The notes beneath the pieces were generated by a model. The model saw nothing but the letters and a program-made list of their open reading frames with translations, was not told the origin of the DNA and made no database searches. Below, in pieces: positions 1 to 64,000 of a stretch of DNA of 64,000 bases (positions are counted from its first letter, which is position 1; each line of letters opens with the position of its first letter). A program made the position numbers and the translations under genes. The stretch comes from an uncultured Anaerolineae bacterium (GTDB lineage Bacteria; Chloroflexota; Anaerolineae; Anaerolineales; Villigracilaceae), in NCBI GenBank assembly GCA_937120535.1, contig CAKZJX010000060.1:1-64000 (forward strand), written 5' to 3'.

Positions 1-44
1 ATCAGATAATCGCTGTACAGGTCAAAGAGTTTGCCGTTTTTCAT
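1..44 (-). CDS. Transposase N-terminus, cut by window edge (tentative)
   Basis: Reading leftward from an ATG at 44, the only 14 codons present give MKNGKLFDLYSDYL. From memory, N-termini of the form LxDLYxDYL occur in DDE transposases common in Chloroflexota, but 14 residues cannot fix a family. If correct, an insertion sequence lies left of the window and its end falls within about the first 100 bases. It could equally be the start of an unrelated gene. Confidence 0.35.
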   Translation of the reverse strand, partial: MKNGKLFDLYSDYL

Positions 45-281
45 GCACCAAGTTTACTCCAACTGCGTAAGGTGAGTGCTTAATTGTGCGAAGAGGACCC
101 ACCGAGATGTAAGGACTGCGACGATCAACTGCTTGCGATCCTCCAGCGGGCATGCTCTCGACGGGGACAATTTTAACTCACCTACGCGCTAGCACGGCTC
201 CTCGACGTCATACAAACCGTGTGCGGGCTCAGCCATCTCGGCCCCTTGTTGAACGATCTCCAAAACTGATCCCAAAAATTA

Positions 282-310
282 TTGCCAGAAATCCCAAATG
301 CGGCTATAAT
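282..310 (+). promoter_or_regulatory. Sigma-70-type promoter of tRNA-Pro
   Basis: TTGCCA at 282-287 and a perfect TATAAT at 305-310 are separated by 17 bp. The predicted transcription start near 317 lies about 6 nt before the mature tRNA, as expected for a tRNA gene. The same TTGCCA-17-TATAAT pair is found in front of rpoB. Confidence 0.8.
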
Positions 311-322
311 CCCGTTCGCTTT

Positions 323-397
323 CGGGGCGTGGCGCAGCCCGGCTAGCGCGCTTGCATGGGGTGCAAGAGGTCCTGGGTTCAAATCCCAGCGCCCCGA
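323..397 (+). tRNA. tRNA-Pro (anticodon GGG)
   Basis: The 7-bp acceptor stem CGGGGCG (323-329) pairs with CGCCCCG (390-396), with discriminator A at 397. The D-arm contains GGCGCAGCCCGGCTAGCGC. The anticodon stem CTTGC/GCAAG frames the loop ATGGGGT, giving anticodon GGG at 358-360 and decoding CCC/CCU. The T-arm is CTGGG-TTCAAAT-CCCAG. CCA is not encoded. The gene is monocistronic, with its own promoter and terminator. Confidence 0.95.
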
Positions 398-423
398 CTC
401 TTCACCTCCCTCTCTCGCATCCA

Positions 424-459
424 AACCGTAGCTCTTGCGTTCAGGCAGCTACGGTTTTT
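424..459 (+). terminator. Intrinsic terminator after tRNA-Pro
   Basis: AACCGTAGCT (424-433) pairs with AGCTACGGTT (447-456), a perfect 10-bp stem with a 13-nt loop. The stem runs directly into a T tract. Confidence 0.85.
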
Positions 460-965
460 GTATTGCCCCAATCCGTGAACATCACAGCAACAAATTCCAT
501 GTTCTCACATGGCGCCAACCCCTTGATTAGTCGTGCTTACGGTGGCTGGGGTCCAGCTGCGCCAAATTTGGGGCCAGCGCTCGGTCTCAAGCGGGGAGGA
601 ATGGGCCGCCGCCGTGAAACTGTTGGACAGCCTGCTGTTAGCAGGAAAAGGGGCGAGGGCGGATGCTGGCCTGCTGAGCACCCCTGTGGTACAAAAGGGG
701 GTGGAAAAAGGGGGCTATCTCGGCTAGGTCAAACAGAACCATCGAGAATTGTCGAAAAGCCCTGTACGATATGCGAAATCCTCTGACTGTAACGTTTTTG
801 GTGGGTTGAAAAATGAGTGGCATAAAGCTGCCATTTCTTTGCGTGTTCTAGGCATTCGGGTAGGAGAAAATCGGAAGATAGGACGCAGAAACAGTAGGAA
901 AGAGGGGTAAACTAACCCACTGTTTATGTTACAGGGGAAAATTCTCGGTCGCTTTGTCGTGAGAA
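460..965. other. Intergenic region, no gene seen
   Basis: No convincing coding frame or RNA was found. Open frames here lack starts with ribosome sites and have no recognisable protein features. The stretch 786-807 (beginning ACTGTAAC) is nearly identical to one at 60603-60624, with two differences in 22 positions, and may be the end of a dispersed repeat. Confidence 0.5.
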
Positions 966-969
966 CAGG

Positions 970-975
970 TATAAT
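970..975 (+). promoter_or_regulatory. -10 box of the YgiT-type gene
   Basis: A consensus TATAAT lies 14 nt before the ATG at 990, so the 5' leader would be only about 8 nt. No good -35 is visible at the usual distance. Confidence 0.5.
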
Positions 976-989
976 ATCGCAAAGGTTCC

Positions 990-1289
990 ATGAGACGACA
1001 GTTTATTCCTTCTTCTGAGTCATTTCCCTGCAACGAATGCGGTAGCGGCTTGATGCACTTGCATTTCATTACGTATTTTACCTGGTTGAATGAGGAGCTC
1101 ATCACTGTTCCCAACTTCCCTGCCTGGGTGTGCGATGTCTGTGGACGACGGGAATACGATCAGAAGGCCATCTCCTGGCTGAACTTGATCCTCAGCCCAA
1201 ACGCAGGACGCCCTACCCTACGCAAGCGTGTCCCCCCGCGCGTGCGACAGCGAGCATCCTCTCGCCCTGGTCGTGATCAAACCCGATAA
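990..1289 (+). CDS. YgiT-type zinc finger protein
   Basis: A 99-residue protein with two CxxC pairs, C14/C17 (CNEC) and C48/C51 (CDVC). They are spaced as in the YgiT/MqsA N-terminal zinc finger, with the usual aromatic, acidic region between and GRREYDQKA after the second pair. In MqsA this domain is half of an antitoxin, but here no HTH domain follows: the last 35 residues are basic and low-complexity. The typical partner, a small DUF4258 or MqsR-like toxin, is not adjacent; the next gene is an unrelated 181-residue protein. It is therefore probably a stand-alone zinc-finger protein of unknown role. The start is supported by a -10 box 14 nt upstream rather than by a clear ribosome site. Confidence 0.7.
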   Translation: MRRQFIPSSESFPCNECGSGLMHLHFITYFTWLNEELITVPNFPAWVCDVCGRREYDQKAISWLNLILSPNAGRPTLRKRVPPRVRQRASSRPGRDQTR

Positions 1290-1304
1290 TTCGCACTTAC
1301 ACCT

Positions 1305-1850
1305 ATGGACGCTGCTCCTTCCCGCACCCACCGCTTCATTCCAGTGGATATTTTCACATCGAGCTATCGCGTTGTTGGCAAGGTGACCGTCTCGAGCAAT
1401 GGCACTATGGGCCTTCTCAACGATCCGACCCACTCCTACTTGGAGGTGGTAGACGCGCGCCTGGCCCGCATCCACATGCCCACCAAATTAGTAGATCACT
1501 TTGAGGTGGTGCGCATGTTCAAGCGGCGGATCTTCTGCGTGGCGCTGACCCATCGAGAGGATCTGGGCCCGGTTGGCATCGTACGCGCCGGATATTCGAC
1601 CATGCGGGAATACCCGGTACACATCACGACTCAGGTGTACGAGCTCGAAGGAACGATCGAGTACCCTGGGCGATTTGATTTTGCGGTTCTGATGACCGAA
1701 GGGACGCGTGACTTTGTCCCCATCTTCAACGCCACCTTGACGGCGATCCTGATCCCAGCGCTGCGAGTGGAAAGCCCAGGGATGCTCTTCAATCGCACCT
1801 TGACCGATCTGCTGGCGTTACAAGCCCAGCGCGTGAAGCCCCAAAGCTGA
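1305..1850 (+). CDS. Conserved-looking protein of unknown function
   Basis: A 181-residue soluble protein, not recognised. It has a regular beta-rich pattern (for example FIPVDIFTSSYRVVGKVTV, then SYLEVVDARLARIHMP) and no signal peptide, membrane segment or cysteine cluster beyond one Cys. The composition is that of a real protein: few rare runs, with alternating hydrophobic strands. It starts 15 nt after the zinc-finger gene, probably on the same transcript, although a GATAAT at 1285-1290 could supply its own promoter with a very short leader. No Shine-Dalgarno is visible. The fold looks like a small beta-barrel, but no function can be assigned. Confidence 0.6.
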   Translation: MDAAPSRTHRFIPVDIFTSSYRVVGKVTVSSNGTMGLLNDPTHSYLEVVDARLARIHMPTKLVDHFEVVRMFKRRIFCVALTHREDLGPVGIVRAGYSTMREYPVHITTQVYELEGTIEYPGRFDFAVLMTEGTRDFVPIFNATLTAILIPALRVESPGMLFNRTLTDLLALQAQRVKPQS

Positions 1851-2024
1851 TGCCGGCCTGAAGCCCAAACATGGCCCGGGCAAACAGTGGGATTGGCCGG
1901 CTAAACTTGAACCGCAAAAGACATCTCCCTTCAACAGCCAAGCTTTGATGAACAGGGGTGGACAAAGAAATTAACGTGAGGGGCAATCGCTTTTTCTCAA
2001 TCTCTAGGGACATCCGTTTTCGTT

Positions 2025-2030
2025 TATAAT
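2025..2030 (+). promoter_or_regulatory. -10 box of a probable leaderless promoter
   Basis: Consensus TATAAT ends 7 nt before the ATG at 2038, so the predicted transcription start falls on or next to the start codon. There is no Shine-Dalgarno and no recognisable -35. Confidence 0.65.
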
Positions 2031-2037
2031 CTTTGTC

Positions 2038-2721
2038 ATGAAGCTATCCGTTATCATGCCAGTGTACAACGAGGTACAAAACATCGAAGAGATTCTCAGG
2101 CGGGTAAAAGCCACCCAAAAAGCGTTTGAGATCATTGTTGTAGATGACGGCTCCAAAGATGGGACGCGCGAGGTCCTGGCCCGCTTGAACGGCCAGGACA
2201 ACGTCTGTGTCATCCTCCACGAAAAGAATCGGGGAAAAGGGGCTGCGGTTCGCACCGGCATCCAGGCGGCTCAAGGCGATGTGATCTTGATCCAAGATGC
2301 CGATCTGGAATACGATCCGCGCGACTATGATAAATTGTTGCAGCCCATCCTAGAAGGGGTCGCCGATGTAGTATACGGTTCACGCTTTTTGGGAGGTCCG
2401 CGGCGCGTGGTCATGTTCTGGCACATGGTGGCCAACAAGCTATTGACGTTCCTCACCAATCTGCTCTACGACACCATCTTGAGTGATATGGAGACTGGTT
2501 ACAAAGTCTTCCGCCGTGAAGTGGTCCAAGGGATGACGCTGCGCGCCAACCGGTTTGACTTTGAGCCAGAATTCACTGCCAAAGTCCTGAAGCGCCGCTA
2601 CCGCATTTTTGAGGTTGCCATCTCCTTCAACCCGCGCGACTATTCGCAAGGAAAAAAGATCAAATTGCGCGATGCCTTCGAAGCGGTTTGGACGCTGCTC
2701 AAGTACCGCTTCGTGGATTGA
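2038..2721 (+). CDS. Family 2 glycosyltransferase (polyprenyl-phosphate sugar transferase type)
   Basis: A 227-residue GT-A enzyme of the dolichol-phosphate mannosyltransferase type. The nucleotide-binding VVDDGS is at residues 34-39 and the metal-binding DAD at 87-89. RGKGAA and the GYKVFRR region are typical of DPM1/polyprenyl-phosphate glycosyltransferases. There is no C-terminal membrane anchor, as in soluble DPM1 forms. It would transfer a sugar from a nucleotide donor to polyprenyl phosphate at the inner face of the membrane for later glycan assembly. The exact sugar cannot be read from the sequence. The mRNA appears leaderless (see the -10 box at 2025). It is convergent with the minus-strand CAP/LysM gene, 21 bp away. 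Confidence 0.85.
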
Positions 2722-2742
2722 TGCCCGCCTGTGCGTCGGCAA

Positions 2743-3852
2743 TTATCGCCTCTTGGCTCCTATCCCTAGCCCAATCAACAAGACCAAGAAGCTCAAGCCG
2801 ATGATTCCCAGAGCTAAGCCGTTCTGCTCCACAAATTCTCGCGGAGAGGGTGCAAGCGTCGAGGCCGTCGGAGGGGGTGAAAGTGGTGAGGGTGTGGCCA
2901 TCATGGCAGAGGGGAGAACGGCAGGCGGGGCGGTCATAGGCGGAAGAACGGTCGGCGTGGCCTGTCTTCGGATCAACAGCATCTGGCCGGGGTAGATGAT
3001 CGGCGTCATCGGCAGGCGATTCAAGAGCCGAATTTGCTCGATGGCGACGCCATAGGCCATGGCAATGCTCCACAGGTTCTGACCGTATTGCACTTCGTGG
3101 ATGACATCGCCATTGGGCAACGGCGTGCTCACCCGAACTGGCCGTATGTACTCCGACGCGCCGCTTTGGCCGGCCGAGGTCCCGCCTTGGCAGGCGGTCA
3201 AAGTGGCTGGAATGGCCGTCAGGATCGGAAAGGCCGCCTGTTGCATCTGTCCACTGCCGGTGCGGAGTGCAGTGATCAGCACCACGTACACCTGATCGCC
3301 CACGGCCACCCCTGCCCCGAGATCGCTGCGCTGTTCTGCCAACATGGTGTTCGTGTGCGGCTCATCCATCAACCACTTCTGAATCGCATCTTCGGCAGTA
3401 GAAGCAGCTGCCCAATTTTCCGAGCGAAAGCCATCCAACCTCAGGTCGCCAGCCAAAGGATAGCCACGGCGAAGCAAGTCCTGACCCAACGTTAACCCAC
3501 AGGGGCGTGCGTGGCCTACAGCGCCGCCAGAGAGAGCCAAGGCTTGGGCCTGGGCAGCCGCGGCCTCCATCAAAATCGGATGCACGCTAAGCCCATGCAA
3601 ACCGCGCGATAGCCGCAGGGCGTTGACCGCCTCGATGATCTCCGCTGCGGTAACCATCGCCTCCGGCGTTCCAGGAGCGACTTGAACAGCCTGGAGCGTA
3701 GGAAGAAGGGAGGGCGCTGGTGCGCCTGCTTCAACTGTTCCGGCGCTGTTGAACAGCAGCGCCAAGCATAGGCCTACGAACATCAGCAATACCATTAGGC
3801 CCTGATGTGAAGTTCTCTTTCTCGGCGGTTCAAGCAGGAACCAATCGACCAT
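2743..3852 (-). CDS. Membrane-anchored CAP-domain protein with LysM
   Basis: A 369-residue protein. An N-terminal hydrophobic segment (about 18-42) acts as signal or anchor. A CAP/SCP domain follows (about 70-215; INAVNALRLSRGL-like opening, GHARPCG, ENWAAASTAEDAIQKWL). Next come a LysM motif (about 255-295, YGQNLWSIAMAYGV to YPGQMLLI), a Pro/Thr-rich linker and a C-terminal transmembrane helix (about 345-365) ending GAKRR. LysM binds peptidoglycan-type glycan; bacterial CAP proteins (YkwD type) have poorly defined surface roles. The layout suggests an extracellular wall-binding protein tethered at its C-terminus. A TATAAC ends 7 nt before the ATG at 3852, so translation is probably leaderless. 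It is divergent from bioY. Confidence 0.85.
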   Translation of the reverse strand: MVDWFLLEPPRKRTSHQGLMVLLMFVGLCLALLFNSAGTVEAGAPAPSLLPTLQAVQVAPGTPEAMVTAAEIIEAVNALRLSRGLHGLSVHPILMEAAAAQAQALALSGGAVGHARPCGLTLGQDLLRRGYPLAGDLRLDGFRSENWAAASTAEDAIQKWLMDEPHTNTMLAEQRSDLGAGVAVGDQVYVVLITALRTGSGQMQQAAFPILTAIPATLTACQGGTSAGQSGASEYIRPVRVSTPLPNGDVIHEVQYGQNLWSIAMAYGVAIEQIRLLNRLPMTPIIYPGQMLLIRRQATPTVLPPMTAPPAVLPSAMMATPSPLSPPPTASTLAPSPREFVEQNGLALGIIGLSFLVLLIGLGIGAKRR

Positions 3853-3859
3853 AGTGGGG

Positions 3860-3865
3860 GTTATA
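3860..3865 (-). promoter_or_regulatory. -10 box of a probable leaderless promoter (CAP/LysM gene)
   Basis: On the minus strand, TATAAC is followed by 7 nt and then the ATG at 3852. No Shine-Dalgarno intervenes. Confidence 0.55.
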
Positions 3866-3897
3866 TCATAAAACAGATTTTGTGAGGAAGATCTTTT

Positions 3898-4464
3898 ATG
3901 ACCCCCCTTGCTCCTACGCTCTCACTGCGTCTCTTGCCCAATACAGCGGCCTGGCTGCGGGAGGCGCTGCTCGTGCTGGTCGGCAGCCTGTTCCTGGCAG
4001 CCTGCGCCCAGATCGTGATCCCGCTTCAGCCGGTGCCGATCACGGGACAGACATTTGGGGTACTGCTGATCGGCGCTGCCTTCGGCGCTAAGCGCGGCGC
4101 TGTCACCCTGATGGTTTACCTGATCGAGGGCGCCCTGGGGTTGCCCTTTTTCGCCGGCGGCGCAAGCGGTTTGCGCGTCTTGGCCGGCCCCACCGCAGGT
4201 TACCTAATCGGATTCGTGGCGGCGGCTTACGTCATCGGTTGGATGGCCGAACGGGGTATGGAACGTACCGTTCGCACCTCCTTCGTGCCGTTCCTGGTCG
4301 GGACGGCGATCATCTACTTCTTCGGGGTGAGCTGGCTGGCGTTCGTATTGGGAGACATCGCCAAAGCCATCGCCCTTGGCCTGTTGCCCTTCTTGGTGGG
4401 CGATGCCATCAAGCTAATCGCTGCGGCGTTGGTGTTGCCGGGCGTTTGGCGCTTTGTGAGATAG
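3898..4464 (+). CDS. bioY: Biotin transporter BioY (ECF substrate-binding subunit)
   Basis: A 188-residue integral membrane protein with about six helices and the BioY signature IPLQPVPITGQTFGVLLIGA. The glycine-rich GALGLPFFAGGASGL region and LAGPTAGYLIGF follow. BioY is the S-component of energy-coupling-factor importers and binds biotin in the membrane. No EcfA/EcfT genes are adjacent, so it either uses a shared energising module encoded elsewhere or works alone. GAGGA at 3884-3888 is a ribosome site for the ATG at 3898. A strong hairpin follows the stop. Confidence 0.93.
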   Translation: MTPLAPTLSLRLLPNTAAWLREALLVLVGSLFLAACAQIVIPLQPVPITGQTFGVLLIGAAFGAKRGAVTLMVYLIEGALGLPFFAGGASGLRVLAGPTAGYLIGFVAAAYVIGWMAERGMERTVRTSFVPFLVGTAIIYFFGVSWLAFVLGDIAKAIALGLLPFLVGDAIKLIAAALVLPGVWRFVR

Positions 4465-4488
4465 AGCACCCTGCTCTCCCAAGTGAAA

Positions 4489-4527
4489 CAGGGCTTTGAT
4501 GCACCTCAGCAATGCATCAAAGCCCTG
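4489..4527 (+). terminator. Hairpin between bioY and obgE
   Basis: CAGGGCTTTGATGCA (4489-4503) pairs perfectly with 4513-4527, a 15-bp stem and 9-nt loop. No T run follows, so it may terminate weakly or protect the bioY 3' end. The obgE promoter lies immediately downstream. Confidence 0.6.
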
Positions 4528-4534
4528 CTCCATG

Positions 4535-4540
4535 TATAAT
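4535..4540 (+). promoter_or_regulatory. -10 box of obgE
   Basis: Consensus TATAAT about 50 nt before the obgE ATG, just past the bioY hairpin, so obgE is probably transcribed on its own with a leader of about 45 nt. Confidence 0.5.
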
Positions 4541-4590
4541 GTCTTTAGCCTAGCAAGATCATTTCTGCGATAGGTAGGTTGGCTTATCCT

Positions 4591-5859
4591 ATGTTCTTGG
4601 ATCAGGTGGAGATCTACGTCCGGGCCGGCAAAGGCGGAGACGGCATGGTGCACTTCCGGCGCGAAAAGTTCCAGCCGCGCGGCGGTCCCGACGGCGGCGA
4701 CGGAGGCCGCGGAGGGGATGTGATCGTCGAGGTGCGTCCAACCCTAAACACGCTCTCTGCCTTTCGTCCCAATCAAGAATTCAAAGCCGAAGACGGCGGC
4801 AACGGCGGCTCCAACCAGAAAACCGGCAAAGATGGGAAAGACTTGGTGATCTACGTGCCCCCTGGCACGATGATCTACGACGCCGAGAGCGAAGAACTGA
4901 TCGGCGACCTGACTCAACCTGGCCAGCGCCTGGTCGTGTGCAAAGGTGGGCGGGGTGGGCGCGGCAATCAGCACTTTGCCACCTCCCGCAATCAGGCGCC
5001 GCGCATGGCCGAAAAAGGTGAGCCCGGCGAAGCCCGTCGCCTGCGCCTGGAACTCAAGTTGATCGCCGACATCGGTCTGGTCGGCGTTCCCAACGCCGGC
5101 AAATCCACCCTGCTGGCGGCGCTCACCAACGCTCGACCGAAGATTGCCCCTTATCCGTTCACCACCCTCGAACCCAACCTGGGCGTAGCCTACGTAGACG
5201 AAGAGACGACTGTCGTCATCGCCGACATCCCTGGCCTGATCGAAGGCGCGCACCGCGGCGTTGGTCTGGGCCACGACTTCTTACGCCACATCCAGCGCAC
5301 ACGTCTCCTGATCCACCTCCTAGACGGTCTCTCTGCAGACCCCCTGGCCGACTTCAGCCAGATCAACGCCGAACTCGCCCTATTCGATCCCGACTTGGCT
5401 CGCAAGCCTCAAATCGTAGCCCTCAATAAGATCGATCAACCCGAAGTGCGTGAACGCCTGCCCGACCTCAGCCGAAAATTTGGCGAGCAAGGCGTGGAGC
5501 TGATGGCCATTTCCGCCCTGGCGCGCATTAACACCCGCCAACTGCTCCTGAAAGCCACCCACATCCTGGCTCAGCTCCCTGCATCAGAAGAGGTCGAACC
5601 GGCCCTTCCGGTATATCGTCCCCCAGAAGACGCCCGTCAGTTCACCATCACTCGGGTCGGAGCCAGCGAATGGCGCATCTCTGGGGCCGCCATCGAACGC
5701 GCCGCCAAGATGACTTACTGGCAGCACGACGAGTCGGTGCGCCGCTTCCAACGGTTGATGGAGAAGCTCGGTGTGGACGAGGCGTTGCGCCAGGCCGGTG
5801 TTCAGGATGGAGATACCGTGTACATTGGCGACGAGTTCGAGCTCGAATGGGTGGAATGA
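4591..5859 (+). CDS. obgE: GTPase Obg/CgtA
   Basis: A 422-residue essential GTPase of ribosome assembly and stress signalling. The glycine-rich OBG domain (about 1-158) has many GG/RGG turns. The G domain has G1 GVPNAGKST, G3 DIPGL and G4 NKID. The C-terminal OCT domain (about 345-422) ends EFELEWVE. The ATG at 4591 (MFLDQVEIYV) matches the usual Obg start; an in-frame TTG four codons earlier is less likely. Length and domains are normal. A convergent hairpin terminator follows. Confidence 0.96.
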   Translation: MFLDQVEIYVRAGKGGDGMVHFRREKFQPRGGPDGGDGGRGGDVIVEVRPTLNTLSAFRPNQEFKAEDGGNGGSNQKTGKDGKDLVIYVPPGTMIYDAESEELIGDLTQPGQRLVVCKGGRGGRGNQHFATSRNQAPRMAEKGEPGEARRLRLELKLIADIGLVGVPNAGKSTLLAALTNARPKIAPYPFTTLEPNLGVAYVDEETTVVIADIPGLIEGAHRGVGLGHDFLRHIQRTRLLIHLLDGLSADPLADFSQINAELALFDPDLARKPQIVALNKIDQPEVRERLPDLSRKFGEQGVELMAISALARINTRQLLLKATHILAQLPASEEVEPALPVYRPPEDARQFTITRVGASEWRISGAAIERAAKMTYWQHDESVRRFQRLMEKLGVDEALRQAGVQDGDTVYIGDEFELEWVE

Positions 5860-5965
5860 GCGAGCTCCTCCCCCCTGACGAATGTCGTGACTGTCCCAAA
5901 ATTAGTAAAAGATGGGTGAACTAGCAGGGATGGCGGCAACTCCGCCAAGAGCATTTCTAGAAACA

Positions 5966-5994
5966 CAAAGACACGGAACGACGCCGTGTCTTTG
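5966..5994. terminator. Bidirectional hairpin between obgE and the M42 peptidase gene
   Basis: CAAAGACACGG (5966-5976) pairs with CCGTGTCTTTG (5984-5994), an 11-bp perfect stem with a 7-nt loop, placed between the ends of two convergent genes. There is no strong T run on either side. Confidence 0.6.
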
Positions 5995-6020
5995 CAACCC
6001 TGGGCAGGGATCGGTCAAAG

Positions 6021-7028
6021 TTAGGCTTGGAAGTTCGACTGGCACAGCAAGCCCAAGAAGCGTTGGGCCTGTTCTACATCATGCATGTCAATCATCTCAG
6101 AAGGGGTATGAAGGTAGCGGGTGGGGATGGATAAGGCACCACTATGGACTCCTGGGCCGGCCACTTGAATGGCACGGGCGTCGGTGGTTCCCCCTTCGAG
6201 CAGCTCGAATTGGTGGGGAATGCGCGCTTCTTCAGCTATGCGCGTCATCCAGTCTACCACGGCCGGGTCAGAGATCATGCCGGCATCCTTGACTTTGATG
6301 GCCGGCCCACCTCCTAGGCGGACCCGATTGCGCACGCCAGCATGGGGAGTATCGCCGGCCAGAGTCACATCCACTGCCAGGCCGATCTCTGGATCAATGC
6401 CGAAGGCGGCCGGGCCAGCTCCACGCGTCCCTACTTCCTCCTGCACAGTAAACACGTAATACACTTCGTTCGGGCCGGTGGGCGCGTTACACAAGTGATC
6501 GATCAACAGGGCCACGCCAATACGGTCGTCCAGGGCCGGGGCTAAAATGCGTCGTCCCACTTCCCGAAACCCTGAGTCGAACACCGCCACATCGCCTATC
6601 CTAACTGGAACATTTTTGCGGTCTTCAGCGCCTACATCAATGAAAAACTTTTCCACCTTGGGCGCCCGCTCTTTGGTTTCCACTTCGCGCTCCAGGGCGA
6701 TGACGCCGCAGTGACCGTTCAGGAAACGAACCCGCATGCCCACAAAGCGATGCACGGGAACCCCTCCCAGGGTGGTGAAGCGCACGAATCCTTGTTCATC
6801 GATGTGTGAGACGATCAAGCCAATCTGATCCAGATGGGCAGCCAGCATGATCCGCCGGCCGCTCTTGGATTTTTCCCCCTTTCGAGCGATCAGATTTCCC
6901 AACGCATCCACACCGAGATAGTCGGCATGCGGTTGAATCATGCTTTGCACAAAGGAACGCAGAGAATGTTCGTGACCGGATGGTGCTGGAATATCTACAA
7001 GGGCAGATAGAAGGGATTGGATAGTCAT
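6021..7028 (-). CDS. M42 family metallo-aminopeptidase
   Basis: A 335-residue dinuclear metal peptidase of the M42 (FrvX/YsdC, TET-type) family. Visible metal and catalytic signatures are AAHLDQIG (H65, D67), the bridging Asp in APALDDRIG, the catalytic glutamate pair in QEEVGTRGA, the Asp in LAVDVT, and the C-terminal IPTRYLHTPSEM. Such enzymes trim N-terminal residues from peptides in the cytoplasm, often as large dodecameric shells. Residue preference cannot be read from sequence. It lies 27 nt after the DUF3090 gene on the same strand, so the two are probably cotranscribed. No clear Shine-Dalgarno is seen. Confidence 0.9.
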   Translation of the reverse strand: MTIQSLLSALVDIPAPSGHEHSLRSFVQSMIQPHADYLGVDALGNLIARKGEKSKSGRRIMLAAHLDQIGLIVSHIDEQGFVRFTTLGGVPVHRFVGMRVRFLNGHCGVIALEREVETKERAPKVEKFFIDVGAEDRKNVPVRIGDVAVFDSGFREVGRRILAPALDDRIGVALLIDHLCNAPTGPNEVYYVFTVQEEVGTRGAGPAAFGIDPEIGLAVDVTLAGDTPHAGVRNRVRLGGGPAIKVKDAGMISDPAVVDWMTRIAEEARIPHQFELLEGGTTDARAIQVAGPGVHSGALSIPTRYLHTPSEMIDMHDVEQAQRFLGLLCQSNFQA

Positions 7029-7055
7029 TGAGTTTCTACACCATCAACTAGAAAT

Positions 7056-7589
7056 TCAGCGTTTGTGGCCGTTCTTTTTGGGGCAGAAATGCCCTTCAGG
7101 ATCGATCGGCTGACCACACTGGGGACAGATCGGCCGGCCACGCGAGACCACCTTGGCGCCCCAATGAGCCAGAGCCCGCAATTGTGTGCGGGTGCACCAA
7201 AACCGCACTACCGCTGCCGATTCGGGATCCTCACTGTCAGGGAGAAGCTCGCGGACGATGATCACGGCCAAATCGCGCAACGGATCGTACCCCAGGCCGA
7301 TCTCGCCAGCGCGAAACAGCGGATCCACCGGAGGATGGATGTGCATTTTTTCGTCTTCGTAAGCTGGCGATGCCTCAGGCAAATCAGGATGTTGGCGCGC
7401 AATATCGGCTAAAAACCGTTCAATGCCGATGGCCAGAAATTGCAGCTGGATTTTTTCGATCAACACCGTGATTGGCGGTCCTCCTTTCTCCCAGCCTTGA
7501 ATGTAAAACACCCGCTGGCCGGGTGAGCCGATGGCATCTGCTGTGATGTGTTCGCAGGGTTCTAGATCGATCTCGAGACGGGGAGGCAT
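7056..7589 (-). CDS. DUF3090 family protein
   Basis: A 177-residue protein matching DUF3090. The opening ITADAIGSPGQRVFYIQG and the central GYDPLRDLAVIIVREL are typical. A C-terminal zinc ribbon CPQCG...GHFCPKKNGH would bind one metal. In Actinobacteria the family is usually encoded near a histidine-phosphatase (MSMEG_4193) and SCO1664 genes; none is seen here. Function unknown. A TATACT lies about 40 nt upstream on the minus strand, giving a conventional leader. Confidence 0.88.
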   Translation of the reverse strand: MPPRLEIDLEPCEHITADAIGSPGQRVFYIQGWEKGGPPITVLIEKIQLQFLAIGIERFLADIARQHPDLPEASPAYEDEKMHIHPPVDPLFRAGEIGLGYDPLRDLAVIIVRELLPDSEDPESAAVVRFWCTRTQLRALAHWGAKVVSRGRPICPQCGQPIDPEGHFCPKKNGHKR

Positions 7590-7652
7590 GATACGCGGTC
7601 ACCTCACACAAGGGCCTTTGGTACAGGTCGAGTATACCAAAGAGAATCAACT

Positions 7653-8345
7653 TTAGGTTTCTTCGATTGTCGCCAAAGCAGGGATCGAGGCATGCATGCG
7701 CAAACGGCTCTCCTCCGCCAGATGAGCGATGATCTCCATCAAACGGAGCGAGGCCTCAGTCACCTGTTCTCGATCATCCGGATCGCCGGAAACGTACAAC
7801 GGCTCGCCCACCGTGATCTCGTAGGGGCCGGCTAGGTACCAATACCCATCCCATTCTTCATCGCCCATCCGCTTTGACAGATAAACGCTCTTTTCGCGCG
7901 GGTAGTAAATGCCCACCGGGATGATCGGCGCGCCGGTCAACATCGCCAGGCGGATCACCCCTGGACGAGGCGGCAAATATCCACCCTGACGTGGGCTCAA
8001 ACGCCCTTCGGGGAAGATAGCCACGGTGCCTTCTGCCTCGAGACGAGATCGGGCCTCTTCCAACGCCTGACGGCCATTTCCCTGAACCACCGAGATTTGT
8101 CTCCACTTTCGCAGCAGGAAACTAAAGATGGGCACCTGAAACGCCCTGCCCGTGATCAAGATGCTGATCTCGGTTCGAGAGAGCAGGGGAAGGATAAACG
8201 GATCGGTGCAGGAAGGGTGATTGGCAGCGATCAGCTTTCGTCCAGGCGGCAAGGGTGCATGCCAGTGAACACGCAAGCGAAAGAGAAGCAGCGAATATGC
8301 CCGCAGGACTGTCCATCCCAACCAGTATAAAAGTCTGTAGACCAT
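7653..8345 (-). CDS. 1-acyl-sn-glycerol-3-phosphate acyltransferase family (PlsC-like)
   Basis: A 230-residue LPLAT-fold enzyme. An N-terminal hydrophobic segment is followed by the catalytic HX4D box in AANHPSCTDPF and the substrate-binding FPEGRLS box (variant of FPEGTRS). Motif III is GAPIIPVGIYYP. It would acylate lysophosphatidic acid or a related acceptor in membrane lipid synthesis at the inner membrane face. The variant motifs leave the precise acceptor open. GAGAGG lies about 5 nt before the ATG at 8345. Confidence 0.85.
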   Translation of the reverse strand: MVYRLLYWLGWTVLRAYSLLLFRLRVHWHAPLPPGRKLIAANHPSCTDPFILPLLSRTEISILITGRAFQVPIFSFLLRKWRQISVVQGNGRQALEEARSRLEAEGTVAIFPEGRLSPRQGGYLPPRPGVIRLAMLTGAPIIPVGIYYPREKSVYLSKRMGDEEWDGYWYLAGPYEITVGEPLYVSGDPDDREQVTEASLRLMEIIAHLAEESRLRMHASIPALATIEET

Positions 8346-9022
8346 TGTTTCCTCTCAAAGTTAGTTCTGTTGCAGAATACGCACTCAGTCCGTGTGGCAG
8401 GCGGGACAGATGTCGACACACCGTTTCGGCTGAGCGGCCGGCTGATGCCTACGACATCGATCGATAGACATGTCCAGATACGGCGCTACAGCGCTTGCTC
8501 CGCTTCCCTCTTGCGCCCAAAGCAGGACCAGTAACGTATATGGTTGTATTCTACCCGTTTCATCCCTTCTTAGCTCCGACACTAATCATTTCACAATGTT
8601 TGCACTTTTGGGTTTCTGTGCCATATAGTGTAGTGATTCAGCAGAGCGTTGAGTGCACTTTCATCGTCCATCTGACTATATGGATCTTTTTCCACCGGGG
8701 GCAGAAGGATGTTGTTGTAAGAAATCGGGCAGGGAGAAGGCCGGAAGGTCGCCGTGCAGACGGATGGGAGTTGTGAGGCTGCGCCGATTTCGTAGAAGTG
8801 TTCTGGCTTTGTCTGGATTGTTGGCAGCCCTTAGTCTGATGCTCTCGGTTTTGATAAGCCAATAAAGGATATCTGCGGCCCTATCTGAGGGCTCGCTCTT
8901 GCGATATACTTACGCCTTGTTGTAAGGGCTCTCAGCCTGGGCCATTTGCTGTCTTCTGGATTCATGGTAAGGCAAGGCGGATGGTCCGTAAGTCGAATGT
9001 TGTGTTTGTGAGGATCTGTACG
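8346..9022. other. Long intergenic region with one dispersed repeat copy
   Basis: No gene can be supported in these 677 bases. The stretch 8596-8626 is one half of a dispersed repeat (see the separate entry). A short frame ending at 8865 encodes a basic stretch plus a hydrophobic helix but has no ribosome site. The 3' end carries GTGAGGATC as the ribosome site for the HAD gene. Confidence 0.5.
8596..8626. repeat. Dispersed repeat, partial copy
   Basis: 31 bases (beginning ATGTTTGCACTTTTGGGTTT) match 49430-49460 at all but one position. Only the left arm is present here. At 49.4 kb the same sequence forms the left arm of an imperfect inverted repeat, so this copy may be a truncated element. 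Confidence 0.65.
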
Positions 9023-9712
9023 ATGATGCGCGCTTTGATCTTTGATTTCGACGGTTTGATCTTGGATACGGAAACGCCAGAGATGGAAGTCTGGCAGGCG
9101 ATTTATCGCGAATATGGCCATGAATTGCCGGTTGATGAATGGGCTAAGACGGTCGGCGGATTCGGGATCTCCACCTTTAACCCGGCCCAGCACTTGGCCG
9201 AACTGACCGGCCAGGATGCGGAAGAATTGGTAGCCTACTATCGTCAGAAGGTGGACCCTATCCTTCAGTCTTTGCCGGTCCGACCAGGCGTGCAAGCCCT
9301 GTTGGAGCAAGCCGCTGGCCGGGGGGTGTTGCGGGCTGTGGCTTCCAGCTCTTCTCATCAGTGGGTGGATACGCATTTGGCTCGGTTGGGGTTGCTCCAC
9401 TATTTCGATTGGATCGTCTGTTCGGAAGATGTCCCCCCAGGGCGGACGAAGCCAAACCCCGACTTGTATTTGGTCGCAGTGGAACGACTGGGCGTGCCCC
9501 GCGAGACAATCGTGGTGTTCGAGGATTCGCAAAACGGGGTGCGTGCTGCTCGGGCAGCAGGGTTGTTCGTGGTGGCTGTTCCCAATCCGTTGACGCAGCG
9601 CTTGGGAGTGGATGGCGCTGATTATGTCTTGCCATCACTGGCTGAGATTTCGCTGGAGAGGTTGGAACGGTTGCTGGCCGGACGAATCCTTCAGCAATCG
9701 CGGTCGCTCTGA
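9023..9712 (+). CDS. HAD-superfamily hydrolase (beta-phosphoglucomutase/phosphatase type)
   Basis: A HAD enzyme of about 229 residues. Motif I DFDGLILDTE carries both catalytic aspartates, motif II is VASSSS, motif III includes K in GRTKPNPDLY, and motif IV is VFEDSQNGVRAA. A helical cap follows motif I (C1 type), as in beta-phosphoglucomutase and small-molecule phosphatases. Substrate unknown. ATG 9023 is preferred because GAGG lies 9 nt upstream; a second ATG follows directly. An earlier in-frame start at 8981 lacks a ribosome site. It converges with the Nudix gene 22 bp away. Confidence 0.88.
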   Translation: MMRALIFDFDGLILDTETPEMEVWQAIYREYGHELPVDEWAKTVGGFGISTFNPAQHLAELTGQDAEELVAYYRQKVDPILQSLPVRPGVQALLEQAAGRGVLRAVASSSSHQWVDTHLARLGLLHYFDWIVCSEDVPPGRTKPNPDLYLVAVERLGVPRETIVVFEDSQNGVRAARAAGLFVVAVPNPLTQRLGVDGADYVLPSLAEISLERLERLLAGRILQQSRSL

Positions 9713-9734
9713 TCGGGAACGGCTGAACAGCCGC

Positions 9735-10181
9735 CTAGGAGGATCGCGAGACTCGCAGCACTGCTTCTACCTGCCGCCGATGTGAGGATGGCATATCGGC
9801 CGGCAGCTCGTCTAGCGAGAAGAAGCGGACTTCGGCAATTTCGGCGTCTGGCGTTCCAACCAAGCGGAAGTGGTCGCAATGAAATAGGATTTGGTGCCCA
9901 TTTGGGTAGTCGTCAAAATTGGGGAAGATGCCCAGCAGAGTGATCCTCTCTAGCTCGGTCCCGGTCTCTTCTCGAGCTTCGCGACGGGCGGCCATCTCCA
10001 CCGTTTCGCCGCGTCGGATCCCACCCCCCGGCAGGTGCCACCCGCTGCGATAGGTGTGGCGCACTAGGAGGACGCGTTGGTGCTGCACCAGCAGGATGCG
10101 CACGCCGAAGATCACCGGCCGGAAGAGAGAAAGGTAGGCACGGTAGGCCAGGTAGAGCAAACGCAGCACAAATGAGGACAT
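9735..10181 (-). CDS. NUDIX hydrolase
   Basis: A 148-residue protein with a complete Nudix box, GGGIRRGETVEMAARREA continuing into REETGTE (about residues 52-75). This coordinates Mg2+ and cleaves a nucleoside diphosphate linked to X. The first 25 residues are hydrophobic and aromatic (YLAYRAYLSLF), unusual for a soluble Nudix enzyme and suggestive of membrane association. Substrate cannot be assigned. It follows the helicase gene by 35 nt on the same strand and may be cotranscribed. Confidence 0.88.
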   Translation of the reverse strand: MSSFVLRLLYLAYRAYLSLFRPVIFGVRILLVQHQRVLLVRHTYRSGWHLPGGGIRRGETVEMAARREAREETGTELERITLLGIFPNFDDYPNGHQILFHCDHFRLVGTPDAEIAEVRFFSLDELPADMPSSHRRQVEAVLRVSRSS

Positions 10182-10216
10182 GGGTTTGTTCGGACAGCCT
10201 GACGAGGGAGCAGTGG

Positions 10217-12403
10217 TTATACAGGGCGGAGGTTGGCCAGGCTAGCTGCCAGGCGTTTGAAGCCGACGCTGTCGAAGAAGACGTCTACCAGCTCGTCTTC
10301 GTCTTGTACTTTGCTGTCTACAACTAGGCCCTCACCCCATAAGGGATGACGGACGCGCATGCCGGCCGCAAAGCGCGGCGCGCCGGCCACAGGGCGGCGA
10401 TCCGCTGGGGGCGAGGAAGCAGCCGAGTCGAACGCCGACCAGGTGGTTCGGTCGGAACGGGAACCGCTCCGACGCCCGGAGCGGGAAATCCCTTGGAGGA
10501 GATGGAGCGGTAGGTCGTCGAGGTAGGGCGAGGGAGGGAGCTCTTCTCCATAGCCGTATCCGCCACGATAGATGGCCCGAACCAGGTAGAGTCGATCGCG
10601 GGTGCGGGTGATGCCTACGTAGAAGAGACGCCGTTCTTCTTCCATTGCTTCAGGGTCGTCAAAGGAACGGTTGTGGGGGAGGATGCCGTCGTCGAGGCCG
10701 ATGATGAAGACGACGTCGAATTCTAGGCCTTTGGCAGCATGTAGGGTGAGCAGGGTGGGGGCGTTGGCGTCGCTCAGGGTGTCTTGATCGGAGATGAGGG
10801 CAATGTCTTCCAGGAATTCGTCGAGGGAACGGGTGGAATATTCGAGCGCTAGTCGCCGCAGTTCTTGGACATTCTCCCAGCGTTCTCGGCCTTCTTCGGT
10901 GGCATCGTCCAGGTAGTCGCGGTAGTTCAGGTCGCGTAGTATCTGGTCAAAGAGTTCGGGGACGGTGAGGGCCGGCGCTATAGCCCGCCAGTTGGCCAGG
11001 GTGGCGCCGAAATCGGCCAGGAGGATGGCCGCCCGACCGCTGAATTGAGACCAGAACGGGGATTCGGAGCCATGGGCCAGGTCGAGCAAGAGGTGGCCAG
11101 GCGAGAGGTGGTTCTGCCGCGCTAGCCGGTGGAGGGTAGCCAAGGTTTTCTCGCCGATGCCTCGCGGTGGGACGTTAATCACGCGGTCGAGGCTGGCTTC
11201 GTCAGCGGGGTTGTGGACCAGGCGCAGAAAGGCGATCATGTCTTTGACTTCGCGGCGGCTGTAGAAGCGCTGGGCGCCCACCAGGCGATAGGGGAGGCGC
11301 GCCGCTAGGAAGGCTTCTTCGAGCGGGCGCGATTGGGCGTTGGTGCGGTACATGACGGCACATTCGCGCGGCTCCACTTGGCCGGAGGCAACCAGCTGAG
11401 CAATGGTATCTACTACAAACGAGGCTTCGGCATACTCGTCAGCTGCCTCGTAGAAGACGATTTTCTCGCCGGGCCCCCGATCGGTGAAGAGGCGTTTGCG
11501 CCGGCGCTGGGAGGTGCGGTCGATCACCGCCATGGCCGCATCGAGGATGGTTTGTTTGGAGCGGTAGTTTTGCTCCAGGAGGATTACTTGAGCGTCGGGA
11601 AAGTCCTGCTCGAAGCGCTGGACGTTGCGCCAATCGGCGCCGCGCCAGCGGTAGATGCTCTGATCGGGATCGCCTACGCAGAAGAGGTTACGGTGGATCG
11701 AGACAAAGTGTTTGATGAGCAGGTATTGGACCAGGTTGGTGTCTTGAAATTCGTCTACCAGAACGTGGAGAAAACGTCGAGCGTATTTCTCTCGAACGGT
11801 GGGATGATCTTCTAGCAGGTGCGCCATGTAGAGCAGGAGGTCGTCGAAGTCGACGGCGTTGCTGGCTACCAGGCGCTGTTGGTATGCAGTGTATACCCGT
11901 TTGACGACCTCGTCGCGATAGTTGGCGACCGGGTAGTCGTCTGGCCCGATCCGTTCGTTTTTGGCCTTGGAGATGGAGGCGTGGATCGAGGCCGGACGGT
12001 AGCGTTTTTCGTCCAGGTTGAGATCGCGGATGACGCTTTTGACCAGGCGTTCTTGGTCGTCGGCGTCAAAGATGACAAAGTTGCTTTCAAGGGGAAGGAG
12101 CTCAGCTTCGCAACGTAGGATGCGGGCGCAGATGGCGTGAAAGGTGCCCAGGGCCATGCCGCGCGTGGCTTCTTGGCCGAGGGCTTGCTGGACGCGGGTT
12201 TCCATTTCGCGCGCCGCTTTGTTGGTGAAGGTGACGGCCAAAATCTGGTAGGGACGAACGCCTTGGGCGGCGATCAGCCAGGCGATGCGCTGGGTGAGGA
12301 CCCGCGTCTTGCCGGACCCCGGGCCGGCCAGCACCAGCACCGGGCCGGGGCCAGCGGTGACCGCTTGTCGTTGTTGAGGGTTAAGGGCGTCGAGGAGATC
12401 CAT
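10217..12403 (-). CDS. pcrA: UvrD/PcrA-type DNA helicase
   Basis: A 728-residue superfamily 1A 3'-5' helicase. It has the Q motif LNPQQRQAV, Walker A AGPGSGKT, Walker B DEFQDTN, motif III GDPDQSIYRWRGA, motif IV QNYRS, motif V TLHAAKGLEFDVVF and motif VI EERRLFYVGITR. A Gly/Ser/Arg-rich linker and a C-terminal tudor-like patch (GMRVRHPLWGEGLV) are typical of PcrA and mediate RNA polymerase contact. Roles are nucleotide excision repair, clearing of stalled polymerase and replication restart. It follows mscL by 57 nt. No Shine-Dalgarno is obvious. Confidence 0.95.
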   Translation of the reverse strand: MDLLDALNPQQRQAVTAGPGPVLVLAGPGSGKTRVLTQRIAWLIAAQGVRPYQILAVTFTNKAAREMETRVQQALGQEATRGMALGTFHAICARILRCEAELLPLESNFVIFDADDQERLVKSVIRDLNLDEKRYRPASIHASISKAKNERIGPDDYPVANYRDEVVKRVYTAYQQRLVASNAVDFDDLLLYMAHLLEDHPTVREKYARRFLHVLVDEFQDTNLVQYLLIKHFVSIHRNLFCVGDPDQSIYRWRGADWRNVQRFEQDFPDAQVILLEQNYRSKQTILDAAMAVIDRTSQRRRKRLFTDRGPGEKIVFYEAADEYAEASFVVDTIAQLVASGQVEPRECAVMYRTNAQSRPLEEAFLAARLPYRLVGAQRFYSRREVKDMIAFLRLVHNPADEASLDRVINVPPRGIGEKTLATLHRLARQNHLSPGHLLLDLAHGSESPFWSQFSGRAAILLADFGATLANWRAIAPALTVPELFDQILRDLNYRDYLDDATEEGRERWENVQELRRLALEYSTRSLDEFLEDIALISDQDTLSDANAPTLLTLHAAKGLEFDVVFIIGLDDGILPHNRSFDDPEAMEEERRLFYVGITRTRDRLYLVRAIYRGGYGYGEELPPSPYLDDLPLHLLQGISRSGRRSGSRSDRTTWSAFDSAASSPPADRRPVAGAPRFAAGMRVRHPLWGEGLVVDSKVQDEDELVDVFFDSVGFKRLAASLANLRPV

Positions 12404-12460
12404 AAGAAAAGGGATGGGGCGCTGATCACCCTCATCCCACCTATTGCGCTAGGCTCTGGG

Positions 12461-12856
12461 TTAAAGTTGGGAGGTGCAGTGCGGACAGCGTGTGGCTTTG
12501 ATCGGAATGGTGGAGAAGCAGTAGAGGCATTCTTTGGTGGTTGGCTCGGCGGCCGGGGCCGGCGGGGCCGGCTTTTCCACGGCGCTTATCGCTTTGACGA
12601 TAAGGAAGACGGCCGCAGCAATGATCAGGAAGTCCACAAGCGTCTGGATAAATGCCCCGTAGCGCACGGAGGCTTCGCCTACCGTCCAAGCTAGGGAGGA
12701 GAAGTCCACCCGACCTAGCAGCAAGCCGATCAACGGCATCAGGATGTCGTCGACGAAGGAAGCCACGATCTTGCCGAAGGCGCCACCGATGATCACGGCG
12801 ACTGCTAGATCTAACACATTACCGCGCATGATGAATTCTTTGAATTCTTTGAGCAT
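12461..12856 (-). CDS. mscL: Large-conductance mechanosensitive channel with zinc-ribbon tail
   Basis: A 131-residue channel. The N-terminal amphipathic [19 protein letters not shown] and pore helix [11 protein letters not shown] are diagnostic for MscL. TM2 is at about 65-90 ([18 protein letters not shown]). The cytoplasmic helix is replaced by a Pro/Ala linker and a zinc ribbon (CLYC ... CPHC, about 110-128). MscL opens on membrane tension to release solutes in hypo-osmotic shock. The ribbon tail is not in the E. coli protein. AGGAG lies 6 nt before the ATG. Confidence 0.95.
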
Positions 12857-13040
12857 GGCCGGCTCCTTTGACGTGGGATATAGGCGTATTCTACTTTATG
12901 GTGAGAGAGAACGTCAACGGCGAGGGTTACCGTCGGCAGGGGAGAGAACATGGTTCGCAATCTGTGAGTTGTCATTTGTTGAGGGGATGTCGTGGCAAAA
13001 CGGTTGTCTATTTGTCCATCTATCAGAGCAAAGGACAAGA

Positions 13041-13046
13041 TATAAT
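13041..13046 (+). promoter_or_regulatory. -10 box upstream of the GT4 gene
   Basis: Perfect TATAAT about 96 nt before the start at 13142, in the 285-bp gap from divergent mscL. No convincing -35 at 17 bp (a TTGTCC is at 13012). The leader would be about 90 nt. Nothing else is seen in this gap. Confidence 0.45.
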
Positions 13047-13141
13047 ACGCTCAATGTTATTGGTCAGCATCACCGAACCGGATCGAACCCGGGCAGTTCC
13101 TCAAAGAAAGGCGAGGATTGGCCAAACAGTTAGGAGACCGT

Positions 13142-14338
13142 ATGCGAATCGGCATGATGGCGGATGCCTATAAGCCTCATATCAGCGGGGTGACCAACTA
13201 CATTGCTTTGAATAAACGTTACTTAGAGCGTGCCGGCCACGATGTGTTTGTTTTTACATTTGGGAACGTGTACTATCCAGATGATGAACCGCGGGTCATC
13301 CGCTCTCCGGGGCTGCCTATTCGCGATACCGGGTTCTACTTGTCCTTTCGATATAGCCGCGAAGCTAAGCGACTGTTGCAGACGATGGATGTGATCCATG
13401 TCCATCATCCCTTTCTAAGCGGTCGCTTGGCGTTGCGTTATGCTCGCCCGCTCTATATCCCGGTGGTGTTCACCAATCACACTCGCTACGATCTGTATGC
13501 GCAAGCTTATTTGCCCTTGATGCCCGAAGCAATCAGCGAGGGTTTGCTCAAAATGTATATGCCCTCGTTCTGCGAAGCGGTGGACTTGGTGATCTCGCCC
13601 TCGCGAGGCATGGAACGTATTCTGCGTCAATTGGGTGTGGATGCGCCGATCGAAGTGGTGCCCAACGGAGTGGATCTCAAGCCGTTTCACCAGGCCCGTC
13701 CGCTGCCTCGCGCCGACTTTGGCTATTCTGCCGAGGATATTTTGTTGATCTATGTGGGACGCTTGGGGCCGGAAAAGAACTTACCGTTCTTGCTACATGC
13801 CTTTCGGGGAGTGGCCCAGGCGCTCGATCATGTCTACTTGCTGCTGGTGGGGGGAGGACCGCAGCGCAAGAGCCTAGAAGCCTTGGCCGGCGAACTTGGG
13901 GTGGGATCGCGCGTGCGCTTTGAGGGGCCTGTTCCCTACGAAAGGCTTCCTTCGTATTTGGCGATGTGCGACGCATTTGTCACGGCCTCGATCTCTGAGG
14001 TCCATCCCCTTTCGGTGATCGAAGCGATGGGGGCCGGCTTGCCAGTACTGGGCATTCAGTCTCCTGGGGTTGGCGACACCGTCGAGGATGGAAAAAGTGG
14101 TCTCTTGACCCCTGAGGACGAGATCGCCTTTGCCGTCAAGATGACTCGTTTGGTGGTGGAACACGATCTACGTCGTCAACTGGCCGACGGCGCCCGCCAG
14201 GCTTCCTCACTCTATTCGATCGAACGTACGACGCAGATCATGCTCTCGCACTACGAGCGGTTGGCGCAAGCCGCGGAACCGCGCCGTCATGGGTTGTCTT
14301 TCCGCATACGTCGCTTCTTGGAGCGATTTGTCCGATGA
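13142..14338 (+). CDS. GT4 family glycosyltransferase
   Basis: A 398-residue GT-B enzyme. The N-terminal acceptor domain opens RIGMMADAYKPHISGVTNYI, typical of the GPI-GlcNAc/PimB/diglucosyl-diacylglycerol synthase group. The C-terminal donor domain has YVGRLGPEKNL, GGGP and the E-x7-E region SEVHPLSVIEAMGAGLPV. It probably adds a hexose to a lipid or glycan acceptor at the membrane; 1,2-diacylglycerol 3-glucosyltransferase is a reasonable but unproven guess. TAGGAG gives a good ribosome site for ATG 13142; an upstream in-frame start at 13118 has none. It overlaps yraN by ATGA. Confidence 0.88.
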   Translation: MRIGMMADAYKPHISGVTNYIALNKRYLERAGHDVFVFTFGNVYYPDDEPRVIRSPGLPIRDTGFYLSFRYSREAKRLLQTMDVIHVHHPFLSGRLALRYARPLYIPVVFTNHTRYDLYAQAYLPLMPEAISEGLLKMYMPSFCEAVDLVISPSRGMERILRQLGVDAPIEVVPNGVDLKPFHQARPLPRADFGYSAEDILLIYVGRLGPEKNLPFLLHAFRGVAQALDHVYLLLVGGGPQRKSLEALAGELGVGSRVRFEGPVPYERLPSYLAMCDAFVTASISEVHPLSVIEAMGAGLPVLGIQSPGVGDTVEDGKSGLLTPEDEIAFAVKMTRLVVEHDLRRQLADGARQASSLYSIERTTQIMLSHYERLAQAAEPRRHGLSFRIRRFLERFVR

Positions 14339-14691
14339 GCTCCTCCCACCTCACCGGCCGCTGGGGAGAACGAACGGCTGCACGCTATCTGGAAGAACGG
14401 GGCTGCCGCCTCTTGGCCCGTAATCTGCGCACTCGTCATGGCGAGGTCGATCTGATCGCCTGCCAAGAAGGCCTGCTGATCTTTGTGGAGGTCAAAGCCA
14501 GCGCTTCTGGTGGTTTTGTGTTCCCCGAATATGCCGTCACTCCCCAAAAGCGGGCGCGCTTGCTGGCGGTTGCCGAACAATATTTGCAGGAGCATCCGGA
14601 ATTCAACACGTGGCGGTTGGACGTGATTGTGGTAGAGAAACAAGACGGTCGACCGCAGATCATCCACTTTGAGAATGTGTTTTGTGGATAG
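14335..14691 (+). CDS. YraN/UPF0102 family nuclease-like protein
   Basis: A 118-residue protein of the UPF0102 family with a restriction-endonuclease-like core: GRWGERTAARYLEERG, then the D-ExK-type site in HGEVDLIA ... FVEVKAS (E, D and EVK visible). YraN proteins are thought to act in DNA repair or recombination, but activity is not established for this lineage. Length is normal. The start codon overlaps the GT4 stop (ATGA), so translation is probably coupled. Confidence 0.9.
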   Translation: MSSSHLTGRWGERTAARYLEERGCRLLARNLRTRHGEVDLIACQEGLLIFVEVKASASGGFVFPEYAVTPQKRARLLAVAEQYLQEHPEFNTWRLDVIVVEKQDGRPQIIHFENVFCG

Positions 14692-14714
14692 GCCGAGCGG
14701 AAGTCGGAGAGTCT

Positions 14715-14737
14715 CTGATAGGCCTATCAGCTACAAT
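14715..14737 (+). promoter_or_regulatory. Palindromic operator candidate touching the thiolase -10 box
   Basis: CTGATAGGCCTATCAG (14715-14730) is a perfect 16-bp palindrome. TACAAT (14732-14737), a likely -10 box, begins one base later, 16 nt before the thiolase ATG. A dimeric repressor bound here would cover the -35/-10 spacer. No consensus -35 is visible. Confidence 0.5.
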
Positions 14738-14753
14738 ATCGCCCGAGGACACG

Positions 14754-15902
14754 ATGCGACCCGTTGCCATTCTCGGTATTGGTCAGACCAAAATTGATGA
14801 ACACTGGGATAAATCCCTAAAGGAATTGGCCGGCGAGGCGGCTTTTCGCGCCCTAGAAGAAGCCGGCCTGGTGCGCGTGGATGCGGTGTTTGTGGGCAAT
14901 ATGCTCTCGCCGTTAATCGACGGTCAAAATCAGCTTGGCGCATTGATTGCCGATTGGGTCGGCCTATGGGGGGCTGAGGCGGTGAAGATAGAAGCTGCCT
15001 GCGGTTCTGGCGCGGCAGCCTTCCGGGCCGGCCTGATGGCGGTGGCATCTGGCGAGGCGGAAACGGCATTGGTGGTAGGGGTGGAGAAGATGACCGACCG
15101 CGCCGGCCGCGAAGTCACCTCTGCTCTGGCAACCGCAGCTGATGCAGATTACGAGGTGGAGCAAGGAGTTTCGTTTGTGGGCTTGAACGCCTTGATCATG
15201 CGCCGGTATATGTACGAGTACGGTTGGAAACACGCCGACTTTGCGCCCTTCTCGATCAACGCCCACGCCAACGCCATGCACAACCCTTTTGCTCGATTGC
15301 ACCAACCGATCACGGTGGAGCAGTTTGAGAAGGCCAACATGGTCGCTACGCCGATCAACTTGTTGGATGCCTCCCCAATCGGAGATGGTGCGGCGGCGGT
15401 GGTGTTGGTGCCGGCGGAGCGGGTGAGCCGGCCGCGGGTCGTGGTGGCTGCTTCGGCGGCCGCTACCGATACCATCGCCATTCACTCCCGGCGCGATCCC
15501 CTGTTCCTCTCGGCCGCTTATCAATCTGCCCGACGGGCCTATGCTCAGGCCGGCCTCTCCCCCGACGCAATCGATCTGTTCGAGCTGCACGATGCGTTCT
15601 CGATCATGGCCGTGCTCTCGCTGGAAGCCTGCGGATTTGCCGAGCGCGGCCAGGGGCCACGACTGGGCCTGGAGGGTGAGATCGGCATCCACGGGCGCAT
15701 TCCGATCTGCACTCGCGGCGGACTAAAAGCACGCGGCCATCCGGTGGGGGCCACCGGCGTGTATCAGATCGTGGAAGTGGTTCAGCAACTGCGCGGCGAA
15801 TGCGGCCCTACTCAGGTGGCAGACGCCCGAAGCGGCATGACTCAAAGCATCGGTGGTTCCGGCGCCACCATCCTGACCCACATCTTACGCCGAGAAGACT
15901 GA
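14754..15902 (+). CDS. Thiolase-family acyl-CoA acetyltransferase (archaeal/SCP2 type)
   Basis: A 382-residue thiolase-fold enzyme. The nucleophilic cysteine is in [14 protein letters not shown], the His in [14 protein letters not shown] and the conserved Asn/Ser loop in ELHDAFS. The C-terminal CxG-type cysteine of classical thiolases is replaced by [12 protein letters not shown], as in archaeal acetoacetyl-CoA thiolases that usually pair with a DUF35 zinc protein and HMG-CoA synthase. Neither partner is adjacent. Because the genome also has mevalonate kinase, supply of acetoacetyl-CoA for the mevalonate pathway is a reasonable inference. CGAGGA precedes ATG 14754. Its 3' end overlaps that of lysX by 18 bp on the opposite strand. 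Confidence 0.85.
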
Positions 15903-16820
15903 GCCGGCCGATGGACGATCCTGCCAGGAGGGGAAGCGCATCGGTTGCGGTTGAGAGTGCTGTCTATCGCCAGCTTCATGGCCCTTGGCAGCGGCCAAAA
16001 CATAATCCACCATCAACGCCGGAATATTCACACCGGTAGTGGCGATGCTGTTGCGGAATTCCATCGTGTGATTGACCTCGTTTACCATCAAGCCGTGCTC
16101 GGTTTCAAACAGGTCGATCGCCAACAGGCCGCCGCCAATGGCCTGAGCTGTCTGCCGGCAGATGGCGACCAACTCAGGGGTGAGCGGGCAATTGCTGGCT
16201 ACTCCGCCGCGAGCGGTGTTCGTAATCCAGTTCTCTGAGGTCCGGTAAATGGCGCAGATTGGCTCCTCCCCGATCACGAAGGCACGGATGTCGCGACCCG
16301 GTTTGTGAATGTATTCTTGGATGTAGTACACTTGATGGAGCACGCCCAGGCCGGCCTTGTGTTCGATGAACGCCTCTGCCGCCTGACGATCGTCCACGCG
16401 GGCCAGCAAGCGTCCCCACGACCCGATCACCGGTTTGATCACACACGGATATCCCATTGCTTCCACGGCCGCCAAGGCCGACTCTTGATCGAACGCCATG
16501 TATACGCGCGGAGTAGGAATCCCTGCGTTCACCAGAATCTGGCTGGTGATGTATTTGTCTCCACAGCGCTCAGCCACCTCAGGAGAATTCACCACACGCA
16601 CACCGTTGGCGGCAAAGATCTTGGAGATATATAGACCGCGCAAATAGGAAATCGAACGCTCAAACAGAACATCCGCCTGTTCTGGCAGTCGGGCAATATC
16701 GAAAAATCGTTCACCATCGTTGATGCGGATCACATCTACGCCTGGCCGACGTTCCAGTTCTTCGAGCAGATATTTCTCCTCCACGCGCAAACGTGAGAAC
16801 AAAAAGCCTACACGGATCAC
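15885..16820 (-). CDS. lysX: LysX-type alpha-aminoadipate-LysW ligase
   Basis: A 311-residue ATP-grasp enzyme. It matches Thermus LysX through [60 protein letters not shown] and [14 protein letters not shown]. LysX joins the carrier protein LysW to the amino group of alpha-aminoadipate in the AAA lysine pathway; ArgX homologues do this with glutamate. LysW and the other lys genes are not in the window. The start is the GTG at 16820, with AGGAGG about 7 nt upstream. The C-terminal 30 residues ([11 protein letters not shown] onward) are a nonconserved tail. It has a long structured leader. Confidence 0.9.
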
Positions 16821-16906
16821 GGTCCACCTCCTGGAAATAGAATGACAGAGTGAGGTTGCTGTTGCCAGCGTTGGCCCCTCTGGGGGGAAACAAAGATTGC
16901 GACCAA
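16817..16906 (-). CDS. Putative leader peptide overlapping the lysX start
   Basis: A 29-codon frame starting at TTG 16906 and ending in a TGA that overlaps the lysX GTG (GTGA). It has a perfect AGGAGG at 16914-16919 with a 7-nt spacer, as good a ribosome site as any in the window. The predicted peptide is [18 protein letters not shown]-rich, with four prolines, five glutamines and no lysine, so it is not a classical lysine-codon attenuator. It could couple translation into lysX. It may also be a chance frame in the leader. Confidence 0.4.
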
Positions 16907-16926
16907 ACGATCACCTCCTGACCGAG

Positions 16927-16966
16927 AAATAAAATCAACCCGCCCTCCGGCGGCGGAGAGCGGGTT
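16927..16966 (-). terminator. Intrinsic terminator inside the lysX leader
   Basis: On the minus strand a 13-bp stem (arms 16954-16966 and 16937-16949, one G-U pair, 4-nt loop) is followed by GATTTTATTT. It lies about 145 nt into the transcript from the 17145-17118 promoter and over 100 nt before lysX. That is the architecture of an attenuator rather than of an upstream gene's end. Confidence 0.7.
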
Positions 16967-17029
16967 GGATCGATCCACAGAAACAGCTGTTAAGATGCCC
17001 TTGGTTCTCTGTCTCTCATCCAACAAGAA

Positions 17030-17069
17030 CGCCCACAAGTCCGCCAACCGAAGGTTGCGGTTGTGGGCG
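17030..17069 (-). ncRNA. Structured leader RNA upstream of lysX (candidate cis-regulator)
   Basis: CGCCCACAA (17061-17069 arm) pairs with TTGTGGGCG (17030-17038 arm). Inside is a second stem CCGCAACC/GGTTGGCGG with a 3-nt turn. Weaker outer pairing (CTCTCTCC near 17095 with GGATGAGAGAC near 17015) would extend it. It sits between the promoter and the terminator. No T-box sequence, lysine riboswitch core or other known riboswitch motif was recognised. Confidence 0.45.
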
Positions 17070-17117
17070 TGCGCTTGGACTTGATTTCGTAGGAGAGAGG
17101 CGATTTCATTGGCCGCT

Positions 17118-17145
17118 ATTCTACCAGCCAAAGGTTAGATGTCAA
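17118..17145 (-). promoter_or_regulatory. Promoter of the lysX leader
   Basis: Perfect TTGACA (17145-17140) and TAGAAT (17123-17118) on the minus strand with a 16-bp spacer. The predicted start near 17111 gives a 5' untranslated region of about 290 nt ahead of lysX. Confidence 0.75.
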
Positions 17146-17619
17146 GAGGAGTGGAGGGTGTTCTATAAATCAGCTAGGATCAAGTAAACCTGCAGTATGG
17201 CGATTTGGCGCTTTGAAGGGATTGTGTGATTCCAGTCCTCCGGAGCGCGAGGACGAGATGGCCTTCCGAGCGTGTGGGGACGCCTGTTGTTGTGGAACAT
17301 CGGGAAGTATATTTCTGGGTGGTGGTTGGTGGGCGTCGAATGCGTCATGGCAAGGACAGAGCGGTATTTTTTAGAACACCCTCAGAGAGGCTTTCGCAGG
17401 TCAGAATCGAGGGGTTATCAAGATATGTATACATTATCGCCAAACACTTACAAATTGTGTAGACAAATTTTGAGATAAATCATGATAAAAGTCACTATAC
17501 GATGTGATTTTTCACCTCTAGTATTTGGGGCTATAGTTGCCCATAATGTCTACAGACTTCCTGGTTTATACTCCATGTGCCGATCGCCTGGAGTGCTTTG
17601 CTGATTTGGAGAGGATACT
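17146..17619. other. Regulatory gap before the hydrogenase operon
   Basis: No gene is seen in these 474 bases. The right half (about 17395-17560) is AT-rich compared with its surroundings and contains a 10-bp palindrome ATGTATACAT (17425-17434), an FNR/CRP-like site (17470-17483) and GTGATTTTTCAC (17504-17515). Possible -10 boxes are TATACG at 17496 and CATAAT at 17542. GGAGAGG is the ribosome site for hdrC. Confidence 0.5.
17470..17483 (+). promoter_or_regulatory. FNR/CRP-type operator candidate
   Basis: TTGAGATAAATCAT matches the FNR consensus TTGAT-N4-ATCAA at 8 of 10 fixed positions. It lies 137 nt before hdrC in the only AT-rich stretch near the operon. Anaerobic activation of a hydrogenase operon by an FNR/CRP-family factor would fit, but spacing to a clear -10 box does not match the standard class I or II positions. 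Confidence 0.4.
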
Positions 17620-18234
17620 ATGGCTCTTGCAACCGACATCAAACCGCCCCCCTCAGCGCCAAAACTCATTGAAGACCTCACCTTTCTCAACGAGGTCGTG
17701 GAACGCACGGCAGGTGTCTCGCGCCTGGAGATGTGCATTCAGTGTGGCACGTGTGGTGGGTCCTGCCCTTCGGCGGCCGATATGGATCACACGCCGCGTA
17801 TGCTGTTCGCTATGATTCGGGCCGGCATGAGACAGGCCGTTCTCATGAGCAATACCCCCTGGATCTGCGTCTCCTGCTATCACTGTGTGGTGCGTTGCCC
17901 TCAGAATGTGCACATCGCCGACGTAATGTATACCCTAAAGAGCATGGCTATCGAAGCCAAACTCTATCGCGATTCGACTGCCCCAGACTTTTCCAAGACC
18001 TTCGTAGATATGGTCGAGGAATATGGGCGCAGCTACGAGTTTGGCCTGGCCACCCGTCATTATTTGAAGCACTTCCCCCTGCGCTTGCCGGGCATGTCAC
18101 CGATGGCGTTGGGCATGCTCACCAAAGAGCGCATGAGCATTCGCCCGAAGCGCATCAAGAACATCAAGCAGCTCAAAGCCATTCTGCAACGGGCGAAGGA
18201 ACTGGATGTTAAGGCCCAGCGGCCAGTCGCCTAA
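17620..18234 (+). CDS. hdrC: Heterodisulfide reductase subunit C-like iron-sulfur protein
   Basis: A 204-residue protein with two [4Fe-4S] motifs, CIQCGTCGGSCP (C39, C42, C45, C49) and CVSCYHCVVRCP (C83, C86, C89, C93), as in HdrC. No transmembrane domain is fused, so this is the soluble type. HdrC relays electrons between HdrA and the catalytic HdrB. It is the first gene of the hydrogenase operon, 27 nt before hdrB. The C-terminal 60 residues are basic and helical (RPKRIKNIKQLK). The organism is a bacterium and presumably lacks coenzymes M and B, so the natural disulfide acceptor is unknown. Confidence 0.92.
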   Translation: MALATDIKPPPSAPKLIEDLTFLNEVVERTAGVSRLEMCIQCGTCGGSCPSAADMDHTPRMLFAMIRAGMRQAVLMSNTPWICVSCYHCVVRCPQNVHIADVMYTLKSMAIEAKLYRDSTAPDFSKTFVDMVEEYGRSYEFGLATRHYLKHFPLRLPGMSPMALGMLTKERMSIRPKRIKNIKQLKAILQRAKELDVKAQRPVA

Positions 18235-18261
18235 CCATCGGCCAGAAAGGATGAGGTTCCT

Positions 18262-19269
18262 ATGACCAAATATCTCTATTATCCAGGCTGCTCGATGGAA
18301 ACCAGCGCTAAGGCCTACGGCTTTTCGCTGGCCAAGATCGCTCCGCTCCTCGGCTTGGATCTCGAAGAGATCGAGGACTGGAATTGCTGCGGCGCTACGG
18401 AATACCTTGGGATCAGCCTTACCCCTGCTTATGCGCTCATCTCGCGCAATCTGGCCCTGGCTGCTCAGCAAGCCAATGGCTCGCGCACGGTGGTTGCACC
18501 CTGCTCGGCTTGCTACTTGAACCTGGCCAAGGCCGACTACTACATGCACGAGCAACCCAAACTGGCCCAAAACGTCAACGAAGCGCTCTCGGCCGGTGGG
18601 CTTTCCTACAAACCGGGCTCGTTGACCATCCGTCACTTACTCGATGTGATCATCTACGACATCGGCCTGGATGTCATCAAGAGCAAGGTCACCCGGCCGC
18701 TCACTGGCCTGCGCGTAGCCCCCTACCTGGGATGCATGGTGCCGCGGCCGGACTACGAAAAGCGCTGGTCGGACCCAGAACATCCGATCGAGCTCGATCT
18801 GTTGCTCAAAGCCCTGGGAGCCGAGGTGATCGACTTTCCGCTCAAGACCCATTGCTGCGGCGGCCACATGACCCAGATCGGCCCCGAAACCGCCTTCGAG
18901 CTGATCCGCCGCCTGATCGCCTCTGCAGCTCAATACCAGGCCGACATCATGGTCACCCTGTGCCCGATGTGTCAAATGAACATCGACGCCTATCAAGGCG
19001 AAGTGAACCATCATTTCGGGACGGTCTATCACATGCCGATCGTCTTCTTTACCCAATTGATCGGTCTGGCCTTTGGCCTGGATGCCAAAGAGCTGGGCTT
19101 TGGCCTAGAGCTGGTGAGCGCGCGCAAGGCGTTGGAAAAGATCGGCATTGAAGCGCCAGAGCCCGCGCCGGCAGCGCCGCGACCGCGCAAGCAAGAAGGC
19201 CTGCCCATGCCCAAACCGCTCCCGAACAAAGCAACCAAGTTGTCTGAGAAAGGCAAGGTGGAGAAATGA
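18262..19269 (+). CDS. hdrB: Heterodisulfide reductase subunit B-like protein
   Basis: A 335-residue protein with two CCG domains. The first has PGCSME, DWNCCGATEY and APCSACYLNL; the second has LGCMVPRP, THCCGGHMTQ and TLCPMCQMNID. Both sets of five cysteines are complete, so both noncubane [4Fe-4S] clusters expected in HdrB can form. This is the site of disulfide or thiol chemistry. About 40 extra C-terminal residues form a Pro/Lys-rich tail (PAPAAPRPRKQEG), which is unusual. Its stop overlaps the hdrA start (ATGA), so expression is coupled. Confidence 0.93.
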   Translation: MTKYLYYPGCSMETSAKAYGFSLAKIAPLLGLDLEEIEDWNCCGATEYLGISLTPAYALISRNLALAAQQANGSRTVVAPCSACYLNLAKADYYMHEQPKLAQNVNEALSAGGLSYKPGSLTIRHLLDVIIYDIGLDVIKSKVTRPLTGLRVAPYLGCMVPRPDYEKRWSDPEHPIELDLLLKALGAEVIDFPLKTHCCGGHMTQIGPETAFELIRRLIASAAQYQADIMVTLCPMCQMNIDAYQGEVNHHFGTVYHMPIVFFTQLIGLAFGLDAKELGFGLELVSARKALEKIGIEAPEPAPAAPRPRKQEGLPMPKPLPNKATKLSEKGKVEK

Positions 19270-21293
19270 CCGGTGGCAACGGACAAAAACCAGTCGAAGA
19301 GAGAATCGGCGTCTACGTCTGCCATTGTGGCTCGAACATCGCCGGCATGGTGGACGTTCAAGAAGTGGCCGAGTGGGCTGCTTCGCGCCTGAAACATCGC
19401 GGGGTGGTCATCGGTCGCGACTACAAGTTCATGTGTTCCAGCTTGGGGCAAGAACTGATCGAGAAAGACATCAAAGAACTCGGACTCACCCGAGTTGTGG
19501 TAGCCGCTTGCTCGCCTCACCTCCACGAAAAGACCTTCCGCACCGCTTGCGAGCGGGCCGGCCTGAACCCCTACCTGTGCGAGCTGGTCTCGATCCGCGA
19601 ACAAGTCTCTTGGGTGCACACCGATCGCGTGGCAGCCACCTCCAAGGCCAAGGCCATCGTTTCAGGAGGGGTGGAACGCGTGATCTATCACGCTCCGCTT
19701 CAACCGCTGCGGGTGCCCATCCACCCCGCAACCTTGGTGGTCGGAGGCGGGATTGCCGGAATCCAAGCTGCGCTTGAGATCGCTAATGCCGGCTATCCAG
19801 TGTACCTGGTCGAGCGCGAGCCATCCATCGGTGGACACATGGCCCAATTCGACAAGACCTTCCCCACCCTTGATTGCGCAGCTTGTATCCTGACCCCACG
19901 CATGGTAGAGGCCGGCACCCATCCCAACATCACCCTGCTCACCTGGAGCAACGTCGAAAAAGTAGAAGGATACGTCGGCAACTTCACCGTCACCATCCGC
20001 AAGAAAGCCCGCAAGGTCAACACCGATCTGTGCACCGGGTGTGGCATTTGCCAAGAAAAATGCCCTAAGAAGGTGATTGACGAGGTGTACGAGGCCGGGT
20101 TGGGGTATCGCAAGGCCATCTACACTCCATTTGCCCAAGCGGTACCCAAGTATCCGGTGATCGACGTAGAGAACTGCATCTACTTCGAAAAGGGCACCTG
20201 CAAGGCCTGCGAGAAGTTCTGCCCCACCAACGCCATTGATTTCAAGCAAGAAGACGAACTCTTGACCGTGCAGGTGGGCAACATCATCTTAGCAACCGGC
20301 TACGACATCTTCGATGCCCGCAAGATCAGCAATTACGGATACGGCCGGTTGGCAAACGTCTTCACTTCGCTAGAGATGGAGCGCATGTGCAACGCCGCCG
20401 GCCCGACCAATGGACAGATCGTCCTGCGAGACGGCAAGACCGTTCCCAAGGCGGTGGGCATCATCCACTGCGTGGGTTCACGCGATCGCAACTACAACAA
20501 CTACTGCTCGGTCATCTGCTGCATGCAGAGCCTGAAATTTGCTCACCTGGTCCATGAACGAACCGGCGCCGTGGTGTACAACTTCTACATTGACATGCGC
20601 ACGCCGTTCAAAGACTATGACGAATTTTATCAACGCATATTGGAGGAAGGCACTCTCTTCGTGCGCGGCAAAGTGGCCGAGGTCACTGATGCTGCCCGCC
20701 TGCCGGGCGAGGAAGGCAAGCTGATCATCCAAGCGGAAGACACGTTGGCCGGCAAGCAGCGCCGCATTCCAGTGGACATGGTCATCCTCTCGGTAGGCTT
20801 AGAGCCGCGCCGCGACGCCAAAGAGGTGGCCAAACTGTTCGGCATTTCCTGCTCGGCCAACGGCTGGTTCACCGAGCGACATCCTAAGCTCGATCCAGTT
20901 GCCACGATGACCGAGGGCATTTTCATCGCCGGCTGCGCCCAAGGCCCCAAAGATATCCCGGCCAGTGTAGCCCAAGGAGCGGCCGCTGCGGCGCGTGTGC
21001 TCGGCAAGATCCAGCAGCGTGAGATCGAACTCGAACCGGTGCGCGCCAGCGTCAATCAGGCCCAATGCTCAGGTTGTCGCATCTGCAATGGCTTGTGCCC
21101 GTTCAACGCTATCGCCTTCCACGAAGATCGGATGGTTTCCGAGATCAACCCGGCTCTGTGCCAGGGATGCGGCACCTGCGTGGCCGCTTGTCCGGCCGGC
21201 GCTATCAGCGGCACAGGCTTCAGCAACGAACAGATCCTGGCCCAGATTGACGGTCTGCTGTTGCTGAACATTGGCGAGGAGGCAATTGCCTAA
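19266..21293 (+). CDS. hdrA: Heterodisulfide reductase subunit A-like flavoprotein
   Basis: A 675-residue full-length HdrA. The N-terminal domain (GVYVCHCGSNIAG ... CSSLGQ ... ACSPHLHEKTF) carries the HdrA-type cluster cysteines. Then come an FAD Rossmann motif VVGGGIAGIQAALEIA (about 158-173) and LDCAACILTPRM. The ferredoxin motif CTGCGICQEKCP and a partner CKACEKFCP follow. The second half of the flavin fold contains ATGYD and FIAGCAQGPKDIP, and the C-terminus has two [4Fe-4S] motifs, CSGCRICNGLCP and CQGCGTCVAACP. In methanogens HdrA is the flavin centre where electrons from hydrogenase are bifurcated to ferredoxin and the disulfide. All cluster motifs expected of a functional subunit are present. 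Confidence 0.95.
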   Translation: MTGGNGQKPVEERIGVYVCHCGSNIAGMVDVQEVAEWAASRLKHRGVVIGRDYKFMCSSLGQELIEKDIKELGLTRVVVAACSPHLHEKTFRTACERAGLNPYLCELVSIREQVSWVHTDRVAATSKAKAIVSGGVERVIYHAPLQPLRVPIHPATLVVGGGIAGIQAALEIANAGYPVYLVEREPSIGGHMAQFDKTFPTLDCAACILTPRMVEAGTHPNITLLTWSNVEKVEGYVGNFTVTIRKKARKVNTDLCTGCGICQEKCPKKVIDEVYEAGLGYRKAIYTPFAQAVPKYPVIDVENCIYFEKGTCKACEKFCPTNAIDFKQEDELLTVQVGNIILATGYDIFDARKISNYGYGRLANVFTSLEMERMCNAAGPTNGQIVLRDGKTVPKAVGIIHCVGSRDRNYNNYCSVICCMQSLKFAHLVHERTGAVVYNFYIDMRTPFKDYDEFYQRILEEGTLFVRGKVAEVTDAARLPGEEGKLIIQAEDTLAGKQRRIPVDMVILSVGLEPRRDAKEVAKLFGISCSANGWFTERHPKLDPVATMTEGIFIAGCAQGPKDIPASVAQGAAAAARVLGKIQQREIELEPVRASVNQAQCSGCRICNGLCPFNAIAFHEDRMVSEINPALCQGCGTCVAACPAGAISGTGFSNEQILAQIDGLLLLNIGEEAIA

Positions 21294-21315
21294 GCAGTCC
21301 GCGAGGAGAATTCCT

Positions 21316-21777
21316 ATGACCAACGAAACGTTTGAACCCATCATCATTGGCTTCACCTGCAACTGGTGTTCCTATCGTGCGGCGGACCTGGCCGGCACAT
21401 CTCGCTTGAAATATCCCCCCAACATCCGCCTGATCCGCTTGATGTGCAGCGGACGCCTGGACCCCACCTTCGTCTTCAAAGCCTTGGCTAACGGCGCCGA
21501 TGGCGTGCTGATCACGGGTTGTCATCCTGGGGAATGCCACTACCTAGAGCAGAACTACAAAGCCTTGCGGCGCTTTCACCTGATGCGACGCACGCTGAAG
21601 GGGCTAGGCATCGAACCCGAACGTATCAAACTGGTGTGGGCCTCGGCTGCCGAAGGCGTCAAATTCGCTGCCGAAGCGGCCGCTTTCGTGGAAGAGATCT
21701 GTGCCCTGGGACCCTTGCAATGGGGCAAACCCAGAGAAGAACCATCCCATAGAGAGATCGAGGAGGTGCCGGCATGA
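21316..21777 (+). CDS. mvhD: MvhD-like iron-sulfur subunit (hydrogenase-Hdr linker)
   Basis: A 153-residue MvhD/VhuD-family protein with cysteines in FTCNWCSYRAADLAG, LMCSGR and ITGCHPGECHYLEQN, the [2Fe-2S] ligands of the family. MvhD passes electrons from the [NiFe] hydrogenase to HdrA. GAGGAG 9-10 nt upstream supports ATG 21316; an earlier in-frame start at 21271 would overlap hdrA. Its 3' end overlaps the small-subunit gene by 4 nt. Confidence 0.92.
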   Translation: MTNETFEPIIIGFTCNWCSYRAADLAGTSRLKYPPNIRLIRLMCSGRLDPTFVFKALANGADGVLITGCHPGECHYLEQNYKALRRFHLMRRTLKGLGIEPERIKLVWASAAEGVKFAAEAAAFVEEICALGPLQWGKPREEPSHREIEEVPA

Positions 21778-22775
21778 GTGAGAAACCCAAATTTGCCATG
21801 TACTGGGCGGCCTCCTGCGGCGGCTGTGAGATTGCCGTCCTGAACATCGATGAAAAAATCCTCGACGTAGATGCCAATTTTGAAGTCGTCTTCTGGCCGG
21901 TGGCCATGGATGCCAAGTACAAAGACTTGGAGGCCATGGAAGACGGCTCGATCCTGCTCACCTTATTCAACGGCGGCATCCGCAACGACGAGAACGAATA
22001 CCTGGCCAAGCTTCTGCGCCGCAAATCCAAGATCCTGGTGGCCTTTGGTTCCTGCGCTTGCGAAGGATGCGTCCCAGGCCTGGCCAACCTGAGCCCGGCC
22101 GAGGAGATCATCACCACGGCCTTCCACACCGTCTCCACCGACAACCCGAACGGCGTTCACCCGCAACCGACCTACAAAGCCCCGGAAGGGGAGCTCCACA
22201 TCCCACGCCTCCTCCCGGTGCTCAAGACACTCGACCAGGTGGTGGAGGTAGATTACTACATGCCGGGCTGCCCGCCCGAGAGTCACCAGATCGCCGCTGT
22301 GATCGACCTGGTGATCCAGGTTTTGCAAGGCAAGGCCGAACTTCCTCCTAAAGGGACCGTGATCGGCGCTGGCATTTCCACCGTGTGCGATGAATGCCCG
22401 CGCAAGCGCAACGTCAAGACCATCAAATCCTTCACCCGCATCTTCGGCCAGCCACTCGATCCTGAGCTGTGCCTACTGGAGCAGGGCATCCCCTGCAACG
22501 GCATCGCTACCCGCAGCGGCTGCGGCGCCCGCTGTCCATCGGCGGGAGCGCAATGCATCGGCTGCTATGGGCCGGCCGAGGGTGTCCTCGACTACGGCGC
22601 CCGTCTGATCACCGCCTATGCCTCGGTGGTCGATGCCAATGAACCGGACGAGATCGAGCGCATCCTGGATGGCATTCCCGATCTGGTTGGCCAGTTTTAC
22701 CGGTTCAACCTGGCCGGTTCTCTGCTGAAAGCCGGCCAGACGGCCTGGAAACCCAACGGCGGCAACGGCAGATAG
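21774..22775 (+). CDS. mvhG: [NiFe] hydrogenase small subunit (MvhG-like, group 3c)
   Basis: A 333-residue small subunit without a Tat signal, so cytoplasmic as in group 3 enzymes. The proximal cluster motif CGGCE is at C15/C18. Further ligands are FGSCACEGCVPG, MPGCPPE, and the C-terminal ferredoxin-like block CDECPRKRN, GIPCNGIATRSGCGARCPSAGAQCIGCYGP. Three clusters carry electrons from the Ni-Fe site to MvhD. Overlap with mvhD (ATGA) and a 10-nt gap to mvhA indicate one transcript. Confidence 0.92.
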   Translation: MSEKPKFAMYWAASCGGCEIAVLNIDEKILDVDANFEVVFWPVAMDAKYKDLEAMEDGSILLTLFNGGIRNDENEYLAKLLRRKSKILVAFGSCACEGCVPGLANLSPAEEIITTAFHTVSTDNPNGVHPQPTYKAPEGELHIPRLLPVLKTLDQVVEVDYYMPGCPPESHQIAAVIDLVIQVLQGKAELPPKGTVIGAGISTVCDECPRKRNVKTIKSFTRIFGQPLDPELCLLEQGIPCNGIATRSGCGARCPSAGAQCIGCYGPAEGVLDYGARLITAYASVVDANEPDEIERILDGIPDLVGQFYRFNLAGSLLKAGQTAWKPNGGNGR

Positions 22776-22785
22776 GAGGTACCTC

Positions 22786-24249
22786 ATGACCCAACGCATT
22801 ACCATTGACCCGATCACTCGCCTCGAAGGCCACGGCAAGATCGAGATCTTCCTCAACGAAGAAGGGGAAGTCGCCAACACCTACTTCCAGATCCCCGAAT
22901 TGCGCGGCTTCGAGCGCTTCTGCGTGGGCCGGCCCATCGAAGAAATGCCTCTACTCACCAATCGCATCTGTGGCGTGTGTCCCGAAGCCCATCACATGGC
23001 CGCTGCCAAAGCCGCCGATGCCGTCTACCACGTTGACCCGCCGCGCACCGCCAAGATGCTGCGCGAACTGCTTTACTCAGCGTTCTACGTCACCGATCAC
23101 ACCACCCACTTCTATGCCTTGGCCGGCCCTGACTTCGTCATGGGTCCCGACGCTCCGGTGGCCGAGCGCAACATCCTGGGCGTGATCCACAAGGTGGGTC
23201 TGGAGATCGGCAGCAAGGTGATCCGAGCCCGCAAATATGGCCATACTGTGGTCGAGATCATCGGCGGGCGCAAAGTTCACCCCTGCACTTCCATCCCAGG
23301 CGGCCTGACCAAAGGCATCACCGAAGAGCAGCGCCTCGAGATCCTCGAGATGGGAAAGTGGGCTGTCGAGTTCGCCCAATTCTCGCTCAAACTGTTCAGC
23401 GACATCGTGCTGAGCAACAAGGCCTACGTTGACCTCATCCTGGGCGACATCTACACCCACCGCACCTACTACATCGGCACCGTAGACGAAAACAACCGCG
23501 TCAACTTCTACGACGGCAAAGTGTCGGTCGTAGACCCCCAGGGGAACCGCATCGGCAAATACGCTCCGCACGAATACACCGAGTGGATCGCCGAACACGT
23601 CGAGCCGTGGACCTACCTGAAATTCCCCTATCTCAAGAAAGTGGGATGGAAGGGCTTCGTGGACGGCAAAGACTCGGGCGTCTACTGCGCCACGCCGCTC
23701 TCCCGCCTGAACGCTGCCGATGGCATGGCCACGCCGCGTGCCCAAGAAGAATACGAGCGGTTCTACGCCACCCTGGGCGGCAAACCCGTCCATCAGCGTT
23801 TGGCCACCCACTGGGCGCGTCTGATCGAACTCCTCTACGCCGCCGAGCGCTGGGTGGAATTGGCTTCCGACCCCGAAGTGGCTGGTCCCAACTTTCACAC
23901 CGTGCCTACCGAAATGCCCACCGAAGGCGTAGGGATCGTCGAAGCCCCGCGCGGCACCCTCACCCATCACTACCGGACCGATGAACGAGGCATCGTGACC
24001 AAAGCCAACCTGATCGTCGGCACCACCAACAACTACGCCCCGATCAGCATGTCTATCAACAAGGCGGCCCGCACCCTGATCAAGAAAGGCCAACAGATCA
24101 CCGAGCCCATCCTGAACATGATCGAAATGGCCTTCCGGCCCTACGATCCCTGTTTTGGCTGCGCAACCCACACCCTGCCCGGCCAGATGCCGCTCGAGGT
24201 GACCATCCGCAACGCCCAGGGCGAAGTCGTCCAAGTCCTAAAACGCTGA
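22786..24249 (+). CDS. mvhA: [NiFe] hydrogenase large subunit (MvhA-like, group 3c)
   Basis: A 487-residue catalytic subunit. The Ni ligands are the L1 motif RICGVCPEAH (C62, C65) and the L2 motif DPCFGCATH (C456, C459). A 25-residue C-terminal extension follows H462. In this family that extension is cut off by a maturation protease after Ni insertion, and a protease gene lies 78 nt downstream. It has both cysteine pairs intact, so activity is expected. GGAGGT 6-7 nt upstream of the ATG is a strong ribosome site. Function: H2 oxidation feeding the Hdr module through MvhG and MvhD; the direction in vivo is an inference. Confidence 0.95.
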   Translation: MTQRITIDPITRLEGHGKIEIFLNEEGEVANTYFQIPELRGFERFCVGRPIEEMPLLTNRICGVCPEAHHMAAAKAADAVYHVDPPRTAKMLRELLYSAFYVTDHTTHFYALAGPDFVMGPDAPVAERNILGVIHKVGLEIGSKVIRARKYGHTVVEIIGGRKVHPCTSIPGGLTKGITEEQRLEILEMGKWAVEFAQFSLKLFSDIVLSNKAYVDLILGDIYTHRTYYIGTVDENNRVNFYDGKVSVVDPQGNRIGKYAPHEYTEWIAEHVEPWTYLKFPYLKKVGWKGFVDGKDSGVYCATPLSRLNAADGMATPRAQEEYERFYATLGGKPVHQRLATHWARLIELLYAAERWVELASDPEVAGPNFHTVPTEMPTEGVGIVEAPRGTLTHHYRTDERGIVTKANLIVGTTNNYAPISMSINKAARTLIKKGQQITEPILNMIEMAFRPYDPCFGCATHTLPGQMPLEVTIRNAQGEVVQVLKR

Positions 24250-24263
24250 TATCTCTCTGCACG

Positions 24264-24311
24264 GTCGGGCATCGGAGGCCACGCGGCATATAAGGGCCTC
24301 CGGTGCCCGAC
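24264..24311 (+). other. Intercistronic hairpin between mvhA and the maturation protease gene
   Basis: 17-bp stem (24264-24280 with 24295-24311, one G-U pair) and a 14-nt loop, with no T run after it. This placement would let the structural genes be more abundant than the protease by protecting the upstream mRNA 3' end or partly terminating. Confidence 0.65.
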
Positions 24312-24327
24312 ATGGAGCGATCCACCC

Positions 24328-24876
24328 ATGCGAACGATTGTCATTGGTCTAGGCAATCCCATCCTGGGCGACGATGGGGTAGGCTGGAAAGTAGCTCAAG
24401 CGGTGCTGCAGCGAAACGAGACCGAGAGTCGCTTCTCGTTGCTGCAACCGGCCGGCTGCAAAGAGATGCATCACCCATGCCCGGTGGAAGTGGAATGTGT
24501 TTCGCTGGGTGGCCTAAGCTTGATGGAACGTTTGATCGGCTACGATCGGGCCATCCTAATCGACGCCATGCAAACTGGACAACGGCCGGTAGGAACGGTC
24601 CATGTCTGTACCCTAGAGGACCTGCCCAACCCCTCGGCCGGCCATTCCACCTCGGCCCACGACACTTCGCTGATGACCGCCCTGGAAATCGGCCGGCGGA
24701 TGGGCTTGCACCTGCCCTCCCAGATCGACGTCGTAGCCATCGAAGCCGAACAGGTCTACAATTTTTCAGAAGACCTCTCGCCGCCGGTAGCAGCCGCCAT
24801 CCCTCAGGCCTGCCAAGCGGTTCTCAACCTGCTCAAATCCATTTACGATCCGCTCGAACACAAGGAGTCGGCATGA
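24328..24876 (+). CDS. [NiFe] hydrogenase maturation protease
   Basis: A 182-residue HyaD/HycI-family endopeptidase. The metal-sensing residues are visible in GLGNPILGDDGVG (N-terminal Glu/Asp position), AILIDAMQTG (central Asp) and SAHDTS (His-Asp). It removes the C-terminal extension of the large subunit once Ni is in place, most likely MvhA encoded just upstream. Length is in the family range. Its stop overlaps the start of the next gene (ATGA). Confidence 0.92.
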   Translation: MRTIVIGLGNPILGDDGVGWKVAQAVLQRNETESRFSLLQPAGCKEMHHPCPVEVECVSLGGLSLMERLIGYDRAILIDAMQTGQRPVGTVHVCTLEDLPNPSAGHSTSAHDTSLMTALEIGRRMGLHLPSQIDVVAIEAEQVYNFSEDLSPPVAAAIPQACQAVLNLLKSIYDPLEHKESA

Positions 24877-25340
24877 TCTCCCCCGAACTGCTTCGTCGTT
24901 TCCTCTTTTTCAGCTTCCTCGACGATGCTCAATTGAAAGCTGTGGCTATGATCGCCGACGAGATAAGCTACGACAAGGGTGCCGTCATCATTGAGGTCGG
25001 CCAGCCGGCTGACGCTCTTTTTGTGCTGATCGAAGGCGACGTTTCCTACTATCTCGTGGCGACCTCCGAACACGATCCCTACTACAAGAAAGAATATTTC
25101 ATCTCCAAGATCAACCCGGGCGAGGTGTTTGGCGCCTCGGCCATGATTGAACCGTACGTCTACACTGCTACCCTACAAGCCGACAAACCCTCCAAGGCGA
25201 TCAAGATCAATGCGCCGGCTCTGCGCGCTCTATGCGAGTTGGATCTAAAACTCTCTTGTGGCCTACACCGAGCAATCGCCCAGGTGATGATGGAGCGACT
25301 GCAACAAACCCGCATCCAACTCGTCGCCGCAAAACCCTGA
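24873..25340 (+). CDS. Stand-alone cyclic-nucleotide-binding-domain protein
   Basis: A 155-residue protein made almost only of a CRP-type double-psi beta-barrel: GAVIIEVGQPADALFVLIEGDVSYYL, then INPGEVFGASAMIEP and YTATLQADKPSKAIKI. There is no room for an HTH DNA-binding domain, so it is not a CRP/FNR transcription factor by itself. The phosphate-binding arginine of true cAMP receptors is not obvious. It is translationally coupled to the hydrogenase protease (4-bp overlap), so it probably modulates hydrogenase or Hdr activity or assembly by protein contact. Possible ligands are a nucleotide or none. Confidence 0.85.
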   Translation: MISPELLRRFLFFSFLDDAQLKAVAMIADEISYDKGAVIIEVGQPADALFVLIEGDVSYYLVATSEHDPYYKKEYFISKINPGEVFGASAMIEPYVYTATLQADKPSKAIKINAPALRALCELDLKLSCGLHRAIAQVMMERLQQTRIQLVAAKP

Positions 25341-25367
25341 TATTCATTTGGCCTCCCCCCTCTCCCT

Positions 25368-25394
25368 CCGGCCCGATCTGGGCCGGGATTGTTT
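25368..25394 (+). terminator. Terminator of the hydrogenase operon
   Basis: CCGGCCC (25368-25374) pairs with GGGCCGG (25380-25386), with a 5-nt loop, followed by GATTGTTTT. Its T run merges with the -10 box of the next gene. Confidence 0.7.
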
Positions 25395-25400
25395 TATAAT
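25395..25400 (+). promoter_or_regulatory. -10 box of a probable leaderless promoter (MFS gene)
   Basis: TATAAT with 6 nt to the GTG at 25407. It overlaps the tail of the preceding terminator and has no Shine-Dalgarno. Confidence 0.65.
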
Positions 25401-25406
25401 GACCCC

Positions 25407-26603
25407 GTGTCTACCCACCGAAATTTAGCGATCCTTTTTCTCACGTTAGTGGTGAACCTGCTCGGCTTTGGGATCATCATCCCAATCTTGCCCTTTTACG
25501 TCGAGCGTTTTGGCGGCAGCGGTTTGCAGATGGGCATGCTGATGTCAATCTTCTCGCTGATGCAGTTCGTATTCTCGCCCATCTGGGGTGGCCTCTCCGA
25601 TCGCGTCGGTCGAAAGCGGGTGCTGATGATCGGCGCCCTGGGAAACGCCATGAGCATGGCCCTGATGGGATTGGCCCGGGAATACTGGCTGCTCTTCTCA
25701 GCGCGGATGCTCTCAGGCATGCTCTCCTCGGCCACGCTGCCGGCAGCCATGGCGTTTATCAGCGACATCACCGACGAAAAGCACCGCAGCGGCGGCATGG
25801 GGCTCTTCGGGGCCGCCTTCGGGCTGGGCATGGTGCTCGGCCCGGGGATCGGCGGCGTTTTGTCCCAGGTGACGCTAGAAGCACCGTTCTTCTTCGCCTC
25901 AGGCGCGTCCTTGGTAGCCGTGGCCCTGACCGGGTTCCTGCTTCCCGAATCGCTTCCCGCAGAACGACGCCTAGGGCACGAACATCGCATCCGTAGCGTG
26001 GACCTGGGTCTGATGTTCCGCTCGCTTTCTGGGCCGATCGGTTTCCTGCTGATCTTAGCCTTCCTTCACAACTTTGCTCTGACCAACTTCGAGGGCATCT
26101 TCGGCTTCTATGCCCAACGACGATACAATTTTGACCCTCCAACCATCGGCCTGATCATGGTGACGATTGGACTCATCGCCACTGTGACTCAAGGCGTGTT
26201 AACTGGCCCCTTCACTCGTCGCTTTGGGGATGTGGCTGTGATCCGTGCAGCGCTCTTTGCCAGCGCCCTGGGGTTTGTGAGCATGACGCCGGTGTCCACC
26301 TTAGACGCCTTGCTGTTGACCAGTGGCTTCTTTGTGCTGAGCAACTCCCTATTGCGTCCTAGCGTGGCCGCGCTGACCTCCAAACGAACCCCTCTGCCTC
26401 AAGGCGTGACCATGGGGATAGCCAACGCCTTCATGAGCTTAGGCCGCATCCTTGGCCCGCTGTGGGGAGGCAAGATGTTGGATATCAACTTGAACTACCC
26501 CTTCCTTTCCGGAGCCTTGGTGATGTTGGCGGCTGGCTTTGCCGGCTTGGTTTACCTGCGCCACGAAGAGCGGGTGGCCGCCCAAGCTGCCAACAGCGAT
26601 TAG
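25407..26603 (+). CDS. MFS transporter (drug:H+ antiporter, TetA-like)
   Basis: A 398-residue, twelve-helix major-facilitator protein. TM1 is NLAILFLTLVVNLLGFGIIIP, motif A is GGLSDRVGRKRVLMIG after TM2, and the antiporter motif C GAAFGLGMVLGPGIGG is in TM5. That motif marks exporters, so efflux of a drug or metabolite is likely; the substrate is unknown. The GTG at 25407 (VSTHRN) is chosen because it sits 6 nt after TATAAT; the longer frame from 25389 would start inside the -10 box. The gene ends 6 nt from the end of convergent rarD. Confidence 0.9.
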   Translation: MSTHRNLAILFLTLVVNLLGFGIIIPILPFYVERFGGSGLQMGMLMSIFSLMQFVFSPIWGGLSDRVGRKRVLMIGALGNAMSMALMGLAREYWLLFSARMLSGMLSSATLPAAMAFISDITDEKHRSGGMGLFGAAFGLGMVLGPGIGGVLSQVTLEAPFFFASGASLVAVALTGFLLPESLPAERRLGHEHRIRSVDLGLMFRSLSGPIGFLLILAFLHNFALTNFEGIFGFYAQRRYNFDPPTIGLIMVTIGLIATVTQGVLTGPFTRRFGDVAVIRAALFASALGFVSMTPVSTLDALLLTSGFFVLSNSLLRPSVAALTSKRTPLPQGVTMGIANAFMSLGRILGPLWGGKMLDINLNYPFLSGALVMLAAGFAGLVYLRHEERVAAQAANSD

Positions 26604-26609
26604 CCGGCC

Positions 26610-27506
26610 CTATCCTTCGCCCAACTTGGGCGTCGGCTCCGGATGCGCCCGATGGGACAGATAATTTTCCATCCAGAAAATGATCAACGCTAGCCAAACC
26701 AGGCTAAAGCCGATCAGGCGCGTCTGATCGAGCGGCTCGTGATACACCAACACCCCCAATAGAAACTGCAGGGTGGGGGCGATGTATTGCAACAACCCGA
26801 TCACGGTCAGCGGAATAGCTCGCGCTGCTGAGGCGAACAACAACAGCGGGACAGTGGTCACCACCCCGGCACCGAACATCAACAAATCGGATTCCCAACC
26901 GCTGTGCAAGAACACCCCCTGACCGCGCATTTCGCTGGCGATCAAGTAGCCCAGAGCAGGCAGGAAGAGCAGGCCGGTCTCAAGGGTCAAACCGTAGAGC
27001 GATCCCAACGGAGCCAGTTTCTTTACCAAGCCGTAGAGGGCAAACGAAAATGCCAAAGCGAGGGCGATCCATGGTAGGCGGCCGTGTCGCAGGGTCAAAT
27101 AGGTCACGCCCAGGGCCGCCAAGCCGATCGGCGCCCACTGAGCCGGCCGGAGCCGCTCGCGCAACACCATCACCCCAAGAAAGACGCTTAGCAAGGGGTT
27201 GATGAAATACCCCAGGCTGGTCTCCACGATGTGGCCGGCGTTCACCGCCCAGACGTAGATCAACCAATTGATGGCGATCAGCACCGCAGCAAACGAGTAG
27301 ATGCGGATCATCTTTCGATTCAAGTGGGCGTAAAAATCGTTCCATTGTCTAGTGACCAACAGGATGCCCACCAGCAACAGGAACGACCAGCCGATGCGAT
27401 GTCCCAACAATTGCAGGGCCGGCACGTGCTGGAGCAACTTCCAGTAAACTGGGAACAATCCCCACAACAAGTAGGCTCCCAGGCCTGACAAAATGCCTCT
27501 ATTCAT
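26610..27506 (-). CDS. rarD: RarD family EamA transporter
   Basis: A 298-residue, ten-helix DMT-superfamily protein. The RarD signature is GLGAYLLWGLFPVYWKLL, with NWLIYVWAVNAGHIVETSLGYFINPL between the two EamA repeats. RarD proteins were linked to chloramphenicol sensitivity; the transported compound is not settled. The true start is the ATG at 27506 (MNRGIL), giving the family's usual length; a longer frame upstream is not protein-like and overlaps the DUF2203 gene. GGAGAG lies 12 nt before it. Confidence 0.9.
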   Translation of the reverse strand: MNRGILSGLGAYLLWGLFPVYWKLLQHVPALQLLGHRIGWSFLLLVGILLVTRQWNDFYAHLNRKMIRIYSFAAVLIAINWLIYVWAVNAGHIVETSLGYFINPLLSVFLGVMVLRERLRPAQWAPIGLAALGVTYLTLRHGRLPWIALALAFSFALYGLVKKLAPLGSLYGLTLETGLLFLPALGYLIASEMRGQGVFLHSGWESDLLMFGAGVVTTVPLLLFASAARAIPLTVIGLLQYIAPTLQFLLGVLVYHEPLDQTRLIGFSLVWLALIIFWMENYLSHRAHPEPTPKLGEG

Positions 27507-27537
27507 CTCGTTTTTGCTCTCTCCGGGGAAAATTTCG

Positions 27538-27921
27538 CTAATCCCAATCGATCGGTTGGCGGCCGGCAAAGCCGGTCTCCACCTCATGCCAGAACTGCAC
27601 CTGGCTCTCGCCATACTTCCAGCACAGGTATACCATACGGCCCTCGTGCCAGGCCGGGAAATCCACCAAACCAACTGTGATGTCTTTGACTTCCACACCC
27701 ATCGCTTGGATCTGGTGCAGCAATTCATGCAACCGCTCAAAATCTGGGACCAACTGCGCCAGCCGAGGGTTTCCGCCGTTGCCAACCGATTTCTCGATCA
27801 CCGCCCATAGCTCGGGCTGCAGCGCCTGAACTCGCTCGGCAATCTCCATCGCCTCGCGAACCAGGGGGTGTAAGATGGGCAACAGGGCGTTTGCTTCGTG
27901 GGGGCGAAAGTAACGGGGCAC
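27538..27921 (-). CDS. DUF2203 family protein
   Basis: A 127-residue protein matching DUF2203: YFRPHEANALLPILHPLVREA, a helical middle, then GLVDFPAWHEGRMVYLCWKYGE and the closing FWHEVETGFAGRQPI. Function is unknown. A TATACT ends 7 nt before the GTG at 27921, so the mRNA is probably leaderless; there is no Shine-Dalgarno. It is followed 31 nt later by rarD. Confidence 0.88.
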   Translation of the reverse strand: MPRYFRPHEANALLPILHPLVREAMEIAERVQALQPELWAVIEKSVGNGGNPRLAQLVPDFERLHELLHQIQAMGVEVKDITVGLVDFPAWHEGRMVYLCWKYGESQVQFWHEVETGFAGRQPIDWD

Positions 27922-27928
27922 GAGATAA

Positions 27929-27934
27929 AGTATA
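27929..27934 (-). promoter_or_regulatory. -10 box of a probable leaderless promoter (DUF2203 gene)
   Basis: Minus-strand TATACT, 7 nt, then GTG at 27921. Confidence 0.55.
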
Positions 27935-27987
27935 ACGGGAAAGAGAGAATCAGGAAATGGGAACGGCGATGGGCGATGGCTGACGGA

Positions 27988-29064
27988 TCAGCAGATGCGC
28001 GGCAGCATTTCGCCGGCCAGCATGTCCAAAATGCGAGTGGCGCCGATGGCCGTTCGCAAGAGCACTCGCCCCGGCGGATCGGCGGTCACCTGACCGATCA
28101 GGGTGGCTTCTTCACCGTAGCGGGTACGCCGCATGGCCTCAAGCAGGGCGTCGGCCTCATCGGCCGGCACAATCGCCACCACCTTGCCCTCGTTGGCTAC
28201 ATAAAGCGGGTCAAAGCCTAGCATCTCGCAGGCTGCCAACACCGCCGGCCGGATGGGGATGGCCGCTTCATGGATCACTAGACCACATCCTGATTGGCGA
28301 GCGATCTCGTTTAGAGTCGTAGCCAGCCCACCACGGGTGGGATCGCGCAGCACATGCAAATCGGGTGCTGCGTCCAACATGACTTGGATCAGGCGGTTGA
28401 GCGGGGCGACGTCGCTTTGCAGGTCCGTTTCAAAGCCCAGTTCGCCACGAGCGCTGAGCACAGCAATCCCGTGATCGCCGATCGGGCCGGAGAGGACCAC
28501 TACATCGCCCGGGCGCGCCTGAGCGCCGCCGATCAGCCTGCCGGGCCGGCGAAGGCCGACCCCGGTGGTAGTGATATACATCCCATCGGCTTTGCCCTTC
28601 TCCACCACTTTGGTGTCGCCGGCCACGATCTGCACTCCCGCCTCCTCGGCAGCCGCCTTCATCGAAGCGACCACTCGTTCGAGGGTGCTCAGGGGCAATC
28701 CTTCTTCGAGGATAAAACTTGCCGTCAGGTAGAGCGGGCGTGCTCCCAGCATGGCCACGTCGTTTACCGTGCCACACACCGCCAACCGGCCAATATCTCC
28801 CCCTGGAAAGAAAAGCGGCGAAACCACGTGCGAATCGGTGCTGATCGCCAGACACCCTTCGGCGATCTCCAACGAGGCAGCGTCATCGCCGGCGCGCAGG
28901 ACAGGATTATCAAAAGCCGCCAGAAAGATTTGGCGGATCAGATCGTGCGTCATTTTCCCGCCTGAGCCGTGGCCGAGCACGATCTGCTCGTTGTGTGGCA
29001 GGGGAACTGGACACACCGGGCTTTCAAACGCTGGAAGCTGAACAGGCTTGGGATCGTCGGACAT
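27988..29064 (-). CDS. hypE: Hydrogenase maturation carbamoyl dehydratase HypE
   Basis: A 358-residue PurM-like enzyme ending in the essential PRIC motif. The C-terminal Cys receives a carbamoyl group from HypF and is dehydrated to thiocyanate for the active-site cyanide. GHGSGGKMTHDLI, STDSHVVSPLFFPGGDIGRLAVCGTVND and DPTRGGLATTLNEIA are conserved HypE blocks. It is the last gene of hypABFCDE, 9 nt after hypD. Confidence 0.95.
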   Translation of the reverse strand: MSDDPKPVQLPAFESPVCPVPLPHNEQIVLGHGSGGKMTHDLIRQIFLAAFDNPVLRAGDDAASLEIAEGCLAISTDSHVVSPLFFPGGDIGRLAVCGTVNDVAMLGARPLYLTASFILEEGLPLSTLERVVASMKAAAEEAGVQIVAGDTKVVEKGKADGMYITTTGVGLRRPGRLIGGAQARPGDVVVLSGPIGDHGIAVLSARGELGFETDLQSDVAPLNRLIQVMLDAAPDLHVLRDPTRGGLATTLNEIARQSGCGLVIHEAAIPIRPAVLAACEMLGFDPLYVANEGKVVAIVPADEADALLEAMRRTRYGEEATLIGQVTADPPGRVLLRTAIGATRILDMLAGEMLPRIC

Positions 29065-29073
29065 GGGTAGCTC

Positions 29074-30156
29074 CTACCGTCCATAACGATAATAAGCAGC
29101 GCATGCCCCTTCTGAAGAGACCATTGTGGCCCCCAGTGGATGTTCTGGTGTGCACTCCTTGCCGAAGGCCAGGCAATCCCGCGGCTTCTTCTGCCCTTGC
29201 AGAATTTGGCCGGCAATGCAGATCGGCGATTCCTGAGGGCGAATGGCCTCCACATCGAAACGCTTCTCAGCGTCAAACTCGGCAAACTCTGGGCGCAGCC
29301 ACCAGCCGCTCATCGGGATGACGCCGATCCCGCGCCAGGTGCGATCGCACTCCTCAAACACCTGGCGGATGGTCTCCTGGGCCGCCCGGTTGCCCTCTAA
29401 CGTCACCGAGCGAGCGTAGGCGTTCTCCACTGCCACTCGTCCTTCTTCGAGCATACAAATGGTGTGCCAGAGACCCTGGGCCAAGTCGAGCGGCTCAAAA
29501 CCGGTCACAGTCATCGGCACCCGATACTTCTCAGCCAGAGGCAGATACTCCCAATAGCCCATCACGGTGCAGACGTGGCCGGCCAGCAGGAACCCTTGCA
29601 CGCGGTTGGCTGGCGCACTCAAGATGGCCTCCATGGCCGGCGGCACCCGCACATGCGACACCAGGATGGAATAATTCTTCAACCCCAGGCGGCGGGCCGC
29701 CAGCACGCTCATCACGTTGGGCGGCGCTGTGGTCTCAAAGCCGATGGCGAAGAACACCACCTGCTTCTCTGGGTTCTGGCGGGCGATCTCCACCGCGTCG
29801 AGCGGCGAGTACACCACCCGCACTTGTCCGCCGGCTGCTTTGACCGAGAACAGGTCGCGCCCCGAGCCCGGCACGCGCAGCATGTCCCCATAGGAGCAAA
29901 AGATCACCTCCGGACGAGAGGCGATGGCCAGGGCTTTATCGATCAGCTCCAGCGGTGTGACGCACACCGGACAACCCGGGCCGTGAACCAACTCGATCTC
30001 CGGCGGCAGCATCTGGTCCAGGCCGTAGCGCACGATGGAGTGGGTCTGGCCGCCGCAGATCTCCATGATCACCCAAGGGCGGGTGACCAGGCGGCGAATG
30101 CGCTCCATCACGCCTTGAACCAGAGCTGCATCACGATACTCAGTAACGTATTTCAT
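29074..30156 (-). CDS. hypD: Hydrogenase maturation protein HypD
   Basis: A 360-residue iron-sulfur scaffold on which the Fe(CN)2CO unit is built with HypC. Conserved HypD motifs present are [39 protein letters not shown] and [12 protein letters not shown], plus C-terminal cysteines ([27 protein letters not shown]). All key cysteines appear intact. It begins 33 nt after the hypC stop. Confidence 0.95.
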
Positions 30157-30189
30157 GGACGTCGTGCGCTTCGAGAGGCGAGCGTCCTC

Positions 30190-30444
30190 TCAGCCGGGCG
30201 GCGGGCCAAGTTCGGATTCCAGGTCGGCGATCTGGCGCAGCAGGGCCAGCGTCTCTTGCGCCTCTTGCTCGCTCACCAGGTTGAGGGCAAAGCCTACGTG
30301 GACAATGCAGTAATCCCCCACCTGGGCCTCGGGCACATAGGCCAGGCAGGTCTCGCGGACCACTCCGCCGAAGTCCACCTTGGCCATCGGCATCCCGTTT
30401 CGTTCGTACTTCTCGATAATCTTGCCGGGCACTCCAAGACACAT
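30190..30444 (-). CDS. hypC: Hydrogenase maturation chaperone HypC
   Basis: An 84-residue protein starting MCLGVPGKII. Cys2, exposed after Met removal, binds the Fe(CN)2CO precursor and the large subunit. The start at 30444 is fixed by this conserved N-terminus; a longer in-frame frame would bury Cys2. The AQVGDYCIVHVGFAL block is typical. There is one hypC in the window, and one hydrogenase large subunit. Confidence 0.94.
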   Translation of the reverse strand: MCLGVPGKIIEKYERNGMPMAKVDFGGVVRETCLAYVPEAQVGDYCIVHVGFALNLVSEQEAQETLALLRQIADLESELGPPPG

Positions 30445-30457
30445 ACAACGGCTCCTT

Positions 30458-33049
30458 TCAGGAGGTGGGCAGGCCATGCGAACGCCACCGCTCGGCGGCG
30501 ATCACCGCCTGCCCCAGCGACAGCCCACCATCATTGGTCGGCACCTGTTGATGTATGTATACCGTAAAGCCAGCGGCTTCTAAAAGTGACAAAGTTCGTC
30601 CAAGTAGGGTGATATTTTGCCATACTCCCCCCGAAAAAGCCACTTCGTTCACGCCAAACCGCTGGCGCAAGTCGCAACACGCTTCATAGCAGACTTGGGC
30701 CAAGCCGTTGTGAAAGCGGGCGGCCATTCTGCCGAACGGAACCCCAGCCAACGCATCGGCGATCAAGGCCTCTATGGCGGTTCGCACCTGAACCCGATCC
30801 TGACTCCACACGAACGGATAAGCACCTCGCTCCAGCGGATCCACCGCCGCCTCGAACTCAATGGCCGCTTGGGCCTCGTAGTTCACCGTCTGCCGGCCGC
30901 CGGCCAGGGCCGCCGCTGCGTCGAACAGCCGGCCCAGGCTAGAGGTGAGCGGTGTGTTGACCCGCGCTTGCAACTGGGCGCGCAGCCGCAGACGGTCTTC
31001 GGCGCACAGGGCCCGGACCGGCGCCAAGCCCTGCTCCCACTCCAGGCCTAATGCCCAGAGCAGGGCCAGCGCCGTGCGCAGCGGCTTGCGAATGGCGGAG
31101 TCGCCCCCGGGCAGGGGAAACCTCTCGAGATGAGCTAGCCGTTGGTAAGCGCGGTAGTCGGCCAGCAAGATCTCGCCACCCCAGATGGTGCCGTCGTCGC
31201 CGTAGCCGGTGCCATCAAAGGCCAGGCCGATCACCGGGCGGGAGCCATCTAAACCGTGTTCGGCCATGCAGGCGGCGATGTGAGCATGGTGATGTTGGAT
31301 CCAAAACAGCGGCAGGCCTTGGCGTTCGGCGCGCTCTTGGGCGTAGCGGGTAGCCAGGTAGTCTGGGTGCAGGTCGCAGGCCAGGGCCAGCGGTTGCACT
31401 CGGAACAGACGCTCAAAGTGGGCAATCCCCTGTTCAAAGGAACGCAGGGTTTCGTAGTTTTCCATGTCGCCGATATGGTGGCTGAGGAAGGCATAGCGCC
31501 CGTTGGTGAGGCAAAAGGTGTTTTTGAGTTCGGCGCCAGCGGCTAGCAAATGGGGCGCTTCGAAGGGCAGTTTGACCGGGAAGGGTGCGTAGCCACGGGA
31601 GCGGCGCAGGGGATAGAACCAGGCCGTCTCTGGGGTTGATCCTTCGTCGGGGATCAGGGTTGTAGATGGAGAGGCAAGGGGCAGGTTAGGAGAGGGGTGG
31701 GGAGAAGAGGAAGCTGGCTCAGCGAGGCCGGCTGGGGCGTGGATCGATTCGGGAGCGGAGAGGGGGCCGGGGGCCGGCGGCGAGGAGGGCCAGGGGCCAG
31801 GATTGCAACCGGGGAGGGCCGAACCCGCGCGGGGTAGGTTGAGGCGGGAAGGACCGGCCGGGGAGGTAGGGCCGGCCTGGGGAGGGGGATCCCCGCGCCG
31901 GGGTCGGTGGACGATTCGTACCACTGAGTCGTCGCAACGGATGTGAATGTCGCGGTTGTGGAGGAGGAAGGCGTCGGCCAGGGAGGCCAGGCGTTCTCGG
32001 GCTTCTTGGTTGTCAGTGGCGATCGGTTCTTCGGAGAGGTTGCCGCTGGTCATTACCAGAGGCGACATGTCAAAGCTCAGGCCGGAGAAATCGGGATCGG
32101 CAAAGAGCAGGTAGTGGAGGGGGGTGTAGGGGAGCATCACGCCCAGGGTGGTTTGACCTGGGGCGACTTCCGGCGCGATCGTGGACTCGGGCCGGCGCTC
32201 GAGGAGGACAATGGGGGCGGCGGGAGAGGTCAGCAAGTCACGCTCGGCCGGCCAGAGGCGGCAGTGTTGTTCTATAGTAGCCAGGTCAGGCATCATCAGG
32301 GCGAAGGGTTTGTCGACGCGCAGTTTGCGGCGGCGAAGTTCGGCCACGGTTTCGGAGCGGGTGGCGTCGCAGGCTAGGTGAAAGCCGCCTAGGCCTTTGA
32401 TGGCCAGGATGTAACCCTCGAGCAGGAGGCGACGGGCGTGACGAATGGCCTGGTCGCCCGTGGAGAGCATGACGCCGTTCTTCTCTAGCCAGACGTATGG
32501 GCCGCAGGCTGGGCAGGCCACCGGTTGGGCGTGGAAGCGACGATCGGCCGGGTGGTGGTATTCGCGCTCGCAGGCCGGACACATGGGGAAGGCCGCCATG
32601 GTGGTCTGGGGGCGGTCGTAGGGGATGTTGCGGATGATGGTGAAGCGGGGGCCGCAGTTGGTACAGTTGATGAACGGGTAGCGGTAGCGCCGATCGGCAG
32701 GATCGAAGAGTTCGCGCAGGCAGTCGCGGCAGATGGCTACGTCGGGCGAGATGGGTTGAAAGGCGGAAGGGATGGCCTGGGAGTGGCGGATCTCGAAGGT
32801 TTGGAAGCCGTTGGGGGGACCGAAGGAGACGTGGAGGGAATCGATGCGGGCCAGAGGCGGGGCTTCGCTGCGCAGACGTTGCAGGAAGTCTTGGACGACG
32901 GCCGGCTCGCCATCCACTTCGATCTCGACGCCGGCCGAGGTGTTTTTGACCCAGCCGGTAAGCCCCAGGCGAACGGCCAGGTTGTAGACGAAGGGTCGGA
33001 AGCCCACCCCTTGGACGATGCCGGTGATGTGGATGCGGGCGCTGTGCAT
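30458..33049 (-). CDS. hypF: Carbamoyltransferase HypF with an unusual linker
   Basis: An 863-residue enzyme making the carbamoyl-AMP used for cyanide ligands. Order: acylphosphatase domain (GIVQGVGFRPFVYNLA, 1-90), two zinc fingers (CRDCLREL..CTNCGP and CPACERE..CPACGP), a YrdC-like domain, then a Kae1-like domain with HHHAHIAACMAEHG. Most HypF proteins have about 750-780 residues. The excess is a Pro/Ser-rich insert of about 90 residues (about 382-474) between the YrdC and Kae1-like parts, replacing the usual short connection between DDSVVRIV and LRRSRGYAP. The reading frame stays open throughout. Confidence 0.94.
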   Translation of the reverse strand: MHSARIHITGIVQGVGFRPFVYNLAVRLGLTGWVKNTSAGVEIEVDGEPAVVQDFLQRLRSEAPPLARIDSLHVSFGPPNGFQTFEIRHSQAIPSAFQPISPDVAICRDCLRELFDPADRRYRYPFINCTNCGPRFTIIRNIPYDRPQTTMAAFPMCPACEREYHHPADRRFHAQPVACPACGPYVWLEKNGVMLSTGDQAIRHARRLLLEGYILAIKGLGGFHLACDATRSETVAELRRRKLRVDKPFALMMPDLATIEQHCRLWPAERDLLTSPAAPIVLLERRPESTIAPEVAPGQTTLGVMLPYTPLHYLLFADPDFSGLSFDMSPLVMTSGNLSEEPIATDNQEARERLASLADAFLLHNRDIHIRCDDSVVRIVHRPRRGDPPPQAGPTSPAGPSRLNLPRAGSALPGCNPGPWPSSPPAPGPLSAPESIHAPAGLAEPASSSPHPSPNLPLASPSTTLIPDEGSTPETAWFYPLRRSRGYAPFPVKLPFEAPHLLAAGAELKNTFCLTNGRYAFLSHHIGDMENYETLRSFEQGIAHFERLFRVQPLALACDLHPDYLATRYAQERAERQGLPLFWIQHHHAHIAACMAEHGLDGSRPVIGLAFDGTGYGDDGTIWGGEILLADYRAYQRLAHLERFPLPGGDSAIRKPLRTALALLWALGLEWEQGLAPVRALCAEDRLRLRAQLQARVNTPLTSSLGRLFDAAAALAGGRQTVNYEAQAAIEFEAAVDPLERGAYPFVWSQDRVQVRTAIEALIADALAGVPFGRMAARFHNGLAQVCYEACCDLRQRFGVNEVAFSGGVWQNITLLGRTLSLLEAAGFTVYIHQQVPTNDGGLSLGQAVIAAERWRSHGLPTS

Positions 33050-33058
33050 GGGACAGGC

Positions 33059-33730
33059 TTAGGTTGCGCGGGCCTGATGGATCAGCCAGTCTACCCAGGC
33101 GCTTAGGCCCTCGCCGGTGCGGCAGGAGAGAGGGAAGGTGAGCACGCCGGGGTTGAGGGCTTCTACGCCGCGTCGGAAGTAGTCCATGCGAAAGTTGAGG
33201 TAGGGCAGCAGGTCGATTTTGTTGATCACCAGGACATCCACGCCGCGGTACATGCCTGGGTATTTGTAGGGTTTGTCGTCGCCTTCGGGGGTGGAGGCGA
33301 CCAGCACAGAAGCGTGCGCACCTAGTTTAAAGGAGGCTGGACACACCAGGTTGCCGACGTTTTCCACGATCAGCAGGTCGAATTGGCTCAGGTCGAGCTG
33401 TTCGAGGGCGCTGCGCAGCATGACGGCGTCGAGATGGCACTCGCCACCAGTGTTGATCTGGATGGCAGCCTGGGCGCCGGCGGCGGCAGCCCGATCGGCA
33501 TCCAGGGAGGTGGCGATGTCTCCTTCGACCACGGCTACCCGCAGGCGACCATCGAGACGAGCCAGGGTTTGTTCGATGAGGGAGGTTTTGCCGGCCCCGG
33601 GAGACGCCATCAGGTTGATGGCGAACACGCCAGCCGCATCGAGACGGGCGCGGTTTTCTTCCGCTAGGCGATCGTTGGCGCTAAGGATGTTTTCGACGAT
33701 TTTGATCTGACGAGGCATAGTGGAGTTCAT
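33059..33730 (-). CDS. hypB: Hydrogenase nickel-insertion GTPase HypB
   Basis: A 223-residue SIMIBI GTPase. P-loop ASPGAGKTS, EGDIATSLDADR, the metal-binding INTGGECHLDA, ENVGNLVCP and NKIDLL are all present. It lacks the N-terminal CxxCGC high-affinity nickel motif and any histidine-rich stretch, so nickel storage by HypB is not expected; delivery would rely on HypA and the G-domain site. It is 9 nt upstream of hypF. Confidence 0.94.
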   Translation of the reverse strand: MNSTMPRQIKIVENILSANDRLAEENRARLDAAGVFAINLMASPGAGKTSLIEQTLARLDGRLRVAVVEGDIATSLDADRAAAAGAQAAIQINTGGECHLDAVMLRSALEQLDLSQFDLLIVENVGNLVCPASFKLGAHASVLVASTPEGDDKPYKYPGMYRGVDVLVINKIDLLPYLNFRMDYFRRGVEALNPGVLTFPLSCRTGEGLSAWVDWLIHQARAT

Positions 33731-33800
33731 TCGGAGAGAAGGTAGGAATATTATAGTCGAGAGAGCCGGAGAAGGGAAGCAAGGAGAATGGAAGAACAGG

Positions 33801-34142
33801 TTATTCGATGTCGATGGCTTCGAGGAAGCATTCTTCGCCGGCGAGGATTTTGGCCCCTACGCTGCCGCAGGTTGGACAGAGGAGTTCACCTTGTTGGGGG
33901 CGATATTTGTTAAAGCACACCATGCATTGCAACTCGGCCGGCACCCGGCGGAAGTGCAAGCGAGCCCCTTGGGCGATGGTGTCTTTGGCGATGATATCCC
34001 AGTAGAACTGGATGGAGTCGTCTACCATGGACGAGAGTTCGCCGATGACGATGTGTAGATCGGTGATGCGCTGGGCATTGGCCTGTTGCGCATGGCGTAG
34101 GGCAATTTCGAGCAGGGATTGGGTGAAGGGAAGTTCATGCAT
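33801..34142 (-). CDS. hypA: Hydrogenase nickel metallochaperone HypA
   Basis: A 113-residue protein. The nickel site is the N-terminal MHE (Met1-His2-Glu3), so the start is set at the ATG at 34142 rather than two codons upstream. The zinc site is CMVC...CPTCG (about 74-95). HypA hands nickel to the large subunit together with HypB. It is the first gene of hypABFCDE; the gap to hypB is 70 nt. Confidence 0.94.
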   Translation of the reverse strand: MHELPFTQSLLEIALRHAQQANAQRITDLHIVIGELSSMVDDSIQFYWDIIAKDTIAQGARLHFRRVPAELQCMVCFNKYRPQQGELLCPTCGSVGAKILAGEECFLEAIDIE

Positions 34143-34251
34143 GGGCACAAGGTCGAGATGAATAGGTGACGTCGAAGGGGTCGCGCAGCCGAAGGTGGAG
34201 CCAAGGAGAGGGCCAGAGGCTCGTCAAAGGGAGCGGGCCGGCGAAGGGCGA

Positions 34252-34821
34252 TCATTTTGCTTTGCGGCGGATCTGCCATGCTTGATTGTTCGCTGCGCGG
34301 GGCGGAAACACTCCTTGTTCTACCGAACGCAACTCTTGAATGGTGAAGAACGCCTTTGGGTGAGATTGGCGGATGATATGGAGTACTTGGGGTAGATTGG
34401 AGCGATCGACGATGGTGTAGATTAGCTGCACCGGTCCTTTGGCGCCTTGGCCGTCCACCGCTGTCACGCCGTAGCCGTGGGCGTATAACTCGTCCCTCAG
34501 GGAGTTCTGGGTGCCTGGCAGGATGGCGCGCACCACTACCCTGCCAAGCGCCAGCCGCTCTTCGATCCACATGCCTACGTAGTTGCCGGTGGCAAAGCCG
34601 GCCGCGTAGCCTAGGTAGGCTGCCAGGTTGTTGGTGCTGCGGGCGATCTCGGAGATGATGCTTACCCAGATGAAGACTTCCACAAAACCCAGCAGGGGAG
34701 CCAGGTGTTTGCGACCGCGCGAGGTGAAAATGATGCGCAGTGTTCCGAGCGAAACGTCGATCAGGCGCGCCACAAACACAGCCAACGGCAAGATCACCCA
34801 GCCATACCAGTCGAATTCCAT
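34252..34821 (-). CDS. DUF2179 membrane protein (UPF0316 family)
   Basis: A 189-residue protein. There are three N-terminal transmembrane segments, including LARLIDVSLGTLRIIFTSRG-type sequence and VEVFIWVSIISEIA. A cytoplasmic DUF2179 domain follows (about 115-175, LPGTQNSLRDELYAHGYGVTAVDGQG and YTIVDRSNLPQVLHII). UPF0316/YebE-like proteins are membrane proteins of unknown function; DUF2179 resembles small ligand-binding ferredoxin-like domains. AGGAG lies 6-7 nt before the ATG. It lies 19 nt after the opine dehydrogenase gene and is probably cotranscribed. Confidence 0.85.
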   Translation of the reverse strand: MEFDWYGWVILPLAVFVARLIDVSLGTLRIIFTSRGRKHLAPLLGFVEVFIWVSIISEIARSTNNLAAYLGYAAGFATGNYVGMWIEERLALGRVVVRAILPGTQNSLRDELYAHGYGVTAVDGQGAKGPVQLIYTIVDRSNLPQVLHIIRQSHPKAFFTIQELRSVEQGVFPPRAANNQAWQIRRKAK

Positions 34822-34840
34822 GCACGGCTCCTTTGCTCTC

Positions 34841-35944
34841 TCAATCTATCCGGCCTTGGCGCACAAAGCGGGTCAACTCACTGACGCTCCATTGTTCGAT
34901 GCCCAATTTTTCCACTGTCCGCCCGCGGCGCCAATAATCGGTGCGATGGATGATGCTGGCCAGACGAATGATGCTCTCCATGCCGCGCACCGACACCCCA
35001 TAGCGCATGCCCAGCGAAGCGATCGGCACCAGGCTCATGGGCACGTCTTCAAAGATGTAGCGGTGGTTGAGGGTCGGCGGGGCTTTGATGCCGTAGTAGC
35101 CGGGTTGGTTGTGAATGGCTTGGTAGAGATCTTCGCCTTCGGTGTTGTAAGCCATTTTGAGCCACTCCAGGGCGGTGCGGGCGCGGATGCCCAGGGCCGA
35201 GGCCACGGTGACCCGCTCACGGTCGAGCACTTCAAGCACCCGCGCCACAGAGGGGGTGACACCGTCAATGTAGAATTGGTAATCGCCGTGGGTGGCCTCA
35301 ATCCAGCCGGCATTGAGCAGGGTGAGCGCCGGGTGAAAGATGGCGCCCATGTTGTTCAGGCCAGTGTTCAGCACGTCGATTCCGTCAATGAACTGGGGAT
35401 AGGCTTCGTGAATCACGGCCAGCACTTGTTCGTTGCGGACGGCCGGCAGGGCCGCTAGGGGGACGGCTTCTTTGATGCGAAAGATGCGCGCCTGGGCCGG
35501 CCCATCGGAACGGGAGGCGTAGATGAACGTCTCGGCCTCGGCGATGGTCACATCAGCCCGACAGCCCCGATCGCGGATGACCTTTAGAAACTCGATCGCC
35601 CCACACGTCCGACCGGGATGGAGCACCACGATCTGGCCGTTCTTGAGGTGGGGAGCTACGGCAGCTGCTACATCGGCATGGGCAGAAGACGGCACCACAA
35701 CGTGGATCACCTCGGCCGGCTGCACGGCTTCTTCTATATCGGAGGTCACTTTGCTCAGTTTGGCAAAGCCGTGCGGCCCGCCTTCTTGGTTGCTATCCAC
35801 TTCGATCCCGCCGCGTTTGCGGATCAACTCGATGTTGGCTGCCGTACGGTTGTACAGCGTCACGGAAAAGCCCAGCAGAGCCAAATGGGCGGCCATCGCC
35901 TTGCCGCCATGGCCGGCCCCGATCACGGTATGCTTCCTGCTCAT
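34841..35944 (-). CDS. NAD(P)-dependent opine (octopine/nopaline) dehydrogenase family
   Basis: A 367-residue protein. An N-terminal Rossmann domain (GAGHGGKAMAAHLALLG, residues 9-25) is followed by a C-terminal opine-dehydrogenase helical domain. NTGLNNMGAIFHPALTLLNAG and the catalytic-type His after it are the family signature. Such enzymes reductively join an amino acid to a 2-oxo acid, or run the reverse. The substrate pair is unknown. GGAGG precedes the ATG. It lies 63 nt after the cobalamin-binding gene on the same strand, which suggests joint action on an amino-acid-derived compound. Confidence 0.87.
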   Translation of the reverse strand: MSRKHTVIGAGHGGKAMAAHLALLGFSVTLYNRTAANIELIRKRGGIEVDSNQEGGPHGFAKLSKVTSDIEEAVQPAEVIHVVVPSSAHADVAAAVAPHLKNGQIVVLHPGRTCGAIEFLKVIRDRGCRADVTIAEAETFIYASRSDGPAQARIFRIKEAVPLAALPAVRNEQVLAVIHEAYPQFIDGIDVLNTGLNNMGAIFHPALTLLNAGWIEATHGDYQFYIDGVTPSVARVLEVLDRERVTVASALGIRARTALEWLKMAYNTEGEDLYQAIHNQPGYYGIKAPPTLNHRYIFEDVPMSLVPIASLGMRYGVSVRGMESIIRLASIIHRTDYWRRGRTVEKLGIEQWSVSELTRFVRQGRID

Positions 35945-36007
35945 ACTATCGCCTCCAGGATGGGATGTTGGTGCAAAACGCCGAGGGTCACTTCCACTTC
36001 CTTGCCA

Positions 36008-37642
36008 TCAGCTGAGCAAGCGTTCGATTCGCTGTCGCTCCGAGATAGGGTTGCCGCGCTCGTCCACGCTCACACAGGCCCCGTCCACAATGCGCGTGCG
36101 TGCTTGGCCGCGACCGAACTTGTTGTTGCGCAGTTGTGGCGCATCCATCACCCCGGTGGTCACTGCGCGAGTCAGAGTGACCGGGTCGGTAAAGGGGTCG
36201 GAGACGTCGGGGCCGGCTAGAGAGCGAATGGCATCGAGAATCGCCCGCACCTCCTCGGCCAGTTCGGCCCGCCGGCGAGCGATGGCCGGATCGGCAGTCA
36301 TATCTGGAGCCCCTCGGATGGCATTTTCGATCGCCCGGCGGGCGATCTTGGCGGCTTCGATCACGTCGTCGGCGGTGGCGGCGTGATGGGCCTCGGTGTG
36401 GCCGACGATGTGATAAATATGAGGCCGAACGGCCATCTGCAGATAGGTCGCAGCGGCCAGATGGCCACGCGCCGCGTCGGGGTCGAGCGGATGCGAGAGT
36501 AATCCGATGCGAGTTTGCTTCCAGATGCGAAAATTCTCGTTCTCCAGAGGGCGAATCGCATCCAGGATGGTCAGCATCTTAGCCAGATCCATGGCATCGC
36601 TCAACCCTGGTGGGCTGTTGAACATCATCTGGGCGATGTAATCCTTCACCCCGAAGGCGCGGGCGTTGTAGGCCGAGAGAAACGCCGACACCACGAACAC
36701 CGCATCCGAGGCGTCGCGCATTCCCCAGTGATGGGGCTCATTCAACTCGACAGGGATGTTGTGCTGGCTGTACCACTCCATCACCCGCTGATGTTCGCGA
36801 ATCGAGCCTTCTAAGTCCCACGGGCCGCGGCCGTCCATCTGATTGAACCAGAAGAGAGGAATGGCGCACCAGGCGATGTTGATGGTCTCCACGTACATTT
36901 CTGCCAGGCGGATGAAATCGTCGGTTCCGGAGTAGGTGCGGAGCAAGGGATAGTTGCCGCGGCGGCTAGCGGCGTAGAGGGCGCGGTAATCGTCTGCTGA
37001 ACGGACTGGCACGCCGCCGGCCCCGCGCCGTCGAGGGTCTTGCCGCTCGGGGTGGAAGAAGTTCTCCTGGGCATCCTGATCGATCCCCAGCGAGATCACA
37101 TCCAACACCTTGGCCTCTGCGATCCTGGCAATCCCTGCGAGAGTGGCCTCCATGGTGGGCAACCCAAAGTGATGGCGCAGGATCGGATAGGGCGACTTCC
37201 AGCGGATGCGCTCCACGGTCGTTTGAGGGTAGCGGTTCCCTTCTGAACCTCGAACCGATTCGCCTCGCAAATAGCCCAAGATCTCCTCGACCGGCTCATT
37301 TCCGTCAAAGACGCGTTCAAAGAAGCCCAAGGCGCGGGCGCGTTCGGCCACCGGCGGAGTGCCGCCGAAGACAAAGCGCACGCCGCGGGCATGTAAGTCG
37401 GAGGCCGCTTCAGCGAACTGACCTAGCAAGCGTTCCCCGGTTTCTGGCGTTAAGCGATACGAAACGCCCACCAACTCGGCTTGTCGCTGCTCGGCTGCGC
37501 GCAGCACCTCTTCGATCGGCGTCGCCGGCCCCAAGAAGACTGTCTGCCAGCCGGCGGCCTCAGCCAAGCGCAGAAAATTGAATATCCCGGCCACATGGAC
37601 ACATTCTCCTAAGGCTGCAGCCACAACCGTTTTCTGTTTCAT
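36008..37642 (-). CDS. Cobalamin-binding domain protein with a mutase-like barrel
   Basis: A 544-residue protein. Residues 1-125 form a B12-binding Rossmann domain with the lower-ligand histidine in ECVHVAG (H16, G19), a Ser at 61 and the GG of FVFGGTPP (93-94). The first Asp of the usual DxHxxG is Cys14. Residues about 150-470 look like a TIM-barrel catalytic part (ISLGIDQDAQENFFHPE, NQMDGRGPWDLEGSI, NEPHHWGMRDASD). The single-chain fusion resembles B12-dependent mutases or aminomutases, but the reaction is not recognised. GGAG with AACT spacing supports the start. It is cotranscribed with the opine dehydrogenase. Confidence 0.75.
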   Translation of the reverse strand: MKQKTVVAAALGECVHVAGIFNFLRLAEAAGWQTVFLGPATPIEEVLRAAEQRQAELVGVSYRLTPETGERLLGQFAEAASDLHARGVRFVFGGTPPVAERARALGFFERVFDGNEPVEEILGYLRGESVRGSEGNRYPQTTVERIRWKSPYPILRHHFGLPTMEATLAGIARIAEAKVLDVISLGIDQDAQENFFHPERQDPRRRGAGGVPVRSADDYRALYAASRRGNYPLLRTYSGTDDFIRLAEMYVETINIAWCAIPLFWFNQMDGRGPWDLEGSIREHQRVMEWYSQHNIPVELNEPHHWGMRDASDAVFVVSAFLSAYNARAFGVKDYIAQMMFNSPPGLSDAMDLAKMLTILDAIRPLENENFRIWKQTRIGLLSHPLDPDAARGHLAAATYLQMAVRPHIYHIVGHTEAHHAATADDVIEAAKIARRAIENAIRGAPDMTADPAIARRRAELAEEVRAILDAIRSLAGPDVSDPFTDPVTLTRAVTTGVMDAPQLRNNKFGRGQARTRIVDGACVSVDERGNPISERQRIERLLS

Positions 37643-38011
37643 AGTTACTCCTTTCCGATAAAACCGACCTTTCCCCTGGGCTGTCTCTGACTATTATAAG
37701 TCACATCGCTCGGCCACAAGCGACGTTCGCTATCAAAACGGTAAGCTGTCAACAACAAAATTGTGATACCTGAGACTTTCGCTTAGGCGGGCCTGAAGGC
37801 AGGGATATGCGGCCGGCGAACTTCTGCTCGCAAGTAGTCGCTGAGCAGGTCGTGCTTGGTTTGGCACAGTGTTTTGCCTAACTCCTCGGCCTTGACTTTG
37901 AGTGAGGGCCAGGCATGGCAACAACAAGCTCAGTTATTATGCCCACATGATACCATGGCAACGTTGCAAGCGAAAGCCCTGTAAATAAAGTTCAGGAGTC
38001 TCTAGATTCCA
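37643..38011. other. Intergenic region with a possible gene remnant
   Basis: No intact gene. On the minus strand about 37785-37925, one frame reads LKVKAEELGKTLCQTKHDLL followed by SDYLRAEVRRPHIPAFRPA and a stop. It looks protein-like but has no start codon with a ribosome site, so it may be a decayed short gene. The upstream part contains no recognisable promoter or hairpin. Confidence 0.35.
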
Positions 38012-38470
38012 TCACTCCCGATAACGCACCGGCGCCTCGCTCATGCCGCGCCAGAGGAACTCGCTCAGGCGCTCTCCTAGGACGATTTCTGCCCAGCCGC
38101 TCTGACTCGGTTTTTCCCAGCAGACCGCCTCGTACAGGCTCCAGCGATCCAGGTCAAAGGCCGACTGGAACAAGTCGGCGTAGACGCGGACGGCATCCAG
38201 CGCCAGGGCGTAGGCCAGCGCCATCCAGAGCAGGGAGAGAAGCGCCGCCCAGGGCCAGGGGAAAGCCCAGAGAGGGAGAGCAGGCCCCAGGTCCACAGCG
38301 CGACGCGCAGATCGAGCACCCGGTGCGCTTCGGCCAGGGTGTTCGCGGGCGTCTTTGGGAAGCAGCAGCCACAGGCCCAGCCAGCAGATGACCGCCTCCA
38401 GCCCGTAGCGTTCCCGCGGGGCTGCTTCGGCGGCGCGCAGCGCGTTGCCCGGAGCGGTCAGCGGCGTTAC
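38012..38470 (-). pseudogene. Membrane protein gene with two compensating frameshifts
   Basis: The reading runs ERYGLEAVICWLGLWLLLPKD, then must change frame near 38341 to continue TLAEAHRVLDLRVALWTWGL, and change again near 38275 (extra TC in CTCTCCCTCTCTGG) to continue LWAFPWPWAALLSLLWMALA and end VRYRE. Both lesions together keep the overall length divisible by three. The combined product would be a protein of about 150 residues with a long hydrophobic centre, function unknown. The codon after the previous stop is GTA where a GTG start would give a GTGA overlap. It is part of the broken CHAT locus. Confidence 0.6.
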
Positions 38471-39129
38471 GGGGCGGCTAATCGCGCCAGGGCGATGCTC
38501 TGCCGGTTGTCCCAGGCCCGCTTCGCTGGGCCGACCGGGATGTTGAAGAGGCGCGTCTGCAGGTTGCCCTCGCCCAGGACGGACAGGCGCACAGCGCCGC
38601 ACCCCGGCGGCTGCTCGACGATCATCCAGAAATGATAGATGCCCAGCACCGGTTTGTCCTTGGGGCGCAGTTCCCAGTAGGGCATTCGCTCCTGATCGCC
38701 GAAAAAGCCCAGCATCACCGGCGTCACTTGGCCCAGGTGCAGGTCCGTGCCGATCCTGCCCGCCTCGGCCTCCAGCGGCCCGGCTTTCAGCCCCAGGCCG
38801 ACCTCGACCTTGACCGTCGCCGGGGCGCCCCCGTAGAGGCGCTGCGGGTAGATGTCGAGCAGGCGGGGCTGCGCTTCGCCGCTCCGGGCAAAGAGATAGG
38901 CGCGGCACCAGGCCGCCGTGTAGGACCAACCGGCGGCCCGCCCCTCGGGCGGCACGTCCAGTTCCATGCCCAGCCGCACCAGGTAGAGCGCACCCCGCCC
39001 CAGGCCGCCCGCCTTGAGGTCGCCCAGGCCGGTGGGCAGGCCGGCGGCCTCCTCCGCTGTGAGTGGCCGCCAGCGGGGACGGTGGACGCGCAGGATGCCC
39101 CGCGCATTTTGATTGATCTCCCGCTTCAG
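38467..39129 (-). CDS. CHAT-locus protein of unknown function, start unclear
   Basis: The reading frame is open from about 39129 to 38467 and protein-like throughout: LKREINQNARGILRVHRP, GLPTGLGDLKAGGLGRGALY, then ELDVPPEGRAAGWSY, ending NRQSIALARLAAP. No ATG, GTG or TTG stands at the apparent N-terminus; the candidate first codon is CTG (39129). The first standard start is a GTG at 38979, which would remove about 50 residues. Either a CTG start is used or the start has been lost. No domain is recognised. It is 10 nt after the small gene below. Confidence 0.5.
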   Translation of the reverse strand: MKREINQNARGILRVHRPRWRPLTAEEAAGLPTGLGDLKAGGLGRGALYLVRLGMELDVPPEGRAAGWSYTAAWCRAYLFARSGEAQPRLLDIYPQRLYGGAPATVKVEVGLGLKAGPLEAEAGRIGTDLHLGQVTPVMLGFFGDQERMPYWELRPKDKPVLGIYHFWMIVEQPPGCGAVRLSVLGEGNLQTRLFNIPVGPAKRAWDNRQSIALARLAAP

Positions 39130-39139
39130 GACTGCGCTC

Positions 39140-39286
39140 TTACGCCGCCCTGTACAGTGATTCAGCGTCCATGGAAAATTCGGCGGCCAGGGTCTTTTCT
39201 TCCAAATCCACCAACCCCTTCGCCGTATCCTCTACCAGTTCCGGCGGCGGGAGCAGCGCTTCCTCAAACCAGATTTCGTCGTCCAT
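39140..39286 (-). CDS. Small acidic protein downstream of the CHAT gene
   Basis: 48 residues, MDDEIWFEEALLPPPELVED then a helical half ending SMDAESLYRAA. It is strongly acidic, with no cysteine or membrane segment. The ATG at 39286 is chosen because AAGGAG lies exactly 6 nt upstream; another ATG two codons earlier abuts the AAGGAG. It lies between the CHAT gene and the protein above on the same strand. It may be a substrate, inhibitor or partner of the CHAT protease, by position only. Confidence 0.55.
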   Translation of the reverse strand: MDDEIWFEEALLPPPELVEDTAKGLVDLEEKTLAAEFSMDAESLYRAA

Positions 39287-39323
39287 AGCCATCTCCTTCT
39301 TCAGGTACCGAGCGCCTCTGGCC

Positions 39324-41758
39324 TCAGCGCCAATCGCCGACCAGGACGAAGGGCGCCCAGTAGTACGGGTCCGTCGGGTCAATCCCTGACGGCGTGGGCA
39401 GGTCGCCGTCGCGCAGCGCCAGCGCCGCCTCGCGCAGCGCCGTTGCCTTGTCGGTGCGCGGGTTGCCGGCGCTGTCCCACAGTCGGCGGTAGAAAGCGAC
39501 CATCAGCGCGGCGGTGGTCGTCGCCTCGACCGACCACCGCCCGACGAGCAGCGACGAGGCCCCGGCGTAGAGCAGCGCCTGGCTCAGCCCGGCCATCTCA
39601 TCCTCGCCCAGCGAGCGGGCCAGCCCGGTCTGGCAGGCGCTCAGGGTGACCAGGCCGGCGCGGAAGCGCAGCGCCATCCACTCTCGCGCAGCAAAGACGC
39701 CGTCGCGGAGCAGGACGCCGGAGCGCAGCGCGTCCTGGGGGTCGAAATAGCCGTGGCAGGAGAGGTGCACCAGGTGCACTTCCCGCCCATCCAGAGCGGC
39801 GCGCAAGTTCGCGGCGCTGGCGGCGTCGTCCAGCAGCGGCGCGACGCCCATCTGCTGGGCCACGGCCTCTGCTTCGCCCAAAAAGATCGCCCGTTCCAGG
39901 GAGCCGCGCGCCGTGGACGGGTCGGCGGAGTAGCCCAGCACCAGCGCGCCGTCCCCGGCCGGCGGGGGCCGCCGCCACAGCCGGTCCAGCAGGCTCAGGG
40001 CAGGGATGTACGAGACGGCAAAGCGGTCCAGCAGCGTCTCGCCGGCGCCGTTCAGGCGGAGGGCGTGCAGCGGCAGCAGGTGGAACGGCCCCTCCGGCAC
40101 GAGCACCAATCGCTCAACCCCCGCCAGGTGCGGCAGGGCCGGCGCCAGGAGAGGCTCGCCCAGGGCGCGCCAGCGGTGGGTCAGGGGCCGCCCGACGGCG
40201 CGATGAGCGCGGCGTTCGAGCACTTCGTCCAGGTAGTTGGCCAGGTAGACGTGGCGCAGTTCGTCCGGCGGGATCGCCGCCTCGACGACGATCGGCTGCC
40301 AGCCGTCCGACGCCGCTGAGGCCTCGGGCGCGCGCAGCACAAAGAGCAGCACCTGCTCGCCGGTGTCAAAGAGAGAGAGGGCGGCGGTCTGCGGCCCCAG
40401 CCCCGCAGCCAGGCGGGCCAGGTCGTCCCGGGTGGGTCGCTCGGCGCGGCGCAGGGCGACGTAGGCAGCCGCCTCGGGGCCATATCCCGCCATCTGTTCC
40501 CAGATGGCCATCAACTGCCCCAGCAGGGCCTGCCGCCGGGGCAGGGTGCTCTCTCCGCCGCCCTGTCCGTGGCGGGCCAGGTCGGCCGCATCCAGGTCCG
40601 CCAGTTCCTCGGCCAGGGCCTGCTCCCGGGCGGCCAGGTCCGCAGGGATCGCCGCAGGAACGGGCAGCCGGCCGCGGCCCAGCAGGGCGGCGAGCAGGCG
40701 GGATTTGCTGCCCTCGGCGATGGCCAGGGCCTCGCCGTTGCGCCCGGCCTGGCGATGAACGGCCACGGCGCCGGCGGCCAGGCCGGCCCAGCGCGCCTGC
40801 TGGCCCAGTTGATAGGCAACGGGGGAGAGGAGGAAAGCCCGGTCTAATGTTGCTAGAGCCCGCTGAAAGGCTTCGATGGCCGCTTCCAGGTCCTCCAGCC
40901 GCCCGGTGCGGCCGTAGCGGTCGCGCAAGCCGTTGCCCAGATTGTTGAGAACGCCGGGGCGGTCGGGGGAGTCGGGCGGGGTGAGCGCCAACGCCTGCTG
41001 CCAGGCTTCGATGGCCGCCTCCAGGTCCTCCAGCCGCCCGGTGCGGCCGTAGCGGTCGCTCAGCCCGAGGCCCAGATTGTTGAGACGAGAGGGGCGGTTG
41101 GGGGAGTCGGGCGGGGTGAGCGCTAACGCCTGCTGATAGGCGGCGATGGCCGCTTCCAGGTCCTCCAGCCGCCCGGTGCGGCGGGGAAAGCGGGGTGATC
41201 CAGGATCCGCGCCCAGGCTGCCGCCGCTTGGTCCAGCGCGGCGCGGTCGCTGTGGCGCAGGTAGCGGCCCTCGGCCTCTTTCGCTTTCTGCAGGTCGTCG
41301 CGGAACTCTGGGGGGATTGGGAGGCCTCCTGCGGCTTGCTCTTGCATCTTCCGCTGCGCCGCCTCCAGCCCCTCTTTCAGCGCCAGGGGCAGCAGCGGGC
41401 GCGGCACGCCGGGCAGGCCCTGGGCCAGCCACTCATCCCGCCAGGCCGGGCCGAGCGCCTGGCGCAGGCGGCTCACCAGTTGGCGGGCGTGTTCCCGGTC
41501 CTGCTCGGCGGAGGTCTCCTGGGCCGGGGAGAAGAGCAGCGGCGGGGTCGCATCCGGGCGGAAGAGCAAGAGGGGCGCATCCAATTGTCCAATAGGGCCG
41601 CAGTTCGGGCAGGCGACTTCGTGCAGGGTGCCTTGCTGGGCTTTCTCCAGCAGGTCGGGGCGCTCGGCAGCGTCCACGATCAGCCACACCTCGGCGGCAA
41701 AGCGATGGCCGCACTGAGGGCAGGTCAGGTCGGCGGGTTGGGAGAGGGAGGTGGGCAT
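39324..41758 (-). pseudogene. CpXC-TPR-CHAT protease gene broken by a frameshift
   Basis: The first part (41758 to about 41180) encodes a CpXC zinc domain (LTCPQCGHRFAAEVW ... EVACPNCG) and a helical region ending ARILDHPAFPAAP. The frame then shifts. From about 41190 another frame continues with 45-residue TPR-like repeats (GRLEDLEAAI ... DRYGRT) and a complete C-terminal CHAT protease domain. The latter has the catalytic His in HLSCHGYF and Cys in TLSACQTG and ends YYWAPFVLVGDWR. The N-terminal frame terminates soon after the junction. The break sits exactly where the repeats begin, so loss of repeat units or a repeat-assembly error is likely. An intact version would be roughly 800 residues or more. 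Confidence 0.7.
40868..41190 (-). repeat. 135-bp tandem repeats encoding TPR-like units
   Basis: Units begin at 40868, 41003 and 41138 (exactly 135 bp apart; the third is cut at about 41190). Each encodes 45 residues of the form GRLEDLEAAIEAWQQALALT, then PPDSPDRPGVLNNLGNGLRD and RYGRT. Near-identity at the DNA level points to recent duplication or gene conversion. Confidence 0.8.
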
Positions 41759-41874
41759 GGCATCCTCCGGAGAGTTGATTTGTGATCAAGCTAGGCTTGG
41801 GTGCATAAACCGATGAACAGGCACAATGCGCTCGTTGATCCTCGGAGAGGTCAGGCAGCCTCTCCTGCGTGGCT

Positions 41875-42595
41875 CTACCCAAGCCGATAAAAGATGAACG
41901 TGGCGCTCAGGCACATGATCACCAAGGCCAAACCGTCCCAGGAAATCCGATAGGGCGTGCGCAGCAAAGCGCGATACATTGCGGTCGCCGATGGACGAGA
42001 GCCGCACCCCCAAGGCGACGATCGCCACTGCGCTGAACAGGAAGTGGGAATACGCCTGCCTGGCCGGGACCTGGGTGTAATTCTGCACCGAGGCTTCCAA
42101 CGCCGACACCTCGCTCTTGCAATTTTTCTCCAGTGCGGCGATCATGCGCCCACCGACGCCATATACCAGGACGATGCCCGGGCTCAAAAGCCCCAAGCCG
42201 GGCAGGACAACGCCGCTTAGCTCCGGACCGAGAAAGACCCCAAGCGCTAATCATCAGTAGGAGCACCCCCAATCCGCTGGAGAGGATGTGCACCTGTTGC
42301 AGATTGGCCAACCCCCGGCCGGGTTGATAGACTAGGTCGATCAGGGCGATCAGCGCCAGGTTAAACAGGCAACCGCCTATCACTGCGCCGGCGGCCAGGT
42401 TGGGTGAGCGCAGCCAAATCACGGCAGCAAGATCGGTGGATAGCTCGGGCAAGAAGGCGATGGCCGCAATCAGGATCGCCCCGATCCAGGCCCGGCCAAT
42501 GCGGCCTTCTCGGCAATCACATCGTCGTATTCGGAAAGTAGGTAGCCGGCCCAGACGATAGAGGCAGCACAAATCACAAGTTCACCCCAGATCAC
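41875..42595 (-). pseudogene. Na+/Ca2+ exchanger family gene with several frameshifts
   Basis: Pieces of one CaCA-type antiporter lie in order but in different frames. They are LVICAASIVWAGYLLSEYDD (from GTG 42595), IGRAWIGAILIAAIAFLPEL continuing STDLAAVIW and GGCLFNLALIALIDLVYQ, then LLSPGIVLVYGVGGRMI and ARQAYSHFLFSAVAIVALGV, and finally WDGLALVIMCLSATFIFYRL with a stop at 41875. The ELSTDLAAV-NLALIALIDL block corresponds to the alpha repeat of the family (ion-binding). At least three frame changes are needed (near 42510, 42230 and 41985). No intact product is possible. Confidence 0.75.
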
Positions 42596-44996
42596 GAATC
42601 GCCTCCCGTGGCCGCTGGGATTCATGGCTCATGGTGATCAAGCACGGACGAGGATCGGAAATCACCACAGACTTGCCATTGGGAAAAACAACCTCAGTAT
42701 GTTCGGCTTGGCGATGCACGGTCAGGCCACGGTAACGCAGCGTCACCGGCCAAGGAAAAGGATTTTGTCCTTCCAGACGCACTTGCGCAGCGGAATAAAT
42801 CGTCACGCCCAAGGTTTGCAAGAACAGGCCCAGGGGTGCCAGGCCGGTCACAGTGTTGCGCTCGCCCAGCGGGGCAGCTGTTTCGGCGTGATAGCGCTCG
42901 GCGAAGGCGCGCCTCTCCTTGAGGGTTTGGATCACAGCAGCCATGATTCGTTGCACTAGCTGCGCCGCCTCGCGACGAAACCCATAGGCCAACAGCCCCT
43001 CGCCGATCAGATGGTTCAGGGGGAGGTGAACGCTCGAGCACACCTCATCCGCCTCGTCGTTCGAGCAGGAAGCGAGGGCCGGCGCGCCAAAGGGCTTGTG
43101 AAAGCGCTTGGGGTCCAGCAGAGTCCGTTCGAGCAGGTGTCGCGCCCGGTCATCGTCCGGGATCCCGGCCCACAGCGGCAAGAGCAAAGTGTGATCCTGA
43201 GCGGTCAAATTCACGGCACGCACCATGATCCGGTCGCGCTTCTCCAGTCCAAACACGTCCACTCGCCCCAATCGGGAATAAACGCGCTGCGTGGTCGCCG
43301 TCAGGCCGCCGCTGCGCCAGCGGAACTGCTCCGGCTCGATCACCTCCACTGGCTCTTTGGTGACATACTCAGCCAATCGGACCACAGGCCGCCGGGCCAT
43401 CGGCCGTTCAGTGAACACTTCCACCAGCAAGCGCGACGGCGGATCAAGTTCCTGCTTGACCTTGCGCACACCACTGCCGCGACCACGCACGAAGATTTGT
43501 CCGCCAGGCGTGTAGTGGGTCTGCACGTCGCGGTAGCGGTAGAGGGCTTCGGCCTGGTCCCACATCTCCGACACGGCCTGGGCTAGCAATTCGGCTTGGT
43601 GGCGCACCAAAACCACCTCTTGGGAGCGGCCAAGTTTCTCGGCCATCCAAATCAAGCAGGCTGCTTCGCGCACCAGCATGGCATACAGGGCTGGGCTTTC
43701 CACAGCGTCGATTGCCACGCCCTGTGACCAGGGGTTCCACACATCGAACAGCGGATTCTCCTCCCAGCCGGTTTGCATGGGGTGTTCCCATTCCGGCCGG
43801 GCATCGCGGTTGCGGTCGTGTTCGGGCGAGAACCACTGCCAGAACGCCTTGAGCAGGCCGGGGAAGACCTCGGCCAAGAAGCTCTCGTCGTTGGTGGCGT
43901 GGTAGATCTGCCAAGCCAAGGCTGCCAAGAGCGGAGTAGCTTGCAGGCGCGCCCGCTGGCCGGCCAAGCCAGGGCGCAAGTCGATTGCCCCCGACTCGTC
44001 TTGCACGGCCAGAAAATTACGCAATACCCCATAGGTCCATTGCGACGCGCCCGGCAGCAGACTGCTCAGATAATAGGCTGTCAATGGCGTCTGGCCGGCC
44101 CAGGAAGGGGGGTAGTCGCTCCCATCCTGGCGGGGAGAATAGCCGTGATCGGGTTCCCGGGCCAGCACAAAGGACGGATGGGGCAACCCTCCGCCGGCGG
44201 GGAAAAACGAGCGCAAAGCGGTGGTCTGAGTAAAGGCAAACGCCGCATCCCAGTCGAGATTGCCGGTTTCAATATCCACCATCTGCGATTGGGCCATCAG
44301 CTCGATGCGAGCCCGTTCGGCGTCCCACGGGCGGGCCACGGTCTTGCGCGCCAACTCAAACGAGGGGCCGGAGGCCGAGAGGGCAGCCAAGGCCCAAGTG
44401 ATCCGCCGCGAGGCGCCCGGCGCCAAGGTCAGCTCCACCATCAGGGCCGGATAAGGGGTGAAAAGAGCGACCGGGCCGCCGGTCATATACAGCAGCGGGG
44501 CCAAGCCGCCGGTCAGGCCGGTGATCACGTTTACCATTTGCGATTGAGCAGGGAAAAACGCCTGTCCGTCCAATGGCGAGAGCAAGGCGCATAACTCCAA
44601 GCGGATGACGCGCTCCTGATCCCGACGATTGACCAGCAAAAAGCGCCCGGCCATCACCTGAGATCGGGCAGCCCAATATTCGGCGGTCACATCCAATCCG
44701 TCGAGAGGTGCGAATTCCAATTCCAAGAAGTTGGGATAAAACACTCGCAAGCGAGGCGGGCGAGCGAACTGTGCTGGATCGTGAAGGATCGTCCGACCCT
44801 CGCCGAAGCGTGGGAACAAGCGCATGGACCGCGCCCGCAACCCAAAAGTGGTGCGCAGCGCCAGGGCCGGAGGTTCCCCCCATCCTAGCTCGAGCTCCCA
44901 CACCTGATCGTTCAAGTAATCTACGCCGCCGAGGCGAAAATCGGCTGCTAGGGTTAGAGAAAGAGGGTCGCCTAAGCCCAGGTCCCAACGGCGCAT
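42582..44996 (-). CDS. Six-hairpin glycosidase-like protein (GH63/MGH1-like)
   Basis: An 804-residue cytoplasmic protein (no signal peptide). It has an N-terminal beta-sandwich region (1-230) and then an (alpha/alpha)6-barrel: WDAAFAFTQTTALRSFFP, GLPHPSFVLAREPDHGYS, WTYGVLRNFLAVQDESGAID, PLLAALAWQIYHATND and WEENPLFDVWNPWSQGV. A C-terminal beta domain includes YRGLTVHRQ. This is the layout of glycogen-debranching/trehalase-like enzymes that invert alpha-glucosidic bonds, but the substrate is not identified and the general acid/base pair was not assigned. A TAAAAT ends 6 nt before the ATG at 44996, so it may be leaderless. Its end overlaps the exchanger pseudogene start by 14 bp. Confidence 0.75.
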   Translation of the reverse strand: MRRWDLGLGDPLSLTLAADFRLGGVDYLNDQVWELELGWGEPPALALRTTFGLRARSMRLFPRFGEGRTILHDPAQFARPPRLRVFYPNFLELEFAPLDGLDVTAEYWAARSQVMAGRFLLVNRRDQERVIRLELCALLSPLDGQAFFPAQSQMVNVITGLTGGLAPLLYMTGGPVALFTPYPALMVELTLAPGASRRITWALAALSASGPSFELARKTVARPWDAERARIELMAQSQMVDIETGNLDWDAAFAFTQTTALRSFFPAGGGLPHPSFVLAREPDHGYSPRQDGSDYPPSWAGQTPLTAYYLSSLLPGASQWTYGVLRNFLAVQDESGAIDLRPGLAGQRARLQATPLLAALAWQIYHATNDESFLAEVFPGLLKAFWQWFSPEHDRNRDARPEWEHPMQTGWEENPLFDVWNPWSQGVAIDAVESPALYAMLVREAACLIWMAEKLGRSQEVVLVRHQAELLAQAVSEMWDQAEALYRYRDVQTHYTPGGQIFVRGRGSGVRKVKQELDPPSRLLVEVFTERPMARRPVVRLAEYVTKEPVEVIEPEQFRWRSGGLTATTQRVYSRLGRVDVFGLEKRDRIMVRAVNLTAQDHTLLLPLWAGIPDDDRARHLLERTLLDPKRFHKPFGAPALASCSNDEADEVCSSVHLPLNHLIGEGLLAYGFRREAAQLVQRIMAAVIQTLKERRAFAERYHAETAAPLGERNTVTGLAPLGLFLQTLGVTIYSAAQVRLEGQNPFPWPVTLRYRGLTVHRQAEHTEVVFPNGKSVVISDPRPCLITMSHESQRPREAIRDLG

Positions 44997-45002
44997 GGGT
45001 GT

Positions 45003-45008
45003 ATTTTA
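45003..45008 (-). promoter_or_regulatory. -10 box of a probable leaderless promoter (glycosidase-like gene)
   Basis: Minus-strand TAAAAT, 6 nt, then ATG at 44996. Confidence 0.45.
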
Positions 45009-45029
45009 GCAGATATAATCAAAATTTCT

Positions 45030-45203
45030 CTACCGTACATGGGCTTTCAATAAGTATTCTTGACGCGAAAGGAGAGCCCGGTAGAGCAGGCATGGGAGGG
45101 GGAGCGGCGGTGGAATCAAGCGCCGATTCAAGGGTCAAACGGCCTTCTCGTGGCTCTTCTAGAGACGATTTATACCACCCAAAGAGACTTATTGAGCAAG
45201 CCC
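45030..45203. repeat. Dispersed hairpin repeat, copy A, with inverted tail
   Basis: 45030-45084 opens CTACCGTACATGGGCTTTC and closes AGGAGAGCCCGGTAG, which can fold on itself. The inner part TTCAATAAGTA..CTTGACGCG recurs on the other strand at 56139-56209. ACTTATTGAGCAAGCCC at 45187-45203 is an inverted copy of the inner segment 45041-45055, so the whole may be a small non-autonomous mobile element. The rest of the 45009-45381 gap has no gene. Confidence 0.6.
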
Positions 45204-45298
45204 TACGGGATGTCACCCACTAATGAAGACCGTCTCCACGGTCGGAAGATCGGCCTGGCGCTCAGCAGTCTCCGCCACGCAGCCATTACGCCGCTCAG

Positions 45299-45328
45299 GC
45301 GTCCGGGATAGGACTCTATCCCGGACGC
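45299..45328 (-). terminator. Hairpin after rpoB
   Basis: GCGTCCGGGATAG (45299-45311) pairs perfectly with 45316-45328, a 13-bp stem with a 4-nt loop, 54 bp beyond the rpoB stop. There is no T run on the minus strand, but it is the only strong hairpin and marks the end of the rpoB transcript. rpoC does not follow. Confidence 0.6.
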
Positions 45329-45381
45329 TCGACGTGCTCTGGCAGCTTCTCCACACTCGGCTTGGCAACTACTAGAAGGAT

Positions 45382-49302
<3,921 letters not shown>

Positions 49303-49343
49303 TCGTCTCTCCTGACCGCAGATGACACTTAAAACAATTCAAC

Positions 49344-49359
49344 CTGTCCTGTAGGACAG
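49344..49359 (-). promoter_or_regulatory. Palindrome at the rpoB transcription start
   Basis: CTGTCCTGTAGGACAG is a 16-bp inverted repeat (7-bp arms, 2-bp centre) lying just downstream of the predicted start near 49361. It could be an operator or form a small hairpin at the very 5' end of the mRNA. Confidence 0.45.
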
Positions 49360-49368
49360 CAATCGAAT

Positions 49369-49397
49369 ATTATAGTGGAATATCGTCAGATTGGCAA
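49369..49397 (-). promoter_or_regulatory. Promoter of rpoB
   Basis: TTGCCA (49397-49392), 17-bp spacer, TATAAT (49374-49369) on the minus strand, identical in both boxes and spacing to the tRNA-Pro promoter. The leader is about 60 nt. Confidence 0.8.
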
Positions 49398-49429
49398 GGA
49401 AAACAGCGAGTGTTTCAAAAACAATCACG

Positions 49430-49519
49430 ATGTTTGCACTTTTGGGTTTCCGTGCCATATCTGGCGCTAGGCGACCGCTCGATCCAGCACATATGGTGGT
49501 CTGAAGCTAAAAGTGCAAA
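49430..49519. repeat. Small inverted-repeat element
   Basis: TTTGCACTTTT (49433-49443) ... CCATAT (49455-49460) is mirrored by ATATGG (49491-49496) ... AAAAGTGCAAA (49509-49519), giving imperfect 28-29 bp inverted ends around a 30-bp centre. The left arm recurs at 8596-8626 with one change in 31 bases. There is no coding capacity. It fits a mini transposable element (MITE-like) or a repeated hairpin. Confidence 0.65.
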
Positions 49520-49566
49520 GAAATAATCTTTGGACACCACAACAACCGCTTCAAGAAGCGCAACGA

Positions 49567-49926
49567 TTAATCTCCCTCAACCAGACAAATCTCATCCGTC
49601 TGATTCGGGACAATGCACAAAAACTCGAACGGTTCCTCGCCGATGTTTTCATAAAAGTGCACTACCCCAGCCGGGATGAACACCACGTCTCCTGCCTGAA
49701 CCTCGTACACGGCGTCGCCGATCCCGATGCGCGCCCGACCGCGCAACACATATTGCTCATGCTCTACAGTGTTGGTGTGACGCGGCATGCCTCCCCCTGG
49801 GGCCATAGAGAATTTCCGCATAGCAAAATGAGGGCCCTCTTCAGATGAGATCAGCACCTGGATGGTAGTATCTCTGCCGGCGCTCACCGGCTTCTTCTCT
49901 ACTTCTTCAGCATGTTTGACAAACAT
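49567..49926 (-). CDS. Cupin-domain protein
   Basis: A 119-residue single cupin barrel. Motif 1 is GGGMPRHTNTVEHEQYVLRG (His, His and Glu/His metal ligands) and motif 2 is AGDVVFIPAGVVHFYENIG. The metal-binding set HxHx(3-4)E...H is nearly canonical, so a mononuclear Fe/Mn enzyme or sensor is possible; activity unknown. The ATG at 49926 has GGAG 5-6 nt upstream and is preferred over an in-frame start at 49950 that overlaps recF. Confidence 0.85.
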   Translation of the reverse strand: MFVKHAEEVEKKPVSAGRDTTIQVLISSEEGPHFAMRKFSMAPGGGMPRHTNTVEHEQYVLRGRARIGIGDAVYEVQAGDVVFIPAGVVHFYENIGEEPFEFLCIVPNQTDEICLVEGD

Positions 49927-49939
49927 CACCACTCCTTTC

Positions 49940-51126
49940 TTATCGCTCAACTTTCCCCGCCCGAACCCGCCAGATGTGTGCTGTTTGAAGAAACTCGGCA
50001 GGGAACATCTGAGGATCGGTAGCGGTGAGCACGGACTGCTCAGTCGAATGCAGATATTTTAACAGGTCGCTGCGACGTTGCCCATCGAGCTCGGCCATGA
50101 CTTCATCGAGCAGGATGAGCGGCCACTCCCCCAGGCGAGCTCTCAGCCAAGCCATCTCAGCCAATTTGAGCGAGAGCAGGGCGGTACGAATCTGACCTCG
50201 CGAACCGTAATGTCCTAGATCTATCTGATTGGCCAAAAAACGCAGATCGTCGCGATGAGGACCAATGGTGGTAGCGCCGCGGGCGATCTCTTCCAAGCGC
50301 AACGCACGCAAACGTTCATACAAGCCGCGCTCAATCTCGTCCAACTCCACCCCAGAGCGATCCACAGGAACCTCCAGGCTCAGGGGTAAGCGCGGGATAG
50401 GATCATAGGCCGGCTGATAGGCCAAGCGAAGCACTTCTGTCCCATGAGTTAATTCCAGATGAATGCGGGCGGCTTGCCTCTCCAACTCCTGAACAGCCAT
50501 AATGCGCCATCGGATAATCTGAGATCCGAGTTGGGCCAGAGTCTGATCCCATACCTCCAACTGATCTGGATTGCCACTGCGCTCATTCAGTATCCGAAGC
50601 AACGCATTGCGCTGTTCGAGAGCCTTGTTGTATTCAGCAAGCGTAGCAGCATAAATGGGAACAGCTTGTGCCAGGGCCAAGTTGAGATAACGCCGTCGTT
50701 CCTCCGGTCCGCCTTCGATAACCAATGACATTTGAGGGACAAAGATCACAGCGCTAACTTGGCCAATAGCCTCGCCTATCGATTTTTTCACACCATCGAG
50801 GTATACTTCCTTGCGCAAACGTTGACCATTGGCACTGCTCGATTCCAGGATCAGACGAACTTCGATCTTGTGAGAACGTCGTCCACGCTCAAATTCACCC
50901 ACGATCCTTCCCACCGCCGGCACTTGGCGCGCCTCCAAGAAGTTGATCATCTGTCGATCGGCATGGGTTTGGAACGAAGTCATGGCCGCCAAGAAGTAGA
51001 TTGCCTCCAAGACACTGGTCTTGCCTTGGGCATTTTCCCCCACCAACAATACGGCTCCCTTTGGAAGGTCAATATCGAGGCGCACGAAATTACGAATATT
51101 GGTCAGGGACAGCCGTTTGAGATACA
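49940..51126 (-). CDS. recF: DNA replication and repair protein RecF
   Basis: A 395-residue ABC-type ATPase loading RecA at gaps. YLKRLSLTNIRNFVRLDIDL, Walker A VGENAQGKTSVLEAIYFLA, the signature region GSRGQIRTALLSLKLAE and Walker B LLDEVMAELD are present. The GTG at 51126 matches the standard RecF N-terminus; a longer GTG-initiated frame from 51187 would overlap def by 47 bp. It lies 14 nt after def. The usual dnaA/dnaN/gyrB neighbours are absent, as often outside Proteobacteria and Firmicutes. Confidence 0.93.
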
Positions 51127-51140
51127 CGGTCTGTAGGAGT

Positions 51141-51665
51141 TTAGACTCGGTCTTCCTGTTTGGCTTGGCTTTCGGGCAGCCAGACACGCGTTGCGCGATC
51201 GGTGAAGAGCACCCCGTTTAGGTGATCGATCTCGTGTTGGAAAATGCGCGCCAGCCATCCTGTGGCTTTGAGGCGAAGCGGTTGCCCGCGTCGACTCAAT
51301 CCCTTGAGATGAACCGTTTGATGTCGCTCCACTTCTCCCACGACATTAGGGATCGATAAACATCCTTCCACGCCCATCACCGTTTCCGGCGAAGCCTTAA
51401 CGATCTCGGGGTTGATCACCACCCACACCTTCTTGCGAGTTTGATCTTCAGCGGCCTCGGCCTCTTCGCTCTCGTAGTATTCTACCACAATCACTCGCTC
51501 AGAGACGCTCACCTGAGGCGCAGCCAAGCCCACCCCTGGGGCAGCACGCATAGTCTCGATCATGTCGTCGATCAGGATCTGCAATCTTTTATCAAAAGCG
51601 GTCACCGGCCGAGCTTTGCGGCGCAGCACTGGGTTGGGAACCGTAACGATCGGACGAATAGTCAT
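51141..51665 (-). CDS. def: Peptide deformylase
   Basis: A 174-residue metalloenzyme removing the formyl group from nascent proteins. All three motifs are present: GVGLAAPQ, EGCLS and QHEIDHLNG (Cys plus two His bind Fe/Zn, Glu catalytic). A small insert (ESEEAEAAEDQTRKK) follows the strand after motif 1. It lies 48 nt after the ABC permease gene. Confidence 0.96.
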   Translation of the reverse strand: MTIRPIVTVPNPVLRRKARPVTAFDKRLQILIDDMIETMRAAPGVGLAAPQVSVSERVIVVEYYESEEAEAAEDQTRKKVWVVINPEIVKASPETVMGVEGCLSIPNVVGEVERHQTVHLKGLSRRGQPLRLKATGWLARIFQHEIDHLNGVLFTDRATRVWLPESQAKQEDRV

Positions 51666-51713
51666 GCTTACCTCGTAAGGCGAAACAACCCACTAGAGCA
51701 GCCTCGATCAGCA

Positions 51714-52673
51714 CTAATGTTCGTGCGCCAAGCGGGGGTCTAGGGCATCTCGCAGCCCATCTCCAAGCAGGTTGAATGATAACACAGTTAGCATAATAGC
51801 CAAGCCCGGCAAGAAGACCAAATGGGGAGCAGTAAACACTTGGTTGCGCTCTGCCCCCAGCATCGAACCCCACTCGGGTGTAGGAGGTTGAGCACCCAAG
51901 CCGAGAAACGAGAGCGCAGCTGCATCCAAAATGGCGGAGGCAATACCAAGGGTACCCTGAACGATCAGGGGAGTGAAGGCATTGGGCAAAATGCGACTGA
52001 ACAGGATCAGGGCATCTGATCCGCCGATAGCACGGGTAGCAGTGATGAAATCCATCTCACGCACCGAGAGCACCGAGGCGCGCATCACCCGCGCATACGC
52101 CGGAATGGAGACAATGCCGATCGCCAACAAGGCATTGATCAGGCCAGGTCCTAGCACAGTGACAATGGCAATCGCCAATAGGAGTGAAGGGAAAGACAGC
52201 AACACATCCATGATGCGCATGATGATATTGTCGATCCATCCCCCAAAATAGCCGCTCACCGCGCCCAGGATGGTGCCGATCACGATAGCAAAGGTGACCG
52301 TGGAAAAACCGATGATCAAACTCAGGCGCGCGCCAAACAACAGACGGCTAAACTCATCACGGATATTGCCATCTAAACCGGCTAGATGTTGAGGTTGTTC
52401 CCGTGGGCAGCCGAATAAGTGAATGCAGGGAGGCACTCGGCGTTTGGCATATTCGTGCGGATAGTTTTCAACGTCCAACATGGATAGATTAGGGTCGTAG
52501 GGAGCCAGCCAATCGGCAGTCATGGCGATAAAGACCAGCACGCCTAGAATGGCGAGGCCGGCCAGAGCCGAGCGCCGACGAAACAACCGGCGCCAGGCCA
52601 GCTGCCATAGATTCATGGGACGCAGCGAGAGAGCTTCTGCATCCAGGGAAGTGACTTGTTTCTTCTCTTCCAT
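51714..52673 (-). CDS. Peptide-type ABC transporter permease (DppC-like)
   Basis: A 319-residue permease with about six helices and the inner-membrane EAA loop VREMDFITATRAIGGSDALI-type sequence contacting the ATPase. The N-terminal cytoplasmic tail precedes TM1 LAGLAILGVLVFIAMTADWLAP. The first periplasmic loop contains PPCIHLFGCPREQP, a cysteine pair not usual in DppC. It forms the channel with the DppB-like protein encoded 44 nt upstream. No ATPase genes are adjacent in this window. Confidence 0.92.
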   Translation of the reverse strand: MEEKKQVTSLDAEALSLRPMNLWQLAWRRLFRRRSALAGLAILGVLVFIAMTADWLAPYDPNLSMLDVENYPHEYAKRRVPPCIHLFGCPREQPQHLAGLDGNIRDEFSRLLFGARLSLIIGFSTVTFAIVIGTILGAVSGYFGGWIDNIIMRIMDVLLSFPSLLLAIAIVTVLGPGLINALLAIGIVSIPAYARVMRASVLSVREMDFITATRAIGGSDALILFSRILPNAFTPLIVQGTLGIASAILDAAALSFLGLGAQPPTPEWGSMLGAERNQVFTAPHLVFLPGLAIMLTVLSFNLLGDGLRDALDPRLAHEH

Positions 52674-52717
52674 AGGTCATCTATCGAATATCGAATGCGG
52701 ACCGGCTGTAGCGGCGA

Positions 52718-53797
52718 TCAACGCAGCCGAATGCGAGGATCCAAATAGGCGTAGGAGATATCCACGATCAAGTTGATGATCACAAAAATAATAGCAATGA
52801 CCACCGTAAACGCCTGGACGATCCCATAATCGCGCGCTGTGATGGCATCGTACAACGTCCGTCCTACGCCGGACAGTCCAAAGATGGTCTCCGTCAACAC
52901 CGCTCCACCTAGTAGGCTGCCCAGAGATAATCCAATCACGGTCACCAGAGGGATCAGCGAGTTACGAAATGCATGTTTGAACACTACTGCATGATAAGGC
53001 AACCCTTTAGCTCGAGCAGTGCGGATGTAATCTTGCCCGAGCACGTCCAGCATGGCCGAACGTGTGATGCGGGCGATCAGAGCCATGGGGATGGTGCCTA
53101 AAGCCAGAGCCGGTAAAATCAGATGTTGTATTGCATCCTTGAGCAGAATCCAGTTGGCTGTCAACAAGGCGTTCAGAATATTCAACCGGGAAATGAAAAC
53201 GTATAGGCCGGCCAGAAAACCGTTTTCTGGGAATGAGAGGTTCCAAACCTCATAAAAAGGTGTATCGGGCACGCCGGGTGTGAGGCGACCTGAAGGGGGT
53301 AGCCAGAACGATGTATCTTTGAGCAACAGCGAAAAAACATAAGCTAACATCAAGCCTAACCAGAAGACCGGCATAGATACCCCGATATTGGCCCAGATCA
53401 TCGTCAGCACATCAATCCAGGAGTTGTGTCTCACCGCCGCCAGGATTCCCAGGGGAATGCCGATCACCATCGCCACCGAGAGGGCTGCAAAACTCAGTTC
53501 TAGGGTAGTAGGAAGACGCTCCACCAAAAGCCGAGTCACCGGCATGCTGTAACGGAAGGATTGGCCAAAATCGCCGCGAGCGATCTCCCCCAAGTAGACC
53601 CAAAATTGCACGAGGATGGGACGATCCAAACCTTTTTCGCGGATAAAGCGATCACAGACCTCTTGAGTGGCCCTCTCACCTAAAATTGCTCGGCATGGAT
53701 CTCCTGGAATGACCCGTGCCAGGGTGAAGGTCACCAGGAGAATACCGAACAAGACAGGGAGCGAGGAAAGGAAACGTCGAACGATATATTGGATCAT
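52718..53797 (-). CDS. Peptide-type ABC transporter permease (DppB-like)
   Basis: A 359-residue permease: YIVRRFLSSLPVLFGILLVTF opens TM1, and the EAA motif is GQDYIRTARAKGLPYHAVVF. The periplasmic loop before TM4 is longer than usual (LPPSGRLTPGVPDTPFYEVW), accounting for the extra length. The first loop has a Cys pair (GDPCRAILGERATQEVC). It lies between the binding-protein gene (93 bp upstream, with a hairpin between) and the DppC-like gene. Confidence 0.92.
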   Translation of the reverse strand: MIQYIVRRFLSSLPVLFGILLVTFTLARVIPGDPCRAILGERATQEVCDRFIREKGLDRPILVQFWVYLGEIARGDFGQSFRYSMPVTRLLVERLPTTLELSFAALSVAMVIGIPLGILAAVRHNSWIDVLTMIWANIGVSMPVFWLGLMLAYVFSLLLKDTSFWLPPSGRLTPGVPDTPFYEVWNLSFPENGFLAGLYVFISRLNILNALLTANWILLKDAIQHLILPALALGTIPMALIARITRSAMLDVLGQDYIRTARAKGLPYHAVVFKHAFRNSLIPLVTVIGLSLGSLLGGAVLTETIFGLSGVGRTLYDAITARDYGIVQAFTVVIAIIFVIINLIVDISYAYLDPRIRLR

Positions 53798-53821
53798 ACG
53801 AGGAGTTCCTTGCTAGTTGGC

Positions 53822-53856
53822 CATACGGGATGGCGGGCTCTCCGCCATCCCGTATG
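53822..53856 (-). other. Intercistronic hairpin between binding protein and permease genes
   Basis: CATACGGGATGGCGG (53822-53836) pairs perfectly with 53842-53856, a 15-bp stem with a 5-nt loop and no T run. In ABC importer operons such a hairpin commonly stabilises the binding-protein mRNA or partly blocks readthrough so that binding protein exceeds permease. Confidence 0.7.
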
Positions 53857-53889
53857 AATTGCCTGGATGCAGAAGGAGGGGATCACTGA

Positions 53890-55662
53890 TTACTGGCCGG
53901 GTTTCTTCATCAAGCCCCAGAGGTAATCGTAGTAATCCCAGAGATTGGTGTTGCCCGCATGGGTGGGCGAAGCGATGTTGAGGCCCATGTTGAACGTGGC
54001 CACCACATCATAGGCATCGAAGTCCGTGCCGTCGTGGAATTTGACACCCTTGCGCAGCGAGCAGGTCCAAACCGTCAGATCGGCATTCGGATCGCAAGAC
54101 TCGGCCAGAACGGGGACCACATCAGTGCCATTGATGGTGAAGCCATACAGGGCCTCCATCACCTGTTCGCATGCCCGAAGCGACTCGCCATCCGATTCGT
54201 CGGCGCAGAACAAGCTGATCGGCTCTGCATTCTGCATCCAAACGAAAGTGTCCCGATCGCCGGGCTTGGAGAAGGCAAACAACTCGTTGCCCAACGGGCT
54301 AGCTTGCGGGTTGGTCACGTCAGCCCGATAGGCCGTGGCCGAACCGCCGTGTGCCACAGGCACCATCGGCACCAGTTCCCGAATGGCGTTGTTGGCCGCT
54401 ACATAGTATGGTTCGGATTGTTTTGGATCGACGATTTGGGCGCCCTTTTCCAGATTGTCATAGATTTCTGGGAAGGGATTGCCAAACTGTGGGTTAGCCC
54501 GCCCAAAGTGGAAGTCCAAGAAGTTGGTGACGTGAGGATAGTCGGCGGTCCACCCGAGCAGATACAGACCATCCAGAGAACCCGCGCTGGAGGCTTCGAT
54601 GAAGGCCCCCGACTCCATCAGCACGATCTCGGCGTCAATGTTCAAGTTGTTCTTCAACTGGGCCTGGATGTCCTGCGCCACGTTCGACACCTGGGGCAGG
54701 TAACCGCGCACTACGTCGCGATAGTACAGCTTGGTCTTGAAGCCATCGGGGAAGCCTGCCTCGGCCAACAATTGGCGCCCTGCCTCAGGATCGAAGTCGT
54801 ACCATGCATCGCCCACGCAGCCGTTGGGAATCGCACAAGGTGTGAAATGGCTGGCGACCTCCGAGCCGGGCGGATAGAACTGATCCACGATGCGCTGGCG
54901 ATCGATGCCCATGGCGATCGCTTTGCGCACCCGAACATCATCCCATGGCTTGAAGGTGTTGGTGATGCCGATATAGAAGATGTTCAGGGCCGGCCGGATC
55001 ATCAGTTGCAGGTTCGGATCGTTGCGGATCACTTCAAAGTCATCGGGGCCGACGTTATCGATCCCGTCCACGGTGCCGGCCTGCAACTCCAGCAAGCGTG
55101 CTGCCGACTCGGTAGACCAGCGGAAGATCAACGTCTTGGCTGCCGGAGGCTCACCATAGTAATCCGGATTGGCCACAAAGGTGATGCTTTCACCGCGCTT
55201 CCATTCCTGGAGAATATATGGACCGGTTCCAACCGGTTTCTCCAATCCCTCGCTGGTGCGCTTTCCATCCTTGGCGGTTGCTTCCAACCATTCCGAAGGA
55301 TAGATGGAGAAGACGTTGAAGGCGATCTTAGACAGGAAAGCCGGATCGGGGCGGCACAGGGTGAAGACCACCGTGTGATCATCCGTAGCCACCACCGATT
55401 GAATCAAGCCCGTATAATCGCCGTTGCACTCCTCCGGCGGCACCGACAGGCTCTTGCCATCATACGTGGCAATCGGAATGTCTGCAGGCGGAGCTGGTTC
55501 GGTGGCCGGCGGAGGGGTAGGTTGGACGGCAGGAGGTTGAGTAGGTTGAGCAGGAGCCGGCAGCTTGGTCGCTGGGGGCTGGGTAGCAGACGGACCACAA
55601 GCTGCCAAAACCAAGGCTGCGATCAGCGCTGCAGTCATCAAGGCAAATAGCTTTTTTCTCAT
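53890..55662 (-). CDS. Peptide-type ABC substrate-binding lipoprotein, apparently circularly permuted
   Basis: A 590-residue family-5 (SBP_bac_5) protein with a lipoprotein signal peptide (LALVLAAC, Cys22 lipidated) and a Pro/Thr-rich tether (23-66). The domain order is rearranged. It begins with the middle of a normal family-5 protein (SVVATDDHTVVFTLCRPD, GTGPYILQEWKRGE, RVRKAIAMGIDRQRI, about 85-470). It ends with what is normally the N-terminal segment: NAEPISLFCADESDGESLRA, YGFTINGTDVVPVLAES and LRKGVKFHDGTDFDAYDVVA (about 470-590). The old termini join at about residue 470. Eight cysteines follow the lipobox, suggesting disulfides. GGAGGAG precedes the ATG. Confidence 0.9.
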   Translation of the reverse strand: MRKKLFALMTAALIAALVLAACGPSATQPPATKLPAPAQPTQPPAVQPTPPPATEPAPPADIPIATYDGKSLSVPPEECNGDYTGLIQSVVATDDHTVVFTLCRPDPAFLSKIAFNVFSIYPSEWLEATAKDGKRTSEGLEKPVGTGPYILQEWKRGESITFVANPDYYGEPPAAKTLIFRWSTESAARLLELQAGTVDGIDNVGPDDFEVIRNDPNLQLMIRPALNIFYIGITNTFKPWDDVRVRKAIAMGIDRQRIVDQFYPPGSEVASHFTPCAIPNGCVGDAWYDFDPEAGRQLLAEAGFPDGFKTKLYYRDVVRGYLPQVSNVAQDIQAQLKNNLNIDAEIVLMESGAFIEASSAGSLDGLYLLGWTADYPHVTNFLDFHFGRANPQFGNPFPEIYDNLEKGAQIVDPKQSEPYYVAANNAIRELVPMVPVAHGGSATAYRADVTNPQASPLGNELFAFSKPGDRDTFVWMQNAEPISLFCADESDGESLRACEQVMEALYGFTINGTDVVPVLAESCDPNADLTVWTCSLRKGVKFHDGTDFDAYDVVATFNMGLNIASPTHAGNTNLWDYYDYLWGLMKKPGQ

Positions 55663-55756
55663 TTCTCCTCCAAAAGAGTGGCTTGGGTTCGATGGAAGAT
55701 CAGTCCAGCAACAGGTGTTCTAACCTCCTTTCCAACATCCCGGCAAAGCTAGCCAA

Positions 55757-55762
55757 ATTATA
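55757..55762 (-). promoter_or_regulatory. -10 box of the ABC transporter operon
   Basis: Minus-strand TATAAT about 95 nt before the ATG. A TTTGTT lies 16 bp further upstream as a weak -35; the closer TTGACG is only 10 bp away, too near to act with it. Confidence 0.5.
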
Positions 55763-56138
55763 ACAGCAAAATCGTCAAAACAAACTCCCCAGGGATGTTG
55801 GAGAGTGGATAAAAAGGGTTTTTTTCACACAGAGACACAAAGACACGGGGAGGCTCTGTGGTCTACGTGTTGGGTTCCCATGCGACTCACGTTGCACGGC
55901 AGGGTGGAGGCCGGATCCCAAGCACAGGCCGACCCCGAAGGGAAGAACGCCGAGCGAGGCCGTGATCTCGCTCGCCTGGCGCGACGCTCGCGCTGTTTTT
56001 CGCGTGGTCCAGAAGCCTGGAAGGCAGCCTGGAAGATTTTTCTGTACTGCTTCCACTGCCGTCCGTGGCGCAAGCAGCGTTTTCCGAACTATCCCGCTCA
56101 TGTGTTTCAGTTTATCAACCCATAATTTAGCCGCTCCC

Positions 56139-56209
56139 CTACCGGGCTCTCCTTACGCGTCAAGGGTACTTATTGAACAAGCCCTCTTTTACTTACTCAT
56201 GCACGGTAG
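56139..56209. repeat. Dispersed hairpin repeat, copy B (opposite orientation)
   Basis: Read on the minus strand it opens CTACCGTGCATG and closes GTAAGGAGAGCCCGGTAG, with GTTCAATAAGTACCCTTGAC inside. It matches copy A at 45030-45084 except for a 13-base insertion (AGTAAGTAAAAGA), a 2-base GT insertion and a few substitutions. Confidence 0.65.
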
Positions 56210-56339
56210 GAATTCGAGATGCTCTTGGGCGAGTGGGCATCTCTTCTTGGTTTGAACAGCCCCAATGGCTGTATGCCCGCTTTTTGAGGGTGATCTTATG
56301 GATTTTCATCAAAGCTCTAACGAAATGTCAACCTTTCCT

Positions 56340-56371
56340 TATCGTATCTCCAACAGGGAGTGGATACGATA
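56340..56371 (+). promoter_or_regulatory. Inverted repeat upstream of hsp20 (operator candidate)
   Basis: TATCGTATC (56340-56348), 14-nt spacer, GATACGATA (56363-56371), perfect arms, 38 nt before the TTG start. It is not the CIRCE element (TTAGCACTC-N9-GAGTGCTAA) bound by HrcA. It may be the site of another heat-shock repressor or a leader hairpin. Confidence 0.5.
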
Positions 56372-56409
56372 CAGGTACTTCAACGGTATAGCCAAGAAAG
56401 GAGAGAGCC

Positions 56410-56811
56410 TTGACGTTCTATATTCGACCCATTTCCTATCGTCGGTATATTGCCCCCCGTCGCTGGATGCGGATGGCAGAGGATGAAACGACCTATAAAC
56501 TGGCAGTCGATGTGCGCGAAGAAGACGATGCGTTTGTGTTGACGGCACTGACACCAGGTTTGAAGGCCGAGGATGTGACCATCACCGTGTTGGACGATAT
56601 AGTGACCATCGAGGGTGAATTCAAGCGCGACGATAATAAGGAGTACCTGATTTGTGAGCTGCCACAAGGTGCATTTCGCCGTTCATTGCGCTTACCCACC
56701 TCCATCGAGACCGGAAAAGCAGAGGCTCGGATTACCGATGGCGTGCTCACATTGCGCCTGCCCAAGGCCGAATCGGCCCGTTCCAAGACGATTAAAGTGA
56801 TGGCCAAGTAG
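56410..56811 (+). CDS. hsp20: Small heat shock protein (Hsp20/alpha-crystallin)
   Basis: A 133-residue ATP-independent holdase. The alpha-crystallin domain covers about 30-125: FVLTALTPGLKAEDVTITVL, VTIEGEFKR, GAFRRSLRLPTSIE and the closing ARITDGVLTLRLPKAE. The IxI-type tail is only weakly present (TIKVMAK). The TTG at 56410 is used because AAGGAGAG lies immediately upstream at proper distance. A strong terminator follows. Confidence 0.92.
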   Translation: MTFYIRPISYRRYIAPRRWMRMAEDETTYKLAVDVREEDDAFVLTALTPGLKAEDVTITVLDDIVTIEGEFKRDDNKEYLICELPQGAFRRSLRLPTSIETGKAEARITDGVLTLRLPKAESARSKTIKVMAK

Positions 56812-56834
56812 TGGCTAAGCAGGCAGGGCATTGA

Positions 56835-56868
56835 CTTCCGAAGTCGCTTAGGCTTCGGAAGGTTTTTT
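56835..56868 (+). terminator. Intrinsic terminator of hsp20
   Basis: CTTCCGAAG (56835-56843) pairs with CTTCGGAAG (56853-56861), followed by GTTTTTT. The end touches the stop codon of the convergent mevalonate kinase gene. Confidence 0.85.
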
Positions 56869-57799
56869 AAGATGCACCGACTTGGGTCACAATCACCTCT
56901 CGGGCGCCGGCCCGGCGCAACGCCTGTTCTACTCGGGCAGTGTCGCCGGCCTCTACTAGAGCGATCATGTTGCCCCCACGACCACCGCCGGAGAGTTTAG
57001 CTCCAAGTGCACCGACCCGTCGAGCGGCCTCTACCAACCGATCAAGTTCTGGCGAAGAGACGGTCAACTGTTGCAATAGTGCGTGATTAACATCCATTAG
57101 GGGGCCAAGCTCATCAATTTTGCCCTGTTCTATGGCCTGTCGAGCCAGGCGAACGATATGACCGATTCGATCAAAGATTATCTCCCAGCGTGTGGGATCG
57201 GATTCCCACAGTTTCCGAACATCGGCCACGGATTGGCGGGTGGGTGCGGCGATGCCAGTATCTCCGATCAGCAAGGTAAATGGCCGGCCCGCGCTCAGCG
57301 GCTCGGGAGGACGACCCTTGATAAAGTATACTGGTTTGGCATAGGTGATCACGGTGTTGTCGATGCCTGAAGGGGTGCCATGATGCAGTTTCTCGATCTC
57401 ATAAGCACAGGCGTTGACGTCGTCAGGTGAGAGAGGATGACCGAGAAAGGCCGATAGGGCGCGGAGGAGAGAAATGGTGACAGCTGCTCCAGATCCTAAG
57501 CCGGAGGCAATGGGAATGGTCGAGGCGATGTGAATCTCGAGAGCGGGAGGCGAGGAGATGCCCAGGCGGTGGAAAACGATCTGGATGGCCGACCCGATGG
57601 GGTGTCCGGCAGGAAGCGAGGTCAGGTCGGTGTGCAGGGAAATTTGAGGAGCGTGGATCCAGACTCCGGGGCGGGGCGATTCGGCAACGGTGGTTTCTGC
57701 ATAGACGCAATTCACCGGGACAGCCAAGGCCGGCTGGCCATAGACGACCGCATGTTCGCCAAAGAGGATGATCTTGCCAGGTGCCGAGGCGGTGACCAT
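56867..57799 (-). CDS. mvk: Mevalonate kinase
   Basis: A 310-residue GHMP kinase. It has the N-terminal SAPGKIILFGEHAVVYGQPA, the ATP-binding PIASGLGSGAAVTISLLRAL (Gly where Ser is usual in GLGSSAA) and the C-terminal KLSGGGRGGNMIAL. The conserved HGTPSGIDN loop carries the catalytic Asp. It phosphorylates mevalonate for isopentenyl diphosphate synthesis. A mevalonate pathway in bacteria is uncommon but known in Chloroflexota. It starts 3 nt after the UbiA stop with no Shine-Dalgarno, so it is probably translated by reinitiation. Confidence 0.95.
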   Translation of the reverse strand: MVTASAPGKIILFGEHAVVYGQPALAVPVNCVYAETTVAESPRPGVWIHAPQISLHTDLTSLPAGHPIGSAIQIVFHRLGISSPPALEIHIASTIPIASGLGSGAAVTISLLRALSAFLGHPLSPDDVNACAYEIEKLHHGTPSGIDNTVITYAKPVYFIKGRPPEPLSAGRPFTLLIGDTGIAAPTRQSVADVRKLWESDPTRWEIIFDRIGHIVRLARQAIEQGKIDELGPLMDVNHALLQQLTVSSPELDRLVEAARRVGALGAKLSGGGRGGNMIALVEAGDTARVEQALRRAGAREVIVTQVGAS

Positions 57800-57802
57800 G
57801 GC

Positions 57803-58675
57803 TTATTGTTGAAAGTAGAAGATGATCAGGAGGGCAATGCCAAACAGGACAATGGCAATTTGTATGGGGCGATCGGAGAGCAACACTTCTTCGGGAGCGC
57901 CGGCATCATGGGTGACTTGGATGATGTAGAGATAGCGAAAAATGATGTAGACGATAAAGGGAATGGTCAGCATCATGCTGTGGTTGGGGGGTAGGTTGGG
58001 CGCCGAGAAGGTGTAGAGGGAGTAGGCTAGGATGGTGGCAGCCGAGACGATGGTAACGTATTGGTCGAGCAGAGGGATGGTATAGCCTTCAAGGACTTTG
58101 CGATGGGAGCCCGCCCCTTGATTGAGCAAGGCTAATTCGGCGCGGCGTTTGCCAAAGCCCAGGTAGAGCGAGCCTAGGGTGGTTACAACGTAGAGCCAAG
58201 GTGAGAAGCGCTCCACAGTAATCAGCGTGGTGCCAGCATGTACACGTAAGACAAAGCCAGCCGCTACAATCAGCACATCTACGATGGGAATGTGCTTTAG
58301 CCAACGGGAATAGGCGAGATTGAGCAGGAAGTAGAACACGATTACTTGACCGAATCCCGTCGAGAGTAACCAAGCCATCCCGATGGATAGGGTGGCTAAG
58401 AGGAAGCCGGCGATCCACGCCACCGACAGGGGAAGCTGACCAGAAGGGAGCGGGCGTTTTCGTTTTTCGGGATGCAGGCGATCGACTTCGAGATCGGCTA
58501 GGTCATTGAAGATATAGACGGCACTGGAGATCAAGCAGAAGAGAAGGAATCCAGCCAGGGTGCGAGCAAACGGTTCGGGCTGGAAGAGTTGTTTGTCGAA
58601 CACGAGGGCGAAGAATACAAATCCATTCTTCGTCCAGTGGCGCAGGCGCATGGTTTTGAGGAGAGCGACGAGCAT
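57803..58675 (-). CDS. UbiA-family prenyltransferase (DPPR synthase type)
   Basis: A 290-residue membrane protein with about nine helices. The first aspartate-rich motif is NDLADLEVDRLHPEKRKRPL, and GFGKRRAELALL lies before the second acidic region. Both resemble decaprenyl-phosphate 5-phosphoribosyltransferase. It would attach a polyprenyl phosphate to PRPP for cell-envelope pentose donors; other UbiA acceptors cannot be excluded. Pairing with mevalonate kinase suggests an isoprenoid operon. The ATG at 58675 follows a TATAAT by 7 nt (leaderless). Longer frames upstream read antisense through tlyA and are not real. Confidence 0.88.
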   Translation of the reverse strand: MLVALLKTMRLRHWTKNGFVFFALVFDKQLFQPEPFARTLAGFLLFCLISSAVYIFNDLADLEVDRLHPEKRKRPLPSGQLPLSVAWIAGFLLATLSIGMAWLLSTGFGQVIVFYFLLNLAYSRWLKHIPIVDVLIVAAGFVLRVHAGTTLITVERFSPWLYVVTTLGSLYLGFGKRRAELALLNQGAGSHRKVLEGYTIPLLDQYVTIVSAATILAYSLYTFSAPNLPPNHSMMLTIPFIVYIIFRYLYIIQVTHDAGAPEEVLLSDRPIQIAIVLFGIALLIIFYFQQ

Positions 58676-58682
58676 GGGGGAG

Positions 58683-58733
58683 ATTATAAGCGAGGAAAGG
58701 GGAGAGCAGGAGAGCAGAGAGGAGGGATATAAT
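58683..58733. promoter_or_regulatory. Back-to-back leaderless promoters of ubiA and tlyA
   Basis: TATAAT on the minus strand at 58688-58683 lies 7 nt before the ubiA-type ATG, and TATAAT on the plus strand at 58728-58733 lies 6 nt before the tlyA GTG. Only 64 bp separate the two start codons. Between the boxes is a purine-rich GGAAAGGGGAGAGCAGGAGA tract with no -35 match. Confidence 0.65.
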
Positions 58734-58739
58734 GATGGT

Positions 58740-59549
58740 GTGGCAAAAGTAAGGCTGGATGTGTTGTTGACAAAGCGTGGGTTGGCTGAATCACGGGCAA
58801 GGGCACAGGCGTTGATCTTGGCCGGCCAGGTGCGGGTGAAGGGACAGATAACGCTTAAGCCCGGGACGATGGTCGGCGAGGATGTGGTGATCGAGGTCAT
58901 TTCAGGGCCGCGATTCGTCTCGCGAGGGGGAGAGAAGTTGGATGCAGCGCTGAGTCGCTTTGGCTTGGATGTGCATGGCTTGGTCTGCGCTGATGTGGGC
59001 GCTTCTACCGGCGGATTTACCGATTGTTTGTTGCAGCGCGGGGCACATAGGGTGTATGCGATCGATGTGGGGAAGGGTGTGTTACACTGGAAGTTGCGCA
59101 ATGATCCCCGGGTGATTGTAATGGAGCAGACCAACGCTCGTTTTCTAGAGGCGCTGCCCGAGCCAATCGATTTGGTGACAGTGGATGCTTCGTTTATTTC
59201 GCTCAAGTTGTTGTTGCCGGCCCTCTGCCAATGGTTGAGGCCGGCCGAGGGAAGGGAAACGTCCACGGAACAAGGCGCTGGGATTGTGGCTCTGATCAAG
59301 CCGCAATTTGAGGCCGGCCGTCAAGAGGCAGCGCGCGGGGAAGGAGTGATCCGCGATCCGGCCATTCATCGCCAGGTCTTGTTGGACATATTGACATTTG
59401 CTCAACAACAGGGGCTGGGTATACATGGCCTGATGCGCAGTCCACTCTTGGGGCCAAAAGGGAATGTGGAGTTTTTGGTTTGGTGGAGACCCGGCAGAGG
59501 GGAGTCGGAGCCGGCCCAATGGGTTGAACGGGTGATGAAGGAGGCTTAG
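58740..59549 (+). CDS. tlyA: TlyA family rRNA 2'-O-methyltransferase
   Basis: A 269-residue protein. The S4 RNA-binding domain (1-60, RLDVLLTKRGLAESRARAQA) is followed by an FtsJ-like methyltransferase with SAM motif ADVGASTGGFTDCLLQRGA and catalytic-type K/D/K residues (DVGKGVLHWKL, VTVDASFISLK, ALIKPQFEAG). In mycobacteria TlyA methylates 16S C1409 and 23S C1920 and confers capreomycin sensitivity. The GTG at 58740 is used because of the -10 box 6 nt upstream and the standard N-terminus. Confidence 0.93.
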   Translation: MAKVRLDVLLTKRGLAESRARAQALILAGQVRVKGQITLKPGTMVGEDVVIEVISGPRFVSRGGEKLDAALSRFGLDVHGLVCADVGASTGGFTDCLLQRGAHRVYAIDVGKGVLHWKLRNDPRVIVMEQTNARFLEALPEPIDLVTVDASFISLKLLLPALCQWLRPAEGRETSTEQGAGIVALIKPQFEAGRQEAARGEGVIRDPAIHRQVLLDILTFAQQQGLGIHGLMRSPLLGPKGNVEFLVWWRPGRGESEPAQWVERVMKEA

Positions 59550-59551
59550 GG

Positions 59552-60502
59552 TCAGGAAAGCGCCAGGTTGCGACGCGCTTCGTCTAGAATCTCATCGATC
59601 GTCAGATTGGATCGGTCCGTGCGGGCCGGGTGATAATGAACGTGAACGCGCAACACGTTGGGAATGTTTTCGCTGATCAGACGTTCGACAGCGGTGGCAA
59701 TGATATCCCCTTCTGAGACGCTCAGGAAGCCATCAATGCCGATGGTCATGTTGATGACGATGTGCGGGCCGAAACGATGGGCTTGAAGTTCCTCGAGTTG
59801 GATCACGCCATCTACTTGTTGTAGGTGATGAACGATCTGCTCAGCGAGAACGCGACTAGGGACGGCATCCATGAGTTCGATGGAGGACTCGCGGAGGATA
59901 AAGATACCGGTGCGTAAAATGAGCAACGCTACTAGGGCGCCGGCCAAGGGATCGAGCCAAGGCAAACCACGTTGACCGAAGAAGATGCCCAGCGAGGCCG
60001 CGCCGGCGGAGAAGATATCGTTGCGATGGTCGTAGGCCAAAGCAAACACGACCGGATGATGGATCTGGTTGGCCAACCGACGGGTATAGAAGAACAAGGC
60101 AGTTTTGAGAACAACTGTGCCTAAGGCAACCCAGAGTGCAACATCGGCTGCACCTTGAGAGATTAAGACGCCGTCTAGCATGTCCCAGATCTTGTCCAAG
60201 GCGTCCCAGAAGATCGTAATCGCTGTGACCACGATGAACGCACCCACAGTCAACGAGGCAATGCTCTCGAGTTGGTGATGTCCATATGGGTGCTCGGTAT
60301 CGGCTGGCTTGTTGGCCAAGCGGACAAAGATGGATGTAACGACATAGGAGGCCACATCAGAAGTGGAATTGATCCCTTCAGCCAACAGGGCTGGGCTGTG
60401 TCCCACCACGCCGACAAACGTCTTCACCACCGAAAGTAGGATATTGGCTAGAAGGCCAAGGTTCACTGCCAACAGGCTTTTGCGTTCCCGTTCGTGATGC
60501 AT
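59552..60502 (-). CDS. Cation diffusion facilitator, probable Mn2+ efflux type
   Basis: A 316-residue CDF protein with six helices and a C-terminal ferredoxin-like domain (about 215-295, LEELQAHRFGPHIVINMTIG). The transport site in TM2 is NSTSD and in TM5 DHRND, the N/D-D-D-D pattern reported for manganese CDFs such as MntE, rather than the HxxxD of zinc transporters. The start at ATG 60502 (MHHERERKSL) follows TACAAT by 6 nt; the longer frame upstream includes repeat sequence and is unlikely. It ends 2 nt from convergent tlyA. Confidence 0.88.
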   Translation of the reverse strand: MHHERERKSLLAVNLGLLANILLSVVKTFVGVVGHSPALLAEGINSTSDVASYVVTSIFVRLANKPADTEHPYGHHQLESIASLTVGAFIVVTAITIFWDALDKIWDMLDGVLISQGAADVALWVALGTVVLKTALFFYTRRLANQIHHPVVFALAYDHRNDIFSAGAASLGIFFGQRGLPWLDPLAGALVALLILRTGIFILRESSIELMDAVPSRVLAEQIVHHLQQVDGVIQLEELQAHRFGPHIVINMTIGIDGFLSVSEGDIIATAVERLISENIPNVLRVHVHYHPARTDRSNLTIDEILDEARRNLALS

Positions 60503-60508
60503 ACTGAG

Positions 60509-60537
60509 ATTGTAGTCCGATGTCAACCAGGAGACAA
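60509..60537 (-). promoter_or_regulatory. Leaderless promoter of the CDF gene
   Basis: TTGTCT (60537-60532), 17-bp spacer, TACAAT (60514-60509), then 6 nt to the ATG. This is the best-formed -35 among the leaderless promoters in the window. Confidence 0.7.
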
Positions 60538-60876
60538 TAGCCAAGTTGTCGACAATCTTAGGAAACGATACTGAACGGGGACCGTTCCAAGAACAGTACG
60601 ACACTGTAACATTTTTGGCGGGTTTGGAGAGGATCAAACGCTAGGCCGTTCGATGGTGAGCAAAGCCGTCAACGAATTGGGACAACGAATAAACGAAGGC
60701 ACATTGCTCTTCGCTGGGAGGGTTCAGGCCAACGAGCACTTGCTCATAAATTGTCTTTGTTCTGCCGTTCGTTGACGGTAACTTTGACCGCATCTGCTAG
60801 ATCGGCAAAGAATTTTCGAATGCTCTTGTCAGGTTTTGAAAAAAGGCGAGCTCCTCGTAAGATGGGAGGTGATAGA
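60538..60876. other. Intergenic region with repeat traces
   Basis: 60603-60624 nearly repeats 786-807. CCGTCAACGAA (60666-60676) and TTCGTTGACGG (60768-60778) are perfect 11-bp inverted copies about 90 bp apart, perhaps ends of a small element. No coding frame with a ribosome site until 60877. Confidence 0.45.
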
Positions 60877-61110
60877 TTGCATCGAAGAAGAACTTTGCCA
60901 GAATTGCACGCCCAACTCTCTCAGGAGTGGCAGCCGGTGCTCGACCGCCTCCTGGAGGCGCTGACCGCCTTGCCCTGCGATGGGGACAAGGCGTTATACC
61001 AGCTGTGGGAACAGCTTCCCGGACGGACCAGTCAGCCGGACGAGCGACGCACGCCCTCGGAAAAATTGCGTGCTTTGATCCTGCGCCTGAGCCAGGATCG
61101 GGCGAGATAG
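60877..61110 (+). CDS. Small protein of unknown function
   Basis: 77 residues from TTG 60877: HRRRTLPELHAQLSQEWQPV, then LDRLLEALTALPCDGDKALY and LRALILRLSQDRAR at the end. Helical and amphipathic, one Cys, no membrane segment. GGGAGG at 60864-60869 with a 7-nt spacer is a strong ribosome site and decides the start. No family recognised; flanking sequence contains repeat traces, so it may belong to a mobile element. Confidence 0.45.
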   Translation: MHRRRTLPELHAQLSQEWQPVLDRLLEALTALPCDGDKALYQLWEQLPGRTSQPDERRTPSEKLRALILRLSQDRAR

Positions 61111-61355
61111 ATTCAGTTCGCTCATGACCCGGCCATTCCTTGGACGAATCACCGCACCGAACCAATGATTGGGCGAATCAAACACCGAGCCGAGCGTGTT
61201 CGAGGCGATAAAACTACCGCTGGTCTACTAGCGGGAAGCCTGGCAGCGGCTTAGTTTTGGACAGAGAAGCGCCAAATGCTCTGGGCAGGAGTGGGCCTTT
61301 TGCTCTTGTCGTATTTTTGCCCACCAAATTTGTTACAGTGCACCCTCCGCAGTTC
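61111..61355. other. Gap before the str operon
   Basis: No gene seen in these 245 bases between the small protein and the rpsL promoter; no strong hairpin or repeat recognised. Confidence 0.4.
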
Positions 61356-61384
61356 TTGACGTAACACGAAGCGCGTGATACAAT
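61356..61384 (+). promoter_or_regulatory. Promoter of the rpsL-rpsG-fusA operon
   Basis: TTGACG (61356-61361), 17-bp spacer, TACAAT (61379-61384). The predicted start is near 61391, giving a leader of about 128 nt. Confidence 0.8.
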
Positions 61385-61438
61385 CTAACACCGTTATTTC
61401 TCAGCTCGTTGTCTTGCTTCAGTGAAAGGTTTGGAACA

Positions 61439-61473
61439 AATGAGGCCATCCGGCTGGTTGTGATGGCCTCATT
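61439..61473 (+). terminator. Terminator-like hairpin in the rpsL leader
   Basis: AATGAGGCCATC (61439-61450) pairs with GATGGCCTCATT (61462-61473), a 12-bp perfect stem with an 11-nt loop followed by TTCTGG. It lies in the leader, 45 nt before rpsL, so it may be an attenuator or a regulatory protein-binding stem rather than the end of another gene. Confidence 0.55.
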
Positions 61474-61518
61474 TTCTGGAAAGACGTCTTCTGCTAATTT
61501 TGTGTTTGTGGAGGCAAT

Positions 61519-61935
61519 GTGCCCACGATCAACCAAATTGTTCGTAAAGGTCGCAAGACCAAGAAGGTCAAGAGCAAAGCGCCAGCTTTGCAATATACAC
61601 TCAACTCGTTCACGCAGCGCCGTGTTCGTCAGCCAGGCGGCGCGCCGCAGAAGCGTGGCGTATGCACCGTTGTGCGTACGATGACCCCGAAGAAGCCTAA
61701 TTCCGCGCTGCGCAAGATTGCCCGCGTCCGCTTGACGAACGGCATCGAGGTGACTGCCTACATCCCCGGCGAGGGACATCAGCTGCAGGAGCACTCGGTG
61801 GTCTTGGTGCGCGGCGGTCGTGTGAAGGACCTGCCTGGTGTGCGCTACCACATCGTGCGCGGGGCCCTGGACACGACTGGCGTGACCAATCGCAGGCAGG
61901 GCCGCTCCAAGTACGGCGCTAAGCGTCCGAAATAA
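61519..61935 (+). CDS. rpsL: 30S ribosomal protein S12
   Basis: A 138-residue S12, starting at GTG 61519 with GGAGG upstream: [20 protein letters not shown]. The decoding-site loop [20 protein letters not shown] has wild-type lysines at the streptomycin-resistance positions. [20 protein letters not shown] is intact. First gene of the str operon. Confidence 0.97.
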
Positions 61936-61950
61936 GACGGTAGGTAGACG

Positions 61951-62418
61951 ATGAGACGAGGAACCCCTGAGCGACGCATCATTATGCCGGATCTGCGCTA
62001 CAACAGCGTGACCGTGCAGAAGATGATCAACCACGTTTTGTCGCGCGGAAAGAAAAGCCTGGCTACGCGTCTGGTCCACGACGCTCTGGACATCATCCGC
62101 GAGAAGACTCAAAAGGACCCGATCGAGGTCTTTGAAACGGCATTGAAGAACGTCGGACCCATTATGGAAGTTCGGCCGCGCCGAGTGGGCGGCGCAACCT
62201 ATCAGGTTCCGATGGAAGTGCCGGCCCATCGCCGCCTCACCCTGGCGATTCGTTGGATCCTCGATGCGGCGCGCCAACGACCGGGCAAATCCTTCCCCGA
62301 GAAACTGGCGGCCGAGCTGATGGATGCGGCCAACGAGACGGGCAACGCTATCCGCAAGCGCGATGAAACTCATAAAATGGCCGAGGCCAATCGTGCCTTT
62401 GCGCACTATCGTATCTGA
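61951..62418 (+). CDS. rpsG: 30S ribosomal protein S7
   Basis: A 155-residue S7: MRRGTPERRIIMPDLRYNSV, then VGGATYQVPMEVPAHRRLTL and RKRDETHKMAEANRAFAHYR. It binds the 3' major domain of 16S rRNA and nucleates 30S head assembly. It starts 15 nt after rpsL. Confidence 0.97.
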   Translation: MRRGTPERRIIMPDLRYNSVTVQKMINHVLSRGKKSLATRLVHDALDIIREKTQKDPIEVFETALKNVGPIMEVRPRRVGGATYQVPMEVPAHRRLTLAIRWILDAARQRPGKSFPEKLAAELMDAANETGNAIRKRDETHKMAEANRAFAHYRI

Positions 62419-62441
62419 TCTCGAAGTAGGTAATTCTTTTT

Positions 62442-64000
62442 ATGGCACGCGAGTATCCGCTGGAGCGATATCGGAACATCGGCATCATTGCCCATATTGA
62501 CGCCGGAAAGACGACAACCACCGAGCGAATCCTGTTCTATACCGGTCGCACTCATCGCTTGGGATCGGTGGATGAGGGCACGACGGTCACGGACTGGATG
62601 GAACAGGAGCGCGAGCGGGGGATTACTATCGTTTCGGCGGCTGTCTCGGCCGACTGGAAGGGCTATCGCATCAACCTGATCGATACCCCTGGCCATATTG
62701 ACTTCACGGCCGAAGTCCAACGTTCGCTGCGCGTCCTGGATGGTGGCGTGGTGATCTTTGACGCTGTGCAAGGCGTGGAGCCGCAGTCGGAGACGGTCTG
62801 GCGACAAGCCGATCGCTACGGCGTGCCTCGCATCTGCTTTGTCAACAAAATGGATCGCGTGGGCGCTTCCTTTGAGTGGACCATTCAGACCATCCAGGAT
62901 CGCCTAGGCACCAATCCGATCCCGATGCAGCTTCCGATTGGATTTGAGTCATCCTTCCGGGGCGTGGTTGACCTGCTGACCATGAAGAGCTTTGTCTGGG
63001 AGGACGAAATGGGCCGTGAGATCAAGGAGATCGAGATCCCGGCCGAGCTGCGCACCCAGGCAGAAGAGGCACGCATGCAATTGGTGGAGCGGATTGCCGA
63101 GCTGGATGACGATCTGACCGTCAAGTACCTAGAAGGCGAGACGATCACCGTGGAGGAACTCAAACGCGCGCTTCGCAAAGCCGTGATCGCTAACCGCGCC
63201 ACACCCGTTTTCTGCGGATCGGCCCTTCGGAACAAGGGGATCCAGCTTTTGCTGGATGCGGTGATTGATTACTTGCCCTCCCCGATCGATATTCCGCCCG
63301 TGCGCGGCACCGACCCGGACCAGCCGGAGACGATCATCGAATTGCCGGCCGACGATAACGCTCCGCTCAGCGCCTTGGTCTTTAAAATCGTGAGCGATCC
63401 CTACGTAGGCCGCTTGGCCTACTTCCGAGTCTACTCCGGCACGCTGACCCAAGGCACGATGGTATACAACTCCACCAAGGGCAAGCGGGAGCGAATTGGT
63501 CGTCTACTGCGCATGTATGCGGATCGCCGCGAGGAGATTACCGAGGTGCGCGCCGGCGACATTGCTGCTGCACTGGGCTTCAAAGAGACGTTTACCGGCG
63601 ATACATTATGCGATAGCCGAAAGGTCGTGCTCGAGAGCATCACCTTCCCTGAACCGGTGATTTCGGTGGCCATTGAGCCTAAGTCGAACGCCGATCAAGA
63701 GAAGATGAGCGAAGCCCTGCGCAAGCTCTCCGAAGAAGATCCGACGTTCCGTGTGCGCACCGATGAAAACACCGGTCAGACCATCATTTCCGGTATGGGC
63801 GAGCTTCACCTGGAAGTGCTAGTAGATCGCATGTTGCGCGAATTTCGGGTGAAGGCCAACATCGGTCAGCCTCGCGTAGCCTATCGGGAGTCGATCACCC
63901 GCAAGGTGCCGCGCGCCGAAATGCGATATGTCAAGCAGACCGGTGGCCGTGGTCAATATGGACATGTGGTCTTGGCCCTAGAGCCTGTCGAACGCGGCAG
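62442..64000 (+). CDS. fusA: Elongation factor G (3' end outside window)
   Basis: The first 519 or so residues are present. G1 is [19 protein letters not shown], switch I includes [10 protein letters not shown]3 is DTPGHIDF and G4 is NKMD. Domain II follows ([19 protein letters not shown]) and then the start of domains III-IV ([14 protein letters not shown]). It catalyses ribosomal translocation. The frame is open to the last base. The ATG at 62442 lies 23 nt after rpsG; only a weak AGTAGG ribosome site precedes it. Confidence 0.97.

Follow-up and report, generated by a model that had tools for sequence, protein, structure and literature searches.

A circularly permuted SBP_bac_5 lipoprotein gene in an Anaerolineae bacterium and its relatives among the Chloroflexota

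The window analyzed here, a stretch of 64,000 nucleotides from an uncultured Anaerolineae bacterium, contains a lipoprotein gene whose product begins with the middle of the SBP_bac_5 domain and ends with the segment that normally opens this family. The order raises the question of whether the gene is a truncated or misassembled family member or a true circular permutation and, in the latter case, how the rotation arose and whether the protein still serves a peptide importer. We consider it very probable (roughly 0.9) that the gene encodes the peptide-binding lipoprotein of a Dpp-type ABC importer and was circularly permuted in an ancestor. The ancestral gene would have been permuted, likely via tandem duplication followed by loss of the outer parts, attaching the old N-terminal block (N-block) behind the old C-terminus by a short linker and placing the new termini in the old loop between the N-block and the middle part. 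The single chain would fold into the usual two-lobed cluster C shape, capture a short peptide between Arg319 and Asp374, and hand it to DppB/DppC as unpermuted DppA does; the mechanism of the rotated protein would be conventional.

To our knowledge, natural circular permutation among transporter binding proteins is represented by one cluster B case. Treponema pallidum Tp0684 (TpMglB-2, 'Cluster Bc') is, like the window protein, a natural circularly permuted, lipid-tethered ABC substrate-binding protein; according to the accessible part of its description, its N-terminal strands are shifted to the C-terminus, and the protein binds ligand and changes shape (PMC4990184). TpMglB-2 has a cluster B sugar-binding fold, whereas the window protein belongs to SBP_bac_5, cluster C, so the definition of 'Cluster Bc' (cluster B/Type I fold with a permuted N lobe) does not extend to it and the principle alone is common to both. 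The moved part of TpMglB-2 shows only 13% identity in the accessible text (PMC4990184), whereas the moved block of the window protein is clearly homologous. A second cut site, a twice-permuted form, and fusion, all found in the Chloroflexota family, receive no mention for TpMglB-2 in that text. An abstract-level literature search, largely without subscription journals, found no paper on permuted SBP_bac_5 proteins; PMC2588589, in its accessible part, mentions SBP_bac_5 and cites a circular-permutation paper with the two unconnected, and that of PMC7312458 provides background on cluster C domains.

Segment order and predicted fold

The coordinates and frame that a sequence-only reading had assigned to the gene were borne out, as were the ATG start and the lipobox (Table 1). 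PF00496 (SBP_bac_5) matches the protein in two stretches (Pfam, E 4.7e-80), and its score of 269.9 bits against a curated cut-off of 32.4 places the protein in the family; this homology is not in doubt, and it is the swapped order that defines the variant. Profile positions 62-365, corresponding to residues 84-390, precede positions 2-56, which lie at 53956-54120 on the same strand, downstream of the first stretch; the segment order is thus not that of OppA and DppA. Comparison with PDB sequences by phmmer pairs residues 83-462 with 3m8u 122-502 and residues 472-578 with 3m8u 4-117 and, for DppA (1dpe), residues 86-462 with 123-501 and residues 504-580 with 35-117. Custom HMMs of the middle/C-terminal part and of the N-block each match the window protein once, the former ahead of the latter. 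The permuted order proposed by the sequence-only reading therefore stands on the agreement of Pfam, phmmer, and our own HMMs, with limits that differ from those first given: the N-block spans about residues 472-588, not 470-590, and the mature domain begins at about residues 79-84. The window protein has no duplicate of the N-block ahead of residue 85, and a second N-block match was found in none of the 197 ORFs with any match to these HMMs in the loci examined; together with the confident single-chain model described below, this supports the proposed true circular permutation rather than a truncation. Annotation that expects a single collinear match may misjudge such proteins as broken. No Rfam match was found within 48000-64000.

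Table 1. Coordinates of features in the window and of permuted genes at related loci
Feature	Position	Strand	Basis
Permuted SBP_bac_5 lipoprotein gene, 590 aa, ATG start	53890..55662	-	Pfam, sequence
Signal peptide, residues 1-22, lipobox LAAC with Cys22	55597..55662	-	sequence
Pro/Ala/Thr/Gln-rich tether, about residues 23-66	55465..55596	-	sequence
SBP_bac_5 middle and C-terminal part, residues 83-462, now first	54277..55416	-	Pfam, phmmer, HMMs
Linker from old C-terminus to old N-terminus, about residues 463-471	54250..54276	-	alignment
Old N-terminal block (N-block), about residues 472-588, now last	53899..54249	-	phmmer, Pfam, HMMs
Cys79 and Cys103, pair at new N-terminus (predicted disulfide)	55354..55428	-	conservation
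Arg319, aligned with DppA Arg355 (precursor Arg383, dipeptide carboxylate)	54706..54708	-	phmmer alignment
Asp374, aligned with DppA Asp408 (precursor Asp436, dipeptide amino group)	54541..54543	-	phmmer alignment
DppB-like permease, Glu41-Arg42 at scoop-loop position	52718..53797	-	Pfam, alignment
DppC-like permease (OppC_N and BPD_transp_1)	51714..52673	-	Pfam
Twice-permuted SBP_bac_5 (scar: once-permuted tail joined to head)	L085 1134-2927; L224 1572-3602
Second-site-only permuted SBP_bac_5	L230 2705-4816; L231 3145-5271; L266 1456-3585
First-site permuted SBP_bac_5 (N-block last), L230 subfamily	L270 1471-3519

The fold of the window protein was predicted with AlphaFold2 from 64 rows. These included the window protein itself, five relatives of permuted order, and L085 as two pieces; the other 56 were normal-order pieces, obtained by separating the middle part from the N-block in 28 genes out of a list of 32 normal-order genes. 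An earlier model from six permuted rows was poor (pLDDT 64.6, pTM 0.56), whereas the 64-row model is a confident single chain holding all parts (pLDDT 94.8, pTM 0.92), so that the separate domain named as refuting by the sequence-only reading did not appear. Within the moved block, ten-residue means of pLDDT are at least 90 except at the last residues, which disfavors the N-block being a separate domain. Residues 1-404 of the model align with 3m8u 123-531 (Z 31.2, rmsd 2.6, 390 residues) and residues 1-403 with DppA 1dpp (Z about 31); Foldseek TM-scores reach 0.69 by query length, where 390 of 525 residues would permit about 0.74. These alignments cover model residues 1-406 and are silent on the moved block, so the two-lobed cluster C fold is indicated by alignment for residues 1-404 and by model confidence for the moved block. 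Model confidence and homology suggest that the C-terminal block completes lobe I. From homology to OppA, the cut presumably falls in domain II, and the opening part of lobe I together with a portion of domain II would then come from the moved block.

The moved block might instead pack on a neighboring molecule and give domain-swapped dimers or longer chains, since packing in cis and in trans is indistinguishable from sequence, and tandem copies and double binding proteins do exist. We consider this very unlikely: the confidence of the monomer model extends to the moved block, and the linker is short, with little variation in length (median 13, range 10-18, 76 rows), as fits a closed permuted chain.

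Operon context and ligand-binding residues

The lipoprotein gene is followed directly by genes for DppB-type and DppC-type permeases, in keeping with the permease operon recognized earlier, and then by a peptide deformylase gene. No ATPase gene is present in the operon after the lipoprotein gene (51141-53797), and the oligo_HPY-type ATPases of the window genome lie on contigs C26 and C29. The window protein shares with E. coli DppA the SBP_bac_5 cluster C family, the residues aligned with R355/D408 (mature numbers), and the permease type; unlike the window protein, DppA has the normal order, and it is 27-28% identical to the model over the common part (1dpp, 1dpe). The NCBIfam equivalog model of DppA, NF043070, gives 176.7 bits against a cut-off of 1005, which leaves the protein outside that equivalog.

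In the accessible part of PMC12136057, an arginine and an aspartate of DppA bind the ends of the dipeptide, and the same residues contact E41 and R42 of the DppB scoop loop. Their counterparts in the window protein, R319 and D374, were assigned by a manual count along the phmmer alignment, and both are aligned and conserved: of 76 once-permuted rows, 68 keep R319 and 70 keep D374, while of 93 normal-order rows, 55 keep D374 and 41 keep R319, with 43 gaps at the latter column. DppB proteins encoded beside once-permuted genes carry an acidic-basic pair at positions 41-42 in 44 of 50 cases, and those beside normal-order genes in 23 of 52. R319/D374, the scoop pair of DppB, and the permease neighbors together indicate that the rotated protein most likely captures short peptides and docks as usual; its rotated order aside, it most likely functions like an ordinary DppA-type protein. 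The earlier suggestion that new termini might alter docking on the permeases found no support, as the scoop-loop contact residues are kept on both partners.

It is very unlikely that the window protein has become a sensor or scavenger that keeps the fold and is no longer a transport subunit. Such a role would accord with the lack of an ATPase gene in the operon and with the 21 of 75 relatives that have no DppB/C-like gene start within 600 nt (54 of 75 do; the 75 are those of the 80 permuted rows with at least 1 kb of downstream sequence). Against it speak the DppB and DppC genes directly next to the window gene, the conserved ligand and scoop residues, and the B, C, D, and F genes present in, for example, L082, L083, L085, and L237. 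Peptidase genes beside the transporter were considered as a hint to the substrate and set aside as too weak, being found at 2 of 38 permuted loci (at least 7 kb) versus 2 of 70 others.

Occurrence of the permuted order across genomes

The sequence-only reading had pointed to Chloroflexota genomes as the place to look for the same order, and there it recurs in a large family. Within the class, at least 120 of the 298 genomes searched, the window's own included, contain relatives that stay colinear with the window protein from the middle part through to the far end of the N-block, with 126 of the 150 rows listed in the search with the window protein colinear over this span, and at least six further genomes have rows crossing the junction only. 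These counts are lower bounds, with at most four candidates scored per genome, and the absences are not strict, many genomes having been scored for part of their candidates. Full-span matches occur in at least four single-contig genomes (G010, G027, G030, G228); among the class matches listed, identity to the window protein falls to about 31%, and among the full-span rows listed, that of G269 has a stop inside the matched stretch.

A junction-only profile (A2; 38 rows, 210 positions) applied to 400 genomes of the phylum found the junction spanned in 58, again including the window's own (62 of the 90 rows listed), and at least 24 of these 58 genomes lie outside the window's class. Of the 62 junction-spanning rows listed, 57 score above 230 bits; the other five score 108-149 bits, where non-spanning rows listed reach 158 bits, and comprise the second-site form described below (G568, G611) and diverged first-site forms (G657, G607, G638).

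Outside Chloroflexota the permuted form is rare. In searches at E 1e-38, the junction was spanned in three of 246 genomes of Actinomycetota (the Streptomyces phylum), with N-block-only matches in four; one of 337 genomes passed in the class of Devosia, namely Devosia sp. FKR38 itself; and among 249 genomes of the phylum to which the Clostridiaceae MAG BRH_c20a belongs, none spanned it and 34 had N-block matches. Searches at E 1e-30 found the junction spanned in none of 98 genomes of the Tychonema phylum (N-block matches in 11) and no match in 101 genomes of the phylum of a Geothermarchaeota MAG. Diverged permuted proteins may escape both thresholds. Among the best 80 of 561 loci in a search of genome contigs, the window's order was found in L081, L082, L083, and L084 (two genes) and a further segment order in L085; L081 and L085 are Chloroflexota records that coincide in contig and place with two genomes of the window's class, G042 and G109, which points to Chloroflexota as the source of the window too. 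A search of viral contigs gave three weak relatives.

That the segment order is an artefact of metagenome assembly or binning has a practically negligible probability and was rejected: although the window genome is a 140-contig draft and many matches come from drafts, the same junction is common to many genera, with relatives diverged down to about 31% identity among the matches listed, and is present in the four single-contig genomes and in the Devosia isolate on a 2.7 Mb contig. The Devosia gene (L083), judged from this distribution, was likely acquired by transfer from a Chloroflexota-like source; at 3856-12662 it stands with dppB, C, D, and F and adjoining M20 and M24 peptidase genes. At L227, L228, and L229, a strongly diverged permuted gene has as its neighbor a normal-order SBP_bac_5 gene encoded on the other strand.

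Unpermuted SBP_bac_5 proteins with the N-block in its usual place occur in the same phylum as well (L041, L042, L047), 33-36% identical to the window protein; L041 carries SBP_bac_3 in front, as many permuted proteins do, and L042 and L047 are similar in length and order.

Repeated cuts, cysteines, and fused modules

In a wider and tentative reading, to which we would give a little short of an even chance, Chloroflexota rotated the cluster C fold repeatedly and adaptively at two preferred points, relocating the N-terminal attachment and, in the main clade, stapling the new N-terminus with cysteines. The first point would be the N-block loop, cut in the widespread main form and by a separate event in L270; the second would be a site before the VRxA helix, cut in L085/L224 in series after the first and in L230/L231/L266 separately. 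If this holds, rotation shifts the lipid tether or a second binding protein elsewhere on the protein, and a cysteine pair absent in unpermuted relatives marks the main clade.

To trace the first cut within the main family, 173 rows, from which 17 ORFs with both parts were left out as duplicates or incomplete, were thinned by identity to 81 and then to 52. In the quick tree of 81 rows, 24 once-permuted and two twice-permuted rows form one clade (SH-aLRT 100), and seven other once-permuted rows branch as a grade, with normal-order L050 and L044/L045 placed close to them or in their midst. The free trees need four label changes, of which starred branches force three (81 rows) or four (52 rows); an AU test on 52 rows did not reject a single permuted clade (p 0.246). 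The position of normal-order L050, L044, and L045, which fall near or among permuted rows, may reflect reversion, separate origins, or tree error.

L085, from a Thermoflexales MAG, and L224, 91% identical to it and from a second genome, carry the late-middle part, the N-block, and the early-middle part in this order; full-length matches to L085 occur in only these two among 150 class genomes. Their spacer from the N-block to the middle part is 25 residues long and contains EAPNCDYGG, where the heads of once-permuted L084 and L056 carry VEAPNCDYGG; across 93 normal-order rows this spacer has a median length of 3 (range -12 to 14). Given this scar with a once-permuted head motif, and the place of both genes inside the main once-permuted clade with starred support (81-row and 52-row trees), we conclude that L085 and L224 were permuted twice in series. 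As the twice-permuted form joins a once-permuted tail and head, tandem duplication followed by loss of the outer parts is the likely route; tandem pairs of permuted genes (L069, L084, L232, L233) indicate that the required duplications do occur, and a duplicated intermediate of the form N-MC-N was seen in none of the 197 ORFs with a match. The coexistence of unpermuted, once-permuted, and twice-permuted forms in one large clade, with a readable scar, makes the permutation route testable.

Separate events are suggested by L230 and L231, from the window's order (Anaerolineales), which are cut at nearly the same second point as L085 and lie far from it in the tree, where they occupy a long branch. 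When 61 genomes of this order were searched with L230, 12 contained relatives. Ten of these are normal-order in one frame, with L230 residues 346-702 followed by 79-343, the nearest unpermuted one (L267, G111) being 64-66% identical to L230; L266 is colinear with L230 residues 8-704, and the twelfth (L270, G1892) opens with the middle part and closes with the N-block, as does the window protein. The second cut thus arose at least twice. Because L270 lies among normal-order relatives, the first cut very likely arose twice as well, the permutation of L270 being apparently separate from that of the window's clade. Such close unpermuted relatives again make the permutation route testable. The N-to-middle spacer of L230/L231 (34 residues) is longer than that of L085; a scar was rejected here, since unpermuted L267 and L268 align straight across it, as across a natural loop.

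Eight of the nine cysteines of the window protein lie in the mature domain, as four close pairs that co-occur among relatives. Cys 276/282, 523/534, and 486/498 are paired in 53, 46, and 61 of 76 once-permuted rows, with one cysteine alone in 0, 0, and 1, whereas 93 normal-order rows have cysteine at these six positions in 0, 0, 0, 0, 0, and 3. Cys103 is present in 65 of 78 first-site permuted rows, the twice-permuted included, and in none of the 93 normal-order rows; all 65 have a second cysteine no more than 18 residues ahead of the middle part (59 within 10 residues, 63 within 14), and the remaining rows have neither cysteine (11) or the head cysteine alone (2). As these counts come from related, non-independent rows, the pairs are a lead to disulfides rather than proof, though one that predicts checkable bonds.

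According to the accessible text of PMC4990184, permuted relatives of TpMglB-2 are probably tethered, and the authors suggest an adaptation to anchoring. Of 80 permuted rows, 56 show a crude lipobox pattern and some of the remainder are truncated, which fits that idea; the Devosia homolog L083, which shows no lipobox, argues against a strict requirement for a tether. The question that follows is whether the position of the tether on the binding protein matters for transport.

Modules ahead of the permuted domain, sought by BLAST with chosen domains in 80 rows, are SBP_bac_3-like in 16, Peripla_BP_6-like in five, and LysM-like in four. Pfam, applied to nine permuted examples and one normal-order example, identified SBP_bac_3 or Peripla_BP_6 in all except L054. 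The permuted SBP_bac_5 domain stands behind SBP_bac_3 or one to two Peripla_BP_6 domains in L021, L024, L037, L069, L075, L076, L077, and L080, which, judging from their domain content, are double or triple binding proteins in one chain; the existence of the normal-order fusion L041 shows that fusion can occur without permutation. In L051, L054, L055, and L078, a LysM-like module, recognized by eye and BLAST, lies ahead of the permuted domain, that of L054 being a part without a Pfam match.
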